Source: Nitrospirota bacterium (GTDB lineage: Bacteria > Nitrospirota > Nitrospiria > Nitrospirales > Nitrospiraceae). From it: a stretch of DNA of 47,934 nucleotides. The stretch's first letter is position 1, and every line of letters starts with the position of its first letter. The notes under the pieces are model-generated. The model was given only the letters and a program-made list of their open reading frames with translations, was not told the origin of the DNA and ran no database searches. This document shows positions 1-47,934 of the stretch, one piece after another. The stretch spans positions 1 through 47,934 of the forward strand of contig JAPLLI010000059.1 in NCBI GenBank assembly GCA_026387615.1. The letters are read 5' to 3'. Made by a program: the position numbers and the translations under genes.

Positions 1-168
1 CAGACGTTCGAGCAGAGACGCGTATTCCCTCACCGCGCCCCTCCCCCGACAGAGTTCCAGCTCATTCGCTCTCGCTCCACAACAATGCAGGCAGGTCCCA
101 CGAGCGCTGTCACAAATGACAGGAAATGTGACGAGCCCCGCCACTCCTTCGCACCACTTCGTGCCGCC

Positions 169-438
169 TTACGCGGTTGTGTCAGTTACCCCGCTACAGG
201 GACCATTCATTTCTGGTGAAGAGCCCCCTGACACTAACTGTAGCGCTGCCTCATAGACATTGCGCGCAGGGACTTGTTTCACTTTATTCGCCAGCTCGAT
301 AGCCGCGACAATCTGTATGTCTGTCATGCCGATCTTTCGAGCGAGAGGGATGTGGTATTCGACGCAAGGGACGCAGTTGCCTCCAATGGCGGCACCGATG
401 GCCACCAGTTCTTTTTCGCGAGGGGTCAACTCACTCAT
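169..438 (-). CDS. AhpD-like carboxymuconolactone decarboxylase family protein
   Basis: An 89-residue protein of the CMD/AhpD fold. Small members of this family are cytoplasmic thiol peroxidase or disulfide reductase partners that use a CxxC pair. Here CVPC sits near residue 22-25, followed by an EYHI segment in which the glutamate and histidine occupy the positions of the AhpD proton relay, and then the usual Ala-rich helix. The start is supported by GAGGAG about 7 bases upstream. It is the last gene of the minus-strand Fe-S/oxidoreductase cluster, so a redox-protection role is a reasonable inference; the actual substrate cannot be read from the sequence. Confidence 0.8.
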   Translation of the reverse strand: MSELTPREKELVAIGAAIGGNCVPCVEYHIPLARKIGMTDIQIVAAIELANKVKQVPARNVYEAALQLVSGGSSPEMNGPCSGVTDTTA

Positions 439-489
439 GGCGTTCTCCTCTCCCCTGTTGGCTATCCGGCCTAGTACTGCGCGAAAATG

Positions 490-517
490 TGTTGCGCACC
501 TACCGCAATGCGCAACA
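490..517. repeat. 9-bp perfect inverted repeat upstream of the AhpD-like gene
   Basis: TGTTGCGCA (490-498) and TGCGCAACA (509-517) form a perfect 9-bp stem with a 10-base loop. It lies in the 174-base gap between the MIP18-family gene and the AhpD-like gene, 52 bases before the latter's start codon. It could be an RNA hairpin in the leader or an operator. It does not show the 7- or 9-base tandem periodicity seen in the other intergenic elements of this window. Confidence 0.6.
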
Positions 518-612
518 GTGGACCGCGGGCTGGCTCGTGATGCAGGCAGTAACCAGTAAAGATCGTGATCTCTTCGCCGTCCATCTGCGCCGGCCTGGAT
601 ACAGGTTTCCGG

Positions 613-876
613 TTACGAAATCCCTTCCAACGTTTCGCTGTCGCTGACAGTGATTGTGACATTGCGCACCTCGGGCAGTCGCCGGACCGCTTCCTCACAA
701 CGTTCCTGAATCTCCATGCCCAGCGGACAGAACGACGTAGTCAGGACCAAGGTGAACCGGACCCTGTCCCCGTCGATCTCAACGTCACGAATCATGTCGA
801 GACTGACCAGGTCATCTCCCAGTTCCGGCTCTTGCACCATTCGCAGCGCGTCAAGCACCGCTTCTTTCGTAAGCAT
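613..876 (-). CDS. MIP18/DUF59 family Fe-S assembly protein (SufT-like)
   Basis: An 87-residue single-domain protein of the MIP18 (DUF59) family, which takes part in maturation or delivery of Fe-S clusters in the cytoplasm. The sequence shows the family layout: an N-terminal helix with DALR..QEPELG, the strand pair around VSLDMIRDVEIDGDRV, and TTSFCPLG with the conserved cysteine, then the EAVRRLPEV helix. The classical motif DPE is replaced by EPE. It follows the SufB/D-type gene by 18 bases on the same strand and so is very probably co-transcribed with sufC and sufB. That position supports the Fe-S role over the phenylacetate (PaaD) alternative. Confidence 0.85.
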   Translation of the reverse strand: MLTKEAVLDALRMVQEPELGDDLVSLDMIRDVEIDGDRVRFTLVLTTSFCPLGMEIQERCEEAVRRLPEVRNVTITVSDSETLEGIS

Positions 877-894
877 CCGCGCCCTTCGTCTCTG

Positions 895-2172
895 CTAGAG
901 GGAGTGCTCAGCGGTCGCCGCGAGCACCCGTTGAATGTGCTTGGTGAGGATCTCCGGAAGGCCCGGCAAATCGATCTGCATGAAGCCGCGGACCAGGGTC
1001 GAAATTGCGACATCGCGCGGGAGCCCGCGCGTCATGAGATATTCCACCGTTTCTTCGGCGATCGGGCCGACGGCGGCTTCATGCGACAACTGACTACGCG
1101 GTGCCAAGTCAGCCAGCAATTCTGGGATGGCATGCATCCTGGCGTGCTCCGAGAGCAACATGCCTCGGCAATCCAGATGCCCGCGGCTTTCGTTGTGTTG
1201 GCCGACTAGTTCACCGCGCAAATACATCGTGGACCGGTCTCTGGCAACGGCCCGTGAGATCGCATCGGCCCGGGTGCCCTGGCCCGTCAGCTCCACATAG
1301 GTCCCCATATCGATGAGGGACTCTTTGAGGCCCACCATGATGCTATTGAACTGGGCCCGCGCGCGCGCCCCACGGAGGAAGACGCGTGGATAGGCCTGCA
1401 CCGAACGTACGGGACGGAGCAAAATGTAGTTACTGACGAAGGTCGCGCCCTCCTCCACAATGACGCCGGTCCGCGGCCGGACGTGAAACCCTTCCGCCCA
1501 GTTATGGATCATCGTCTCCGACAGCGTCGCGCCCTTTTTGAGAAACACTTCGGTCACGCCGATGTGCAGGCCCGTTTCAACGCGCGGATGCAGCGTACAA
1601 CCGGTAATGAGTTGGGCGTCGGCACCTTCTTCGATAATGATGACATTGTGGACGTTTTGACTGATGTTGTTCTCCTGCACGAGCAGGCAGGCCTGGATGG
1701 CTTCCTTGACGCGTTGGCCGACGAACACCCGCAAAAAGAAGCCGCCCGTTTGAGCCAGCTCCACCGCCGCCGTATACTTGTCCTGATCGACCGCAACCGC
1801 TTGCCACCAATAGTCCCGTAACCAGTCATAGGTCTTGAGAGCCTCGGCGGTGGTCATGAGCTCAAGCTGGCCCTGATAGCGGCGCTGGATACGCTCGTAG
1901 ATCGCGGAGTAGTCGACTTGGAAATACGACGCCGCGCGGCCAACTTCCTCGCTGTCGATGCCGGCCAGCAACGCGGCTTCCCGGACCTGCTGCTCCAGCG
2001 ATCGCAGGGCCTCGACCCGCTGGCGTTGGTGCTCGACAGGTTGAGCGAACGTGGTCAGGTCCAAATCGGGCCCATAGGGTGACGGCCGTGCCCGGGCCTG
2101 CAGTGCCCGGGCACGGAGCGATTCCTCCCTTGCGCCTATTGGACCGGAATGTGTGAGCGACAGATCGGACAT
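895..2172 (-). CDS. sufB: SufB/SufD-family Fe-S cluster scaffold protein
   Basis: A 425-residue SufBD-family protein, the scaffold that works with the SufC ATPase to build Fe-S clusters. The beta-helix core runs from about residue 130 to 350 and the C-terminal helical domain has SHEAAVG followed by YLMTRGL and VRGFM, the signature of SufB-type proteins. Cysteine and histidine residues in HLDCRGMLL and in ITGCTLH are candidate cluster ligands. Only one SufB/D gene is present here rather than the SufB plus SufD pair, which matches the minimal SufB-SufC (SMS-like) arrangement; whether another suf locus exists elsewhere cannot be seen. Its start overlaps the end of sufC by 37 bases, suggesting translational coupling. 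Confidence 0.88.
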   Translation of the reverse strand: MSDLSLTHSGPIGAREESLRARALQARARPSPYGPDLDLTTFAQPVEHQRQRVEALRSLEQQVREAALLAGIDSEEVGRAASYFQVDYSAIYERIQRRYQGQLELMTTAEALKTYDWLRDYWWQAVAVDQDKYTAAVELAQTGGFFLRVFVGQRVKEAIQACLLVQENNISQNVHNVIIIEEGADAQLITGCTLHPRVETGLHIGVTEVFLKKGATLSETMIHNWAEGFHVRPRTGVIVEEGATFVSNYILLRPVRSVQAYPRVFLRGARARAQFNSIMVGLKESLIDMGTYVELTGQGTRADAISRAVARDRSTMYLRGELVGQHNESRGHLDCRGMLLSEHARMHAIPELLADLAPRSQLSHEAAVGPIAEETVEYLMTRGLPRDVAISTLVRGFMQIDLPGLPEILTKHIQRVLAATAEHSL

Positions 2173-2894
2173 TTCCCGTACCCGTGTTTGCGAATTTCTT
2201 CCAGCAACTGAAGTCCTTCGCCTTCGCCGACGAGCGTGCCCCCGTAGAGCACATGCCCCACGTCCGCCCGCAGATAATTGAGAATGTGGCCGGTATGCGT
2301 GATGATGAGCGCCGCCGGCGCCACGGCCCCGGCACTGGGCTGCTTCACGAGGCAGGCGAGCGCTTGCCCCACCACCGCGATGCTATCCAGATCGACACCG
2401 GCGTCCGGTTCATCGACCAACGCGAGGGCCGGCTGCTGGGCCATGAGCTGCAGCAGTTCGGCCTTCTTGATCTCGCCGCCTGAAAACCCCACGTTCACAT
2501 CGCGCGTAAGCAGGCCGGTGCATCCAAGCTGGTCGGCCAGTTCCGCCACGCGTGTGCCGTTCTTCCCCTGTGCCGAGACTTCGGCGAGTTGCCCCAACGG
2601 AATGCCACGGACACTCGGTGGACGCTGCTGCATGAGGCCGATCCCCAGACGCGCACGCTCATCGACAGGGAGATGGGTCACATCCTGACCTTGAAACAGG
2701 ATACGGCCCTTGGTGACGCGATAGCGGCTCAGTCCCATGATGGCCATCAACAACGAGGATTTACCCGATCCATTCGGACCGAAGAGCACATGCGTCTCTC
2801 CCGGTCTGATCCGCAAGCTGACATCGTGAAGGATCGGTCGTCCGCCGACCTCGATGCTTACCTCGTCAAGCTGAAGAATATCGCTCGTGTCCAC
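2136..2894 (-). CDS. sufC: SufC Fe-S assembly ABC ATPase
   Basis: A 252-residue ABC ATPase. Walker A is GPNGSGKSS near residue 40, the signature is FSGGEIKKAELLQ, Walker B is ALVDEPDAGVD and the switch histidine lies in IITHTG. The FSGGE(I/K)KK signature and DEPDAGVDLD are specific to SufC. It powers the SufB/D scaffold encoded directly downstream. The protein starts with GTG. The C-terminus carries an unusual CPIC knuckle followed by RSHIPVQ, which is not part of the classical SufC and falls in the region overlapping the next gene. It lies 33 bases downstream of the small oxidoreductase-associated gene, so POR and Suf genes appear to form one transcription unit. Confidence 0.95.
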   Translation of the reverse strand: MDTSDILQLDEVSIEVGGRPILHDVSLRIRPGETHVLFGPNGSGKSSLLMAIMGLSRYRVTKGRILFQGQDVTHLPVDERARLGIGLMQQRPPSVRGIPLGQLAEVSAQGKNGTRVAELADQLGCTGLLTRDVNVGFSGGEIKKAELLQLMAQQPALALVDEPDAGVDLDSIAVVGQALACLVKQPSAGAVAPAALIITHTGHILNYLRADVGHVLYGGTLVGEGEGLQLLEEIRKHGYGKCPICRSHIPVQ

Positions 2895-2927
2895 AGTGTA
2901 CTCGACCTTTCATGCAGATCGATCTCG

Positions 2928-3320
2928 TTATGCCGCCGGATTCGGTGATACTTCCGTTTGCTTGAGAATCCCTTCGACGGCTTCCCGCAATCGATCCAGG
3001 ATTCCCGTGTTGTCGGTGCCACGGATATCCACGGGGACGAAGTGCTTCTCATTGAAGCCGGTCGCGCGAATGATTTTTTTGAACAGCTTCTCCTGGGCCT
3101 TCGGGGCGCAGGCGCCGACGAGCAGGTAGCTGTCCGGCTTGGCCGTCTTCATCGCTTCTTCCAAAATGGCGTTCCCTCCCTGGCCGCACAACTGCGGACT
3201 GAGGACGGTGTACTTCACGTCCAGGTCCGACTCAACCTCGAACGGAAGCTTATTCATGTCGGAGTCTTTGAATGAATCACAGAGCCCTTTGCAGTTGCAC
3301 AACAACACTTTGATTTCCAT
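2928..3320 (-). CDS. HdrA-N-like cysteine protein, probable fifth subunit of the 2-oxoacid:ferredoxin oxidoreductase
   Basis: A 130-residue protein with cysteines in CNCKGLC at the N-terminus, QLCGQGG near residue 45 and GACAPK near residue 70. This pattern resembles the N-terminal domain of HdrA-type proteins (a C-x-C start, a CGQ/CS-x-x-G turn and an A-C-x-P segment). Five-subunit 2-oxoacid:ferredoxin oxidoreductases are known from Hydrogenobacter and have been described for Nitrospira; this gene stands where an epsilon subunit would, 22 bases after the beta subunit. GGAGGTGACCC gives a strong ribosome site before the ATG. A direct redox role of the cysteines is inferred, not shown. Confidence 0.7.
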   Translation of the reverse strand: MEIKVLLCNCKGLCDSFKDSDMNKLPFEVESDLDVKYTVLSPQLCGQGGNAILEEAMKTAKPDSYLLVGACAPKAQEKLFKKIIRATGFNEKHFVPVDIRGTDNTGILDRLREAVEGILKQTEVSPNPAA

Positions 3321-3342
3321 GGGTCACCTCCATACACGTTAG

Positions 3343-4275
3343 TTATACGTTGACCTGCTTCCAATAATCATCGACCCGCGCTTGAATGTGCCGAATGGCT
3401 TCGTCCTGCCTGGTCGGTTCGAACAGATGCCGGAACCGGCCCTGCAACTTGAGATACTCTTCCACCGGCTTCCGTTTGGGAATGTAGGTGTGAGTGATGA
3501 CTCCGTTAATCGCTTCTTTCAAGGGCCAGAGACCGGTCTCCACCGCCAGCTTGGCGACTTCAGGAGTCTCTCCCGGATCGTAGAGCCAGCCGGTGGGACA
3601 GGCAGAGAGCGCAAGGAACAGCTTCGGTCCCGTGAATTTCGACGCCCTTGCGAATTTTTCTTCCAGATCCAATGGGTAGCGCGGCGCGACGGTCGCGATA
3701 TAAGGCGGCTTATGAGCACGCCAAATTTCAAAGATGTCTTTCTTCTCCTGCGTGGTGCCGGACGGGTGCTGCAGACTGCAGGGGGAAGTGGTCGTCCGCG
3801 CGCCGTAGGGTGTCGCGGGAGAGAGCTGCATACCGGTGTTGCCGTAGGCTTCGTTGTCGTAGCAAAAGTAATAGAAATCAAGTTTTCTCGTGATGGCGCC
3901 CGACGTCGAAGAGAGGGCCATGTCGTACGTCGAGCCGTCTCCTCCCAACACCACGACTTTCAGATCCTCTTCTTTCGACAACCGGCCCTTGGCGATCAAC
4001 ACATCCAATGCGTCGCGCACACCCTGCGCGCCGGCAGGCGCCGACCCCATCGTGGTATAGAGCCACGAGCCCTTGAACGGCGTGAAGGGATAAGCCGCCA
4101 GCATCGTAAAGCACCCGGCGGCATTCACGTAAACGACATCATCGCCCAACACCTTCGCCGCCAGCCGTAAGGCCTCCAGCCCTCCGCACCCGGCGCAAAG
4201 TGCCGTTCCAGGAAGCACGTGTTCTTCACGGGGAATCTGTTTGATCTTCTTAAATGTCTCGCGTTGCCAGGTCAT
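3343..4275 (-). CDS. porB: 2-oxoacid:ferredoxin oxidoreductase, beta subunit (TPP binding)
   Basis: A 310-residue beta subunit that binds thiamine diphosphate and a [4Fe-4S] cluster and catalyses oxidative decarboxylation or reductive carboxylation of a 2-oxoacid with CoA and ferredoxin. CAGCGG near residue 27 supplies cluster cysteines, GDGSTYDMAL starts the TPP motif and YDNEAYGNTGMQ ends it, followed by SPATPYGARTT. The segment ALSACPTGW contains the later conserved cysteine. Pyruvate is favoured by the resemblance to PorB, but 2-oxoglutarate cannot be excluded from motifs. It follows the alpha gene across a 67-base gap that holds an inverted repeat element. Confidence 0.88.
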   Translation of the reverse strand: MTWQRETFKKIKQIPREEHVLPGTALCAGCGGLEALRLAAKVLGDDVVYVNAAGCFTMLAAYPFTPFKGSWLYTTMGSAPAGAQGVRDALDVLIAKGRLSKEEDLKVVVLGGDGSTYDMALSSTSGAITRKLDFYYFCYDNEAYGNTGMQLSPATPYGARTTTSPCSLQHPSGTTQEKKDIFEIWRAHKPPYIATVAPRYPLDLEEKFARASKFTGPKLFLALSACPTGWLYDPGETPEVAKLAVETGLWPLKEAINGVITHTYIPKRKPVEEYLKLQGRFRHLFEPTRQDEAIRHIQARVDDYWKQVNV

Positions 4276-4287
4276 GGAAACTCCCGA

Positions 4288-4351
4288 AAGAGCTTATAGC
4301 GCATGGCGTATAGCTGATGGTTCTAGACTCCGCTATCGGCCATCAGCTCTT
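4288..4351. repeat. Intercistronic heptamer inverted-repeat element between the alpha and beta subunit genes
   Basis: Four plus-strand heptamers of the form GCNNATR run from 4292 to 4319 (for example GCTTATA and GCTGATG) and the inverted arm follows after a short spacer. AGCTGATGG (4312-4320) and CCATCAGCT (4340-4348) are a perfect 9-bp inverted repeat, and AAGAGCT (4288-4294) pairs with AGCTCTT (4345-4351). The right arm includes the alpha-subunit stop codon. In the transcript it is a hairpin just after the alpha gene and before the beta gene. Confidence 0.75.
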
Positions 4352-5572
4352 GAGACCACCTGCCAAAACTTGCAACTGCACCATCTCGCGGTGCTCGGCT
4401 TCTGTGTACAGTAAGATCGGCCCGATCCCTTGGCCATTGATGCCGGCCTCTGCCGTCTGCTCGAAGATCGCCCGGAACTCGCCCTCCGAGATATTTTTGC
4501 CTCCCAGACCTCCGATGAAGGAACAGAGCGCCCGTGGCCGCAACGCTTCATGGTACAGACAGGCGGCCACCTCCTGAAAGAGAATGCCGCCCTGCCCCGG
4601 AGATAGATTCTGATCCAGGACTGCCACGGCCCGCCGGCCCTGCAAGGCCTGGCGGATCGCGTCGGCCGGCCAGGGGCGGATCATGCGCAGCCGCAGCAAG
4701 CCCACTCGCCTGCCCTCTGCCCTGGCCGCATCGACCGCTCCCTTGCCCTTGCTCGCAAAAGCATTGGTCATGATCAGCACATCCTCCGCATCGTCCAGCC
4801 GGTACCCCTCGACCACATCGTAACGGCGGCCGCAGAGCCGTTCGAACTCCACGGAAGCCTCCTCGTGTACTTGCAGAGCATTCATTGAAGCGAGATGGAT
4901 CTGGTGTCGGAAGTAACTGTAGGTGGCTCCGCCGAACACCGCCGTCCCCAGCGCATGGGGCGCCGAGGCCTTGAATCCCAAATGAGTCGGTCGAAAGGGC
5001 GGCAGAAAGGCCTGCACCATCTTGGGGTCCGGCAGGCTCACCGGCTCGCGGGTGAAGGACAAATAGAATCCGTCGAGGTTGACCATGACCGGCAGGCAAA
5101 CGCGCGGATCTTCTGCGATCCGATAGGCCATCAGGATCGAATCCACGACCTCCTGGCAGGTCTCCGCATGGATCTGGAGGAAACCGGAATCGCGCGCCGC
5201 CAGCACGTCGTTGTGGTCCGGCTCCAGCGTGATGGGGGAAGCCAGGGCCCGCGAAACATTCACCAGCACCAAAGGCACCCGCCAACCGGCAATGGTATAC
5301 AAGACTTCAAACGCATGGAGCAGCCCTTGGCTCGACGTGGCCGTGAAGACGCGGGCGCCAGTCGCAGCCGCGGCTCCCGCCGCAGTCATCATCGAATGCT
5401 CCGAGTCCAAGGTGACAAAGCGGGCGTTCAACGATCCATTGCCGCACCAGACTGACAGGGCCTCGACAATTTCCGTTTGCGGAGTAATCGGAAAGGCCGG
5501 CACATAATCCACATCGGCCAGCCGGGCTCCCCAGGCCGCTGCAAGGTTGCCGGTCATCATGTCTGCGTTCAT
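4343..5572 (-). CDS. porA: 2-oxoacid:ferredoxin oxidoreductase, alpha subunit
   Basis: A 409-residue alpha subunit with the transketolase pyrimidine-type domain first (GNLAAAWGARLADVDYVPAF, then PITPQTEI, which carries the conserved substrate-contact motif) and a C-terminal domain II with VLIMTNAFASKGKGAVD. It forms the catalytic core with the beta subunit. The ORF track starts at 5587, but that ATG lies inside the upstream repeat; the ATG at 5572 has GAGG at a normal 6-base spacing and gives the N-terminus MNADMMTGN, so I prefer it. Repeat elements flank the gene on both sides, and the stop codon lies in the downstream one. Confidence 0.88.
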   Translation of the reverse strand: MNADMMTGNLAAAWGARLADVDYVPAFPITPQTEIVEALSVWCGNGSLNARFVTLDSEHSMMTAAGAAAATGARVFTATSSQGLLHAFEVLYTIAGWRVPLVLVNVSRALASPITLEPDHNDVLAARDSGFLQIHAETCQEVVDSILMAYRIAEDPRVCLPVMVNLDGFYLSFTREPVSLPDPKMVQAFLPPFRPTHLGFKASAPHALGTAVFGGATYSYFRHQIHLASMNALQVHEEASVEFERLCGRRYDVVEGYRLDDAEDVLIMTNAFASKGKGAVDAARAEGRRVGLLRLRMIRPWPADAIRQALQGRRAVAVLDQNLSPGQGGILFQEVAACLYHEALRPRALCSFIGGLGGKNISEGEFRAIFEQTAEAGINGQGIGPILLYTEAEHREMVQLQVLAGGLKS

Positions 5573-5580
5573 CGCATACC

Positions 5581-5682
5581 TCGTCATTCGTGAAGCATCG
5601 TTCGTCGCTCGTGAAAGAATCTCGGAATCTTCCGCAATGTTTGTTGCTCGCGCTTCACGAAATACGCTTCACGCTTCACGCG
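5581..5682. repeat. Intercistronic heptamer inverted-repeat element between the gamma/delta and alpha subunit genes
   Basis: The left arm is five 7-base units from 5581 to 5615 (TCGTCAT, TCGTGAA, GCATCGT, TCGTCGC, TCGTGAA). The right arm is built of GCTTCAC units at 5652, 5666 and 5673 with a variant unit between them. TTCGTGAAGC (5587-5596) and GCTTCACGAA (5652-5661) are a perfect 10-bp inverted repeat. The stop codon of the gamma/delta gene lies in the right arm, and the GAGG ribosome site of the alpha gene lies at the edge of the left arm, so folding could influence alpha translation. Confidence 0.8.
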
Positions 5683-6577
5683 TGGCCGCCGTCTCCCGCT
5701 CGACCGTCAAGGCATCGGTCGGGCAGACTTCGACGCAATCGAGGCAGCCTTTGCAATGGGGATAGTAGATCGCCGGTTTGCCATCCGGCTTGATCGTGAT
5801 CGCCCCCTCCGGACAGTTGGCAAAACAGAGCCAGCAACCATTGCACAGGTCCGGACGCAAGACTGGCCGAAACGTGCGCCAGCCTGCCATGGACCGGATC
5901 GCTGAATTGGGGCCTGCGGTAATGCTGGCGGCCCCTCTGGTCGGCGGGTCGTAAGTCGGAGTGCGAAGCGGCACCGGAGCCGTCGGCCTGCGCAGACCGA
6001 CATCGATGGCCACCCTCGGCACCGTCTCATAACATTGCGCCGCCACCGTTTGATTCCGTTCGATCATGGGGGCCGCGAGTCCAAGCTCCGCCAACTCCCG
6101 CGCAATGGCTTCGCGGATCGACTCCTGACCAAGCCCGATGAGGCTGCCTGCCACGGCGCCGAGCAGGGCGCTGATCGCAGTGCGTTTACCCAACTGCTGC
6201 AAGGCGATGCCGGTCAAGTCCAACGTGGTGAAACGGCCTGGCAGGGAGGTCTGGGACTGGAGTTGTTCGGCTGTGAGGGGTGAATTGACGAAGACGACCG
6301 TCCGCTCATCGACCCCCTCCGGCACATGGGCCGCAGGATCCTGCATGAGCGAGGCATCGGCGATGACGACCAGATCGGGATGGACGATGACGCCCCGTTC
6401 TCGAATCGGCGTCTGGGCAATTCTCGTGAAAGCCGCCACCGGCGCACCACGCCGTTCCGGCCCATACATCGGCGAGTCCTGCGCCACAAATCCTTCCAGG
6501 AACGCCGCCGTGCCCAGAATGCGGCTTGCCGTTTTTGCGCCCTGCCCACCCCGGCCATGAAAGCGAACTGCTCGCAT
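5669..6577 (-). CDS. porG: 2-oxoacid:ferredoxin oxidoreductase, fused gamma and ferredoxin (delta) subunit
   Basis: A 302-residue fusion. Residues 1-180 are the gamma domain (RFHGRGGQGAKTASRIL at the start, then PMYGPERRGAPVAAFTRI). The last 80 residues are a 2[4Fe-4S] ferredoxin domain with two CxxCxxCxxxCP sets, CNGCWLCFANCP and CKGCLDCVEVCP. The gamma part binds CoA and docks the alpha/beta core, and the ferredoxin part passes electrons to the external ferredoxin. The start has GAGG upstream inside the end of the DksA-like gene, only 3 bases away. The final residues ATREA come from the repeat element that contains the stop codon. Confidence 0.9.
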   Translation of the reverse strand: MRAVRFHGRGGQGAKTASRILGTAAFLEGFVAQDSPMYGPERRGAPVAAFTRIAQTPIRERGVIVHPDLVVIADASLMQDPAAHVPEGVDERTVVFVNSPLTAEQLQSQTSLPGRFTTLDLTGIALQQLGKRTAISALLGAVAGSLIGLGQESIREAIARELAELGLAAPMIERNQTVAAQCYETVPRVAIDVGLRRPTAPVPLRTPTYDPPTRGAASITAGPNSAIRSMAGWRTFRPVLRPDLCNGCWLCFANCPEGAITIKPDGKPAIYYPHCKGCLDCVEVCPTDALTVERETAATREA

Positions 6578-6580
6578 CGA

Positions 6581-6943
6581 TTATTTCCTCAACGCCGTCT
6601 GTGCCTCTCCCGCTTCTGCGCACACCACACATGTCGCCGCAGCCGGGAGGGCCTCCAATCGGGAATGGGGAATGTCCTTTCCGCATTGCTCGCATCGACC
6701 GAACCGCCCCGTTTCCAACTTGACGAGCGCCCGGTCGATCGCCTCGATCTCGCTCTTCATCCGCTCATCCAGGCGATCGAGCAACTGCACCATTCGCTCT
6801 CCCTGCCCCCGCTCCTGCGCTTCGCTTTCAACGTCGGTTTCAAGCCAGAGCAATTCATCTTCTGTCTGAGCAACCTGTCGAAACAAGTCACGCCGCTGGG
6901 CAAACAATTTCTTCCGTATATCCCCGACCGATAGCATCGCCAT
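6581..6943 (-). CDS. DksA/TraR-type C4 zinc finger protein
   Basis: A 120-residue protein with a predicted coiled coil from about residue 10 to 75 (rich in Glu, Arg and Gln) and a C-terminal four-cysteine zinc finger, CEQCGK and CVVCAE, of the DksA/TraR family. Such proteins enter the RNA polymerase secondary channel and modulate initiation, with or without ppGpp. It is placed 3 bases before the gamma/delta subunit gene and so is the head of the oxidoreductase operon or second after the YtxH gene. Autoregulation of the carbon-fixation genes is an attractive inference but not shown. GAGGGG precedes the ATG. Confidence 0.82.
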   Translation of the reverse strand: MAMLSVGDIRKKLFAQRRDLFRQVAQTEDELLWLETDVESEAQERGQGERMVQLLDRLDERMKSEIEAIDRALVKLETGRFGRCEQCGKDIPHSRLEALPAAATCVVCAEAGEAQTALRK

Positions 6944-6964
6944 ACCCCCCTCGCGACCGCAACG

Positions 6965-7276
6965 TCAGTTGCAACATTTATCCATTTTCTCCTTCACAGC
7001 CTCTCGTCCTGCCTTGACCGCCGCCTCGACATCTGCCGTTTTATCTGCGAGGAACTGCTTCCCCCGCTCAATAGTCTGATCAAGGGCAGCTCGCGCCTCC
7101 TTCGCCTTCTCCAGCACTTCTTCCTCGGCCCTCCTGGCATAATTTCTCAAATCCCGACGCGTCTCTTCTCCCGACTTCGGAGCGAGCAGAAGACCCGCCA
7201 CGACCCCAGCCATCGCGCCCCCTAAGAATGCGAGCGCCACCGCCTGCGCCGAACATTTTGTCTCGTGATTGTCCAT
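6965..7276 (-). CDS. YtxH domain protein
   Basis: A 103-residue protein with the YtxH/general stress pattern: a single glycine-rich membrane segment (FLGGAMAGVVAGLLLAPKSGEETR) followed by a long charged amphipathic helix with heptad character to the end. The family is linked to stress and envelope roles, with no known enzyme activity. The ORF track begins at 7330, but AAGGAGG sits 7 bases before the ATG at 7276, so I place the start there. It may be the first gene of the minus-strand oxidoreductase cluster, 21 bases before the DksA-like gene. Confidence 0.8.
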   Translation of the reverse strand: MDNHETKCSAQAVALAFLGGAMAGVVAGLLLAPKSGEETRRDLRNYARRAEEEVLEKAKEARAALDQTIERGKQFLADKTADVEAAVKAGREAVKEKMDKCCN

Positions 7277-7738
7277 GATGATTCCTCCTTGGATAAACAG
7301 AGTCCTGTTCGATTGAAAAGCGAAGGCCATGCCAGAAAAATGGAACCAGGAAATCGCTAATTGCGGCGGTTTAACAAGGCCTTAAGTGAGGGAGTGAAGA
7401 GACGGGACCGACCCCTTGGGGCATTCCAGGTCTCACAAACAATGAATACTGTCCCGAAACGCGACAATCCTTCTTGACCGAAAGCCATCGATTACCACCC
7501 CGCATCTTCTGGCCATACAACATTGTGCAACAATCTTTCCCCTGTTATGCTTAATGTTCCTTATTATCGATAGTACTCATCGAGCCATGATCACTCGTTC
7601 CCTTCATGCCCAACAGAAGGGAAGCCCGTTTCTGCCAGACAGAGGGCTCGTTCCAGCCATTCGATCAGGTGAAGCGGCACAGCATCCTGCTGGGAACTGG
7701 CAAATGAGCCAGCGGACCATGGGCACAGAATCACACCG
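7277..7738. other. Divergent intergenic region between the YtxH gene and the kinase cluster
   Basis: This 462-base gap separates two divergently transcribed operons and must contain promoters for both. I see one good sigma70-like promoter towards the kinases (listed separately), the short palindrome CCCCTTGGGG near 7411 and no other clear gene. A plus-strand ORF of 62 codons (7554-7742) ends by overlapping the ATG of the kinase gene; it has no recognisable domain. Confidence 0.5.
7523..7551 (+). promoter_or_regulatory. Predicted sigma70-like promoter for the histidine kinase cluster
   Basis: TTGTGC (7523-7528) and TATGCT (7546-7551) are separated by exactly 17 bases. It faces the kinase genes and would give a leader of about 180 bases before the ATG at 7739. 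The call rests on hexamer match and spacing only. Confidence 0.45.
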
Positions 7739-10700
7739 ATGAATAGACCGGCCTTCACACAGCAGATACGGTTTGGGCTGATCACCCTCTTCTGCCTACT
7801 CGTCCTCGTGACAGAATCTGTCGAGTATCAGTTCTTCGAGCATCTCAAAACAAAAGAGAAAACATTCGCCGGGAGCGATCTGGCGAGCATCGGCCAGCTC
7901 AAAGCAGGCCAGCTCGCAGCCTTTCTCAAAGAGCGGCGAGGCGACAGCCTCGTCTTCACCGACCTGCTGCATATCGGATTGACTCAAGGCTGGTGGGACA
8001 CCAAGGACAAGGACCTGCCGGCATTGCTCCAGCAGCCACTGCAATCCGTCGTCACCCATTACGATTATTCCGATGCGATCATTCTTGACGCCAAGGGGAA
8101 CGTGCGCTTCCACATCGGCAAATCCACGAGTTTCTCCGAGCCAGAAAAATCCCTCGTACAGCAGGTACTGCAGACGGCCCCGCCGCCATTCTCAGAACTC
8201 TATGCCACCGACCCCACTGCGCCGGAGCATCTCACGCTAGACACCTTCGCTCCGATCAGGAGCCTGGACAAAAAATCCACCGTCGGCGTGCTGGTGCTGC
8301 GAGGGGACTGGCCGGACCTGTTCACGATGATTCAAGCCTGGCCGGTGGAAAGCCGTACCGCCGAAACCCTGGTGATCAAGCGTGACCGCAGCCACGTGGT
8401 CCTGCTCAATGAACTCCGCCACAAGACACAGACCCAGTTGAAGCCCCACATGCCCATCCAGGACGGCATCGATGCGCCTCCCTGGCCGACCATCAAAGCC
8501 GCACAGGGACAATACGGCCCACTGGAGTCTGTCGACCATCGAGGCCAAGCCGTGTTGGCCCACATCCTGCCAGTCCAGGGCACCCCCTGGAGCCTGGTGG
8601 TCAAGATCGATACCGGAGAGGTCCTGGAACATCTTCAAATTATGCAGCAGCTCGCAGCCGCCGGCACCCTGATCGCAGCGATTGGCATCGGGCTGTGGGG
8701 ATACAACTGGCAACGCAGACGGGAACAGGACAGGGTCCGGCATGAGGCTCAGCGAATCGAGCATCGCCTTGCGGCGATCATCGACTCCGCCATGGATGCC
8801 ATCATCTCCGTGGACGAGGACCAGCACATCGTCCTGTTCAATCCAACGGCGGAACGGTTATTCCGGTGCACCGCACAGGAGGCGCTCGGGCAACCGATCG
8901 ACCGCTTCATCCCCCATCGGTTCCGCAACGCCCATCACGAGCACATCCGTTCGTTCGGCCTGAGCGACAAGACCACCAGGAAAATGGGCAAGCTGGGCGC
9001 CGTCAGCGGATTGCGGACGGACGGGGAAGAGTTCCCCATCGAAGCCTCCGTCTCACAGGCGCGGACCGACGGGCAAACTCTCTACACCGTGATCCTGCGC
9101 GACATCAGCCTGCGCAGGCTGACGGAAGCGGCCCTGACGCAAAGCGAAGAACGGTTACGCCTGGCCCTCGCCGCCGCGAACCAAGGCCTCTACGACCTCA
9201 ACGTCCAGACCGGCGCATGCATCGTCAGCCAAGAATATGCCCTCATGCTCGGCTACGATCCGGCAGAGTTCCGTGAAACCAATGAGGCCTGGCGCGAACG
9301 GCTGCATCCGGACGATCGCGAAAAGGTTTACAGGGTGTATGCAGACTACGTGGCTGGCCGATGCAAGGAGTATCGCGTCGAGTTCCGCCAACGCACGAAG
9401 TCCGGGGGATGGAAATGGATTTTGTCGATCGGGCGTCTGGTCGCGCACTCGGCCGATGGACAGCCGCTCCGCATGCTCGGCACCCACACCGACATCACCG
9501 AACGCAAGCAGGCGGAGGATCGGCTCGCGGAAGCCCATACGATGCTCAACCTGGTCCTGGACAACATTCCGCTCTACGTCTTCTGGAAAGATCGGACCTC
9601 GACCTACCTGGGGGGCAATACACTCTTCGCCCAAGCGGCCGGTGTGCGGGACCCGCAAGCCCTCACCGGAAAGACAGACTTTGATCTTGCCTGGAAAAAC
9701 CTGGCGGAATTGTATCGCGCCGATGACCGCACCGTGATGGAAACTCATACGCCCAAACTGAATTTTGAAGAGTCCCTGACAACACCGGATGGCAACGATC
9801 TCTGCATCCGTACAAGCAAGGTCCCCTTGGAAAACCAGGAGGGAACGGTCTTCGGCGTACTCGGCATTTTCGAGGACATCACCGAGCGCAAGCAGGCGGA
9901 ACAGGCCCTGCGAATCAGCGAGGAGCAACTGAGGGAGGCCCAGCGCATTGCCCTGATCGGCAGTTGGGAGCTCGACCTCACCACCGCGGCGCTCTCCTGG
10001 TCCGCCGAAATCTTCCGTATCTTCGAAATCGATCCGACACAGTTTGGCGCCTCCTACGAGGCGTTCCTCCGCGCCATCCACCCCGAGGATCGGGCCAGAG
10101 TGAACGCCGCCTATACCACCTCCATCCAAACCCGCGAGCCCTACGAAATCGTCCACCGGCTGCGTATGGCGGATGGCCGCATCAAATACGTGCAGGAACG
10201 CTGTCAAACATTCTACGACGCAACCACCGGCACACCGATCCGCTCCACCGGCACCGTGCAGGACATCACGGAACTCAAGAAGACAGAGATCGCGCTGACG
10301 CAGAGCGAAACGTTGTTCCGCACCTTGGCCACGATGGCGCCGGTGGGCATCTTCCGCACCGATCCCGCAGGCCAATGCACCTATGTGAACGAACCCTATT
10401 GCGAAATCAGCGGGCGAACCCCTGAGGCGACCCTCGGAAGCGGGTGGGCAGCGGCCCTGCACCCTGAAGACCTGGCACGCGTCGTTGAAGAATGGCAGCA
10501 TGCGATACAGAACAGGGTGCCCTTCGCCTCGGAATTCCGCATACAGCACCCCAACGGACAGACCATCTGGGTCTTTGTCCGGGCCCGGGCGGAAACTGAC
10601 TCCGGCGGGGACGTGCTCGGCTATGTCGGCACGGTCACTGACATCAGCGAGCGCAAACAGAACGAACTGCGGACCGAAACCTCCTTGCACGAGAAGGAAA

Positions 10701-11365
10701 CCCTCTTGCGCGAAGTGCATCACCGGGTGAAGAACAATCTCCAGATCATCTCCAGCCTGCTCCATTTCCAAGCGAAAAAGGCTCAAGATGGGCATGAGCA
10801 ATCCATCTTTACCGAGGGGCAGAACCGACTGCGCTCCATGATCCTGGTCCATGAGCTTCTGTATCGCTCCACCGACCTCCACTGCATTTCCCTCGGCGAA
10901 TATCTCACGATGCTTACCGATCAACTCCGTCACTCCTACCGCGAGGCCGCCACCCGCTTACAGCTCCAGGTCGAGGCCTGCGACCTATCGGTGCCGGCGT
11001 CCATCGCCCTGCCATGCGGCATGATCGTGACGGAACTGGTGACCAATGCGTTCAAATATGCCTACCCGGCAAACCAACGCGGTCCGCTATGCATCCGCAT
11101 CGCCATGGGCGAGGGGGTCTTTCGCCTCTCGGTCTCGGACGAAGGGATCGGTCTTCCAACGACATTCGATCTTACCAAGGCCAGTTCATTTGGACTGCAA
11201 TTGGTCACGAATCTGGCCGGGCAACTGGGGGCGACCCTTACCAGGGAGCCCGGCCACGGCACCACCATTGCCCTGGAGATCCCCTTGCCATCCGGAACGA
11301 TGGACCCGACGCGCCAGTCGGACAATCATCCACGACCGTTCCACACAACTGAAAGCCTCACATGA
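7739..11365 (+). CDS. Multi-PAS sensor histidine kinase (HisKA_2/HWE-like type)
   Basis: A 1208-residue membrane sensor kinase. A first membrane segment near residues 10-26 and a second near 305-325 ([16 protein letters not shown]) frame a large periplasmic sensor domain. Five PAS/PAC units follow from about residue 340 to 975, four of them closed by D-I-(T/S)-E-R-K linkers or close variants. The transmitter begins with [12 protein letters not shown], the HisKA_2 phosphoacceptor motif, and ends with an HATPase with NAFKYAYP and DEGIGLP. It has no receiver of its own; the two receiver-bearing proteins encoded next are likely partners, and the ATGA overlap with the next gene supports this. No clear Shine-Dalgarno site precedes the ATG. 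Confidence 0.9.
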
Positions 11366-12903
11366 ATAGGCCACGCATCTACATCGTGGAGGACGAGGCG
11401 CTGATCGCCATGGAGATCAGCGATCGCTTGACCCACCTAGGCTACGATGTCTGTGGCAAGGCAACGCGCGGCGAGCAGGCATTGGAAGAGATTCCACAGC
11501 TCGCTCCCGACATTGTGCTGATGGACATTCGCCTGGCCGGCAAGCTGACCGGCATCGACACTGCCGCCAAACTGCGCCAGCGCCTGGACCTGCCGGTCGT
11601 CTATCTCACCGCCTTCTCCGATACCCAATTGATCGAGGCGGCCATCAGCACCGAACCATTCGGCTACCTGCTCAAACCCTTTGAAGAACGTGAATTGCAC
11701 GCGACGCTCCAGGCCGCGCTGTATAAACACCGCATGGAACAGCGCCATGCGCAGGCACGAGCGTTGGAGAACCAGCTCCAGATAGCCGGCAGCATCGCCC
11801 ACGAGTTCAACAATCTGCTTCAAGTCATCGCAGGCCATCTGACCCTGGCCCAAATGGCCGTCCAACCGGACAACAGACCCCTAACAGACAACCTGGACAA
11901 GGCCATGCAGGCCGCGCAAACGGCAGCAGGCCTCACCGACAAATTGCTCGTCTACACGGGTAAATCGCTCACAGAACTCAGACCGACCGATCTCAATGAA
12001 ATCGTGCGGACCTATTCAGTCGCCCCGCCCCTCCCTCACAAGCCACACCGTCAGCTTCAACTCAGCCTGGGCGAGGGGATTCCCTCCATCATGGCCAACG
12101 CGCAACAGATCTTGCACCTCATGGATCAGCTGGTCACCAACAGCGCCGAATCCACCGCCGCCGGCCCAGCGACCATTCGACTCAGCACGGGGGTGATGGA
12201 ATATGACGAGGTCACGCTGGCCCGTCACTGCCTGGAAGGCACGGCCAACCCCGGAACCTACGCCTATCTGGAAGTGGACGATGACGGATGCGGCATGGAT
12301 GCCGCCACCCTCCAACGGGCCTTCGACCTGTTCTTCACCACCAAGTTCGTCGGCCGGGGGCTCGGGCTGCCAGCTGTCCGTGGAATCGTGCAGTCGCATG
12401 GGGGCTGCCTCTTCGTCACCAGCCACCCAGGGCAAGGCACGACGGTTCGCGTCCTCTTCCCCCTCACGGACAAGCCACGCGCCGCGACGCACCAGGCGCG
12501 CCCTCAGCAGGCCGAGAGAGACCGGACCGGTTCGGCGCACACCCTGTTGGTGGTGGATGATGCCGCCACGGTACGGCTCTTGAGCCAAGAAGCGCTAGAG
12601 CTCTATGGCTATCGAGTGCTTGCGGCCGAGAGCGGCGCGGCGGCCCTGGCCCTGTTCCAGGAGCACCACAACGAGATCGACGGGGTCCTCCTCGACTTAA
12701 GCATGCCGGGGATGGACGGCATTCAGACCTTCGAGGCGCTGCAGCAGATCAAGCCTGGCACCAAGGTCCTGCTCGTCAGCGGCTATCACCCGGACGCGCT
12801 CCGCCAACAGTATGGAGAAAAGGGATTCAGGGGTTTCCTGAAAAAGCCGTTCCAATTGTCAGAGTTACACGAAGCAGTCGAGACGCTGCTGCGCCATGCA
12901 TAG
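11362..12903 (+). CDS. Hybrid response regulator/histidine kinase (REC-HK-REC)
   Basis: A 513-residue cytoplasmic protein. Residues 1-120 are a receiver with VEDE at 9-12 and phosphoacceptor Asp55 in LMDIRLAG. A dimerisation segment with AHEFNNLL near residue 148 provides the histidine, followed by an HATPase ([23 protein letters not shown]) and a C-terminal receiver with [11 protein letters not shown]. It overlaps the preceding kinase by ATGA, so it is probably its direct phosphotransfer partner. The first receiver is strikingly similar to that of the next gene, pointing to an old tandem duplication. No DNA-binding domain is present, so the output is further phosphotransfer. Confidence 0.88.
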
Positions 12904-12927
12904 CCCCCTGCGCCAACGGTCCCCTCA

Positions 12928-15732
12928 ATGAGCACCACCCGCATCTACATCGTGGAAGACGACGCACTGATCGCGATGGAGCTCATCGATCGCTTGACGC
13001 GCTTGGGCTACGAGGTCTGCGGCAAGGCGGCGCGCGGCGAGCAAGCGCTGGAGGAGATTCTCCGGATCAGCCCCGACCTCGTGCTCATGGATATCCGCCT
13101 GGCCGGCGAACTGACCGGCATCGACACAGCCGCCAGGCTGCGCCGGCTCCTGAACGTTCCAATCGTCTTTCTCAGCGCCTTCTCCGACAGCCAATTGCTC
13201 AAGGAGGCGCTCGGCACCGAGCCCTTCGGGTATCTGATCAAACCCTTCGAGGAACGTGAGCTCCAAACCACCATCCAGGCCGCAGCCTGCCAATACCGGC
13301 GGCAGTGCTCATTGCAGGAAGCCAACCAACGCCTGGACGAAACAGTCCGGCAGCGCGACACGCAACTCCATACGCTCAACGAGAATCTCGAACGTCTCAT
13401 TGCCGAGCGCACAGACGAGTTGCGCGAGAGCGAAGAACGCTTGCGGACCCTCTTCGAGCAGGCGGCGGTGGGCGTCGCGGAGATCGACACGCCAACGGGA
13501 CGGTTCATCCGGATCAACCGCAAGTACGGCGAGATCGTCGACTACTCCATGGAGGAGATGCTCGCGCGCGACTTCATGACCATCACCCACCCAGAGGACC
13601 TTGCGTCCGACCTCGCCCAAATGGAGCGACTCAGGCGCGGCGAGCTGCGCGAGTTCACCCTGGAGAAACGGTACATCCGTAAAGACGGCTCGACCGTCTG
13701 GGTGGAGCTGACCTGCTCGCCCCTGTGGGCAAGAGGCGTGGCGCCGACCAGGCACATGGCCGTCATCAAAGACATCAGCGAACGCAAACAAGTGGAGAGT
13801 CAATTGCGGCTCACGCAATTCGCCGTAGAGCAAGCGGCGGACGCCGTGCTGTGGGCCGATGACACGAAGCGCTTTGTCTATGTCAATGCCGCAGCCTGCC
13901 GCTCGTTGGGGTATACGCGGGAGGAACTGTTGACGCTGCGCATTCCGGATATTGCCCCCCGGCATGATCCCGAACGGTTTCAACAGCGGCTCACGGCCAT
14001 CCAACAGGGCAGGTCTGCCACGTACGAATCCCTTCATCGGCGCAAGGATGGGACGGAGTTTCCCGTCGAGGCCTCCATCGCCTATCTCGAGCACGAGGGA
14101 ACGGGCTATACCTGTGGCATTGTGCGGGATATCACCGAGCGCAAACAGGCGGAGCTGGCGCTGCGCGAGAGCGAGGAACGGTTCCGGATTCTCTTTGAAC
14201 AGGCCGCCGTCGGGGTGGCACAGGTCGAGGCGACGACCGGCCGCTTCGTGCGCGTCAATCAAAAATACTGTGACATCACCGGCTATAGCCAGGCCGAGGC
14301 GCTCGAACTTAATGTCCGGCAACTGACATATCCCGACGATCGTGAAGCGAGCCGCGACAGCATGGCGCGACTCACGGCCGGGGAGATATCAGAATTCAAG
14401 ATGGAGAAGCGCTATCTTCGCAAGGACGGCAGCGTCGTGTGGGTGAAGCTCGTGGTCTCGCCGATGTCGATGCCTGGCGCGGAGTCACACTTTAACATCG
14501 CGGTGGTGCAGGACATCACCGAACGGAAAGAGGCGGAAGCGGCCCTGGACCTGCTCCAGGACCAGGTCCGCCAGATGCAGAAAATGGAAGCGATCGGACA
14601 ATTGGCCGGCGGCGTCGCCCACGACTTCAACAATATCCTCACCGCGATCCTCGGCAATGCCGAAATGGCCTGCGCAAAAATCGCGGCCAACCACCCGGCA
14701 CAGACAAACCTCTCCAGGATTCTCGAAGCCGGCGACCGGGCGTCCCGCCTCGTACAACAAATCCTCACCTTCACACACCAACAAGAACCCACGCGAACCG
14801 TGCTGAATCTCTCTCCGGTCGTGCAGGAAGTCCTCGCGATGCTGCGAGCCACTCTCCCGGCCGGCATCGAGCTGACGGCCACCGAGGATGCAGCCACGCC
14901 CCCGATCCTGGCCGATGCCACCCAGATCCATCAAGTCCTGATGAACCTCTGCACCAACGCCTGGCATGCATTGCATGACCAACCGGGCCGGATCGCGGTG
15001 GACCTGGCGCCGATGACGCTCACCCAGCCGCTCCAGACGCTTCATGCGACACTGCCACCCGGCGGCTATGCCCGCCTGTCCGTCCGGGACAGCGGCTGCG
15101 GCATGGCCCCCGACACAGTGGGGCGTATCTTCGACCCCTTCTTTACCACCAAACCGACAGGGGAGGGCACGGGCCTTGGATTGAGCGTAGTTCACGGCAT
15201 CGTCCGTGGACACGAGGCCGCCATCGTCGTGGAGAGCGAGCCGGGCCAGGGCACGACTTTTCACCTCTATTTCCCCGCTACGGAAGCACTGGCCCAGACG
15301 AATGAACCGCCCCAAACCGTCCCGCTCCTGCAACAAGGCCGGGGCTGTCGCCTGCTCTATCTGGATGACGAGGCCATGTTGGTGGAGCTGATCCGTGCCC
15401 AGTTTGAGCCGCTCGGCTATCGAATCACCGGCTGTACCAGGCCGGCAGAAGCGCTGGCTGCGGTTCGCGCCGATCCTGGCGGATTCGATGTCGTGGTGAC
15501 GGACTATAATATGCCGGAGATGTCCGGCCTAGAGGTGGCGCGCGCCTTCTCACTCCTACGGGCCGATCTGCCAGTGGTGCTGGTGTCGGGCTATCTCTCC
15601 CCGGCCGCCCAGGCTGCGATCCGCGCCGAAGGCATCACGGAGATTGTCTATAAGCCCACCCTGTTGCAGCAATTGGGGGCTGTGATCGCACGCCTCCGCA
15701 CCAAACCAATACCTGGAAACGCTGAACCCTGA
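12928..15732 (+). CDS. Hybrid response regulator/histidine kinase (REC-3xPAS-HK-REC)
   Basis: A 934-residue cytoplasmic hybrid. The N-terminal receiver (Asp55 in [12 protein letters not shown]) is followed by a short coiled coil near 130-165, three PAS units to about residue 535 (linkers DISERKQ, DITERKQ, DITERKE), a HisKA domain with AHDFNNIL, an HATPase (DSGCGMA, FFTTKPTGEGTGLGL) and a terminal receiver with VVTDYNMPEMSG. It follows the REC-HK-REC gene by 24 bases. No transmembrane segment is seen. The last residues and stop codon lie in a heptamer repeat array. The cluster likely forms a branched phosphorelay from the membrane sensor; the stimulus is unknown. Confidence 0.88.
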   Translation: MSTTRIYIVEDDALIAMELIDRLTRLGYEVCGKAARGEQALEEILRISPDLVLMDIRLAGELTGIDTAARLRRLLNVPIVFLSAFSDSQLLKEALGTEPFGYLIKPFEERELQTTIQAAACQYRRQCSLQEANQRLDETVRQRDTQLHTLNENLERLIAERTDELRESEERLRTLFEQAAVGVAEIDTPTGRFIRINRKYGEIVDYSMEEMLARDFMTITHPEDLASDLAQMERLRRGELREFTLEKRYIRKDGSTVWVELTCSPLWARGVAPTRHMAVIKDISERKQVESQLRLTQFAVEQAADAVLWADDTKRFVYVNAAACRSLGYTREELLTLRIPDIAPRHDPERFQQRLTAIQQGRSATYESLHRRKDGTEFPVEASIAYLEHEGTGYTCGIVRDITERKQAELALRESEERFRILFEQAAVGVAQVEATTGRFVRVNQKYCDITGYSQAEALELNVRQLTYPDDREASRDSMARLTAGEISEFKMEKRYLRKDGSVVWVKLVVSPMSMPGAESHFNIAVVQDITERKEAEAALDLLQDQVRQMQKMEAIGQLAGGVAHDFNNILTAILGNAEMACAKIAANHPAQTNLSRILEAGDRASRLVQQILTFTHQQEPTRTVLNLSPVVQEVLAMLRATLPAGIELTATEDAATPPILADATQIHQVLMNLCTNAWHALHDQPGRIAVDLAPMTLTQPLQTLHATLPPGGYARLSVRDSGCGMAPDTVGRIFDPFFTTKPTGEGTGLGLSVVHGIVRGHEAAIVVESEPGQGTTFHLYFPATEALAQTNEPPQTVPLLQQGRGCRLLYLDDEAMLVELIRAQFEPLGYRITGCTRPAEALAAVRADPGGFDVVVTDYNMPEMSGLEVARAFSLLRADLPVVLVSGYLSPAAQAAIRAEGITEIVYKPTLLQQLGAVIARLRTKPIPGNAEP

Positions 15733-15787
15733 ACGGTGAGCGATGAAACCAACTCTCTCTTCAGCGCTCCGCGTTCATCGTTCTGAG
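15720..15787. repeat. Heptamer inverted-repeat element at the 3' end of the kinase cluster
   Basis: Four heptamers occupy 15720-15747 (CGCTGAA, CCCTGAA, CGGTGAG, CGATGAA), and the inverted arm follows at 15760-15787 (TTCAGCG, CTCCGCG, TTCATCG, TTCTGAG). Positions 15731-15742 and 15772-15783 pair over 12 bases if two G-U pairs are allowed. The array starts within the coding sequence and contains the stop codon. There is no plus-strand gene immediately downstream, so a terminator role is possible. The left array is nearly identical to those near 16450 and 43910 but has one extra heptamer. Confidence 0.78.
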
Positions 15788-15870
15788 CTTAGGGCTTCGC
15801 TCACTGCGGCTTAGAGATAGAGACATTTGAGCAGCCGACTACACTTCGTGAGTCTATAAAATTTCACCAG

Positions 15871-16404
15871 CTACCGGCTGCAGCCTTCGCCGTCACAACC
15901 TCCACGGCCGCCCCTCGGTCCACGATGTTCCTTCCCGCCCATCCCGCTGCCTGGTCCCATCATGCCGGGGCCATGGGCTCCGGCGAAGCTGCGCTCATAT
16001 TGGATAATGGCCCAGATCTCTTCGTCTGTCAGTTGACCGGCAAATCCGATCATCCCGGTGCCTGGCGAACCATTCTTGATGACCCAGAAAATTTCGCCTT
16101 CCGTACGATGGCGCCAGAATCCATGGTGCTGGAAATTGCGAGGCGAAGGATCCAACTGGTCCGCCACCGGTCCATCGCCGCCCCCCTCTTTCCCATGACA
16201 GTTGAAGCAGGTCCCCCTGCCGTTATAGAGCGCTTTGCCCTGTGCGACGGCCTCAGGGGAGTCCGGCAAGGGGCTCGTCAGGGCGCGCGCGTCCGCCAGC
16301 TTGTCGGCCGGCACCAACGGCTGCATCATCTGCCGCTCGGCAGCCCAGGCGGGGATGGCACAAGACAGCATCACGACTATCAGAGAGAACATCTTCGGCT
16401 TCAT
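15871..16404 (-). CDS. Periplasmic monoheme cytochrome c
   Basis: A 177-residue exported cytochrome. An N-terminal signal peptide (MKPKMFSLIVVMLSCAIPAWA) precedes one CFNCH heme site near residue 64 and a likely distal Met in GTGMIGF. The C-terminus is a Gly/Met/His-rich tail (MMGPGSGMGG) ending with two cysteines, which may bind metal. AAAGGAG before the ATG at 16404 fixes the start downstream of the track start. The heme domain closely resembles the last domain of the four-heme cytochrome at 23.1-24.5 kb (both contain IKNGSPGTGM). It follows a DUF2231 gene across a heptamer repeat. Confidence 0.85.
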   Translation of the reverse strand: MKPKMFSLIVVMLSCAIPAWAAERQMMQPLVPADKLADARALTSPLPDSPEAVAQGKALYNGRGTCFNCHGKEGGGDGPVADQLDPSPRNFQHHGFWRHRTEGEIFWVIKNGSPGTGMIGFAGQLTDEEIWAIIQYERSFAGAHGPGMMGPGSGMGGKEHRGPRGGRGGCDGEGCSR

Positions 16405-16420
16405 CGCTCGACTCCTTTGA

Positions 16421-16462
16421 TCATCCGGTCGTCGCTCATCATTCATCGCTCACCGTTCAGCG
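16421..16462. repeat. Heptamer array between the DUF2231 and cytochrome c genes
   Basis: On the plus strand the units TTCAGCG, CTCACCG, TTCATCG, CTCATCA, GTCGTCG and TCATCCG are contiguous (16421-16462). The first three are the reverse complement of the array at the end of the kinase cluster and match the array near 43910. No inverted arm is evident here, so it appears to be a half element. It lies 14 bases after the stop codon of the DUF2231 gene. Confidence 0.7.
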
Positions 16463-16476
16463 TTTGCCACATCCAG

Positions 16477-16920
16477 CTAGGGCGCCACCGGGGACATGAC
16501 AGCTTTCACACCAATTCCGTAGGTATAGACCAGCTCGCCTCCCCAATAGCCGGTCAGGGCCAGGATGACGATCCCGATCACGCCAAGACCCAGCGTCAGA
16601 GGACGGCTATCTTTAAACCACCCCCACTGGATGGCAAGACGCAGCCCCAACAACGCAATGAACAGGACCAGCGTGACCGTGCCCAGGCTTTCATGAAGCT
16701 CCAGCACCGACTCCGGCGCACCGGCCCGTTCGGCCAGCTCCTCGTCCATTCCTCCCGTCGCCACCGCGAGCGCCGCGCTCATCACGCCGGCCAGCAAGCA
16801 ATAGAGACTGGTCTCTCGAAGGCCTCCCGTCGGCCAACGGCGAGCCAGGAAGTCGAACGCCACGCTCACACACAACAATGCGATGGGAAAATGGACGACG
16901 ATCGGATGAATCGGATGCAT
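16477..16920 (-). CDS. DUF2231 family membrane protein
   Basis: A 147-residue integral membrane protein starting MHPIHPIVVHFPIALL, which is the typical DUF2231 start with conserved histidines in the first helix. Four membrane segments are visible. The histidines are arranged as in heme-binding membrane proteins of this family, but the function is not established. AGGAG precedes the ATG at 16920. It is co-directional with the monoheme cytochrome c downstream, so an electron-transfer association is plausible. Confidence 0.78.
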   Translation of the reverse strand: MHPIHPIVVHFPIALLCVSVAFDFLARRWPTGGLRETSLYCLLAGVMSAALAVATGGMDEELAERAGAPESVLELHESLGTVTLVLFIALLGLRLAIQWGWFKDSRPLTLGLGVIGIVILALTGYWGGELVYTYGIGVKAVMSPVAP

Positions 16921-17471
16921 AGAATGATTCTCCTGCCTCTCTTCGGGGAATGACTCAGCAGAAAACATGCCACAAGACTGGAGGAGTCCGCAATGGACCT
17001 GCCGATGACGTTGGTCAATCTGGGGCCTTCTGATCCTTCACGAAGTCTCGCGCTGTCGCGCAAGACCCCACTGCCGATCCTCGCGCCTCCTCCGGCCCCG
17101 TGCCCCTAGTGGCAGCCTGGGATTCCCCTGCCCGTCATGCCGAACGCGACCGCCGCAACTCCCATTTCCCGCGCCACGATCAGGCCTCCAACCAGGACAG
17201 AAATCCAGCCGCCCCCTCCGCGCAGGACGGCGGGCAGGATCACAGAAACGAAAATTCATTGACAGGACTCCGTTCGTCGAGCAGGGTATATTCACACTAG
17301 GATATTCTTTTTAAGCATAGCACATGATTTCTGGCCGGCCAATCAGCCCCCCAGGCATCGCACCATCCGTGACCGCACTGGCGAGTCGACAGAACAAGGA
17401 GCAGCGCATTACGTGACGAATCCTGTATGGCCTCTATGCGTGATCACCCCCTCCGGGCGAGCTGGCGCACT
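16921..17471. other. Divergent intergenic region before the cytochrome-porin operon
   Basis: This 551-base stretch separates the minus-strand DUF2231 gene from the plus-strand cytochrome-porin operon. It holds one candidate small minus-strand gene (listed separately). An AT-rich part around 17285-17330 (TATATT, then TTTTTAAG) is the likely promoter zone for the cytochrome-porin, but I find no hexamer pair with normal spacing: TTGACA near 17259 is 22 bases from TATATT. Confidence 0.4.
17106..17259 (-). pseudogene. Candidate small hydrophobic gene, possibly frameshifted near its start
   Basis: From 17243 down to a TAG at 17106 one minus-strand frame reads as a 45-residue glycine-rich hydrophobic protein (GGGGWISVLVGGLIVARE, later VAAVAFGMTGRG) with high GC at third codon positions, as expected of a real gene here. 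That frame has only a GTG start without a ribosome site. In the neighbouring frame, an ATG at 17259 has GGAG at an ideal 8-base spacing but leads into arginine-rich non-protein-like sequence. A one-base shift within the first six codons would join them. I do not recognise the protein. Confidence 0.35.
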
Positions 17472-18689
17472 ATGAACAAACAGGTTGTCGCAGGGCTCGC
17501 GATAGGGCTGGTCATTCTACTGGTCACCGCGCTGACTCCCGTCAGGGAATCGCAGGCGACTCCGGCCTTTGCGCGCAAGTACAACGCGGACTGTGCCATG
17601 TGCCACTATCCGCATCCTCCCCGCTTAAACTCATTCGGCCAGAAGTTCCGCTGGGCCGGCTATCGAACGCCCAGTGAGTTCAACAAGGATCAGGACGTCA
17701 CAAAGGTGGGAGACTTCCTCTCGACTCGCCTGGCGACCCAGTTCGGCTACCAGAGTCATAACAAGGAACTCTCGCGGAGCGAATTCATCCTGAGAGACTT
17801 CTCGCTCTACTATGCGGGGGCGGTGTCGCAGAATATATCGGCCTGGACTCACACCTATATCAGTGGAACAGGCACCGTCAGTTTCGATGGGCAGATTCAA
17901 GGAGTGATGGGGAAGTCCGACCGTTTCTTCAGCTTGACGGGAGGACAGATGCACTTCCTCCAGCAACGAGGGCTGGGCGGCTTGGATCGCCAGGCCGGCA
18001 TCACGGCCAACCCGGTCAGCAGCACCAAGCTCACCAACGGCGGCGCGCCCATTAACTTCGACACGGTTCAAAAGGGACTAGAAGCCGCCTACGTCCAAGG
18101 GCAGGGGAAGCTTGTGGCCCAGGTGATGAACGGGGTCGACAAAAACGGAAGCGGCACCGCCAATGCCGTGGATATCGACCCGCAAAAGGACTACATCGTA
18201 TCGTATCAACATATCCTGGACGAGATCGCCTCAGGCCTCATGGTCTTCTACAACAAAGGGACGACGCATCTTGTAGCAAATGGTCCCGACCTCAGCCAGC
18301 GGGTGGATTTCTGGCGCACCGGCCTCTACCTGAACAAGGTCGTTCCCATGGGAGAAGTCGGCTACTTTGAACTGCAGGGAGGCTACGTGCGTAGCCATGA
18401 CAGCATGCCGATACAGGCAGGACCTGATAAGGACGGCAACGCCTACTACATAGAGTCTCAGCAATTCTTCATGGGGCCGGAACTGACCTTCATCGAACGG
18501 TTTTCCTTCATTGACCAGGATGTGGGACGTCCGAACAGCGTCCGCAAACTCTACACCGCTGGGGCGGTCACGCGGGTCCAGACCTGGGGACGGGCGGCGG
18601 TGGAATATACCCTGACAGACAATCGGGGGCTAGAAGTGAACGGCACGTCCGGCCATACCTTCCTCCTGGAATACATTCTGTTTTGGTAA
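17472..18689 (+). CDS. Cyc2-like fused monoheme cytochrome-porin
   Basis: A 405-residue outer-membrane protein. After a signal peptide ending near residue 29 comes one heme site, CAMCH at 41-45, in the context PAFARKYNADCAMCH and RLNSFGQKFRWAGY. This P-x-FAR ... CxxCH ... LN-x-FG-x-x-F-x-x-x-GY block is the N-terminal hallmark of Cyc2-type cytochrome-porins, in which a heme domain plugs a beta-barrel and moves electrons across the outer membrane. The remaining 350 residues have alternating barrel strands and end with LEYILFW, an aromatic barrel terminus. Iron oxidation is known for some Cyc2 proteins, but other relatives have unknown substrates. I prefer the ATG at 17472 because it starts the signal peptide. 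Confidence 0.75.
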   Translation: MNKQVVAGLAIGLVILLVTALTPVRESQATPAFARKYNADCAMCHYPHPPRLNSFGQKFRWAGYRTPSEFNKDQDVTKVGDFLSTRLATQFGYQSHNKELSRSEFILRDFSLYYAGAVSQNISAWTHTYISGTGTVSFDGQIQGVMGKSDRFFSLTGGQMHFLQQRGLGGLDRQAGITANPVSSTKLTNGGAPINFDTVQKGLEAAYVQGQGKLVAQVMNGVDKNGSGTANAVDIDPQKDYIVSYQHILDEIASGLMVFYNKGTTHLVANGPDLSQRVDFWRTGLYLNKVVPMGEVGYFELQGGYVRSHDSMPIQAGPDKDGNAYYIESQQFFMGPELTFIERFSFIDQDVGRPNSVRKLYTAGAVTRVQTWGRAAVEYTLTDNRGLEVNGTSGHTFLLEYILFW

Positions 18690-18693
18690 CGAC

Positions 18694-19557
18694 ATGAAGA
18701 ACCTGTTCTGGAAGCCGGAACTGATGAAACCCTTGGCCGGCGTACGACTGTTCCTATGCGTCGCCCTCCTGGCCCCCCTACTCGGCGGCTGCAACGAACC
18801 GCTCCGCCTGGCGAAGCCGATCCATGACAGTCCCGACCGGTATGTGATGTTAGATCCGCGATATGGAATGGGCGATAGCTGGGCGGCCAAACCCTTCGCC
18901 CATCCACTGGTGATGGATGAGAAGGATTGGGCTCGCCTCCTGGATGGCATTTCCGTCAAGCCGCGCAAATGGCTCCTCTCCATCGGCATGGCGCCCGAGG
19001 CGCGCGAGGCCTTCGACAAGGAGGAACGGCAATATCTGGCCCGCTACCTGACCGAAGGCTTTGCCAGGGCGAGACCGGACCATTGGGTCGCATTCTTCCT
19101 CAGCCGCCAACGCGACCATGACCTGATCGAGGTCACGTCCGGCGCGTTCTTCGTCACGGGCGACCGGATACATCTGGCCTTGGCCAATTATCGTTATGCC
19201 GTCTCCATGCCCTTCATCCAGGAGCAAATGCGGCAGGATCCATTGCGCCCGGCTGGTGAATCCTTCTATGAAGTGGTGCCAGGCCCCTATCAGTCGGTAC
19301 AGGCCGTGGCCGGGGACCTGAACCGGCCCCTGTTCTCGCACCTGTCCGATCTAGACATCCAGTACCAGGCCATCCTATCCTCTCCCGTCGCGCCTCGCAC
19401 GGGACAGGAGGATTTCGCCGCGCAGGCCGGAAACAGCCGGAGCCAGCCAGACCAGGTCCGGGAACGACTGAAGGCCCTCCAGAAACTGTGGGAACAGGGC
19501 CTCATCTCCAAAGAAGAATATCAGACCCAACGACTGCGCATCCTGAGTAGCCTCTAG
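18694..19557 (+). CDS. Lipoprotein with C-terminal SHOCT-like segment
   Basis: A 287-residue predicted lipoprotein with lipobox LLGGC near residue 33. The body is not recognised; it contains ISVKPRKW, AREAFDKEERQYLARYL and DHWVAFFLSR. The last 30 residues (LKALQKLWEQGLISKEEYQTQRLRIL) match a SHOCT-type short helix pair, which is common at protein ends and of structural or oligomerising use. It starts 4 bases after the cytochrome-porin gene, so it is very likely co-translated, and may anchor or assemble the outer-membrane conduit. An alternative start at 18724 gives a shorter signal peptide. Confidence 0.7.
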   Translation: MKNLFWKPELMKPLAGVRLFLCVALLAPLLGGCNEPLRLAKPIHDSPDRYVMLDPRYGMGDSWAAKPFAHPLVMDEKDWARLLDGISVKPRKWLLSIGMAPEAREAFDKEERQYLARYLTEGFARARPDHWVAFFLSRQRDHDLIEVTSGAFFVTGDRIHLALANYRYAVSMPFIQEQMRQDPLRPAGESFYEVVPGPYQSVQAVAGDLNRPLFSHLSDLDIQYQAILSSPVAPRTGQEDFAAQAGNSRSQPDQVRERLKALQKLWEQGLISKEEYQTQRLRILSSL

Positions 19558-19588
19558 CCGTGGATCAACCAGAACGGATGAGAATGAT

Positions 19589-20371
19589 ATGTTGGATCTC
19601 ATAAGTCGCAAGCTACGCCTCGAACGACGGGATGCTATAACGCGTCTGACGGCAGGCCTCTCCCTGATCTGTCTGCTGGGGCTTACGGGAGATATTCACG
19701 AAGGCGCCGCCTATGAAATGGACCAAACAGGACAAGGCGGCGCGCTGCACGGCCGGGTGACGTTCAACGGAGCGATCCCACAGGCTGAACGGTTGCGGGT
19801 TCCCCGGGACAGCGCGTTTTGCGGATCGACCATCCTGAAAGAGGCGCTCCACGTCGAGCCGCAATCCCATGGGGTCGCGGATGCGATCGTGAGCATCGAA
19901 GGCATCGAGAAGGGCAAACCGCTCCCGATGGAACAGGCCGTCACCATCGAGAACCGCCGCTGCCGGTTTCTCCCGCGGGTGCAAGCCACGACTCTGGGGG
20001 CCACATTGCTGGTCACCAATGAAGATCCGATCCTGCATAACACCAGGCTGCGCAAAGAAACCACCCAGGGGAAAACATTTTTAAATGTCGCGCTGCCCAA
20101 AGGCGTGCAGCCAGTCCAACGAACCCTGAGCGAACCAGGCCTCCTGCTGGTACTTTGCGCGGCCCACCCCTTTATGCGGGCCACGATCCAGGTCTTTGAG
20201 CACCCCTATTTTGCCGTCACCGATGCGAGCGGGAACTTTGACATCACGGCGATCCCGCCCGGAACGTACCTCTTGCGGGTCTGGCACGAGACGCTCGGCC
20301 TGAGCGAACAAACCCTCACGATTCCCGAGGGAGAGGCTCGCACCACCATGAATGTGAAGCTGGAATTCTAG
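19589..20371 (+). CDS. Exported cupredoxin-like protein with carboxypeptidase-regulatory-like domain
   Basis: A 260-residue exported protein (membrane segment near residues 20-34). The middle part resembles a cupredoxin-type fold: H150 in NEDPILHN, then C190, H193 and M196 in LCAAHPFM, an H-C-H-M set suitable for a type 1 copper site. The end, AVTDASGNFDITAIPPGTY followed by RVWHE, is a carboxypeptidase-regulatory-like beta-sandwich. Proteins of this make-up are often encoded near c-type cytochromes in chemolithotrophs. It follows the lipoprotein by 31 bases, so a periplasmic electron shuttle for the cytochrome-porin is a testable inference. Copper binding is not proven. Confidence 0.68.
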   Translation: MLDLISRKLRLERRDAITRLTAGLSLICLLGLTGDIHEGAAYEMDQTGQGGALHGRVTFNGAIPQAERLRVPRDSAFCGSTILKEALHVEPQSHGVADAIVSIEGIEKGKPLPMEQAVTIENRRCRFLPRVQATTLGATLLVTNEDPILHNTRLRKETTQGKTFLNVALPKGVQPVQRTLSEPGLLLVLCAAHPFMRATIQVFEHPYFAVTDASGNFDITAIPPGTYLLRVWHETLGLSEQTLTIPEGEARTTMNVKLEF

Positions 20372-20380
20372 GAGCAATCC

Positions 20381-22612
20381 ATGCCGCCTCGGTGGCTCGC
20401 CACGCTGGTTCGCAGCAAAACACCCTGGTCCCCCGAACAACGGCTCGTCTGGAGCCTGTCCGCCGTCATTACCCTGTTCATGCTGCTATATGGGGCCCTC
20501 CTCATCGTCAAGGAGCAGATTCGGACCAGGGAACAGGCGGAGCGGCGCGGGCTGGCCCTGGCGCGGGGACTGGTCTCCGTCGGTGGAACCGTGGTCTCCG
20601 ACAATCTCTACCTGGTGCAGCGGTCCTTAACCGAGGGCAAGCGAGACCCGGACATTCGCCGGGTGCTGGTCCTGGATGAGCAGCACATGGTGATCGCATC
20701 GGACCAGGTCCCCCTCATCGGCGAGAGGCTCACCGATACGATGCTGCAGGAAGCCGAGAAGAGCGGCCGTGAGTATGTGTCGGTCGGGGCTGATGCACAG
20801 GGGCAGGAGCGGATGGTGGTTTTTGAGCCGGTGTATGAGATCGACGAGAGCAGTCGCACCAGCCCTTCCGGAAGCAGCCCCCAGCTCAGCCACGCGACGC
20901 GGCATCCCGCAGGCTGGATCCTGGTCGAGCTGTCGCTTGAGGACAGCAAACTACAAGCCTACAACACCCTCGCGCGGCAGCTTCTGGTGACCCTGGCGCT
21001 GCTCCTTGTGACCGTCACGGCAGTCCGTCGAACGGTCCGCCGATTAAGCGGTGCGCTGCGAGCCGCGGAGGACAAGTTCCGCTTGATCGTGGAATCCGAA
21101 CCGGAATGCGTCACCACCGTCGACCTGGACGGGACCCTGCTGTCCATCAACCAGACCGGCCTGGCCCTCATTGAAGCCCACAGAGCCGAAGAGATCATCG
21201 GGCTGCCGGCCGTGAGCCTGATCCACCAGGACGATCATGCAGCATTTCAGCACGCGCACCAGATGGTCTGCGAAGGCCAATCAACCATCCTGTCGTTTCG
21301 GCTGATCGGCCTGCGCGGAGGATTACGATGGGTCGAGGCGCATTCAGCGCCGCTGCGCGATCCCCAGCGGGGGATTGTTTCCGTCCTGAGCATCAACCGC
21401 GATATCACCGAACAGCGGCGAGTGGAACAGGCCCTGCGGGACAGCGAGGCCCAGCTCCGGCAGTCTCAAAAAATGGAGGCCGTGGGGAAGCTGGCTGGCG
21501 GTATCGCCCATGACTTCAATAACCTCTTGATGGTGGTGATCGGTGGCTGTGCGTTACTAGAGAGCCGGCTGGACGTGAATGACCTTGTCCGCAAGAATCT
21601 GGCGCGGATTCAGGCAGCAGGGGAGCGAGGCGCGCTGCTGACCAAGCAGTTGCTGGCCTTTAGTCGGCAGCAAGTCTTGCAGCCGAAGATCCTCAACCTC
21701 AATGAAACGATCACGAGCATCGTGCCGATGCTCCAGCCGCTCCTCGGCGAACATATCACGGTGGTATCGGCCCTCGCACCGGATCTGGGACTGGTGGAGG
21801 TCGATCCGGGACAGATGGACCAAGTCATGATGAATCTCGCCGTCAATGCCCGTGACGCCATGCCCGATGGCGGAGCCCTCACCATCCAAACGGCCAACCT
21901 CGAACAGACAGAAACGACGGCTCATCCCCGCCCCCTCGTCCCCCCAGGCTCCTATGTGACGCTGACGATGACCGATACAGGCTGCGGGATGGATGCGAAG
22001 GTTCAAACCCACATTTTCGATCCGTTCTTCACCACCAAAGAAGTCGGCAAGGGCACGGGGCTTGGCCTCTCCATGACCTATGGGATCGTCAAACAAAGCG
22101 GAGGCTTCATCACCGTTCACAGCGAGCCGGCGCAAGGCGCCAGATTTACCGTCTATCTCCCCAGGGTCAAGCCAGTGGCCCCATCGGCCAACACCAATTT
22201 GCTCCCGGATCGCGCCGCGCTTGGCTCGGAAACGATTCTGTTGGTCGAAGACAACGAGATGGTCCGGCAAATCTGCCGTGAGATTATCCAAAGCAACGGG
22301 CATCGGGTCCTGGAGGCTTCCGGAGGCCAGGAAGCCATCGCACTCTGCCAGTCCCATACGGAACGGATTCACCTCTTGTTGACCGATGTGATCATGCCCG
22401 GCATGAGCGGATGGGAATTAGCAGACGCGGTACGGCCCATGCGAACAGACATGAAAGTGCTCTACATGTCCGGGTACACGGACCTTCACGAGAATCACCG
22501 GGAGGTTCTGGAATCAGAGGGGGCATTCCTCCAAAAGCCCTTCACGCCGGATGCGCTGGCACGCAAAATTCGCCAGGTGCTGGACGCGACCCTGCCCTCG
22601 CAGGGGCAATAA
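20381..22612 (+). CDS. Hybrid sensor histidine kinase (PAS-HK-REC)
   Basis: A 743-residue membrane hybrid kinase. Membrane segments near residues 25-43 and 195-213 enclose a periplasmic sensor of about 150 residues with CACHE-like features (VLVLDEQHMVIASDQ). One PAS unit follows (DKFRLIVESEPECVTTVD), then HisKA with AHDFNNLLMV near residue 373, an HATPase (DTGCGMD, FFTTKEVGKGTGLGL) and a receiver with LLTDVIMPGMSG. AGGAG precedes the ATG. It ends the cytochrome-porin operon with a 9-base gap, so it probably senses a periplasmic or outer-membrane signal connected with that pathway. No DNA-binding partner is encoded in the same operon. Confidence 0.88.
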   Translation: MPPRWLATLVRSKTPWSPEQRLVWSLSAVITLFMLLYGALLIVKEQIRTREQAERRGLALARGLVSVGGTVVSDNLYLVQRSLTEGKRDPDIRRVLVLDEQHMVIASDQVPLIGERLTDTMLQEAEKSGREYVSVGADAQGQERMVVFEPVYEIDESSRTSPSGSSPQLSHATRHPAGWILVELSLEDSKLQAYNTLARQLLVTLALLLVTVTAVRRTVRRLSGALRAAEDKFRLIVESEPECVTTVDLDGTLLSINQTGLALIEAHRAEEIIGLPAVSLIHQDDHAAFQHAHQMVCEGQSTILSFRLIGLRGGLRWVEAHSAPLRDPQRGIVSVLSINRDITEQRRVEQALRDSEAQLRQSQKMEAVGKLAGGIAHDFNNLLMVVIGGCALLESRLDVNDLVRKNLARIQAAGERGALLTKQLLAFSRQQVLQPKILNLNETITSIVPMLQPLLGEHITVVSALAPDLGLVEVDPGQMDQVMMNLAVNARDAMPDGGALTIQTANLEQTETTAHPRPLVPPGSYVTLTMTDTGCGMDAKVQTHIFDPFFTTKEVGKGTGLGLSMTYGIVKQSGGFITVHSEPAQGARFTVYLPRVKPVAPSANTNLLPDRAALGSETILLVEDNEMVRQICREIIQSNGHRVLEASGGQEAIALCQSHTERIHLLLTDVIMPGMSGWELADAVRPMRTDMKVLYMSGYTDLHENHREVLESEGAFLQKPFTPDALARKIRQVLDATLPSQGQ

Positions 22613-22618
22613 CTGACC

Positions 22619-22978
22619 TCAAAACGATAGGCACCGATCCCGTTCCGCCGCCGCCTTTATATAATCCGGCATACCCTTGATCGTCGCGCCAGACACGAGA
22701 TCCCCCACTCCGATCTGCCGCGCCACGGCGCAGGCCCCGCAGACCCAGATGGGAATATGCGCCGCCTGCACGGCAGCCAGCAGATCTTTCAGCGGCGTCA
22801 GGTTCACCCCTGTCACATGATCGGCAGCGCCCTTGCGTCCGAGCGTCACGGATTCATTCCAGAGCCAGAGGATGACATCGTGCCCTTGCTCCTTTGCCAC
22901 TTTCGCGGCCATGAACGGGAGCGTCGCCATCGTGGGATCATCCGTGCCCCGGCTTCCGGAAATAATAAACGTCGCCAC
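22619..22978 (-). CDS. DsrE-family protein
   Basis: A 119-residue DsrE/DsrF-like protein: Rossmann-type start ATFIISGSRGTDDPTMATLPF, then LWLWNESVTL and a conserved cysteine pair in WVCGACAVARQ near residue 80. Members carry sulfane sulfur or act in sulfur relay in the cytoplasm. The start is GTG with GGAGG at a 6-base spacing. Its stop lies 6 bases from that of the converging kinase gene, leaving no room for a hairpin terminator. It is the last gene of the minus-strand sulfur module. Confidence 0.8.
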   Translation of the reverse strand: MATFIISGSRGTDDPTMATLPFMAAKVAKEQGHDVILWLWNESVTLGRKGAADHVTGVNLTPLKDLLAAVQAAHIPIWVCGACAVARQIGVGDLVSGATIKGMPDYIKAAAERDRCLSF

Positions 22979-23015
22979 TCGATACCTCCTTCGACTCGTC
23001 GTTCGTCAATCGCAT

Positions 23016-23104
23016 GCGCGCGAGAAATGCGGGACAGCTTTTCTCGCGTTTTCCCGCCATTCACGTGCCTATTGCCTGTCGCGCCTTTCTCGCACGTCCC
23101 GCGC
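23016..23104. repeat. GC-rich intercistronic inverted-repeat element between the four-heme cytochrome and DsrE genes
   Basis: CGCGAGAAA (23019-23027) and TTTCTCGCG (23040-23048) form a perfect 9-bp stem with a 12-base loop. Further units of similar composition (GCGGGA and TTTCTCGCA types) continue to about 23104 with roughly 9-base spacing. It begins just after the TAA of the cytochrome gene. Units resemble those of the element between mlaE and mlaF. Confidence 0.65.
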
Positions 23105-23114
23105 ACATCACGCG

Positions 23115-24524
23115 TTACCTTGCAAGACTGCGCACATAATGGATGAGCTGCCACACCTGCTCATCCGGCAATCCGGCAAAGGACATCATGCCGGTCCCAG
23201 GCGATCCGTTCTTGATGATCCAGAACAGCTGCCCGTCCGGAAGGTCTTTCATCATCTTGCCGCATGTGAAGTTTCTGGGCGGAGGAACCAACGCCGCCCC
23301 CATGAAGCCTTGCCCGTTTCCTTGTTTTCCATGGCACATCGCACAGGCAACCGGCTGCGCCGACTGGAGGAATAAGGCTTTTCCGGCATTGATCGTTCCT
23401 TCAGAAGCCGGAAGCGGATTGGTTTTAGACAAGAAGTCCCCTGGCGCCTTCACGGTTTTCCGCTCTTGAGGACAGACACCCGTTGGTCCGCCACCCGATT
23501 GGGCAGCGGCCATCTCAGGGACGCCCTTGAACGTTGCCTTCAGATAGGCCATCACATCGGCCACGCCCTGCTGGCCGATGGTCAAGTTCCAATAGGGCAT
23601 GTTCGGCGATTTGCCCATCGCGGCGCCGCCATGGTTGATGACGTTGTAGAGATAGTCGATCGGAAGCTTTTCAAATGGAATGTTGGCATGGATCGCCGGT
23701 TTCGGATCCAACCCGGAAGCTGCCGGTCCGTCACCTTTGCCCGTCGCGCCGTGGCATTGCGAGCAATATTCCTTGTAGACGACTTTGCCACGATCGACGC
23801 TGGCCATCCCGAACTCCTGGCTGGTCCATGGCTCGTAGTACTTGAAGTCCTTCACGCCTTGCACCATGAGGAACCCGATCACCGCCCGGAGCTGTGGCTC
23901 CGTCGCATCGGCCAGAAACTCCCCGCTATGCGGCACGAAGTCTTGTGGATTCTGCCCGAAGCGGAAGAGCCAATCCTGATCGTATCGCTGTCCTGCTGCC
24001 ACGAGCGATGCACTCTGCGGCCCTCCGATGATCTTGCCGTTCTCTTCGATGACGTGGCAACCGAGACAGGCATGCGCCTTAAAGGCCATGCCACCGAAGG
24101 CGGCGTCGAACTTACTCACCTTCGCAAGATCGAACGCGCCGACGGTGACGCGCGGATCTTTGTTGTGCACAGCAAAGTAATCGGCGATCGCGTTGGCCTC
24201 CGACTCGGTGACCATCGGATGCTTGGACGGGGCCTCGGTGAGATCCCATCGGTAGCCCTTGGCATACAGCGGCGCTTCTTTGCCCGTCAGCCACCCGATC
24301 AACCAGGTCCGCTTGTACTTACTGCCGGCCCAGATGAGGTCTGGCGCCTTCAGATTGAAACGCGAGTCCGGCTTGCCTTCCAGCCTGTGGCATTGCACAC
24401 AGGTCTGCTGGATGATGTCCTTCGCGCGCGACTGATCGCTCCCGAACAATAGCCGGGGGGACAGGCCCATCGCTACGGCCAACATCAGCATGGCACCGAC
24501 AACCATGACCCGTCTTGTCTGCAT
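23115..24524 (-). CDS. Periplasmic four-heme cytochrome c
   Basis: A 469-residue exported cytochrome with signal peptide and four CxxCH sites: CVQCH near residue 42, then CLGCH, CSQCH and CAMCH. It reads as consecutive cytochrome c domains, each ending with an Ile/Val-x-x-Tyr/Phe helix, the last of which (IKNGSPGTGM) is closely related to the monoheme cytochrome at 15.9 kb. GGAGGAG before the ATG at 24524 places the start 5 codons inside the track ORF. It lies downstream of OsmC, the YedE pair and the TsdA-like enzyme on the same strand and is a reasonable electron acceptor for that module. Confidence 0.85.
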   Translation of the reverse strand: MQTRRVMVVGAMLMLAVAMGLSPRLLFGSDQSRAKDIIQQTCVQCHRLEGKPDSRFNLKAPDLIWAGSKYKRTWLIGWLTGKEAPLYAKGYRWDLTEAPSKHPMVTESEANAIADYFAVHNKDPRVTVGAFDLAKVSKFDAAFGGMAFKAHACLGCHVIEENGKIIGGPQSASLVAAGQRYDQDWLFRFGQNPQDFVPHSGEFLADATEPQLRAVIGFLMVQGVKDFKYYEPWTSQEFGMASVDRGKVVYKEYCSQCHGATGKGDGPAASGLDPKPAIHANIPFEKLPIDYLYNVINHGGAAMGKSPNMPYWNLTIGQQGVADVMAYLKATFKGVPEMAAAQSGGGPTGVCPQERKTVKAPGDFLSKTNPLPASEGTINAGKALFLQSAQPVACAMCHGKQGNGQGFMGAALVPPPRNFTCGKMMKDLPDGQLFWIIKNGSPGTGMMSFAGLPDEQVWQLIHYVRSLAR

Positions 24525-24558
24525 GTTGCTCCTCCTCAATACCAGTCATTCAAGAATG

Positions 24559-24656
24559 GTCTGTCTGGTCTGTCTAGTCTCTCTCGTCTGGCTGGTCTAT
24601 TCGGTCTATCTGGTTTAACAAACTACGCGGGACCGACCAGATGAACCAGACAGACC
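24559..24656. repeat. 9-base-period tandem and inverted repeat element between OsmC and the four-heme cytochrome
   Basis: Six contiguous plus-strand nonamers fill 24559-24612: GTCTGTCTG, GTCTGTCTA, GTCTCTCTC, GTCTGGCTG, GTCTATTCG and GTCTATCTG. After a 22-base spacer, an inverted arm (GACCAGATG, AACCAGACA) runs from 24635 to 24656. On the minus-strand transcript this is a long imperfect hairpin, 21 bases after the osmC stop codon and before the ribosome site of the cytochrome gene. Confidence 0.8.
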
Positions 24657-24677
24657 TTCCCCTCATTCCTGTCACCA

Positions 24678-25085
24678 TCAGGCCGAACGGTGATGGGGGT
24701 TCAGTTCAATCGTCACGCCGGCCGGCACCGCGATGGATTGATGCACCGTGCAACCATGTGCCACTTTCAGGAGCCGCTCGTTCTGTTCGGCCGCAAGGCG
24801 ATGCGGCACATGAATCCTCAGTGCAACCTGCCCCACCCGATGCGGCTGTTCCGCCATCGTCCATGCTGCCTCGATGCTCAATCCTTTGGTCGAGATCTGA
24901 TGCCGGTCACAATAGCGCCCGACGAAATACCCCACGCAACTGGCGATGGAACCGACAAAGAGTTCAACGGGGCTCATGCCGGCATCCTGCCCCCCATCCT
25001 CGATCGGCTGATCGGTCACCACGCGATGCGCGCCGCTGGTAATGTCGTAGCGAGTCCCGCCATGGTAGGCCACGGTCAGTTTCAT
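24678..25085 (-). CDS. OsmC-family protein
   Basis: A 135-residue OsmC/Ohr-fold protein with the two catalytic cysteines in ASCVGYF near residue 45 and HGCTVHQS near residue 110, and the DAGMSPVELF motif. Such enzymes reduce organic hydroperoxides or act on sulfane sulfur. The ATG at 25085 overlaps the stop of the yedE-like gene as ATGA and has AGGAGG upstream. Its place between sulfur transport genes and DsrE suggests a sulfur-linked thiol role rather than general peroxide stress; this is inference from context. Confidence 0.85.
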   Translation of the reverse strand: MKLTVAYHGGTRYDITSGAHRVVTDQPIEDGGQDAGMSPVELFVGSIASCVGYFVGRYCDRHQISTKGLSIEAAWTMAEQPHRVGQVALRIHVPHRLAAEQNERLLKVAHGCTVHQSIAVPAGVTIELNPHHRSA

Positions 25086-25612
25086 CGCGCACCTCCTGGT
25101 TTCGGAAGACGCAACGCAAGCCAGAGGCACAGAGCCCCCAGCGGAGCGGCAATCCAGAGGCCCCTCACCCCGAACGACCCATGAATCGTCACAGGCCCGT
25201 ACCGTCCGAACGAGAACAGGGCTGCTTCCAAATCAGGAAACATGAACGCAAAGACCAGCGCGCCAAGCAACCCGCCAAGGACTGTCACCCAGGCATCCGG
25301 CTTCCCCTCTGCTGCTGCGGCCAACGCCGTGCCAGGACAATAGCCTGCCACGGCGAATCCGATACCGAAAATCAGTCCCCCCAGCACCAGGCCAGGCAAA
25401 TACAACTCCTTCACCTTCATATGGGCGACGCCCCACAGATCCAACAGATGCACCCCGATCAATCCCACCCCGATCGCCGTCAGGATGAGTTTCATGATCG
25501 TGAAATCTTTCAGCCGTAACGCGTTGATGATCTTCGTCTGGCTGGAGGCCCCTGACAGCTGAAGCACCGCACCGAACGCAGCCCCCAGAGTCAGCCCCAA
25601 CAACAACTTCAT
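25082..25612 (-). CDS. YeeE/YedE-type sulfur transporter half (second)
   Basis: A 176-residue membrane protein with about five helices. The motif GFAVAGYCPGTALAAAAEGK carries the conserved G-x-x-x-x-GYCPGT of the YeeE/YedE (thiosulfate or sulfur uptake) family. The true start is the ATG at 25612, which overlaps the stop of the preceding family member by ATGA; the track ORF beginning at 25942 is an artefact of the upstream gene. With its partner it makes a two-gene version of the longer single-chain transporters. Confidence 0.85.
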   Translation of the reverse strand: MKLLLGLTLGAAFGAVLQLSGASSQTKIINALRLKDFTIMKLILTAIGVGLIGVHLLDLWGVAHMKVKELYLPGLVLGGLIFGIGFAVAGYCPGTALAAAAEGKPDAWVTVLGGLLGALVFAFMFPDLEAALFSFGRYGPVTIHGSFGVRGLWIAAPLGALCLWLALRLPKPGGAR

Positions 25613-26148
25613 CGCGTCCCCCAATCGCCATACAGCCACCGCGCCATGATGATCGCGCTGACAAAGACCGACGCTGAAAAGATGAGCGAACTGACCGCCA
25701 ACTGAGAGACACCGCTGATCATATGGCCGGAGGTGCAGCCCCCACCGAATCGCGCGCCGAACAGGAGAGTAAATCCCCCGATGAACGACCAGACCAGACG
25801 CCTTCCGGGAATTGGCCCAACTCGACGGCCCCACTCGGATGGCACGAGTCTCGTGCTGAATCGCTGCGTGACCCATGAAGCGAGAAACGCGCCGAGCGGA
25901 ATGCCCAGCACAAAAAAGAACTCGTAGTTGAGAAGCGTCCACCCGGCTGCAGCATCCGCGAGATAGGGACTCCTCTCCGCCACGTCAGGAAGGACGTGAT
26001 GCAGCAGGACCCCGTCCAGCACGGCATATTGGGTGGAGACGCCGATCGGTTGGGCCAGCGCCACCGCGAGGATTAAAACGATCCCGATTCCCAAGCCGCC
26101 GGCCCACCAGGGAATCGCAGGGACCACATGGACCACGTCATTCCGCAT
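25609..26148 (-). CDS. YeeE/YedE-type sulfur transporter half (first)
   Basis: A 179-residue membrane protein with four to five helices and the family motif GARFGGGCTSGHMISG, containing the conserved cysteine that relays thiosulfate in the TsuA/YeeE family. It is coupled by ATGA to the second half encoded next, so the two products likely form one transporter. Placement directly after the TsdA-like enzyme supports thiosulfate or a related sulfur compound as substrate. Confidence 0.85.
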   Translation of the reverse strand: MRNDVVHVVPAIPWWAGGLGIGIVLILAVALAQPIGVSTQYAVLDGVLLHHVLPDVAERSPYLADAAAGWTLLNYEFFFVLGIPLGAFLASWVTQRFSTRLVPSEWGRRVGPIPGRRLVWSFIGGFTLLFGARFGGGCTSGHMISGVSQLAVSSLIFSASVFVSAIIMARWLYGDWGTR

Positions 26149-26170
26149 ATGTCAACCGTTTCCCCTGACG

Positions 26171-26217
26171 CGTCATTCGTCTTGTGTCGCTCACGAGGGA
26201 CAGGTCACGCCTCACGA
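26171..26217. repeat. Weak heptamer element between the TsdA-like and YedE genes
   Basis: Heptamers CTCACGA (26190-26196), GGGACAG, GTCACGC and CTCACGA (26211-26217) follow each other, with CGTCATT and CGTCTTG units further left. The CGTCATTCGT segment also occurs in the elements at 5583 and 45855. It begins directly after the TAG of the TsdA-like gene. The arms pair poorly, so it is a degenerate case. Confidence 0.5.
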
Positions 26218-26218
26218 G

Positions 26219-27061
26219 CTAGTACGGTGAATCTGCCGGCTTCCCACCCTGCGGCCAATCGCGAACTTTATCGGCAAAATCAGGCCGGGGCTGGCTGTTC
26301 ACGTAAGCCGCGACATCGTAGGCATCATCATCCGACAGGCTCCAACCCCTGGCACGAGGCATGTTCGACTTAATGAAGGCAGCGGCGACCGTCACTCGTG
26401 CCATCCCTGCGGCGATGGTGTACGACGCTGGCCCCCAGACAGGCGGCGCCGCCATCGTGCCCTGGCCGTCCGAGCCGTGGCAGAAGACACATTTATTCGC
26501 AAATATTTTCTTTCCGTTGGCTGGATCGAGGGAGCGGCGTGAATCGATATGTTGGAGGCCCCGCCAGGGCAAGGCCGCGCCTTGCGGCACTCCCTGCGAG
26601 AGCCAGGTGATATAGGCCACGATGGCCTGGAGCTTGGAACTGTCCGGTGGAAGCGCGCGCCCATTCAAGCTTCGCTCGAAACACTCATTGATCCGATCGG
26701 CGAGCGTGTGCATGCTCGCCGTACGTGCGCGATACTCGGGATAGACTGCCGCCAAGCCAACAAATGACATGGCGTTCGGATTGAGCCCTCCGTCGAGATG
26801 ACAGCTGCTGCAATTCAGACGATTACCGACATAGGGTTTCCCATACTCCTGCGTGTTGACGACAATTTCATAACCCAGCCTGATCTGTTCACCCAGTTGG
26901 CTACCTGGAATAGTTTCCGGGGAGGGCGGGGCGAACTCTATCGAGGCCCTGCCACCCTGGTCCGCTCCATGATGCTCCTCGCTTTTCACCAGATCCGTTT
27001 CGCTGGAGCAGCCCACGAGCATGAACATCCCAAGCATTGCCGATAACAACCACATCATCAT
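26219..27061 (-). CDS. tsdA: TsdA-like diheme cytochrome c, probable thiosulfate dehydrogenase
   Basis: A 280-residue diheme cytochrome with a lipobox cysteine at residue 18 (LVGC). Heme 1 is CSSCH at 84-88, followed by LDGGLNP and VYPEYRAR; Cys127 in RINECFERSLNG lies 39 residues after His88, where TsdA enzymes carry the cysteine axial ligand of the active-site heme. Heme 2 is CVFCH at 191-195, followed by PPVWGPASYTIAAGM, the Met234 of SNMP and DVAAYVNSQPRPDF, all characteristic of TsdA. TsdA couples two thiosulfates to tetrathionate or works in reverse. The lipoprotein anchor and the neighbouring YedE pair are notable. Direction of catalysis cannot be read from sequence. Confidence 0.82.
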   Translation of the reverse strand: MMMWLLSAMLGMFMLVGCSSETDLVKSEEHHGADQGGRASIEFAPPSPETIPGSQLGEQIRLGYEIVVNTQEYGKPYVGNRLNCSSCHLDGGLNPNAMSFVGLAAVYPEYRARTASMHTLADRINECFERSLNGRALPPDSSKLQAIVAYITWLSQGVPQGAALPWRGLQHIDSRRSLDPANGKKIFANKCVFCHGSDGQGTMAAPPVWGPASYTIAAGMARVTVAAAFIKSNMPRARGWSLSDDDAYDVAAYVNSQPRPDFADKVRDWPQGGKPADSPY

Positions 27062-27237
27062 ACGTCCCCCATTGTGCTAAGACCGTGCCACCATCGCAAA
27101 CGATGTTCTCCCGTTTTAATCCATCAAATCATACAACTATCTCTCAGCTTCAACGTCCCCAGGGACTAAAGGCTACAGGGCCAATTTTGGATTGTTGCGG
27201 GATGCCACAGGAAGAGATTGTCGGGGAGAGGTTCGGT

Positions 27238-28566
27238 TTAGGGGGTTCGCTTGAGGCTCAAGATGTAACTGGTCAAATCGTTGAGCTGCTTATCGTCCAA
27301 CGGAAATTTTGGCATGAACGACCCTGGCGATACCGACTGAGGATCTCGAAAATGCTTCACATGCCAGGCACGCTCCGGCCTCGTGTCGCCGACGTACGAC
27401 AAGTCCGGCCCAATCGCGGCCCCTTCACCGTGAATGCGATGACAGCCCACGCACCCGAACTGAGCAAAGAGCGCATGCCCGCGCGCGAGAGCCGGGTCCA
27501 CACGCGGCACGGCATAGAGATTCTTGAGCGAGAGACCCAGCAAGGCAAACACCACCAGGAGAAACAACAGACCCGAAACCAGCGCCACAGGGCGCTTGAT
27601 CGGATTGCGCACGGGATTCCTGTCGATGAAGGGCCACAAGAACAAACCCAGGATGACAACCATCGGCAGCACCCATGTCGCCAGCGGCTCCAACGGCCCA
27701 TGCACATACTTCAACAATTCGTAATAGAAGAGAAAATACCATTCCGGCACCGGGACGAAGCTGGTGTCTGACGGATTGGCCTTATCAGTCAAGGGAAACG
27801 GCAACAGCAGCGCGAGGCTCGAGAGAATGGCAAAGACCGCCAACATGACGACGGCATCCATATAGACCTGCCGAGGATAGAAGGTCTCGCGGCTGAGTGC
27901 CGCCCGCTCATCCGTCCAGGGCCCGGCCGGCCCCACACGTCGCAGAATGAAAAGATGCGCAGCGATTAACGTGAGCAGAATCGCCGGCAGAAACAACACA
28001 TGGACGGCGAAGAAGCGGGATAAGGTGAGCGCCCCTAACAACTCCCCGCCCCGCATGACCTTCATCAGGAACTCTCCGACCAGCGGAACAGTGCCCACCA
28101 TATTGAGGCCGATCTGCGTCGCCCAATAGGCAGTTTGATCCCACGGCAGCAGATAGCCGGTGAAGGCAAATGCCATCACGATGAGAAACAGCACCACGCC
28201 GACCATCCACATCACTTCGCGTGGCGGCTTATAGGCCCCATACAAAAAGGCCTGGAGCATATGCAGCCCGATCGCAATCACCATCCCTGACGCGCCCCAG
28301 TGGTGGAGCCCGCGCACGAAGGCGCCGAATGTGACCTGTTCTTCAATAAACTGAATACTGTCGTAGGCATGGTCCGGAGTTGGCGCATAGTAGACGGCGA
28401 GAAACATGCCGGTCACGGCTTGCAGAAGAAAGAGAAAGAGTGTGGCCGAGCCGAACACATAGATCCAGCTCGCGCCACCGGGAATCGGTTCGTCGAGCAG
28501 AGTCCGTTCGACCGACTTAAGGTTCAATCGGCGGTCAAGCCATGTATAGACGGGGCCTTGCTTCAT
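27238..28566 (-). CDS. Cytochrome b fused to cytochrome c (bc complex)
   Basis: A 442-residue fusion. The N-terminal cytochrome b helices show the heme-ligand histidines in FVRGLHHWGASGM and IGLHMLQ, and then in VHVLFLPAIL and AAHLFIL. PEWYF near residue 255 is the quinol-oxidation site motif. Four further helices end near residue 350 and a monoheme domain with CVGCH near residue 372 and a later Met (GSFMPKF) follows. It makes the quinol oxidase core of complex III together with the Rieske protein upstream. Fusing the c-domain to cytochrome b replaces a separate cytochrome c1 and resembles arrangements in Nitrospira and Gram-positive relatives. Confidence 0.9.
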   Translation of the reverse strand: MKQGPVYTWLDRRLNLKSVERTLLDEPIPGGASWIYVFGSATLFLFLLQAVTGMFLAVYYAPTPDHAYDSIQFIEEQVTFGAFVRGLHHWGASGMVIAIGLHMLQAFLYGAYKPPREVMWMVGVVLFLIVMAFAFTGYLLPWDQTAYWATQIGLNMVGTVPLVGEFLMKVMRGGELLGALTLSRFFAVHVLFLPAILLTLIAAHLFILRRVGPAGPWTDERAALSRETFYPRQVYMDAVVMLAVFAILSSLALLLPFPLTDKANPSDTSFVPVPEWYFLFYYELLKYVHGPLEPLATWVLPMVVILGLFLWPFIDRNPVRNPIKRPVALVSGLLFLLVVFALLGLSLKNLYAVPRVDPALARGHALFAQFGCVGCHRIHGEGAAIGPDLSYVGDTRPERAWHVKHFRDPQSVSPGSFMPKFPLDDKQLNDLTSYILSLKRTP

Positions 28567-28823
28567 ATCGGCTCGTTCTTCGATACGTTCGCTTCGTGGG
28601 ACAACTCAACCGGGGCCAGGCCCTTGCGCGGGGCATAATACATGAACTGCTCCGCCCGGATGCTATGCGTCACGGCCCCGATGCGGACCATGACCACCGT
28701 GGCATGCGGCTTCCATGTGAACGGTCCCTGTGGGATGTTCAGCCTGATGCGCTCGGCAATCCGCAAGGCACCTACTTGATCGCACAGACTGCTCGTCGCC
28801 TCGCTGTCGGCTTGATCAGTCAT
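28563..28823 (-). CDS. Small protein between Rieske and cytochrome b genes
   Basis: An 86-residue protein that I do not recognise. It is soluble in appearance, with no cysteine pair, a segment IRLNIPQGPFTWKPHATVVMVRIG and AEQFMYYAPRKGL. It sits 23 bases after the Rieske gene and overlaps the start of the cytochrome b gene as ATGA. That tight coupling argues that it is real and may be an accessory subunit or assembly factor of the bc complex. Confidence 0.65.
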   Translation of the reverse strand: MTDQADSEATSSLCDQVGALRIAERIRLNIPQGPFTWKPHATVVMVRIGAVTHSIRAEQFMYYAPRKGLAPVELSHEANVSKNEPI

Positions 28824-28846
28824 CCTGCATGCCCGCGCATCATCCC

Positions 28847-29392
28847 CTAGAGCTCTACCGGCAACTTCTGCCCGGACTTAAACTCTTTGTACATGACGAG
28901 CAGTCGTCCTGCTTCGATTTTTGTCGGCAAGCGATCCAAGGCGCGGGGCGCAGGACCAGCCACTACCTCGCCGGTCACATCATAGACGCTGCCATGGCAG
29001 GGACACTTGAACCGGCGATCCGTCGCATCCCAATGGTAGCCGCAGCCCAGGTGCGTGCAGAGAGGAGCGAACACCGTGACGGCGCCGTCCGGATGCTTGA
29101 CCGCCCAGACGGCCTTCTGAGTCTTGGCCTCCATGTACCCGTCCCTGGCGATCGTCACATAGTCGAGCTGTGTCGGTTCTCCCTCTTGCAACGTATCGAG
29201 CTGACCGACCTCTACCCACGATTGGGCTCGGCGCTTCAGCGCTGGCGAGATCACATACCCGGCCAGAGGAATCGCGAGCCCGAGCCCGACCAGCCCTGCC
29301 GCCACTCTCGTCACCCAGCAAAAAAACCTCCGCCTCGACCCGACAGGCGTGTGGTCCCCCCCTTCGGCAGGAATTTCCGAATGCTCACTCAC
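28847..29392 (-). CDS. Rieske [2Fe-2S] protein of the bc complex
   Basis: A 181-residue Rieske protein with a single N-terminal membrane anchor (VAAGLVGLGLAIPLAGYV) and the two cluster motifs CTHLGC and CPCHGS, both complete and spaced normally. The track ORF starts at 29551, but the GTG at 29392 has GGAGG at a 6-base spacing and gives a conventional N-terminus, so I use it. It transfers electrons from quinol to the cytochrome c domain of its partner. Confidence 0.92.
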   Translation of the reverse strand: MSEHSEIPAEGGDHTPVGSRRRFFCWVTRVAAGLVGLGLAIPLAGYVISPALKRRAQSWVEVGQLDTLQEGEPTQLDYVTIARDGYMEAKTQKAVWAVKHPDGAVTVFAPLCTHLGCGYHWDATDRRFKCPCHGSVYDVTGEVVAGPAPRALDRLPTKIEAGRLLVMYKEFKSGQKLPVEL

Positions 29393-29590
29393 CCTATTCC
29401 TCCATTCATCTTCCAGCGATGCTGATACAGGAGGCTCACCGAGGCCACCTATGCACCGACGACACAAGCCCTGGCGAAGAGCATGAGAGAGAGAAAAAAA
29501 CATCGTACGCCGATCCGTGCAGATGCTACGCGCATGAGGCTCATTCTGCAAGATCGCGTGTGGTCAGTTTTCAGACTAGGCGGCCGTTTT

Positions 29591-29995
29591 TCACTGCGAG
29601 CAGCGCACGAAAATCTCTTCGCAATGGTCCTCGGCTCCCAACCATGCCGGCATCGACTCAAATCGCACATCCGTCACTCGGTCCCCCTCGAGGGTGACGG
29701 TCGCTCGGCAACTATGCGGCACGCTTCGCGCCCCGCTCGACTTCGCGCCAGGGACGGAAAGTTCGACGAGCTCAGCTTCCTCTTGATAGACCAGCGCGGT
29801 CAGCCCTTGGAACAGACTCTCTCGTTTCGGGGCACCGGCACAGCTAAGCAGCTCCTGCTTCGTCTTGCCCTTTAAGACAATCGCCAGCTTTAGGGATGCC
29901 GTTCGATCCTCCGGAACGCCAGCACAGGCAGAAAACGACAGTCCCAGTAACGCCACCAGCCCCAACCTCGCGACTCGGCAGAACGTCCATCTCAT
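29591..29995 (-). CDS. Small lipoprotein of unknown function
   Basis: A 134-residue protein with signal peptide and lipobox FSAC. The mature part begins GVPEDRTASLKLAIVLKGKTKQELLSCAG and resembles a small SmpA/BamE-like alpha-beta fold in that it carries a G-x-T-(K/R)-x-E-(L/V) turn; the match is too weak to name. Its start overlaps the end of the cytochrome c gene as ATGA, and the bc-complex genes follow, so an accessory role in that complex or its assembly is possible. Confidence 0.6.
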   Translation of the reverse strand: MRWTFCRVARLGLVALLGLSFSACAGVPEDRTASLKLAIVLKGKTKQELLSCAGAPKRESLFQGLTALVYQEEAELVELSVPGAKSSGARSVPHSCRATVTLEGDRVTDVRFESMPAWLGAEDHCEEIFVRCSQ

Positions 29996-30369
29996 CGAAG
30001 TCCGCTCCCCATGCCGCCGGTGTGTTCTGGTGCCAGCGTCCTGACATAGGCGAGCGCATCCCAAATCTCGTCGTCGGAGAGTGATTCCCTCCAGGCGCCC
30101 ATCGCGGTATTCGGCTTGCCGTCATGCACACTCTTGAACAACCTCGCATCCAACTTTCCTTGAATGGCCGGGGACGTGAGGTCAGCCACCGGAGGAGTGA
30201 ACTTCATCGGTCCCTCTCCCTTCCCATCGGCCCCATGACAACGGATGCAGATCGTCGAATAGATCACTCTGCCACTGAGCACATCTCGCTCTGGCTGAGA
30301 CTGGTTCAACTCTTTCAAGCCTCCCCCAGCCATCGCCACAACCACAAGGCCGACCAATACAGCGTTCAT
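29992..30369 (-). CDS. Small monoheme cytochrome c
   Basis: A 125-residue exported monoheme cytochrome. A hydrophobic N-terminus (NAVLVGLVVVAMAGGGL) precedes CIRCH near residue 42, GADGKGEGPMKF and the late DEIWDALAYVRTL helix. It leads the operon that continues with the lipoprotein and the bc complex, so it is a likely soluble or anchored electron carrier for complex III. Confidence 0.82.
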   Translation of the reverse strand: MNAVLVGLVVVAMAGGGLKELNQSQPERDVLSGRVIYSTICIRCHGADGKGEGPMKFTPPVADLTSPAIQGKLDARLFKSVHDGKPNTAMGAWRESLSDDEIWDALAYVRTLAPEHTGGMGSGLR

Positions 30370-30525
30370 CGCATCGCCTCCATAAGTCTGGTCCTCTTCC
30401 TTCTCATCTACCGGAACTCTTGCGAGGTGGATGCCAGCCAGTCATGGGAATGAGTATAGCGCAACAACAGTAAAAACACTGCGTTGAGCGAGATGATTTG
30501 ACCGTTGCATCGGCGGATCACCCTA

Positions 30526-30561
30526 AGTGGCGAGAAAGACCTCGCCGAACATCCCGCCACT
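30526..30561. repeat. Mutually exclusive hairpins in the gap before the bc operon
   Basis: GGCGAG (30529-30534) can pair with CTCGCC (30541-30546), or AGTGGCG (30526-30532) can pair with CGCCACT (30555-30561). The two stems share bases and so exclude each other. The 290-base gap 30370-30659 otherwise shows no gene; it contains the 3' end of the mgtA transcript and the promoter region of the cytochrome/bc operon. Confidence 0.45.
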
Positions 30562-30659
30562 GTCGCAAGACGCCACAGGAGAAAAATACTAGAAGCAGGA
30601 CGTTCTCCGCTCCCCCATCGCATCATTGGCCCCTCCCTCGTGCAGCCTGCGCGGCCTCA

Positions 30660-33179
30660 TCAATAGAGGACCTGCCGGTAAAAGATCTTCTTGGCCGCCT
30701 CGGCTGCTCCAACATACCCAACGACGATGCAGAGCAAGGCGACCAGGAACGATGCGGGCAAGGGCACGAACCCCAACGGCACGCGCAACGGCGTATAGAG
30801 CAGCAGCACCGTCAGGCCCACGACCGTGAACGTTGCCACCAGCAGGCCACGGCTCGGCCTGCTGCGCATGAAGGGCCGACGGCTGCGAACGACCAGGACG
30901 ATGACCGAGGCGGAAATCACCGACTCCACAAACCACCCGGTCCTGAATTCCTCGACGCCGGCGTCCAGGAGGAAGAGCAACACGGCAAACGTCAGATAAT
31001 CGAAAACAGAACTCACCAACCCGAACGTGAGCATGAACTTCCGGATGAAGGCGATGTTCCACCGCCTGGGCCGATCGATCAGCTCTTCATCCACACGATC
31101 GCCTGCGATGGTCATTTCCGGAATATCGGTCAGCAGATTCGTCAATAGAATTTGCTTGGGCAGCAGGGGCAGAAATGAGAGAAAGAGCGACGCCCCCGCC
31201 ATGCTGAACATGTTGCCGAAGTTCGCGCTGGTCGCCATGAACACATACTTCAACGTGTTCGCGAAAGTCCGTCGCCCCTCCTGCACTCCCTCGACTAGAA
31301 TGCCCAGATCCTTTTCCAGCAATACGATATCCGCCGCCTCCTTCGCCACGTCCACCGCGCTCTCGACGGATACGCCGACATCCGCCGCATGCAAGGCCGA
31401 GGCATCGTTGATGCCGTCGCCCCCATAGCCGACGACATGACCGGCCTTTCTCAACGCCAGGATGATCCGTTCCTTTTGATTCGGCTCGACCTCGGCAAAC
31501 ACATGGACATCGTTGACACGCGACACCAGCGCTTCGTCGCTCATCTCCCGCAAATCCTCACCGGTCAGCAGATGTCCATTCGATAAACCGATCGCCTGTC
31601 CGACATGAGACGCGACGAGACGATTGTCGCCGGTCACGATCTTCAAGGTCACGCCCAGGCCTCTGAGACGGCCGACCGTCTCCAGCACATCGGCCTTGAT
31701 GGGATCTTCGAACACCAGAAACCCCAAGAACGTCATGCCCGCCTCATCGGCCTTGCTAATGCCCCCTCGCCCTCCCATCTCACGGGAAGCGAGCCCGAGC
31801 ACCCGCCATCCCCGGCTGCCCCATTGCGCCATCTGCGACAGGATGGCCTCCTTCACGGAAGCCAACTCCACCAGCGTGCCGTCTGATGTCTCGGCGGTTG
31901 CACAGACCTCCAGCACATTCGCCAACGCTCCCTTAGTCACCAACAGATGGGTGGTTGGCGTGGCAACGAGCACCGATAATCGTTTGCGGACGAAATCATA
32001 GGGCTCTTCATCCAACTTCCGATAGGGGGACAGATCGAAGGAACGGGCGGTCCGGATGGCTTCGTCGATCGGGTTATGAAACCCGGTTTCGAAACTCGCA
32101 TTGAGCGAACCATGCAGGAGCACCCGCTCGCTCGGCTGCCCCGCGATATCGCAGGCGGCCTTCAGCCGGACGAGCCCTTCAGTCAGGGTTCCGGTCTTAT
32201 CCGAGCAGAACACGGTCATGCTCCCGAAGTTTTCGATCGAGGCCAATCGCTTCACGATCACTTTCCGCTGGGCCATGCGCTTGGCCCCATGGGCCAGATT
32301 GATGCTGATGATGGCCGGCAGCAGCTGCGGAGTGAGGCCGACCGCAAGGGCGAGGGAAAAGAGAAAGGCTTCCAGCACGGGCCGGTCCAGATACACATTG
32401 ACCGCAAAGATGGCGACGACCAGCACGACCGTCACTTCCATGAGGAGATATCCGAATTGTTTGATGCCCCGCTCAAACTCCGTCTCGGGCGGCCTGAGTT
32501 GCAACCGGCCCGAGACCTTCCCGAATTCCGTGTCCGACCCGATATGCGCCACCACCGCCTGGCCGGTTCCGCTGACGACATGGGTTCCGAGAAAGAGACT
32601 ATTCGTCCGTCCAGCCATCGGAATGTCGGCAGGCAAGACGCCGCAGACTTTCTCGACCGGGTAGGTTTCGCCCGTGAGCGTCGCCTCATCCACGAACAGA
32701 TCTTTCGATTCGAGCAGCAGGCAATCGCCGGGAACCGTGTCACCCGCTCTGAGCAGCACGACATCCCCCGGCACGACCTCCTCAACCGGCACAGGGACCA
32801 GGCTCCCGTCGCGCCACACGTCCGCTTTGATCTGCACGATCGCCAGCAGGCTGGCCACCGCGTGATTCGCGCTCCGTTCCTGCCAGAACCCGAGCAGGCC
32901 GCTCACGAGCACGATCAGCAGAATGATCGCCGTGTCGGTCCGGTCCGCCAGGAAGAAGGCCAGCCCCGCGGCGACCAGGAGAATGAGGATGATCGGACTG
33001 GTGAATTGCCGGAACAACAGCTCATAGGTGGACAACCGGCTCTTCGGCTTCAACCGCAGATGGGCATCGCGCAAATGGCGTCGCCGCGCCTCATCGCCGG
33101 AGAGTCCCTGGGGGGCCGTCTCCAGCTGCTGCAGCACCTCGGTCGATGGGCAACTCCAAAAACTCCACGCGTGAACCAT
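30660..33179 (-). CDS. mgtA: P-type ATPase, MgtA/MgtB type (magnesium)
   Basis: An 839-residue P-type ATPase with the actuator motif LTGETYP, the phosphorylation site CSDKTGTLTEG and the hinge VGYGGDGINDASAL. The context around these (VDEATLTGE, ETGFHNPIDEAI, FGNMFSMAGA) and ten predicted helices match the type IIIB magnesium importers. The N-terminus is somewhat shorter than in enterobacterial MgtA. The ATG at 33179 is preferred over the track start because of the GAGGAGCTC stretch upstream. It is the last gene after acetate kinase, phosphoketolase and a membrane protein; phosphoketolase needs Mg-TPP, which may explain the pairing. Confidence 0.88.
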   Translation of the reverse strand: MVHAWSFWSCPSTEVLQQLETAPQGLSGDEARRRHLRDAHLRLKPKSRLSTYELLFRQFTSPIILILLVAAGLAFFLADRTDTAIILLIVLVSGLLGFWQERSANHAVASLLAIVQIKADVWRDGSLVPVPVEEVVPGDVVLLRAGDTVPGDCLLLESKDLFVDEATLTGETYPVEKVCGVLPADIPMAGRTNSLFLGTHVVSGTGQAVVAHIGSDTEFGKVSGRLQLRPPETEFERGIKQFGYLLMEVTVVLVVAIFAVNVYLDRPVLEAFLFSLALAVGLTPQLLPAIISINLAHGAKRMAQRKVIVKRLASIENFGSMTVFCSDKTGTLTEGLVRLKAACDIAGQPSERVLLHGSLNASFETGFHNPIDEAIRTARSFDLSPYRKLDEEPYDFVRKRLSVLVATPTTHLLVTKGALANVLEVCATAETSDGTLVELASVKEAILSQMAQWGSRGWRVLGLASREMGGRGGISKADEAGMTFLGFLVFEDPIKADVLETVGRLRGLGVTLKIVTGDNRLVASHVGQAIGLSNGHLLTGEDLREMSDEALVSRVNDVHVFAEVEPNQKERIILALRKAGHVVGYGGDGINDASALHAADVGVSVESAVDVAKEAADIVLLEKDLGILVEGVQEGRRTFANTLKYVFMATSANFGNMFSMAGASLFLSFLPLLPKQILLTNLLTDIPEMTIAGDRVDEELIDRPRRWNIAFIRKFMLTFGLVSSVFDYLTFAVLLFLLDAGVEEFRTGWFVESVISASVIVLVVRSRRPFMRSRPSRGLLVATFTVVGLTVLLLYTPLRVPLGFVPLPASFLVALLCIVVGYVGAAEAAKKIFYRQVLY

Positions 33180-33212
33180 TGAAAGAGAGCTCCTCTTCAA
33201 GCAGGCTAGGGC

Positions 33213-33740
33213 TCAAGCATTCAGCAACTTGGCCATGCTCCAGACCAACAGCAACGAATACACGCTGCCGAAAAACCAGGGAAAGCTGATGGCGCGATGG
33301 GCCCACCATTGACGATGCCGGCGAAACGCCCAGTTCGGCTCAAACACCCTCGGCTCGTTCCGTTGGTCCTCGATCGGCTGCCGAGTCTCATGCAGCCGGT
33401 AAAGGCTGGTCACCAGCTGTTCCGCATCCCACGCAGGGTCCTGCTCGATACCCCTCAATCGCCATTCCCACAGAGCGTTCTGACCTGATAACCGGCCGAG
33501 CACGATCGCCATTTGGAGGCAGAGCAGAACCCCGAAGATGCAGAGCAGCACGATCAGCACAGTAAAGGACAAGGCCAGGGACTCCCGCGACAGGATCAAC
33601 CCGATCACCGCCACAAAAATGGAATGGGCCGTGAGGTAGTCGGAGAGCATCGTGTGATAGTCCCGTACCCCGGAGGTCCAGAGGGTGAGGAGATGCTCAT
33701 AGGTTGAATCGAGACCGGTTTTGCCTGCTTGCTGCATCAT
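33213..33740 (-). CDS. Two-helix membrane protein of unknown function
   Basis: A 175-residue protein with two close hydrophobic helices (residues 38-75, FVAVIGLILSRESLALSFTVLIVLLCIF and further) and a third near the C-terminus (FPWFFGSVYSLLLVWSM). The section between is rich in Arg and Trp (RRHRQWWAHRAISF). This resembles small RipA-type or DUF membrane proteins but I cannot name it. The ATG at 33740 lies 7 bases after the phosphoketolase gene and has an AAAGG site. It is translated between phosphoketolase and the magnesium ATPase. Confidence 0.62.
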   Translation of the reverse strand: MMQQAGKTGLDSTYEHLLTLWTSGVRDYHTMLSDYLTAHSIFVAVIGLILSRESLALSFTVLIVLLCIFGVLLCLQMAIVLGRLSGQNALWEWRLRGIEQDPAWDAEQLVTSLYRLHETRQPIEDQRNEPRVFEPNWAFRRHRQWWAHRAISFPWFFGSVYSLLLVWSMAKLLNA

Positions 33741-33747
33741 GGGCCTT

Positions 33748-36120
33748 TCATCCACGGAATGATGGCCATCGCCAATGACGAATCTCTGGCAGATCGTCGC
33801 CATGCTCCGAAATATACTGCGTATGCTCAATGAGTTTTTCCCCGAGCGCTTGCTTGGCAGAGGCAGCCCGCGCCCCCAGCTGAGGTAGCCGGTCGATCAC
33901 ATCGCCGGCCAGATGGAACCGGTCGAGATCGTTCATGACTGTCATATCGAACGGGGTGGTGGTGGTCCCTTCTTCCTTATATCCTCGCACATGCAAATTC
34001 TTATGGTTCGTCCGGCGATAGGTCAGGCGATGGATCAGCCAGGGATAGCCATGAAACGCGAAGATGATCGGCTTATCGGACGTGAACAACCTGTCGAACT
34101 CCTGATCGCTCAAGCCGTGAGGGTGCTCACGCTGCGGTTGGAGCTTCATCAAGTCCACCACATTAATCACCCGGATCTTGAGGCGAGGGAAAAAGCCCCT
34201 GAGCAATTCGACGGCGGCCAATGTTTCCAACGTCGGCACGTCGCCGCAGCAGGCCATCACGACATCCGGCTCACCGCCCCGGTCGTTGCTGGCCCAGGGC
34301 CAGATGCCAAGGCCGGCGGCGCAATGCGTGATCGCGGCATCCATGTTCAACCATTGGGGCCCCGGTTGCTTGCCGGCCACAATCACGTTCACGTAGTTGC
34401 GACTGCGCAAACAATGATCCGTGATAGACAAGAGGGTGTTCGCGTCCGGCGGAAGATAGACCCGGATGACCTCGGCTTTTTTGTTCACCACATGATCGAT
34501 GAACCCAGGATCCTGGTGGCTGAACCCGTTGTGATCCTGCCGCCACACATGCGACGACAAGAGATAATTCAAGGAGGCAATCGGCCGCCGCCAGGGAATC
34601 CGATTGGAGACTTTGAGCCACTTGGCATGCTGATTGAACATCGAGTCGACGATATGGATAAAGGCTTCATAACAGGAGAACAGGCCGTGGCGGCCCGTCA
34701 AGAGATAGCCTTCGAGCCAGCCTTCGCACTGATGCTCGCTCAACATCTCCATCACGCGGCCATCCGGCGCTACATGATCATCGCCGGGGATGATCGCGGC
34801 CGTCGAGCATCGGTTCGTCACCTCGAACAGGGCGCCCCATCGGTTCGAGGCCGTCTCGTCCGGGCTGAACACGCGAAAATTATTGGAATTGGCTTTCGCC
34901 ACGTCACGGATAAACTCGCCCTGGACACGAGTGGCCTCACTATCCACCGCGCCGGGTCTCTGCACGTTCACCGCATAATTGCGAAAATCCGGCAGGCGCA
35001 GGTCCTGCAGCAAGAGGCCGCCATTGGCATGAGGATTGGCGCTCATGCGAAAGGGGCCGGTCGGCGCCAGATCCGCCAGCTCAGGCATGAGCTTGCCGGT
35101 CTTGCCGAAGAGCTCACCTGGTTTGTAACTCTTCATCCAGGTCTCAAGAATTCTGATGTGGCCTGGCTTGGCCATCTCACCCATCGGCACCTGATGTGAG
35201 CGGAAGGTCCCTTCCGTCCTCTTCCCATCCACAACCTTCGGCCCGGTCCAGCCCTTCGGCGAACGCAGGATGATCATCGGCCACCGGGGCCGCTTGCTAA
35301 ATCCCTTCGTCCGCGCCGCCCGCTGAATCTTCTTGATGTCCGCCACGACCTTGTCGAGGGTGGCGGCCATCTGTTGATGCATCCCGGCGGGATCGTCGCC
35401 CTCGACGAAATAGGGACGGTAGCCATACCCGACAAACAACGATGCCAACTCGTCATGCGGAAGCCGGGACAGCACCGTGGGGCCGGCAATCTTGTACCCG
35501 TTCAGATGCAGGATCGGCAGCACGGCGCCGTCCCGCACAGGATTCAGAAACTTGTTCGAATGCCAGCTGGTCGCCAGCGGACCGGTTTCCGCCTCCCCGT
35601 CGCCCACGACGCAGGCCACGAACAGGTCAGGATTGTCGAACGCCGCGCCGAACGCATGCGACAGCGAATAGCCCAACTCGCCGCCCTCATGAATAGACCC
35701 CGGTGTCTCCGGCGAGACGTGACTCGGGATGCCGCCAGGAAAAGAGAACTGTTTGAACAGGCGCTTCATTCCCTGTTCATCTTGCGAGATATTCGGATAA
35801 ACCTCGCTATAGGTGCCTTCAAGATACGCGTTCGCCACCAACCCTGGTCCGCCATGGCCTGGCCCTGTGACATACAGGACGTTCAGATCATAGGTCTTGA
35901 TCATACGGTTCAAATGGACATAGACGAAGTTCAGCCCCGGCGTCGTACCCCAGTGACCCAACAGGCGCGGCTTGATATGGGCCAGCGTGAGCGGCTTCTT
36001 CAATAACGGATTATCGTAGAGATAGATCTGCCCCACGGACAAATAATTCGCCGCCCGCCAGTAGGCATGGATCTTTCTCAGCAGATCTGGACTCAGCGGC
36101 TTCTGCTTGGTCTGGGGCAT
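33748..36120 (-). CDS. xfp: Phosphoketolase
   Basis: A 790-residue TPP enzyme that cleaves xylulose 5-phosphate and/or fructose 6-phosphate with phosphate to give acetyl phosphate. The N-terminal part has the family pattern [24 protein letters not shown] and GPGHGGPG; the TPP site is [19 protein letters not shown]. The late segment with [13 protein letters not shown] is also typical. Acetate kinase is encoded immediately upstream and would convert the acetyl phosphate to acetate plus ATP. Full length, with GAGGA before the ATG. Whether it prefers the pentose or the hexose substrate cannot be read. Confidence 0.95.
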
Positions 36121-36162
36121 TGATTCCTCGTGATAATGAACGACGCGACGACCCGTTTCACC

Positions 36163-37374
36163 TTATTGCTCCTGATCGAGTAGCAGCCGGACAGAACGGG
36201 CGATCTGGCTCTCCTCATCCGTGTGGATAACGCGCACCGTGACGCCACATCCCTCCTTCGAAATGATCCCGGCATCCGCTGCGTTGGGAGCCTCATCCAC
36301 CACCACGCCAAGGAACCCCAGTCCTTCGCAGATCCGCGACCGGATGACCGATGAATGTTCACCGATCCCGCCGCTAAAGACGAGCGTGTCCAGTCCGCCC
36401 AGGGCCGCAGCAAACGCGCCGATCCACTTCTTAGCCTGGTAACAAAAAAGCGCCACAGCTTCCGCGGCGCGCGGATCATGCCGTTCGCTCGCCAAGAGAT
36501 CCCGCAGATCGGAACTAGTCTCCGACAGGCCCAGCAATCCCGATTGCCGATTGACCATCGTATGGAATTGCTCGACGGTCATCCCCTCCGTTCTCGACAA
36601 ATAGGCGACCAGCCCTGGGTCGAGATCGCCAGAACGGGTGCTCATCGGCAATCCGGATGTGGGCGTAAACCCCATGCTCGTGTCGATGCTCTGGCCCGCT
36701 CGTACCGCCGCCATGCTCGCCCCATTGCCCAGATGAGCCAGGATGACCAGGCCCTGCGCCTCATGAGGCGCGAGACGCCCGAGTTCCTCCATCAAGTAGG
36801 CATAGGACAGGCCGTGAAACCCGTAGCGCTGCACGCCGGACGCCTCGTACCGTCTGGGGATCGGCAAAAGACGCGCGACGCGCGGCATGCCGCGATGAAA
36901 GGCAGTGTCAAAACAGGCCACTTGCAGAAGCGTTGGATACCGTTGTCCGAACGCCTCGATCAACTCAATCTCGGCCGGCAAATGTTCCGGGTCATAGGGG
37001 CTCAGCCGACGCAGTTCATCCATGACCTCCTGAGTGAGGCGCTGCGGCTCGCGATAGCGAGGCCCCCCCTGCACCACGCGATGCCCGATGGCCACAAGCT
37101 CTGCGCGCGGGATCTGCTGTTCCAGCCAGGCCATGAGCGGTTCGAGACAGTCCTTGTGATGCGCAAGCTGCAGCATCCTGCGCTCGCTGGTTCCCCCCGC
37201 CAGGTCCGTGAGGGTCATGCTTCCCCCGGGAAGCCCGATTCGATCGACCAGGCAGGACAGCACAGGAGTCAGAAGAGGAGCAACGTGGAAGAGGGAACAC
37301 TTGAGGCTCGATGAGCCTCCATTGATGGTCAGGATGAAGCCCTGTGACTGGTGGGAGGGATCGCGCAGACTCAC
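36163..37374 (-). CDS. ackA: Acetate kinase
   Basis: A 403-residue acetate kinase of the ASKHA fold. INGGSSSLKCS at the N-terminus is the first phosphate-binding loop, RYGFHGLSYAYL and LAHLGNGASMAAV are the family signatures, and DTSMGFTPTSGLPMSTRSGDLDP is specific to AckA. FSGGIGEHSS near the end is the adenosine-binding loop. The start is GTG with an AGAGG site. It is the first gene of a run with phosphoketolase (42-base gap). Confidence 0.95.
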   Translation of the reverse strand: MSLRDPSHQSQGFILTINGGSSSLKCSLFHVAPLLTPVLSCLVDRIGLPGGSMTLTDLAGGTSERRMLQLAHHKDCLEPLMAWLEQQIPRAELVAIGHRVVQGGPRYREPQRLTQEVMDELRRLSPYDPEHLPAEIELIEAFGQRYPTLLQVACFDTAFHRGMPRVARLLPIPRRYEASGVQRYGFHGLSYAYLMEELGRLAPHEAQGLVILAHLGNGASMAAVRAGQSIDTSMGFTPTSGLPMSTRSGDLDPGLVAYLSRTEGMTVEQFHTMVNRQSGLLGLSETSSDLRDLLASERHDPRAAEAVALFCYQAKKWIGAFAAALGGLDTLVFSGGIGEHSSVIRSRICEGLGFLGVVVDEAPNAADAGIISKEGCGVTVRVIHTDEESQIARSVRLLLDQEQ

Positions 37375-37512
37375 AGCGCCTCTCGATCGGCCTGTGAGGA
37401 AATCATTTCAGCCCATATGGGTTTCACTACACGGCACGTCAAGAGCAAGACGGCCACCGCCCCGCAGAATAGTCGCACGATAGCACGGCTGAAACGTTTC
37501 GCCACCATCAGG

Positions 37513-37989
37513 CTAACTCCACGTCGAATGGATCCAGTCGCCCACGTAATGCGTGATCGTGATCACGCTCACGCCAATGACCACATGCTCCGCAATCACG
37601 TTCCAAGCCGGAATCTGCTGGGCTCGCGCCAAGAAATAGCTCAGCACTGCGAGCAGCATGAAACCCCATCCCACGCTCACCGTCATGGCCTCTTCTAGCG
37701 GCAACAAGAGCACCGGCACGACAAAGGTCAGCGCGATCAAAAACTTGGCGGCAAAGGTGGCAAGGGTGGCTTCCCAGATTTCAGACGCGGCCCCGTTGTT
37801 CTTAGACTCCTCTGCGATATGGATGCCCAGCGCGTCGGAGAGGGCATCGGCCACCGCGATGGTCACAATACCGCCGATCACCGCAAGCCTTGAATGAGTC
37901 CCGGCATGCAATCCGACCATGAGGCCGAGCGTCGTAATCACCCCGGACGTCAACCCGAAGCTGAAACCGGTCTTGAGCGATTGTTTCAT
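37513..37989 (-). CDS. VIT1/CCC1-like membrane protein
   Basis: A 158-residue protein with five predicted helices. The first helix with GFSFGLTSGVITTLGLMVGLH and the second with AVADALSDALGIHIAEESKN are characteristic of the VIT1/CCC1 iron/manganese transporter family, which have D and E residues lining the path. It is shorter than full CCC1 proteins and lacks the cytoplasmic metal-binding helix bundle. It overlaps the auxiliary lipoprotein gene as ATGA, so it belongs to the same transcript as the Mla system; a functional link is not obvious. Confidence 0.72.
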   Translation of the reverse strand: MKQSLKTGFSFGLTSGVITTLGLMVGLHAGTHSRLAVIGGIVTIAVADALSDALGIHIAEESKNNGAASEIWEATLATFAAKFLIALTFVVPVLLLPLEEAMTVSVGWGFMLLAVLSYFLARAQQIPAWNVIAEHVVIGVSVITITHYVGDWIHSTWS

Positions 37990-38639
37990 CGTGAACAGCT
38001 AGTCCTCTGGCCTCCGGCGACACAGCCAATGAGCCAGGCTGCCACCTCCTTCACCAGCCTGTCGGCCGCCCGGTTTGCGGCAACCGCCCCACCATAGGCA
38101 TCGTCGGGCGATGCGGCTTCGACCACTTCGAACAGGCGAGTGCCCTGCACCAGATAGTCCGGGAGCTTGATGATTTGCATCCGCAGCGACAGGCGCACCT
38201 CACTCGGCTTCTGCAGAAATAGCTGTATCAATTCCACCTGGTCGATATCCACGCGATGGTCGCCGCGCACGGATGTCGGCATCGACACAATCGCTCGCCA
38301 CTGTCCTGCTTGCTCCAAGGCCTGAACCAATAGGGGGGTCAACATCCTGGCCGGAGGTTCTGCCCATTGATGGGTCGCATAATAGCTGACTTCATAGGGC
38401 CGCTGCCGATAGGCCATCTGCGGCGTCTCGAACCCTGGCTGTGCCACCGGCACGTTCACGACGAGAGTCCCGGCTCCTGATTTCCCTTCAGGGGCCATCG
38501 CCCTTTCTGCCGAGCGGTCCAGGCTCAAGGTAAACGTATGGATCGGCCGCTCTTCACGCGGCAATGACAGACAGCCGGCCAGCGCCAGCGAAACAATCCC
38601 CACGCCCATCACCCTGCATAGCCGTACGGGCACCCGCAT
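37986..38639 (-). CDS. ABC-type transport auxiliary lipoprotein (PqiC-like)
   Basis: A 217-residue lipoprotein with lipobox LAGC near residue 23. The mature part contains YTLSLD-like FTLSLDRSAERAM, RPYEVSYYATHQWAEPPARML and late LRMQIIKL, the pattern of the ABC auxiliary lipoproteins (PqiC/DUF330) that accompany MCE-domain transporters. AGGAGAG precedes the ATG. It follows mlaD by only 3 bases and probably helps to dock the MlaD assembly at the outer membrane. Confidence 0.82.
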   Translation of the reverse strand: MRVPVRLCRVMGVGIVSLALAGCLSLPREERPIHTFTLSLDRSAERAMAPEGKSGAGTLVVNVPVAQPGFETPQMAYRQRPYEVSYYATHQWAEPPARMLTPLLVQALEQAGQWRAIVSMPTSVRGDHRVDIDQVELIQLFLQKPSEVRLSLRMQIIKLPDYLVQGTRLFEVVEAASPDDAYGGAVAANRAADRLVKEVAAWLIGCVAGGQRTSCSR

Positions 38640-38642
38640 CGG

Positions 38643-39605
38643 TTACTCTCCTGGTCCTCGCTGGGGCGGCATCGTTCCCCGCACGAGCGCACTCGGTTCC
38701 TGCTCCAACTGACGCGCCACTCGTTGCAGCGTCCCTGTAAGCGCCCGGAGCTCCGTCACCAAGGCACCGGTCTCGCTCAAGGTCTGTCTGGTAAACTGCT
38801 CAATGTCCGGGCGGCTGTCCTGCAGGGCCGATCTCACGGACCTGCCCGTACGAGCCATTTCTTCGGTCATGACCTGGAGCGCCGCAGCACTTTTATTCAC
38901 TCGCTCCAGCAAGGCGGGCATCTGCTGATTCAGCGTCTCGGTCATCCTCGCAACGTGCTCCGCCGCCTGCGAAGCGCTGACCAGTCCCTGATCGACCCCT
39001 GCGCTCCGCGCGGCCACTGTCTGCGTCAACGCGGAAAGATCTTTGAGTATCTGCCTGAGCGAAGCCTGATTCTCTTCATCCAGCACCGCCGTCGCATTCT
39101 GACTGAATGTATTCACGTTGGCGAGCAGCTTCGTCAGGCCCTGATCAGAGAGTAGGCGTGAGATCGCCATGTCGAGACGAAAAAATAACGAGGGTCCTGT
39201 CCGGATGACCGGATATTCCTGCCCCGGCTCCGCCACCAGAGCCGGGGCCTCTCGACTGCCGCCCTGCAGATTGACCGTGGCCAGGCCTGTCAGCCCTTGC
39301 GTTTCGAGCAACGCGACCGTATCAATTTTGACCGGGGTGGCATGCAGAATATCGAGGGTGAGCCGGACCTCTTCTGAATTGTCCGGATTCAACTGGATAT
39401 CTTTCACCCGCCCGACCTCGACCCCCCGATATTTCACCGTAGAATTGACGCTCAAGCCTGCGACAGACTCCCGCATGTAGCCATAGTACCGGTCATAGAC
39501 CCCGCGGTAATCGGACTTCCCCAGCCAGAACACGACCAGCAGGGTCGCCACCCCCAAGACTGCGACAAAGGCCCCGACGAGAACATAATTAACTTTCGGT
39601 TCCAT
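38643..39605 (-). CDS. mlaD: MlaD/MCE-domain lipid transport protein
   Basis: A 320-residue protein with one N-terminal membrane anchor (VLVGAFVAVLGVATLLVVFWL) and an MCE domain (residues 35-130, with STVKYRGVEVGRVKDI and GLTGLATVNLQGG). The rest is long helices with coiled-coil character, as expected of the tunnel part of Mla-type bridges. It binds phospholipid between the inner membrane permease and the outer membrane. It is preceded by a 9-base-period repeat element in the gap after mlaF. Confidence 0.9.
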   Translation of the reverse strand: MEPKVNYVLVGAFVAVLGVATLLVVFWLGKSDYRGVYDRYYGYMRESVAGLSVNSTVKYRGVEVGRVKDIQLNPDNSEEVRLTLDILHATPVKIDTVALLETQGLTGLATVNLQGGSREAPALVAEPGQEYPVIRTGPSLFFRLDMAISRLLSDQGLTKLLANVNTFSQNATAVLDEENQASLRQILKDLSALTQTVAARSAGVDQGLVSASQAAEHVARMTETLNQQMPALLERVNKSAAALQVMTEEMARTGRSVRSALQDSRPDIEQFTRQTLSETGALVTELRALTGTLQRVARQLEQEPSALVRGTMPPQRGPGE

Positions 39606-39630
39606 CCGAGGATCCTTCCGTATCGCGGCT

Positions 39631-39733
39631 GTCTATCTGGTCTATCAGGTCCGTCAAGTCTGTCAGGTCGATTTAGTCAGCCGATCCGGATCAACCAGAA
39701 AAACCAGATAGACCGGATAGGCCAGACACAGAC
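39631..39733. repeat. 9-base-period tandem and inverted repeat element between mlaF and mlaD
   Basis: Six contiguous plus-strand nonamers run from 39631 to 39684, starting GTCTATCTG, GTCTATCAG, GTCCGTCAA and GTCTGTCAG and then becoming more divergent. An inverted arm with AAACCAGAT, AGACCGGAT and AGGCCAGAC runs to about 39733. It starts 12 bases after the mlaF stop on the transcript. The consensus unit is the same as in the element at 24559-24656. Confidence 0.8.
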
Positions 39734-39744
39734 CACCTCACGTT

Positions 39745-40575
39745 TCACACTGCATGCTTTCCGGCTTGCTCCCTTGCCGCCCGGCCCCGCACACCATGAA
39801 AATATTCGCGAATCAGAGGATCGTTCGAACGCGACAATTCTTCCATGGTGCCGAGGCCCAGGACCCTTCCGTGTCCCAGCACCGCAACACGGTCTGAAAT
39901 ACGCCAGAGCGAGTCGAGATCGTGCGTCACCATCACCACCGTCAATCCCAACAACGCTTTTAATTGCAGCACCAACTCGTCGAACCCTGCCGCGATGATC
40001 GGATCCAGCCCGGCGGTCGGTTCATCCAAAAACAACAACTCCGGATCCATGACGATCGCCCGCGCCAACGCCGCCCGCCGCCTCATCCCGCCGCTGAGTT
40101 CGTTCGGATATTTCCCCGCACTGTCCGCCGGCAAACCCACTGAGGCAATCTTCAAGGCCACAATGTCATGAATGATGTCCTGGCTCAGCGTCGTATGTTC
40201 CTTCAGCGGCACCGCCACATTCTCCGCCAGCGTGAGTGAACTGAACAGGGCGCCCTGCTGAAACATCACCCCGAACCGCCGATGGATAGCTTGTGGATGC
40301 CCGTCGCGCAACAACCGGCTCTCCATGCCGAAGAGGCTCGTGGACCCAGAGGTCGGCTCTTGGAGTCCGACGATCTCCCGCATGAGCGTGGACTTGCCGC
40401 AGCCGTTCCCTCCGGCAATGGCAAAGACCTCGCCCCGGCGAATCGTGAAACTCACATCCTCATGCACGCCCGCCGAGCCAAAACTGGTTGAGACATGAGA
40501 GACCTCGACGATCGGCGCGCTGATGTCATTGAAGCCGCCCCGTGATTCAACGCCACTCAATCCCATGGCTCCCAT
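39745..40575 (-). CDS. mlaF: MlaF-type ABC transporter ATP-binding protein
   Basis: A 276-residue ATPase. Walker A is GGNGCGKSTL, signature LSGGMRRRAALARA, Walker B LLFLDEPTAGLDP, and H-loop VTHDL. LSGGMRRR and the DEPTAGLDPI wording are typical of MlaF. It drives the MlaE permease. The track ORF starts at 40647, but the extra N-terminus is encoded by the intergenic repeat; the ATG at 40575 has GGGAG upstream and I use it. Four residues of the start (MGAMG) allow a second ATG at 40566. Confidence 0.88.
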   Translation of the reverse strand: MGAMGLSGVESRGGFNDISAPIVEVSHVSTSFGSAGVHEDVSFTIRRGEVFAIAGGNGCGKSTLMREIVGLQEPTSGSTSLFGMESRLLRDGHPQAIHRRFGVMFQQGALFSSLTLAENVAVPLKEHTTLSQDIIHDIVALKIASVGLPADSAGKYPNELSGGMRRRAALARAIVMDPELLFLDEPTAGLDPIIAAGFDELVLQLKALLGLTVVMVTHDLDSLWRISDRVAVLGHGRVLGLGTMEELSRSNDPLIREYFHGVRGRAAREQAGKHAV

Positions 40576-40594
40576 CTTCTTGGACTCCCGCGCC

Positions 40595-40684
40595 AGCGAG
40601 ACAGGCGAGAACAGCGCGTCAAGCGCGACATGGAAGACCAGATCCACCAGTCCCGCAACTCGCGCCTGTCCCGCCTATCTCGCC
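40595..40684. repeat. 9-base-period inverted-repeat element between mlaE and mlaF
   Basis: The 24-base arms at 40595-40618 and 40661-40684 are inverted copies with 19 matching positions. Units on the transcript are GGCGAGATA, GGCGGGACA and GGCGCGAGT, each 9 bases. It begins at the mlaE stop codon (TGA is followed at once by the first unit) and ends before the ribosome site of mlaF. The composition resembles the element near 23016. Confidence 0.75.
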
Positions 40685-40686
40685 CG

Positions 40687-41820
40687 TCACAAATCCCACC
40701 AATTCAGGAGAATGCTGCACAAAGCGTCGAACACGATGACCAGGAAAATGCTTTGCACGACGCTGGCGGTCGTGTGCCGCCCCACATCATCCACGCCCCC
40801 TCGGATCTGAAACCCCTGATAGCAACCCACCAGCGCAATGATGATCGCGAAGAACGGCGCCTTCCCGACTCCGATGAGGAAATGTCGCACCGCCACCGCC
40901 TCTTCAAACCGCGAGACGAACTCGGTGAAGCTGACATGGAGCTGGTTCGAGGCGATCAACATGCCGCCGAACACGCCCAGCCCGTCCGCATAAACCGTGA
41001 GCAGGGGCAACGCGAGCATCAACGCAAAGACTCGTGGCAGAACCAGCAACTGCGTCGGCGACAGGCCTAACGTTTGAACGGCGTCCAGCTCCTCCGTCAC
41101 CTTCATCGTGCCGATCTGCGCCGCATAAGCAGAGCCGGAGCGGCCGGCAATGAGAATGGCGACGATCAACGGCGAGATCTCGCGCAACAACGAAATCCCG
41201 ACTAGATCCACCACGAAAATATTGGTGCCGAACTTCCGCAACTGCTCCGCTCCCTGATAGGAGATCACCACTCCGATCAGGAAGGAGAGCAGCCCCGTGA
41301 TGGGCAAGGCATTGAATCCGTCCAGCTCAAGACTTCGCAGCAACGCACGCCAACGCATGAGCGACGGCCGCTGCAATAGCCGCCAGACGCCGATCGTGCT
41401 CTCGCCGATGAATCCCAACCCCCTCACGGCATGCTGGGCCCGGTCCAGCATCCATCGACTCAACTGCTCAGGCCAGCCTGGCTTTGTCGCAGGAGTCGCC
41501 TCGACACGAGCCCAATTGGCCGACACCATGCGAAACAGCTCGGCAAACTCGGCCCGCAATCCTTCGACCGACACCTGCCGCCCTTCCCGGCTGAGCTGCG
41601 TCACCGTTCGATGCAGGACCACGGCGCCACCCGTGTCCATCGCGGTAATGTCGCCGGCCTGGACAATCAGCTCACTCGACCTGGTTCCCGGCAAAACAAC
41701 CACGGCCCGTTCAAGATCCGACAGGTGCTGAAGCGTCCAGGGGCCGGCACAACGCAGGATCTGGTCTTGCCCGATCGTCAGGCTTGCTCGCTCCACTGGC
41801 ACCGATAGGGAGAGGGACAT
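40687..41820 (-). CDS. mlaE: MlaE-type permease with N-terminal STAS domain
   Basis: A 377-residue fusion. Residues 1-95 form a STAS domain (LDAMDTGGAV-like AMDTGGAVVLHRTV, then FRMVSAN), the role played by separate MlaB in enterobacteria. Residues 125-375 are the MlaE permease with five to six helices and the motifs FLIGVVISYQGAEQLRKFG and GRSGSAYAAQIGTMKVTEELDA, which are diagnostic. The start is GTG/ATG at 41823/41820; I prefer the ATG. It follows ftsH by 7 bases, an unusual neighbour for Mla genes. Confidence 0.9.
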   Translation of the reverse strand: MSLSLSVPVERASLTIGQDQILRCAGPWTLQHLSDLERAVVVLPGTRSSELIVQAGDITAMDTGGAVVLHRTVTQLSREGRQVSVEGLRAEFAELFRMVSANWARVEATPATKPGWPEQLSRWMLDRAQHAVRGLGFIGESTIGVWRLLQRPSLMRWRALLRSLELDGFNALPITGLLSFLIGVVISYQGAEQLRKFGTNIFVVDLVGISLLREISPLIVAILIAGRSGSAYAAQIGTMKVTEELDAVQTLGLSPTQLLVLPRVFALMLALPLLTVYADGLGVFGGMLIASNQLHVSFTEFVSRFEEAVAVRHFLIGVGKAPFFAIIIALVGCYQGFQIRGGVDDVGRHTTASVVQSIFLVIVFDALCSILLNWWDL

Positions 41821-41827
41821 CACGCGC

Positions 41828-43633
41828 CTATTTTCCCATGATGGCCTTGAGGTCCGCCCCGCTGATCACTTCGTGCTCGAGCAACTGCTTCGCCCCTTCG
41901 AGGAGCGAGGGCTTCTGTGCCGCCAACAGCACCTTCACCCGTTCGTATTGCTCATCGATAATCCGGCGCACTTCACAGTCGATCTCGCGGGCCGTCTCCT
42001 CCGAATAGTCGCCCTTCTCCTGAGGCATCTGAATCTGCATGAAAAGCGGCTGGCGTTCACGATCGAGCGTCACGGTGCCCAGCTTCTCGCTCATCCCGTA
42101 GGACTTGACCATGCTCTTGGCAATGTCCGTCGCATTGACCAAGTCGTTCTGCGCCCCCGTGGAGGCTTCGCCGAAAATCAACTCTTCCGCAATCCGCCCT
42201 CCCAGTAAGACGGCAATCTTATTTTCCAGCTCCGTCTTAGCCATCAAAAAACGATCCTCGGTCGGGAGTTGCAGGGTATAGCCCAACGCGGCTATCCCGC
42301 GAGGAATGATCGAGATCTTTTGTATCGGGTCTGCTCCGGGAAGCGACAGGGCTACCAACGCATGGCCCACTTCATGGTAAGCGACTCGTTCCTTCTCCAT
42401 CTTGTTGAGGACTCGATTCTTTTTCTCCAAGCCGGCGACGACCCGCTCCACCGCTTCTTGCAATTCCGGGAGCCCCACCTGCTCCTTATTCCGGCGGACC
42501 GTCAAGAGTGTGGCCTCGTTGATGATATTGGCCAGATCGGCGCCAGAAAAACCCGGGGTCATTCCGGCGATCACGTCAAGATCCGCATCGGGACCGAGCA
42601 CCACTTGCTTCGCATGGACGCGCAAAATGGCCAGGCGACCGATCTTATCCGGGCGATCGACCAGGACTTGGCGGTCGAACCGGCCGGCCCGCAACAGGGC
42701 CGGGTCCAGGATTTCAGGCCGGTTGGTGGCCGCCATGAGAATCACGCCGATGCGGGGATCGAACCCGTCCATCTCGACCAGCAACTGATTGAGCGTCTGC
42801 TCCCGCTCCTCATGCGCCAGGGGTCCCATTCCGCGCGCCTTCCCAATCGCATCCAATTCATCGATAAAAATGATGCAGGGGGCTTTGACCTTGGCCTGTT
42901 CGAACAGATCCCGCACGCGGGCGGCTCCGACCCCCACGAACATTTCCACGAACTCGGACCCGCTGATGCTGAAAAATGTGACCCCTGCCTCTCCCGCCAC
43001 GGCTCGGGCCAGAAGCGTCTTGCCGGTGCCAGGCGGGCCGACGAGCAAAATCCCTTTCGGGATCTTGCCTCCCAGACGCGTGAACTTTTCAGGCGTCTGC
43101 AGAAACTCAATCACTTCGCGCAGTTCGTCCTTCGCCTCGTCTACGCCTGCCACATCGGCGAATGTGACCTTCGTGTCCTTCTCGGCATAGATCTTTGCCT
43201 TCGACTGCCCGACCGTCATGAACCCGCCCTGGCCCTGCCCGAGACGCCGAAAGATAAAAAACCAGATCCCGACGAAGACCAGCGTCGGCAGCAGCCACGA
43301 CATGAGGTCCCTCACGAACGTCGTCTCAACCACTCCGGTGAACTTCACATGGTGAGCATTCAGCTCTTTCACGAGATCCGGGTCCTCGACCCTGATGGTC
43401 GTGAATAACTTCTGCTCCCTGGAGCCCTCTTCCGGCTTCAGCTTCCCGGTCAAGGCCTGATGAGTAACCGTGACTTCCGCCACGCTACCTGCCGCCACGA
43501 GAGTCCTGAATTCGCTATAGGGAAGCTCTTCGAGCTTCTGCAGGGCATGGATGAAATCGTGCACGAGGATGACGGCCCAAATGGCGAGAAAGATGTACCA
43601 GATTGAAAAGGAGATTTTCTTATTCACCGGCAT
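41828..43633 (-). CDS. ftsH: FtsH ATP-dependent zinc metalloprotease
   Basis: A 601-residue membrane protease: first helix near residues 10-26, a periplasmic domain, second helix near 112-128, AAA domain with Walker A GPPGTGKT, Walker [12 protein letters not shown] and the second region of homology ([20 protein letters not shown] split), and the zinc site HEVGH near residue 418. It degrades unstable membrane proteins and regulators. It heads the operon that contains the Mla genes, whose 7-base gap argues for co-transcription. The 309-base gap upstream holds palindromes and should hold the promoter. Confidence 0.96.
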
Positions 43634-43719
43634 AGAGATGAGGTCCTCTCGATGTCACGAACCTGGCAGGTGGCTGAAAACATCTTCCAGCCTCGGTCTT
43701 GGAAGTGCAAAGAAGAGAC

Positions 43720-43744
43720 CCTACGCCGAACGGTTAGCCGTAGG
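43720..43744. repeat. 25-base imperfect palindrome upstream of ftsH
   Basis: CCTACG (43720-43725) and CGTAGG (43739-43744) flank CCGAACGGTT, and the arms match at 10 of 12 positions around a single central base. It lies about 87 bases upstream of the ftsH start and could be an operator or a leader hairpin. The rest of 43634-43942 has no gene; it also carries the heptamer element near 43876 and the short palindrome below. Confidence 0.45.
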
Positions 43745-43835
43745 TATTTCATTAATGATATTGAGCGTTTCGAGTGAAATCAGAGGGATGGGAAGAGACG
43801 TGGGGGGAGTCCTGCTACAGTGACCATGGCTTCCC

Positions 43836-43854
43836 CTGTAGCGTATAGCTACAG
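43836..43854. repeat. 7-bp stem palindrome
   Basis: CTGTAGC, a GTATA loop and GCTACAG form a perfect small hairpin in the gap between the CopD-like gene and ftsH. A further partial copy, CTGCTACAG, is present at 43812-43820. Confidence 0.5.
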
Positions 43855-43875
43855 GCTGCAACCAGTTCAATGCGG

Positions 43876-43925
43876 AACGCTGAAGCGACAATCGTTTCCT
43901 TCTTCATCGCTCACCGTTCAGCGTT
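43876..43925. repeat. Heptamer inverted-repeat element after the CopD-like gene
   Basis: AACGCTGAA (43876-43884) and TTCAGCGTT (43917-43925) are a perfect 9-bp inverted repeat. On the transcript the first arm is CGCTGAA, CGGTGAG, CGATGAA, the same units as at 15720 and 16442 but without the CCCTGAA heptamer found at 15727. It begins 18 bases after the CopD-like stop codon. Confidence 0.78.
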
Positions 43926-43942
43926 TCCCGACTAGCGGCCCC

Positions 43943-44422
43943 CTAGGTCCGCACGAGCAGAACTGCGGCAAACAGGATCGCCAGCGTCAACAGGAGAGAG
44001 AAGCGCGCGATCCAGGGAGACCACAGCACCAGAGCGTGATCGAACCTAGCTCTGTTCTCCATAGGGAGTTGCAGTATCCTCCCGACGCGCGGCCCGAGGA
44101 TAAAATCATGGGTCAGGGTTAGGAGAAGAAGGACGGTCACGAGCCCCAGCTTGGCCATCAACACCATCGGCCAGCCAGCCGGGTCCGCGACTGGAATCCC
44201 CCGCTGATGCAACAAGAGAGGTCCCGTCAACAAGAGGGTCACGATCGCACCCCAGACGACCGAACGGAATCGCCTGGCGATGGCCCGAAAGATCAACGAT
44301 TTCTGCGACGCAAACGGTGCCCGCTTCAGCACCGGCACCAACACAACCGACAGAAAGATCGCCCCCCCGATCCAACTGATCGCCGCGACGAGATGGAGCC
44401 ACATGAACAACGATGAACCCAT
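43943..44422 (-). CDS. CopD-like membrane protein
   Basis: A 159-residue membrane protein of four helices beginning SSLFMWLHLVAAISWIGGAIFLSVVLVPVL, which is the CopD/DUF2269-type start with the conserved histidine and the W-x-G-G-x-x-F motif. A later LLLTGPLLL helix and KLGLVTVLLLLTLTHDF helix carry a second conserved histidine. Such proteins are copper-related or heme-binding; which applies here is open. GGAGG before the ATG at 44422 sets the start, not the track start at 44632. Confidence 0.75.
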   Translation of the reverse strand: MGSSLFMWLHLVAAISWIGGAIFLSVVLVPVLKRAPFASQKSLIFRAIARRFRSVVWGAIVTLLLTGPLLLHQRGIPVADPAGWPMVLMAKLGLVTVLLLLTLTHDFILGPRVGRILQLPMENRARFDHALVLWSPWIARFSLLLTLAILFAAVLLVRT

Positions 44423-44436
44423 CAATCCTCCACCCA

Positions 44437-44985
44437 CTAGTCTGTGGCGGGACCGGGGTTCACGCGCGGCACCTGAACTGGCCCAAGTTGAATTGGCAGC
44501 TTCAGGCGTGGACACCAGTCGATCTCCGCCACTGCAGCTGCAAGCTCCAATCGCTTCTCCGGATACATCATCGGCCCGTTCTGTCCCATCCCTATACAAG
44601 GGCTGCACATGAACTGACAGGGCACCGGACAACGATGCGCCTCACAGCCAACGAGGCTATTGACCAACGCAGCTCGTTCCGCACAATGGCGATCCGGCTC
44701 CGGCGCCAACAGGCTTCCTCGATAACACTCCAGTCGCTGCCAGAGCTTGGTGAGGCTGGAAACAGGGCGAGCATTCACGCTCGCCCAGGCGCCATGAAAC
44801 CGAATGGCTTCACCGACTAATTGCAGCGCACAATCCAATCTCTCCGGCAGCGAAGGGAACCGGGCAATCGTTACCCGTTCGCCGTTCGTCCACTCGATGG
44901 TGAAGGTGGGAGCGCGTTGAGCCAGGCTCAACGCGCTGGAATCAACTTCCGTGACCCGATGAGGAATATGAACGGCAAGGTTCAT
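44437..44985 (-). CDS. Cysteine-rich protein of unknown function
   Basis: A 182-residue protein I do not recognise. Residues in the second half show CEAHRCPVPCQFMCSPC, that is five cysteines with spacing C-x4-C-x3-C-x3-C-x2-C, plus further single cysteines (ERLDCALQ, RLECYRG, RHCAER, DWCPRL). A metal or cluster site is possible. The start is uncertain: ATG at 44985 or GTG at 45018/45015. It is followed after 14 bases by the CopD-like gene, and preceded by the outer-membrane barrel gene, so the three may act together. Confidence 0.6.
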   Translation of the reverse strand: MNLAVHIPHRVTEVDSSALSLAQRAPTFTIEWTNGERVTIARFPSLPERLDCALQLVGEAIRFHGAWASVNARPVSSLTKLWQRLECYRGSLLAPEPDRHCAERAALVNSLVGCEAHRCPVPCQFMCSPCIGMGQNGPMMYPEKRLELAAAVAEIDWCPRLKLPIQLGPVQVPRVNPGPATD

Positions 44986-45045
44986 CGCTGCTTCAGGCAA
45001 TCCTCCGCTCTTCACCACAAGAAACTACAGGGCCATCGACATTGA

Positions 45046-45714
45046 TCAGAATGACACGCCGACATAGGGACCGACGGTGAAGTAGTTATTCGTCGTGTTG
45101 GTCATCCCTGCCGCCAAGTGGAATCGGGCATCCACCCCAACCTTGAAAGCCTTCCAGACTTGATACTCCGCCCCAGCGCCGAACTGGACCCCGATGTCGA
45201 GATACTGAGTCTGATTCGAGGGAGGGCTGATCACATGGATATCCAGCCCGACGGGAATGATCCAAGGCCGAAAGGCGCTCCCCTCCCTGAACTTAATTTT
45301 CGGTGACACATCAATGGTCACCATGGTCAGTTGGGTCTTCACGTCACTTGTTGAACCGGACACCCCGGCGCCCCTCACTGAGTTCGACGCAAACCGATTG
45401 AACTGGACCCCGAGCTCACCAACCGCCCAGGTCTTGTCCATCGCGCCCCAGGCATCTTTCGACAACAGAAAATCGAGGCCGGCCCCCGCATACCAACCGA
45501 TATTGCTATCGTTTCTTTGCCCGGTAGATCCGTTTGCAAACGTTTCACCAGATCGGTCGCTGCTCAGCCTCGTGAACCCGCCTCGATAGAACACCATATT
45601 GCCCGCCTCTTCAGCCAAGGCCGGCGATACAGCACAAACAGCGAGCCCCCCGGCGATCGCAATGGCGGCAACCCACACTCCAATGTTCCTGCTTCTCGTC
45701 CGAACCTGCATCAT
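45046..45714 (-). CDS. Outer-membrane beta-barrel protein
   Basis: A 222-residue exported protein. After a signal peptide (VWVAAIAIAGGLAVCAVSPALA) the sequence is of the small-barrel type, with alternating hydrophobic strands such as WYAGAGLDFLL, QLTMVTIDVSPKIKF and GVQFGAGAEYQV, ending YVGVSF with the terminal aromatic. Length fits an 8-10-stranded barrel. GGGAGGGG precedes the ATG. It lies downstream of the two SUMF1-domain genes and upstream of the cysteine-rich gene. Confidence 0.8.
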   Translation of the reverse strand: MMQVRTRSRNIGVWVAAIAIAGGLAVCAVSPALAEEAGNMVFYRGGFTRLSSDRSGETFANGSTGQRNDSNIGWYAGAGLDFLLSKDAWGAMDKTWAVGELGVQFNRFASNSVRGAGVSGSTSDVKTQLTMVTIDVSPKIKFREGSAFRPWIIPVGLDIHVISPPSNQTQYLDIGVQFGAGAEYQVWKAFKVGVDARFHLAAGMTNTTNNYFTVGPYVGVSF

Positions 45715-45840
45715 GCGCCCCTCCCTGGGTAATTATCGAAAGGCTGTTTTTGCCTTCCGACTGTTCTGCTGACATGCGCTCGCTGGCCCGAGCCATCAGC
45801 CTGGTGAATAAATGAATCATGTCAATAGCCCTTCGTAACT

Positions 45841-45925
45841 CGTCATACGTCAATCGTCATTCGTGGAAACGTGCGACCTGCTCTCCGTGCTCTGTGCCGA
45901 TTGACGATTGGCGATTGACGCTTGA
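45841..45925. repeat. Heptamer inverted-repeat element at the end of a SUMF1-domain gene
   Basis: Four left heptamers (CGTCATA, CGTCAAT, CGTCATT, CGTGGAA at 45841-45868) and four right heptamers (CGATTGA, CGATTGG, CGATTGA, CGCTTGA at 45898-45925) flank a 29-base spacer. The arms pair in inverted orientation. The array overlaps the 3' end of the coding sequence, whose last 25 or so residues are specified by it and its spacer. Confidence 0.78.
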
Positions 45926-46852
45926 CGCCTCCACCGACTTGGCGCAGCGGAATCCCATCCAATTGATCTTCGTGTTGGGATCGGTCCCGTTCCTCATCGC
46001 GACCCGCATGGTCGTCGTGCTGTCCATCCATCCGCCGCCCCGGAAGGCTTTCTGACTGCCGGTCTCAGGCCCTTTAGGGTTCCGGTCCGGCGCCGTCGCA
46101 TAATAGTCCTGGTCATACCAATCCGCCACCCATTCAGACACGTTTCCGATCGTCTGATACAGCCCATAGGGGCTGACGGCATTCTCATACTTATCGACCG
46201 AAATAAGGGGTGGGTACAATAACAAGCGTTCCGGACGATCCCGCACAGGACCGGACAGACCGGTTCTCCCGAAATTCGCTCTGCTCGGCCCCGCATATTC
46301 CTTGCCCCAGGGGAATAGCCGCCCATCCACCCCACGCGCCGCCTTCTCCCATTCCGCTTCCGTTGGCAGCCGCTTGCCCGCCCACTTGCAGTAGGCATCG
46401 GCGTCGTACCAGGACACGTGCATAATGGGATGGTGCGCCATCGCCTCCTGGAAGTTGCCCCCGTCATACCGCCAGTCCAACTGCGGCGAGCGGTTCGTGG
46501 CCAGCACAAACTTGAGATATTCCAAGGCCGTCACTTCGAACTTGCCGATCTCGAAGGCATCCAGATAGACGCGCCGCTGCGGCATCTCGCCACGATAGGC
46601 GAGTCGGTCCGTCTTCTTGTCGCTCCCCATGATAAACTCACCGGCTGGCACCAGGACCATCTCATCCTTGGCTTTCCACTTGGCCACCCGTTCGGTCGCG
46701 ATCTTTTTTCCTGCCTCGGTCCAGTCCACCGTAATATCCTGCGTGTCGAGCCCCCAGGCGGCATTGGTCATCACCAGAGCCATTGCCGTAGCGACGATGC
46801 CCTTCACCACCCGATTGACTGCCACCGCTTTCTCCACCTTCAATACCTCCAC
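45857..46852 (-). CDS. Exported SUMF1/FGE-domain protein
   Basis: A 331-residue exported protein with a GTG start preceded by AAGGAGG. A signal segment (VKGIVATAMALVMTNAAWG) is followed by the SUMF1 domain: VPAGEFIMGSD, FEVTALEYLKFV, PIMHVSWYDADAYCKWAGKRLPTEAEWEKAARG (split), GNVSEWVADW and AFRGGGWMDS. The catalytic cysteine pair of formylglycine-generating enzymes, expected just after GG(S/G)W, is absent (DSTTTMRVAMRNG). So it is probably not a sulfatase-modifying enzyme. The C-terminal tail after RCAKSVEA is repeat-derived. It is a paralogue of the next gene. Confidence 0.85.
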   Translation of the reverse strand: MEVLKVEKAVAVNRVVKGIVATAMALVMTNAAWGLDTQDITVDWTEAGKKIATERVAKWKAKDEMVLVPAGEFIMGSDKKTDRLAYRGEMPQRRVYLDAFEIGKFEVTALEYLKFVLATNRSPQLDWRYDGGNFQEAMAHHPIMHVSWYDADAYCKWAGKRLPTEAEWEKAARGVDGRLFPWGKEYAGPSRANFGRTGLSGPVRDRPERLLLYPPLISVDKYENAVSPYGLYQTIGNVSEWVADWYDQDYYATAPDRNPKGPETGSQKAFRGGGWMDSTTTMRVAMRNGTDPNTKINWMGFRCAKSVEASSVNRQSSIGTEHGEQVARFHE

Positions 46853-46886
46853 GACCCGGCCTCCTTGCTTTTACAGTTACCCGCGC

Positions 46887-46958
46887 TCAGCATTCAGCCA
46901 TCAGTACCCTATGGGATCTTCGTCAGCTGATAGCTGATCGCTGACAGCTGATGACTTG
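46887..46958. repeat. Heptamer inverted-repeat element between the two SUMF1-domain genes
   Basis: The right array is CAGCTGA, TAGCTGA, TCGCTGA, CAGCTGA and TGACTTG at 46924-46958. The left array is TCAGCAT, TCAGCCA and TCAGTAC at 46887-46907, in inverted relation. It overlaps the stop codon of the upstream SUMF1-domain gene and encodes its final residues (QLSAISYQL). Confidence 0.78.
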
Positions 46959-47817
46959 CTTCAGATTTCGCACATCGCATTCCCGTTAAATAACTTCTGC
47001 GATTTGGCATGCCGCCATTCCGGCCGGCGGATCGCGCGACCTCCGGATCTTCATTCCAGGAGCCGCCGCGGAACACTTTCAATTCACCGATCGCAGGCCC
47101 GGTTGGATTGTCCGGCACGCTAGTCCGGTAATACTCAGGATTGAACCAATCCGAGACCCATTCGCTGACATTGCCCGCCATTTGATAGACGCCGTAGGGA
47201 CTGACACCCTTGTCGTAGCGATTTACATTGGCCAACGGCGGATACTTAAACCCGCGCTTCGAACCGGAATGGGCGATATTGCTTTTCATCCACCCGGCCG
47301 GTTCATTGCCCCAGGGGAACATCCGGCCATCCTCGCCGCGCGCGGCCTTTTCCCATTCCGCTTCGGTCGGCAGACGCTTCCCGACCCATCGACAGTAGGC
47401 AGCGGCCTCTTCCCAGCTCACGCCGATGACCGGATGCGACGCCATTTTTTCGAGAAAGGGATCCTGCATCCAAAACTCCGGCCATGCTGCCCCTGTGGCT
47501 ATCACAAATCGAAGATAGTGGACGTTCGTCACCTCATAGCGGTCGATCTCGAATGCATCGATGGAAACGGGACGCTGCGGCAATTCTTGAGGACCGGCTG
47601 CGCGATCCATCTTGGGATTGCTGCCCATTAAGAACGGCCCCCCCGGCACAGGAACCATGCCTTCGGGAACTTCCAGCAAGGCCAACCGTTCCAGTTCCCA
47701 GGGTTGTGCCCAGGGGTCATGCTTGGGCGACAAATGATCGGCCTGCACCATGGCGCTCGACACAAGACCCCAGGTCAACAAACTCGTTGCCAACCCTATC
47801 CCGATTCGCCGTGTCAT
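46909..47817 (-). CDS. Exported SUMF1/FGE-domain protein (paralogue)
   Basis: A 302-residue exported protein (signal peptide MTRRIGIGLATSLLTWGLVSSAMVQA split) with the SUMF1 pattern VPGGPFLMGSNP, YEVTNVHYLRFV, PVIGVSWEEAAAYCRWVGKRLP, GNVSEWVSDW and VFRGGSWNEDPEV. As in its neighbour, the formylglycine-generating cysteines are missing. The start is uncertain: the ATG at 47817 fits the signal peptide best, with ATG 47838 and GTG 47862 as alternatives. The two paralogues probably arose by tandem duplication and share one transcript. The exact role of non-enzymatic SUMF1 domains is not known. Confidence 0.82.
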   Translation of the reverse strand: MTRRIGIGLATSLLTWGLVSSAMVQADHLSPKHDPWAQPWELERLALLEVPEGMVPVPGGPFLMGSNPKMDRAAGPQELPQRPVSIDAFEIDRYEVTNVHYLRFVIATGAAWPEFWMQDPFLEKMASHPVIGVSWEEAAAYCRWVGKRLPTEAEWEKAARGEDGRMFPWGNEPAGWMKSNIAHSGSKRGFKYPPLANVNRYDKGVSPYGVYQMAGNVSEWVSDWFNPEYYRTSVPDNPTGPAIGELKVFRGGSWNEDPEVARSAGRNGGMPNRRSYLTGMRCAKSEASHQLSAISYQLTKIP

Positions 47818-47888
47818 TCTCGATCCGTCGTGTTTCATACGATAAATAGTAAGTCGTGCCACTCGGCTTCTGTCTTGCTTCTAAGAAA

Positions 47889-47923
47889 ACGGGGGAGCCA
47901 CACCTTACGCGCAGCTCCCCCGT
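47889..47923 (-). terminator. Rho-independent terminator of an off-window minus-strand gene
   Basis: ACGGGGGAGC (47889-47898) and GCTCCCCCGT (47914-47923) form a perfect 10-bp stem with a 15-base loop. Read on the minus strand the stem is followed by a T-rich tract (GTTTTCTT). It ends a transcript entering from the right and isolates the SUMF1-domain genes from it; their promoter must lie in or very near this short stretch. Confidence 0.8.
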
Positions 47924-47934
47924 CTCGACCGATA

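Follow-up and report, generated by a model that had tools for sequence, protein, structure and literature searches.

Cyc2 proteins of clusters 1 and 2 (e.g. Mariprofundus, Zetaproteobacteria; Acidithiobacillus ferrooxidans) have about 400-460 aa and consist of an N-terminal monoheme cytochrome, with AxPxFAR and CXXCH motifs, fused to a 16-strand porin (PMC8406198). By its published definition, a Cyc2 protein has 365 aa or more and combines a signal peptide, AxPxFAR[Q/K][T/Y], one CXXCH and PxL with a porin, for which OprO/OprP have served as modelling templates (PMC8406198). Cyc2 of M. ferrooxydans PV-1 has been expressed heterologously (PMC8406198). Cluster 3, whose function was called 'most uncertain' by Keffer et al. 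(PMC8406198), includes the Leptospirillum Cyt572/Cyt579 system, with a FARKY-type motif (AYPGFARKYNFPC..CH) and genes reported as unclustered (PMC10654088). In Acidithiobacillus, the rus operon (cyc2-cyc1-cup-coxBACD-rus) encodes an outer-membrane cytochrome-porin together with a periplasmic copper protein. Cyc2 or cytochrome-porin homologs were already reported in Nitrospira and Manganitrophus, and in Nitrospirales and Troglogloeales; the portions of these reports that we draw on give the porin gene only and do not describe cupredoxin and lipoprotein partners (PMC9040806, PMC7005843). A search of the open-licence literature found no description of a Cyc2-cupredoxin-lipoprotein module in Nitrospira. 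Cyc2 homologs in Nitrospira are already known, and what is new here is the conserved module and its linkage.

In this study, we analyzed a four-gene operon in a window (the whole stretch of DNA examined, 47,934 nucleotides from a Nitrospirota bacterium). The four genes lie on the same strand at 17472-22612(+), and the gaps between them are exactly 4, 31 and 9 bases (Table 1). The operon proposed in the first-pass annotation was correct in its reading frames, strand, coordinates and gaps. Promoter and terminator scans gave results at chance level.

Table 1. Genes of the operon and neighboring cytochromes in the window
Feature	Coordinates	Strand	Length	Domains and motifs
Cyc2-type cytochrome-porin	17472..18689	+	405 aa	signal sequence, monoheme domain ATPAFARKY..CAMCH..PRLNSFG, 16-strand beta-barrel (predicted)
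Lipoprotein	18694..19557	+	287 aa	lipobox LLGGC, SHOCT-like C-terminus
Amicyanin-type cupredoxin domain, then CarboxypepD_reg (predicted)	19589..20371	+	260 aa	ligands H150, C190, H193, M196
Hybrid histidine kinase	20381..22612	+	743 aa	Cache-like N-terminus (weak match), PAS, HisKA, HATPase, receiver
Divergent monoheme cytochrome c	15871..16446	-		cytochrome-579 family homolog
Cytochrome b/b6-petD-cytochrome c fusion	27238..28566	-	442 aa	syntenic in sister genome G009

The window porin shares the fused architecture of clusters 1 and 2. However, it has FARKY instead of FARQT, belongs to a separate clade, and is encoded with a cupredoxin, a lipoprotein and a kinase in an operon without cyc1, cox or rus. 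It has the FARKY-type motif in common with the Leptospirillum system; Leptospirillum and the host belong to the same phylum in the GTDB release used, and a cytochrome-579 homolog adjoins the window operon. But the Cyt572-type proteins have about 550 aa and are sister to another Nitrospira group (B), not to that of the window porin (A). As in the rus operon, the cytochrome-porin is encoded with a putative periplasmic copper protein, whereas this protein is of the amicyanin type with CarboxypepD_reg, not rusticyanin or Cup, the terminal oxidase is missing, and the operon additionally encodes a hybrid kinase and a lipoprotein.

We placed the porin start at the ATG at 17472. A longer ORF opens at 17427, and MNK at 17472 is common to the sister genome G009, whose porin is about 85-87% identical to the window porin. 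A hydrophobic N-terminal helix, judged without a signal-peptide program, indicates a probable signal peptide. The motif ATPAFARKY occupies residues 29-37, just upstream of a single CAMCH with PRL downstream, and the protein exceeds the minimum length in the definition. The heme block and C-terminal barrel noted at first pass were both found: the N-terminal region contains ATPAFARKYNADCAMCHYPHPPRLNSFG...GY, and the last residues, ...LLEYILFW, are of the kind that close outer-membrane barrels. In the AlphaFold model (mean pLDDT 83.5), the heme domain is followed by a predicted porin barrel of 16 strands. Foldseek matched this model to general 16-strand porins, among which OprO (4rjw/4rjx) had the top query-normalised TM-score of 0.59. 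Pfam and NCBIfam contain no model for the cytochrome-porin, and a PDB sequence search with it returned nothing useful. Judged on its sequence and predicted fold, the window porin fits the published Cyc2 definition, with a putative function in iron oxidation.

To place the porin among its relatives, we carried out a single scan of 84,980 species, which gave 441 relatives, and 80 loci were retained. Full-length relatives of the window porin (group A, about 47-87% identity) were found in 8/118 genomes of the same-family comparison set, Nitrospiraceae, and the group A clade also has members in Omnitrophota and other Nitrospirota. The Nitrospira types B (CNVCHVPGFPKLNDFG) and C (CxxCHTAPPxLNxFG) have mainly the heme domain in common with group A. 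In a tree of 110 rows and in a careful 65-row version, group A formed one clade (UFB 100). Both trees also split clusters 1 and 2 from all FARKY proteins (UFB 100), these clusters being represented by pattern-found FARQT proteins of Pseudomonadota genomes, with labels that rest on the motif and on recurrence in small Zetaproteobacteria-looking genomes. A search of a plasmid collection gave one weak match and no reference Cyc2. Joining group A with cluster 1 was rejected (AU p = 3.5e-5), and this test and the split place the window porin outside the validated Fe-oxidizing clusters 1 and 2. Cyt572-type sequences, taken from same-phylum genomes with a cytochrome 579 above the NCBI cut-off, grouped with Nitrospira group B (UFB 100, SH-aLRT 98). 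On these trees, whose deep branches are weak, the window porin is a member of a Nitrospirota-centred clade within the FARKY (cluster-3-type) radiation. The Cyc2 likeness claimed at first pass therefore holds for the definition and not for the validated clusters, and the uncertainty about the function of cluster 3 applies to the window porin too.

FARKY proteins are present also in Bacteroidales, Ignavibacteria and Acidobacteria, which to our knowledge are not known iron oxidizers. In the FARKY clade of Bacteroidota, Ignavibacteriota, Calditrichota and KSB1, a co-oriented gene for a 4-5-heme cytochrome of about 400-540 aa immediately precedes the porin gene, at a distance of 12-118 bases, in 17/17 loci (L050, L051, L059, L060, L063, L069, L070, L074, L077, L080, L081, L082, L089, L092, L104, L105, L110). 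This pairing looks like a distinct electron-transfer module of mostly anaerobic lineages. Two genome titles in the set are doubtful: the 3.4 kb contig L034 carries a Nitrospira-type group A operon under the title Elusimicrobia and is probably mis-binned, and L075, titled uncultured Nitrosospira, carries a group B gene under a title that is probably wrong.

The third gene had been assigned a type 1 copper set at first pass. The four residues are in place and invariant across 24 homologs (Nitrospirota, Acidobacteriota, Bacteroidota), so the set is more than chance. The spacing C-x2-H-x2-M is exactly that of amicyanin, and the cupredoxin family profile matched amicyanin (E 3e-8) with the four ligands aligned residue by residue. 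The AlphaFold model (pLDDT 88.8) matched the amicyanin fold with TMt about 0.70, and its top structural match was the cupredoxin domain of a NirK. Against the NCBIfam equivalog TIGR02657 (amicyanin), the protein scored 14.6 bits, below the 110.2 cut-off. Unlike amicyanin, it has extra residues before the copper domain and CarboxypepD_reg after it, and no methylamine dehydrogenase was recognized nearby. Taken together, the alignment and the model support the third gene as a predicted type 1 copper protein of the amicyanin type, and they speak against four ligands that lie far apart, the condition named at first pass as refuting the copper site. Cupredoxin homologs were found in 118/118 Nitrospiraceae genomes, including 56 in which the porin query matched nothing, which indicates that the family has other uses. 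In Nitrospira defluvii NOB1 (L096:12231-12943), the cupredoxin beside a group C porin is in two frames, from a frameshift or a sequencing error.

To assess the linkage of these partners, we scored the best homologs in the 118 Nitrospiraceae genomes as near when they were at most 4 kb from a cytochrome-porin gene. This was the case for 25/29 cupredoxins and 43/51 lipoproteins, compared with about 0.2% expected for each, and the porins concerned include types A, B and C. We also took a census of the 80 loci, picked regardless of their neighbors, comparing ORFs at most 2.5 kb from the porin with those more than 4.5 kb away. The near ORFs held 22 cupredoxins and 60 cytochromes c (82/391), and the distant ones 0 cupredoxins and 13 cytochromes c (13/375). 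The enrichment was significant (Fisher p = 2e-14), although linkage p-values overstate independence because ORFs were called mechanically and the loci are related to one another. Carrier genes are statistically tied to cytochrome-porins, and this linkage, like the gene order, the motif, the predicted fold and the conservation of the copper ligands, is an observed property of the operon.

Within the group A clade, the cupredoxin is present in the window, G009, RCB, G036, RSF151, UBA2083 and ACE_NIT9, whereas RCA, L034, L037, L040 and L047 carry in its place a monoheme cytochrome c with a length of about 100-125 aa; L033 is also listed with a small cytochrome c instead of the cupredoxin. A small cytochrome c usually adjoins the porin where the cupredoxin is absent. 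Of the arguments that the third gene encodes an electron carrier, this replacement is the strongest. In the group B loci L079, L103, L107 and L108, a cytochrome-579-family homolog lies directly upstream of the porin and the lipoprotein downstream, which makes a clustered counterpart to the iron chain that is unclustered in Leptospirillum. Group B or C modules are carried by cultured Nitrospira such as N. defluvii or N. lenta.

The lipoprotein recurs next to both group A and group B cytochrome-porins. In group A, the gene directly 3' of the cupredoxin encodes a hybrid kinase in the window and in G009, RCB and G036; the group C loci L055 and L102 show the same order. Three large genes for sensor/hybrid kinases or response regulators (1208, 513 and 934 aa) follow one another at 7739-15732(+), shortly before the operon.

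We then examined the other genes around the operon. The cytochrome c at 15871-16446 scored 137 bits against the cytochrome-579 family, below the cut-off of 280, and is possibly a further carrier. Its likeness to cytochrome 579 was set aside as evidence of iron oxidation because such proteins are numerous in Nitrospiraceae, with 5 to 16 copies per listed genome. The cytochrome b-c fusion at 27238-28566 is a possible link to the quinone pool, and matches to it are also found beside group A-clade porins in L044, L045 and L046. Convergent to the operon, at 22619-27061(-), is a cluster encoding a DsrE-family protein, OsmC, two sulfur transport proteins of the YeeE/YedE type and two cytochromes, one a cytochrome c with 3 hemes and the other with a SoxA/TsdA domain; it is mostly syntenic in G009, where the YeeE genes have no match. 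Further along the window, a phosphoketolase adjoins an acetate kinase at 33748-37374(-), in a presumed autotroph, and two neighboring formylglycine-generating-enzyme-like (FGE-sulfatase) proteins with signal-like N-termini are encoded at 45857-47862(-).

The closest relatives of the host bin (2.64 Mb, 88.9% complete) that were retrieved by name are Nitrospira. The first-pass annotation had called the host a likely nitrite oxidizer, which was not borne out for the bin: its three PF00384 proteins comprise two NuoG and one that resembles formate dehydrogenase, and no match came from an NxrA query against this 88.9% complete bin. A search with PF02461 (ammonia monooxygenase) likewise gave no match, but as its control also gave none, it carries no weight. 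The sister genome G009 (99% complete) encodes an NxrA-like protein of 1148 aa. Since such a protein was found in G009 and none in the bin, nitrite oxidation is plausible for the lineage and unproven for the bin.

Based on these results, we lean towards the operon being an outer-membrane electron-uptake conduit served by a dedicated carrier and perhaps by a dedicated sensor. The heme domain would plug the periplasmic mouth of the 16-strand porin, and its heme would take single electrons from a donor in the lumen, most likely dissolved Fe(II) or a comparable metal. Electrons would then pass to the amicyanin-like cupredoxin, the proposed periplasmic carrier, which would deliver them to cytochromes c, to an oxidase and possibly to the cytochrome b-c fusion. 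The lipoprotein may be an accessory factor, perhaps for assembly or docking, and the kinase may sense the donor or the redox state. Here, we infer the direction of the electrons, the substrate, the signal of the kinase and the role of the lipoprotein; it is family precedent that favors Fe(II) as the substrate. For the uptake route claimed at first pass, the Cyc2 definition, the barrel, the copper site and the linkage stand, whereas the porin falls outside the validated clusters and the donor is part of the interpretation.

It is unlikely, in our assessment, that the conduit runs outward, with the porin heme passing electrons received from the cupredoxin or cytochromes to an acceptor outside the cell under oxygen shortage. 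In FeGenie, cluster-3 Cyc2 stands for probable iron oxidation, with iron reduction as a possibility, and it is found in Geobacter (PMC7005843). The pairing with multiheme cytochromes in the related clade of Bacteroidota, Ignavibacteriota and others also fits an outward flow, but the Nitrospiraceae group A loci carry a copper protein or a small cytochrome and no multiheme partner. Furthermore, type 1 copper carriers are usually near +200 to +350 mV, which is too high a potential for reducing Fe(III) oxides at neutral pH, and this usually high potential argues for an inflow of electrons. The donor could instead be a reduced sulfur species, with the operon working together with the convergent cluster. 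We give this a small chance because the DsrE-OsmC-YeeE-SoxA-like genes, with their 3-heme cytochrome, are adjacent and most of the cluster is kept in G009; however, among the relatives examined, no locus other than the window and G009 showed the cluster genes, and the SoxA-like protein scored 41 bits against a cut-off of 110.

A role in metal homeostasis or sensing, with the porin admitting copper or iron, the cupredoxin binding copper, the kinase sensing metal and no part in energy metabolism, would account for the presence of a porin, a copper-site protein and a dedicated sensor kinase in one operon. We consider it quite improbable, since metal uptake needs no covalent heme on the porin, and the replacement of the cupredoxin by a small cytochrome c at other loci of the clade points to electron transfer, not copper binding. 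Very improbable is the idea that the cupredoxin serves another enzyme, such as the copper nitrite reductase NirK, and that its adjacency to the porin is incidental. The family does occur in every sampled Nitrospiraceae genome, often away from porins, and the NirK domain was the top structural match, but the closest homologs of the window protein are near cytochrome-porins in most cases, as counted above.

Beyond this operon, we tentatively propose, as a serious possibility, that Nitrospiraceae, including nitrite oxidizers and complete ammonia oxidizers, hold a conserved and regulated extracellular electron-uptake module. Its anciently diverged porin types A, B and C would share the amicyanin-like cupredoxin, the lipoprotein and the kinase and would swap the cupredoxin for a small cytochrome c, and the cells would gain Fe(II), other metals or solid donors as a supplement for growth. 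Among nitrite oxidizers, Nitrospira are the most widespread. If the proposal is true, many of them could draw electrons from outside the cell, and nitrification would be tied to iron and mineral redox in soils, aquifers and water filters. With the cupredoxin, there is also a partner gene through which the least understood part of the Cyc2 family can be tested. Taken together, the recurrence of versions of this gene set across the family suggests that these nitrifiers may also feed on iron or similar donors.

Follow-up and report, generated by a model that had tools for sequence, protein, structure and literature searches.

A cluster of six genes at positions 22619-27061, on the minus strand of the window (the whole stretch of 47,934 nucleotides analysed here, whose host genus is Nitrospira), probably represents an accessory module for the oxidation of thiosulfate and sulfane sulfur that would feed the cytochrome c pool; we give this reading a probability of roughly 60%. 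Every component belongs to a known family, and it is the combination that is new and that appears to be undescribed as a set.

The window sequence confirms all of the ORFs that the initial annotation had assigned to a single strand, together with its two ATGA overlaps (25082-25085 and 25609-25612), and Pfam domains above cut-off are found in all six predicted proteins. These are a TsdA-type dihaem cytochrome c lipoprotein of 280 aa (26219..27061; PF21342, SoxA-TsdA_cyt-c, and PF13442), two YedE-half transporters corresponding to the C-terminal half of YeeE (PmpA, 25609..26148; PF04143, Sulf_transp, positions 177-309) and to its N-terminal half (PmpB, 25082..25612; PF04143, positions 13-150), an OsmC-like protein (24678..25085; PF02566), a four-haem c-type cytochrome with 4 CXXCH motifs (23115..24524; PF00034 three times and PF13442) and a DsrE-family protein (22619..22978; PF02635). 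Upstream on the same strand, and outside this core, lie genes for a cytochrome b - cytochrome c fusion (27238..28566; PF00033, PF00032, PF00034) and a Rieske protein (28847..29551; PF00355), and the context further includes a single-haem cytochrome c, again on the minus strand (29992..30369; PF13442).

By its sequence, its model and its ligands, the product of the first gene is a predicted TsdA. It matches the TsdA structures of A. vinosum in phmmer searches (182 bits for 4wqc, 179 bits for 4wq7), and its predicted model (pLDDT 88) superimposes on 4wq7 with a TMt of 0.92 and an rmsd of 1.7 Å at 42% identity over 233 columns, whereas SoxA is a much poorer structural match (TMt about 0.3). The protein carries a lipobox-like MLVGC (Cys18), CXXCH motifs at 84-88 and 191-195 (haem sites C84-C87-H88 and C191-C194-H195), Cys127 and Met234, and the predicted ligands are H88/C127 for haem 1 and H195/M234 for haem 2. 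C127 aligns with the Cys96 ligand of A. vinosum (PMC6879331) and Met234 with Met209 of the same enzyme. Among relatives collected by a motif-free genome search, Cys127 and both haem histidines are kept in 27/27 and Met234 in all 26 that could be aligned; Cys127 is also invariant across the 38 rows of a second alignment. A further count of this residue from 75 loci was set aside as proof, since the search pattern, [EQ]C[FM]ERSLN, itself includes the Cys. The substrate-pocket arginines R113 (26 of the 27 motif-free relatives) and R123 (all 27) were equated with Arg109 and Arg119 of A. vinosum by counting from the aligned Cys. Alignment, conservation and fold thus bear out the earlier proposal of a TsdA-like protein with two haem sites, Cys127 as axial ligand and Met234, and the search of orthologues for a replacement of Cys127 left that proposal unrefuted.

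The haem-2 pocket motif, K-x-N-M, is of the C. jejuni kind, and TsdA may therefore operate in both directions. Working in reverse in vivo, it might be a tetrathionate reductase that serves as a low-oxygen sink for electrons supplied by the cytochrome pool, which we regard as distinctly unlikely: members of Nitrospira are mainly aerobic, and relatives combine TsdA with a sulfite dehydrogenase, an oxidative enzyme. The matching C. jejuni enzyme is a good tetrathionate reducer, as this alternative would have it, but it oxidizes thiosulfate fast as well (PMC5146829).

The paired YedE halves recognized in the initial annotation are, by sequence, PmpA and PmpB (YedE1/YedE2). Their genes encode 176 and 179 aa, in place of the single protein of 330-350 aa in TsuA/YeeE; PmpA aligns to TsuA 238-315 and PmpB to TsuA 4-118, and PmpA Cys138 and PmpB Cys92, each conserved in 17/17, sit in the alignment at the positions of TsuA Cys293 and Cys91, respectively. 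Neither half-transporter reaches the NCBIfam cut-offs for TsuA. The import of thiosulfate that had been attributed to YeeE/YedE proteins in general has been demonstrated for full-length YeeE/TsuA working together with YeeD (PMC11073785); the import established for split YedE1/YedE2 pairs is that of zero-valent sulfur, which full-length YedE3 did not take up (PMC10812762), and a Pfam scan detected no TusA domain (that of the YeeD/TsuB partner) among the six genes, TusA-family genes being located on other contigs. Because split pairs carry zero-valent sulfur, direct import of thiosulfate by PmpAB seems the weaker reading.

The same observations bear on whether the transporter pair might take in thiosulfate for the synthesis of cysteine. 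The match of both halves to TsuA, whose full-length form carries thiosulfate, speaks for such a role, but the substrate of the split pairs and the lack of YeeD among the six genes speak against it, as do TsdA and the multihaem cytochrome, which sulfur assimilation does not require. Genes for assimilation have already been described in Nitrospira (PMC5767232), and two strong PAPS_reductase-family genes that adjoin each other in the window's genome fit ordinary sulfate assimilation. We consider an assimilatory role very improbable; of the two uses of thiosulfate first suggested for this locus, that of an electron source for the cytochrome pool is the one that remains plausible.

Three cysteines of the OsmC-like protein (Cys50, Cys59 and Cys112) are conserved in 46/46 sequences, and Cys80 and Cys83 of the DsrE protein in 40/40 aligned. 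Both families include thiol/persulfide proteins, and this would also suit a role in the homeostasis or detoxification of reactive sulfur, in which PmpAB, OsmC and DsrE (with SQR, TauE and SorAB in relatives) would hold sulfide, persulfide and sulfite low while TsdA clears the resulting thiosulfate, with little gain of energy. In E. coli, YedE1E2 pairs raise cellular persulfide and reduce ROS (PMC10812762), and SQR-type and TauE genes adjoin the locus in three relatives (L031, L032, L034). Nevertheless, the many c-type cytochromes at the locus and the cytochrome b in some loci indicate electron harvest, and SQR is rare (7/61 genomes) and absent from the window's MAG, so that we judge detoxification as the main role to be rather unlikely. 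The multihaem cytochrome does have the four haems originally ascribed to it, but this is not a constant feature: relatives G001, G002, G008, G017 and G036 match residues 1-335/337 only and represent a three-haem form. An AlphaFold model of the four-haem protein (pLDDT 50) was discarded.

Relatives whose TsdA is between 83% and about 53% identical keep the gene set, among them N. moscoviensis (L076) and Ca. N. defluvii (L088), and the locus is also conserved in comammox Nitrospira. PmpB is restricted to genomes with TsdA (14/14), in 13 of them beside TsdA on the same contig, and within the genus DsrE occurs in 24/25 genomes with TsdA compared with 0/7 without it, counts that are not independent inasmuch as linked genes get lost together. 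Cytochromes c related to the single-haem protein of 29992..30369 are present at 23/29 long loci, often near TsdA; only 8/29 long loci have the cytochrome b - cytochrome c fusion upstream of TsdA, those of N. moscoviensis and N. defluvii among them. PmpAB and SorAB are optional parts of the locus, because they are missing from many loci. This variability, and the inheritance of gene order within the genus, might mean that unrelated neighbours are merely kept together by common ancestry. Such an explanation is hard to credit: the core order survives to about 53% TsdA identity while the flanks vary, PmpB was not seen without TsdA, and DsrE directly follows TsdA, without other cluster genes, in deep Nitrospirota (L100, L101, L106). 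A check of relatives for random association of these genes showed instead that the set recurs across the genus. Outside the Nitrospirota, PmpAB occurs at only 3/23 TsdA loci (Bacteroidota L109, Myxococcota L103 and L104). The module is nevertheless dispensable, since several small genomes of the genus are without it and tsdA is broken in relatives G033 and G025.

The initial annotation overlooked a wider island of SorA/SorB, SQR and TauE genes in relatives and a SorAB copy elsewhere in the genome. SorA/SorB-like sulfite dehydrogenase genes lie inside 12/29 long loci, although the L033 proteins fall below the NCBIfam SorA and SorB cut-offs; in the window, sorA/sorB are absent between OsmC and the cytochrome, and a SorA-like gene with a dihaem cytochrome is found on another contig (C249). 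A rule that comammox genomes lack SorAB had to be softened: SorA occurs in 0/12 amoA genomes of the genus as opposed to 13/20 others, yet L070 has both, and sulfite dehydrogenase has been reported in comammox LK70 and WS110 (PMC7078480). SoxB has no match in the window's MAG (89% complete) and none above cut-off in 61 genomes, so the cluster is not a Sox pathway; the matches below cut-off in some relatives also occur in control genomes and were taken to be related hydrolases. The MAG likewise has no NXR-beta-like match, compared with matches in 47/61 genomes; since it is 88.9% complete, this lack was not taken as evidence on nitrite oxidation.

From the gene content, its conservation, the active-site residues and fold of TsdA and the transporter cysteines, we infer the substrate, direction, electron route, sulfur-carrier roles and energy gain of the oxidation module as follows. 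A membrane-anchored periplasmic TsdA would couple two thiosulfate molecules to form tetrathionate, with Cys127-S-thiosulfonate as the intermediate at haem 1. The electrons would pass by way of the His/Met haem 2 to the neighbouring c-type cytochromes, with the multihaem cytochrome as the leading candidate for acceptor, and on to the terminal oxidase. Sulfane (zero-valent) sulfur would enter the cytoplasm by way of PmpA/PmpB, and OsmC and DsrE might take it up there or hand it on as persulfide. In fuller loci SorAB, which in the window's genome is encoded on another contig, would convert sulfite to sulfate, and SQR and TauE would deal with sulfide and sulfite.

Nitrospira are key nitrite oxidizers and include the known comammox bacteria. 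Our observations suggest that both kinds can also take electrons from partly oxidized sulfur. More tentatively, and somewhat short of even odds, TsdA, PmpAB, OsmC and DsrE (with SorAB in fuller forms) might be an ancestral thiosulfate/sulfane-sulfur oxidation system of these nitrifiers that helps to supply electrons for mixotrophy and, at redox boundaries, ties nitrification to the sulfur cycle. The module bears on nitrifiers at sulfide/oxygen interfaces, and its conservation in two cultivated species, N. moscoviensis and Ca. N. defluvii, makes the proposal of an alternative electron donor directly testable. We came across no account of tsdA/pmpAB for Nitrospira in the literature; SorAB and SQR are discussed in a recent comparative genomic survey of the order, which leaves TsdA unmentioned in its main text (PMC12342949).

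The window's TsdA shares its fold, two haem sites, Cys and Met ligands and two arginines with TsdA of A. vinosum and C. jejuni and with TsdBA of M. purpuratum, but has Asn233, as does C. jejuni, where A. vinosum has Lys208. It differs from known TsdA systems as a predicted lipoprotein set within a multi-gene sulfur locus, and no TsdB is seen there, its partner possibly being the three- or four-haem cytochrome. PmpA/PmpB of Serratia and YedE1E2 of Cupriavidus and Sinorhizobium are likewise encoded by adjoining YeeE-half genes with one conserved Cys position each; the halves in the window are longer (176-179 aa, compared with ~130 aa) and lie beside TsdA and OsmC rather than persulfide dioxygenase and rhodanese. 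TsuA/YeeE with TsuB/YeeD belongs to the same Sulf_transp family, to which both halves align, but here the transporter is split in two genes without YeeD at the locus. As in the SorAB of Nitrospira, Nitrospina and comammox bacteria, a SorA-like gene accompanies a c-type cytochrome, at the locus in relatives and elsewhere in the window's genome, although the cytochrome found here has two haems, unlike that reported. A similar tsdA region is reported in Ca. Nitrotoga NtogaGL1b (PMC9239080), also a nitrite oxidizer but of another phylum, in which tsdA, cytochromes and sulfur-compound transport occur together.

All six genes that the initial annotation had grouped as a compact sulfur module are present on the minus strand at 22619-27061, in the order TsdA-like protein, YedE C-half (25609-26148), YedE N-half (25082-25612), OsmC, four-haem cytochrome and DsrE, with the two ATGA overlaps at 25082-25085 and 25609-25612, and each scores above the cut-off for its family in a Pfam scan. 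Upstream on the same strand are genes for a cytochrome b-c fusion, a Rieske protein and a single-haem cytochrome c, and the downstream neighbour, a hybrid histidine kinase gene, is convergent with the cluster. Elsewhere in the window, the plus strand carries a row of three signalling genes of very large size (7739-15732), in which PAS, kinase and receiver domains were recognised by eye; a phosphoketolase-like gene adjoins an acetate-kinase-like gene (33748-37374), and several relatives have these two close to their TsdA locus as well.

By every feature testable without the bench (sequence, ligands, fold and conservation), the first gene is predicted to encode TsdA. Of the solved structures it matches those of Allochromatium vinosum TsdA best, with 182 bits for 4wqc (the K208N variant) and 179 bits for 4wq7, and its model (pLDDT 88) superposes on 4wq7 with an rmsd of 1.7 A, a target TM of 0.92 and 42% identity, SoxA structures being far weaker. 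Cys127 aligns with the haem-1 ligand Cys96 of A. vinosum, Arg113 and Arg123 with both of its substrate arginines, and Met234 with its Met209 (PMC6879331). Among 27 relatives from whole-genome searches with a query lacking the motif, Cys127, whose replacement would have counted against the annotation, is kept in 27/27, as is Arg123, with Arg113 in 26/27 and Met234 in 26/26. Asn233 occupies the A. vinosum Lys208 position and Lys231 lies two residues earlier, giving the K-x-N-M pattern of Campylobacter jejuni TsdA, in which haem 2 has the Met as its ligand in the oxidized state as well and turnover is fast in both directions (PMC5146829). The Nitrospirota TsdA sequences form one group (support 97/86; 68 sequences in the tree).

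Both YedE halves match halves of the Sulf_transp family and of Spirochaeta thermophila TsuA, and fit PmpA and PmpB, the proposed heterodimer halves of YeeE (PMC11582611); a key cysteine is kept in each (C138 and C92, 17/17 each). Thiosulfate import, the function first cited for YeeE/YedE proteins, is the less likely one for this pair: in E. coli, zero-valent sulfur was taken up through YedE1E2 pairs and not through full-length YedE3 (PMC10812762), full-length YeeE requires YeeD for thiosulfate uptake (PMC11073785), and the Pfam scan of the six genes found no YeeD-like gene. Sulfane-sulfur import is therefore the better reading of PmpAB.

The genomes returned by the TsdA profile search are mostly Nitrospira; among them are the nitrite oxidizers N. 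moscoviensis and Ca. N. defluvii, as well as many genomes that are comammox or environmental. TsdA genes 79-82% identical and Nitrospira-like occur on three JAMQPH01 contigs (L054, L057, L099) whose Pyrinomonadaceae label is probably a binning error. Among 29 long loci, TsdA is present in 29, OsmC in 27, DsrE in 26, the multihaem cytochrome in 25, a downstream polyphosphate-kinase-2-like gene in 22, SorA (sulfite dehydrogenase) with its dihaem cytochrome in 12, and PmpA plus PmpB in 11; three (L031, L032, L034) carry upstream a TauE exporter and a pyridine-nucleotide-disulfide oxidoreductase that we read from sequence as SQR-type. Of 61 genomes, 14 have PmpB, and every one of these also has TsdA, in 13 cases adjacent to it; within the genus DsrE is found in 24/25 TsdA genomes versus 0/7 others and the multihaem cytochrome in 23/25 versus 0/7, counts that are not independent events because neighbouring genes are lost together. 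Stronger evidence for a unit comes from the core gene order, kept down to ~53% TsdA identity while the flanks vary, which bears out the proposed non-random association; from deep Nitrospirota (L100, L101, L106) in which, of the module, only TsdA and DsrE stand side by side; and from Bacteroidota and Myxococcota that have PmpAB close to TsdA. One relative (G033, L143:9154-10222) shows decay, with intact OsmC and DsrE flanking a tsdA remnant of the last ~30 codons only, and SQR and TauE upstream. In another (G025, L146:6693-7058), tsdA is truncated and the other module genes are gone.

SorA is absent from the window locus; on another contig of this genome, C249 (L132:1523-3384), a SorA-like gene overlaps a dihaem cytochrome gene between P-type ATPase-like and glucose-6-phosphate-dehydrogenase-like genes, an arrangement shared with G001 (L133). 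The SorA-like proteins score 242 bits against 2blf, the sulfite:cytochrome c oxidoreductase SorA, and match NCBIfam SorA at a score under the curated cut-off. Since the multihaem cytochrome adjoins SorA in three genomes without a full TsdA (G050, G060, G032), it might plausibly be a shared electron acceptor. This cytochrome has two forms among close relatives, one with four haems (~469 aa), as in the window (23115-24524), and one with three (~335 aa), as in G001, G002, G008, G017 and G036. Within the genus, SorA occurs in 0/12 amoA genomes and 13/20 others, counts not phylogenetically independent; L070, from another lineage, has both. The window's own genome (2.64 Mb, 281 contigs, 88.9% complete) gave no match to AmoA or NXR-beta, an absence that carries no weight for its nitrogen metabolism in so incomplete an assembly.

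Most likely, a membrane-anchored periplasmic TsdA would oxidize thiosulfate to tetrathionate and pass electrons to the cytochrome c pool, PmpAB would import sulfane sulfur to supply OsmC and DsrE, and SorAB would carry out the final step on sulfite; we infer the substrate, direction, electron partner and benefit. With the thiosulfate/tetrathionate couple at +198 mV (PMC9562282), electrons would enter at the level of cytochrome c and not the quinone pool, so that the adjoining bc-type genes might support reverse flow at most.

Sulfite dehydrogenase is already known in Nitrospira (PMC7078480, PMC8115632), and in a survey of the order from 2025 the main text takes up SQR and SorAB, the latter placed mostly in lineage IV, with no mention of TsdA (PMC12342949). 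Our search, which covered the main texts of open-access papers, did not find tsdA or pmpAB described for Nitrospira; in Ca. Nitrotoga, tsdA has been reported in one region together with cytochromes and sulfur transport (PMC9239080). Since each protein family is likewise known, the locus is a new combination of known parts.
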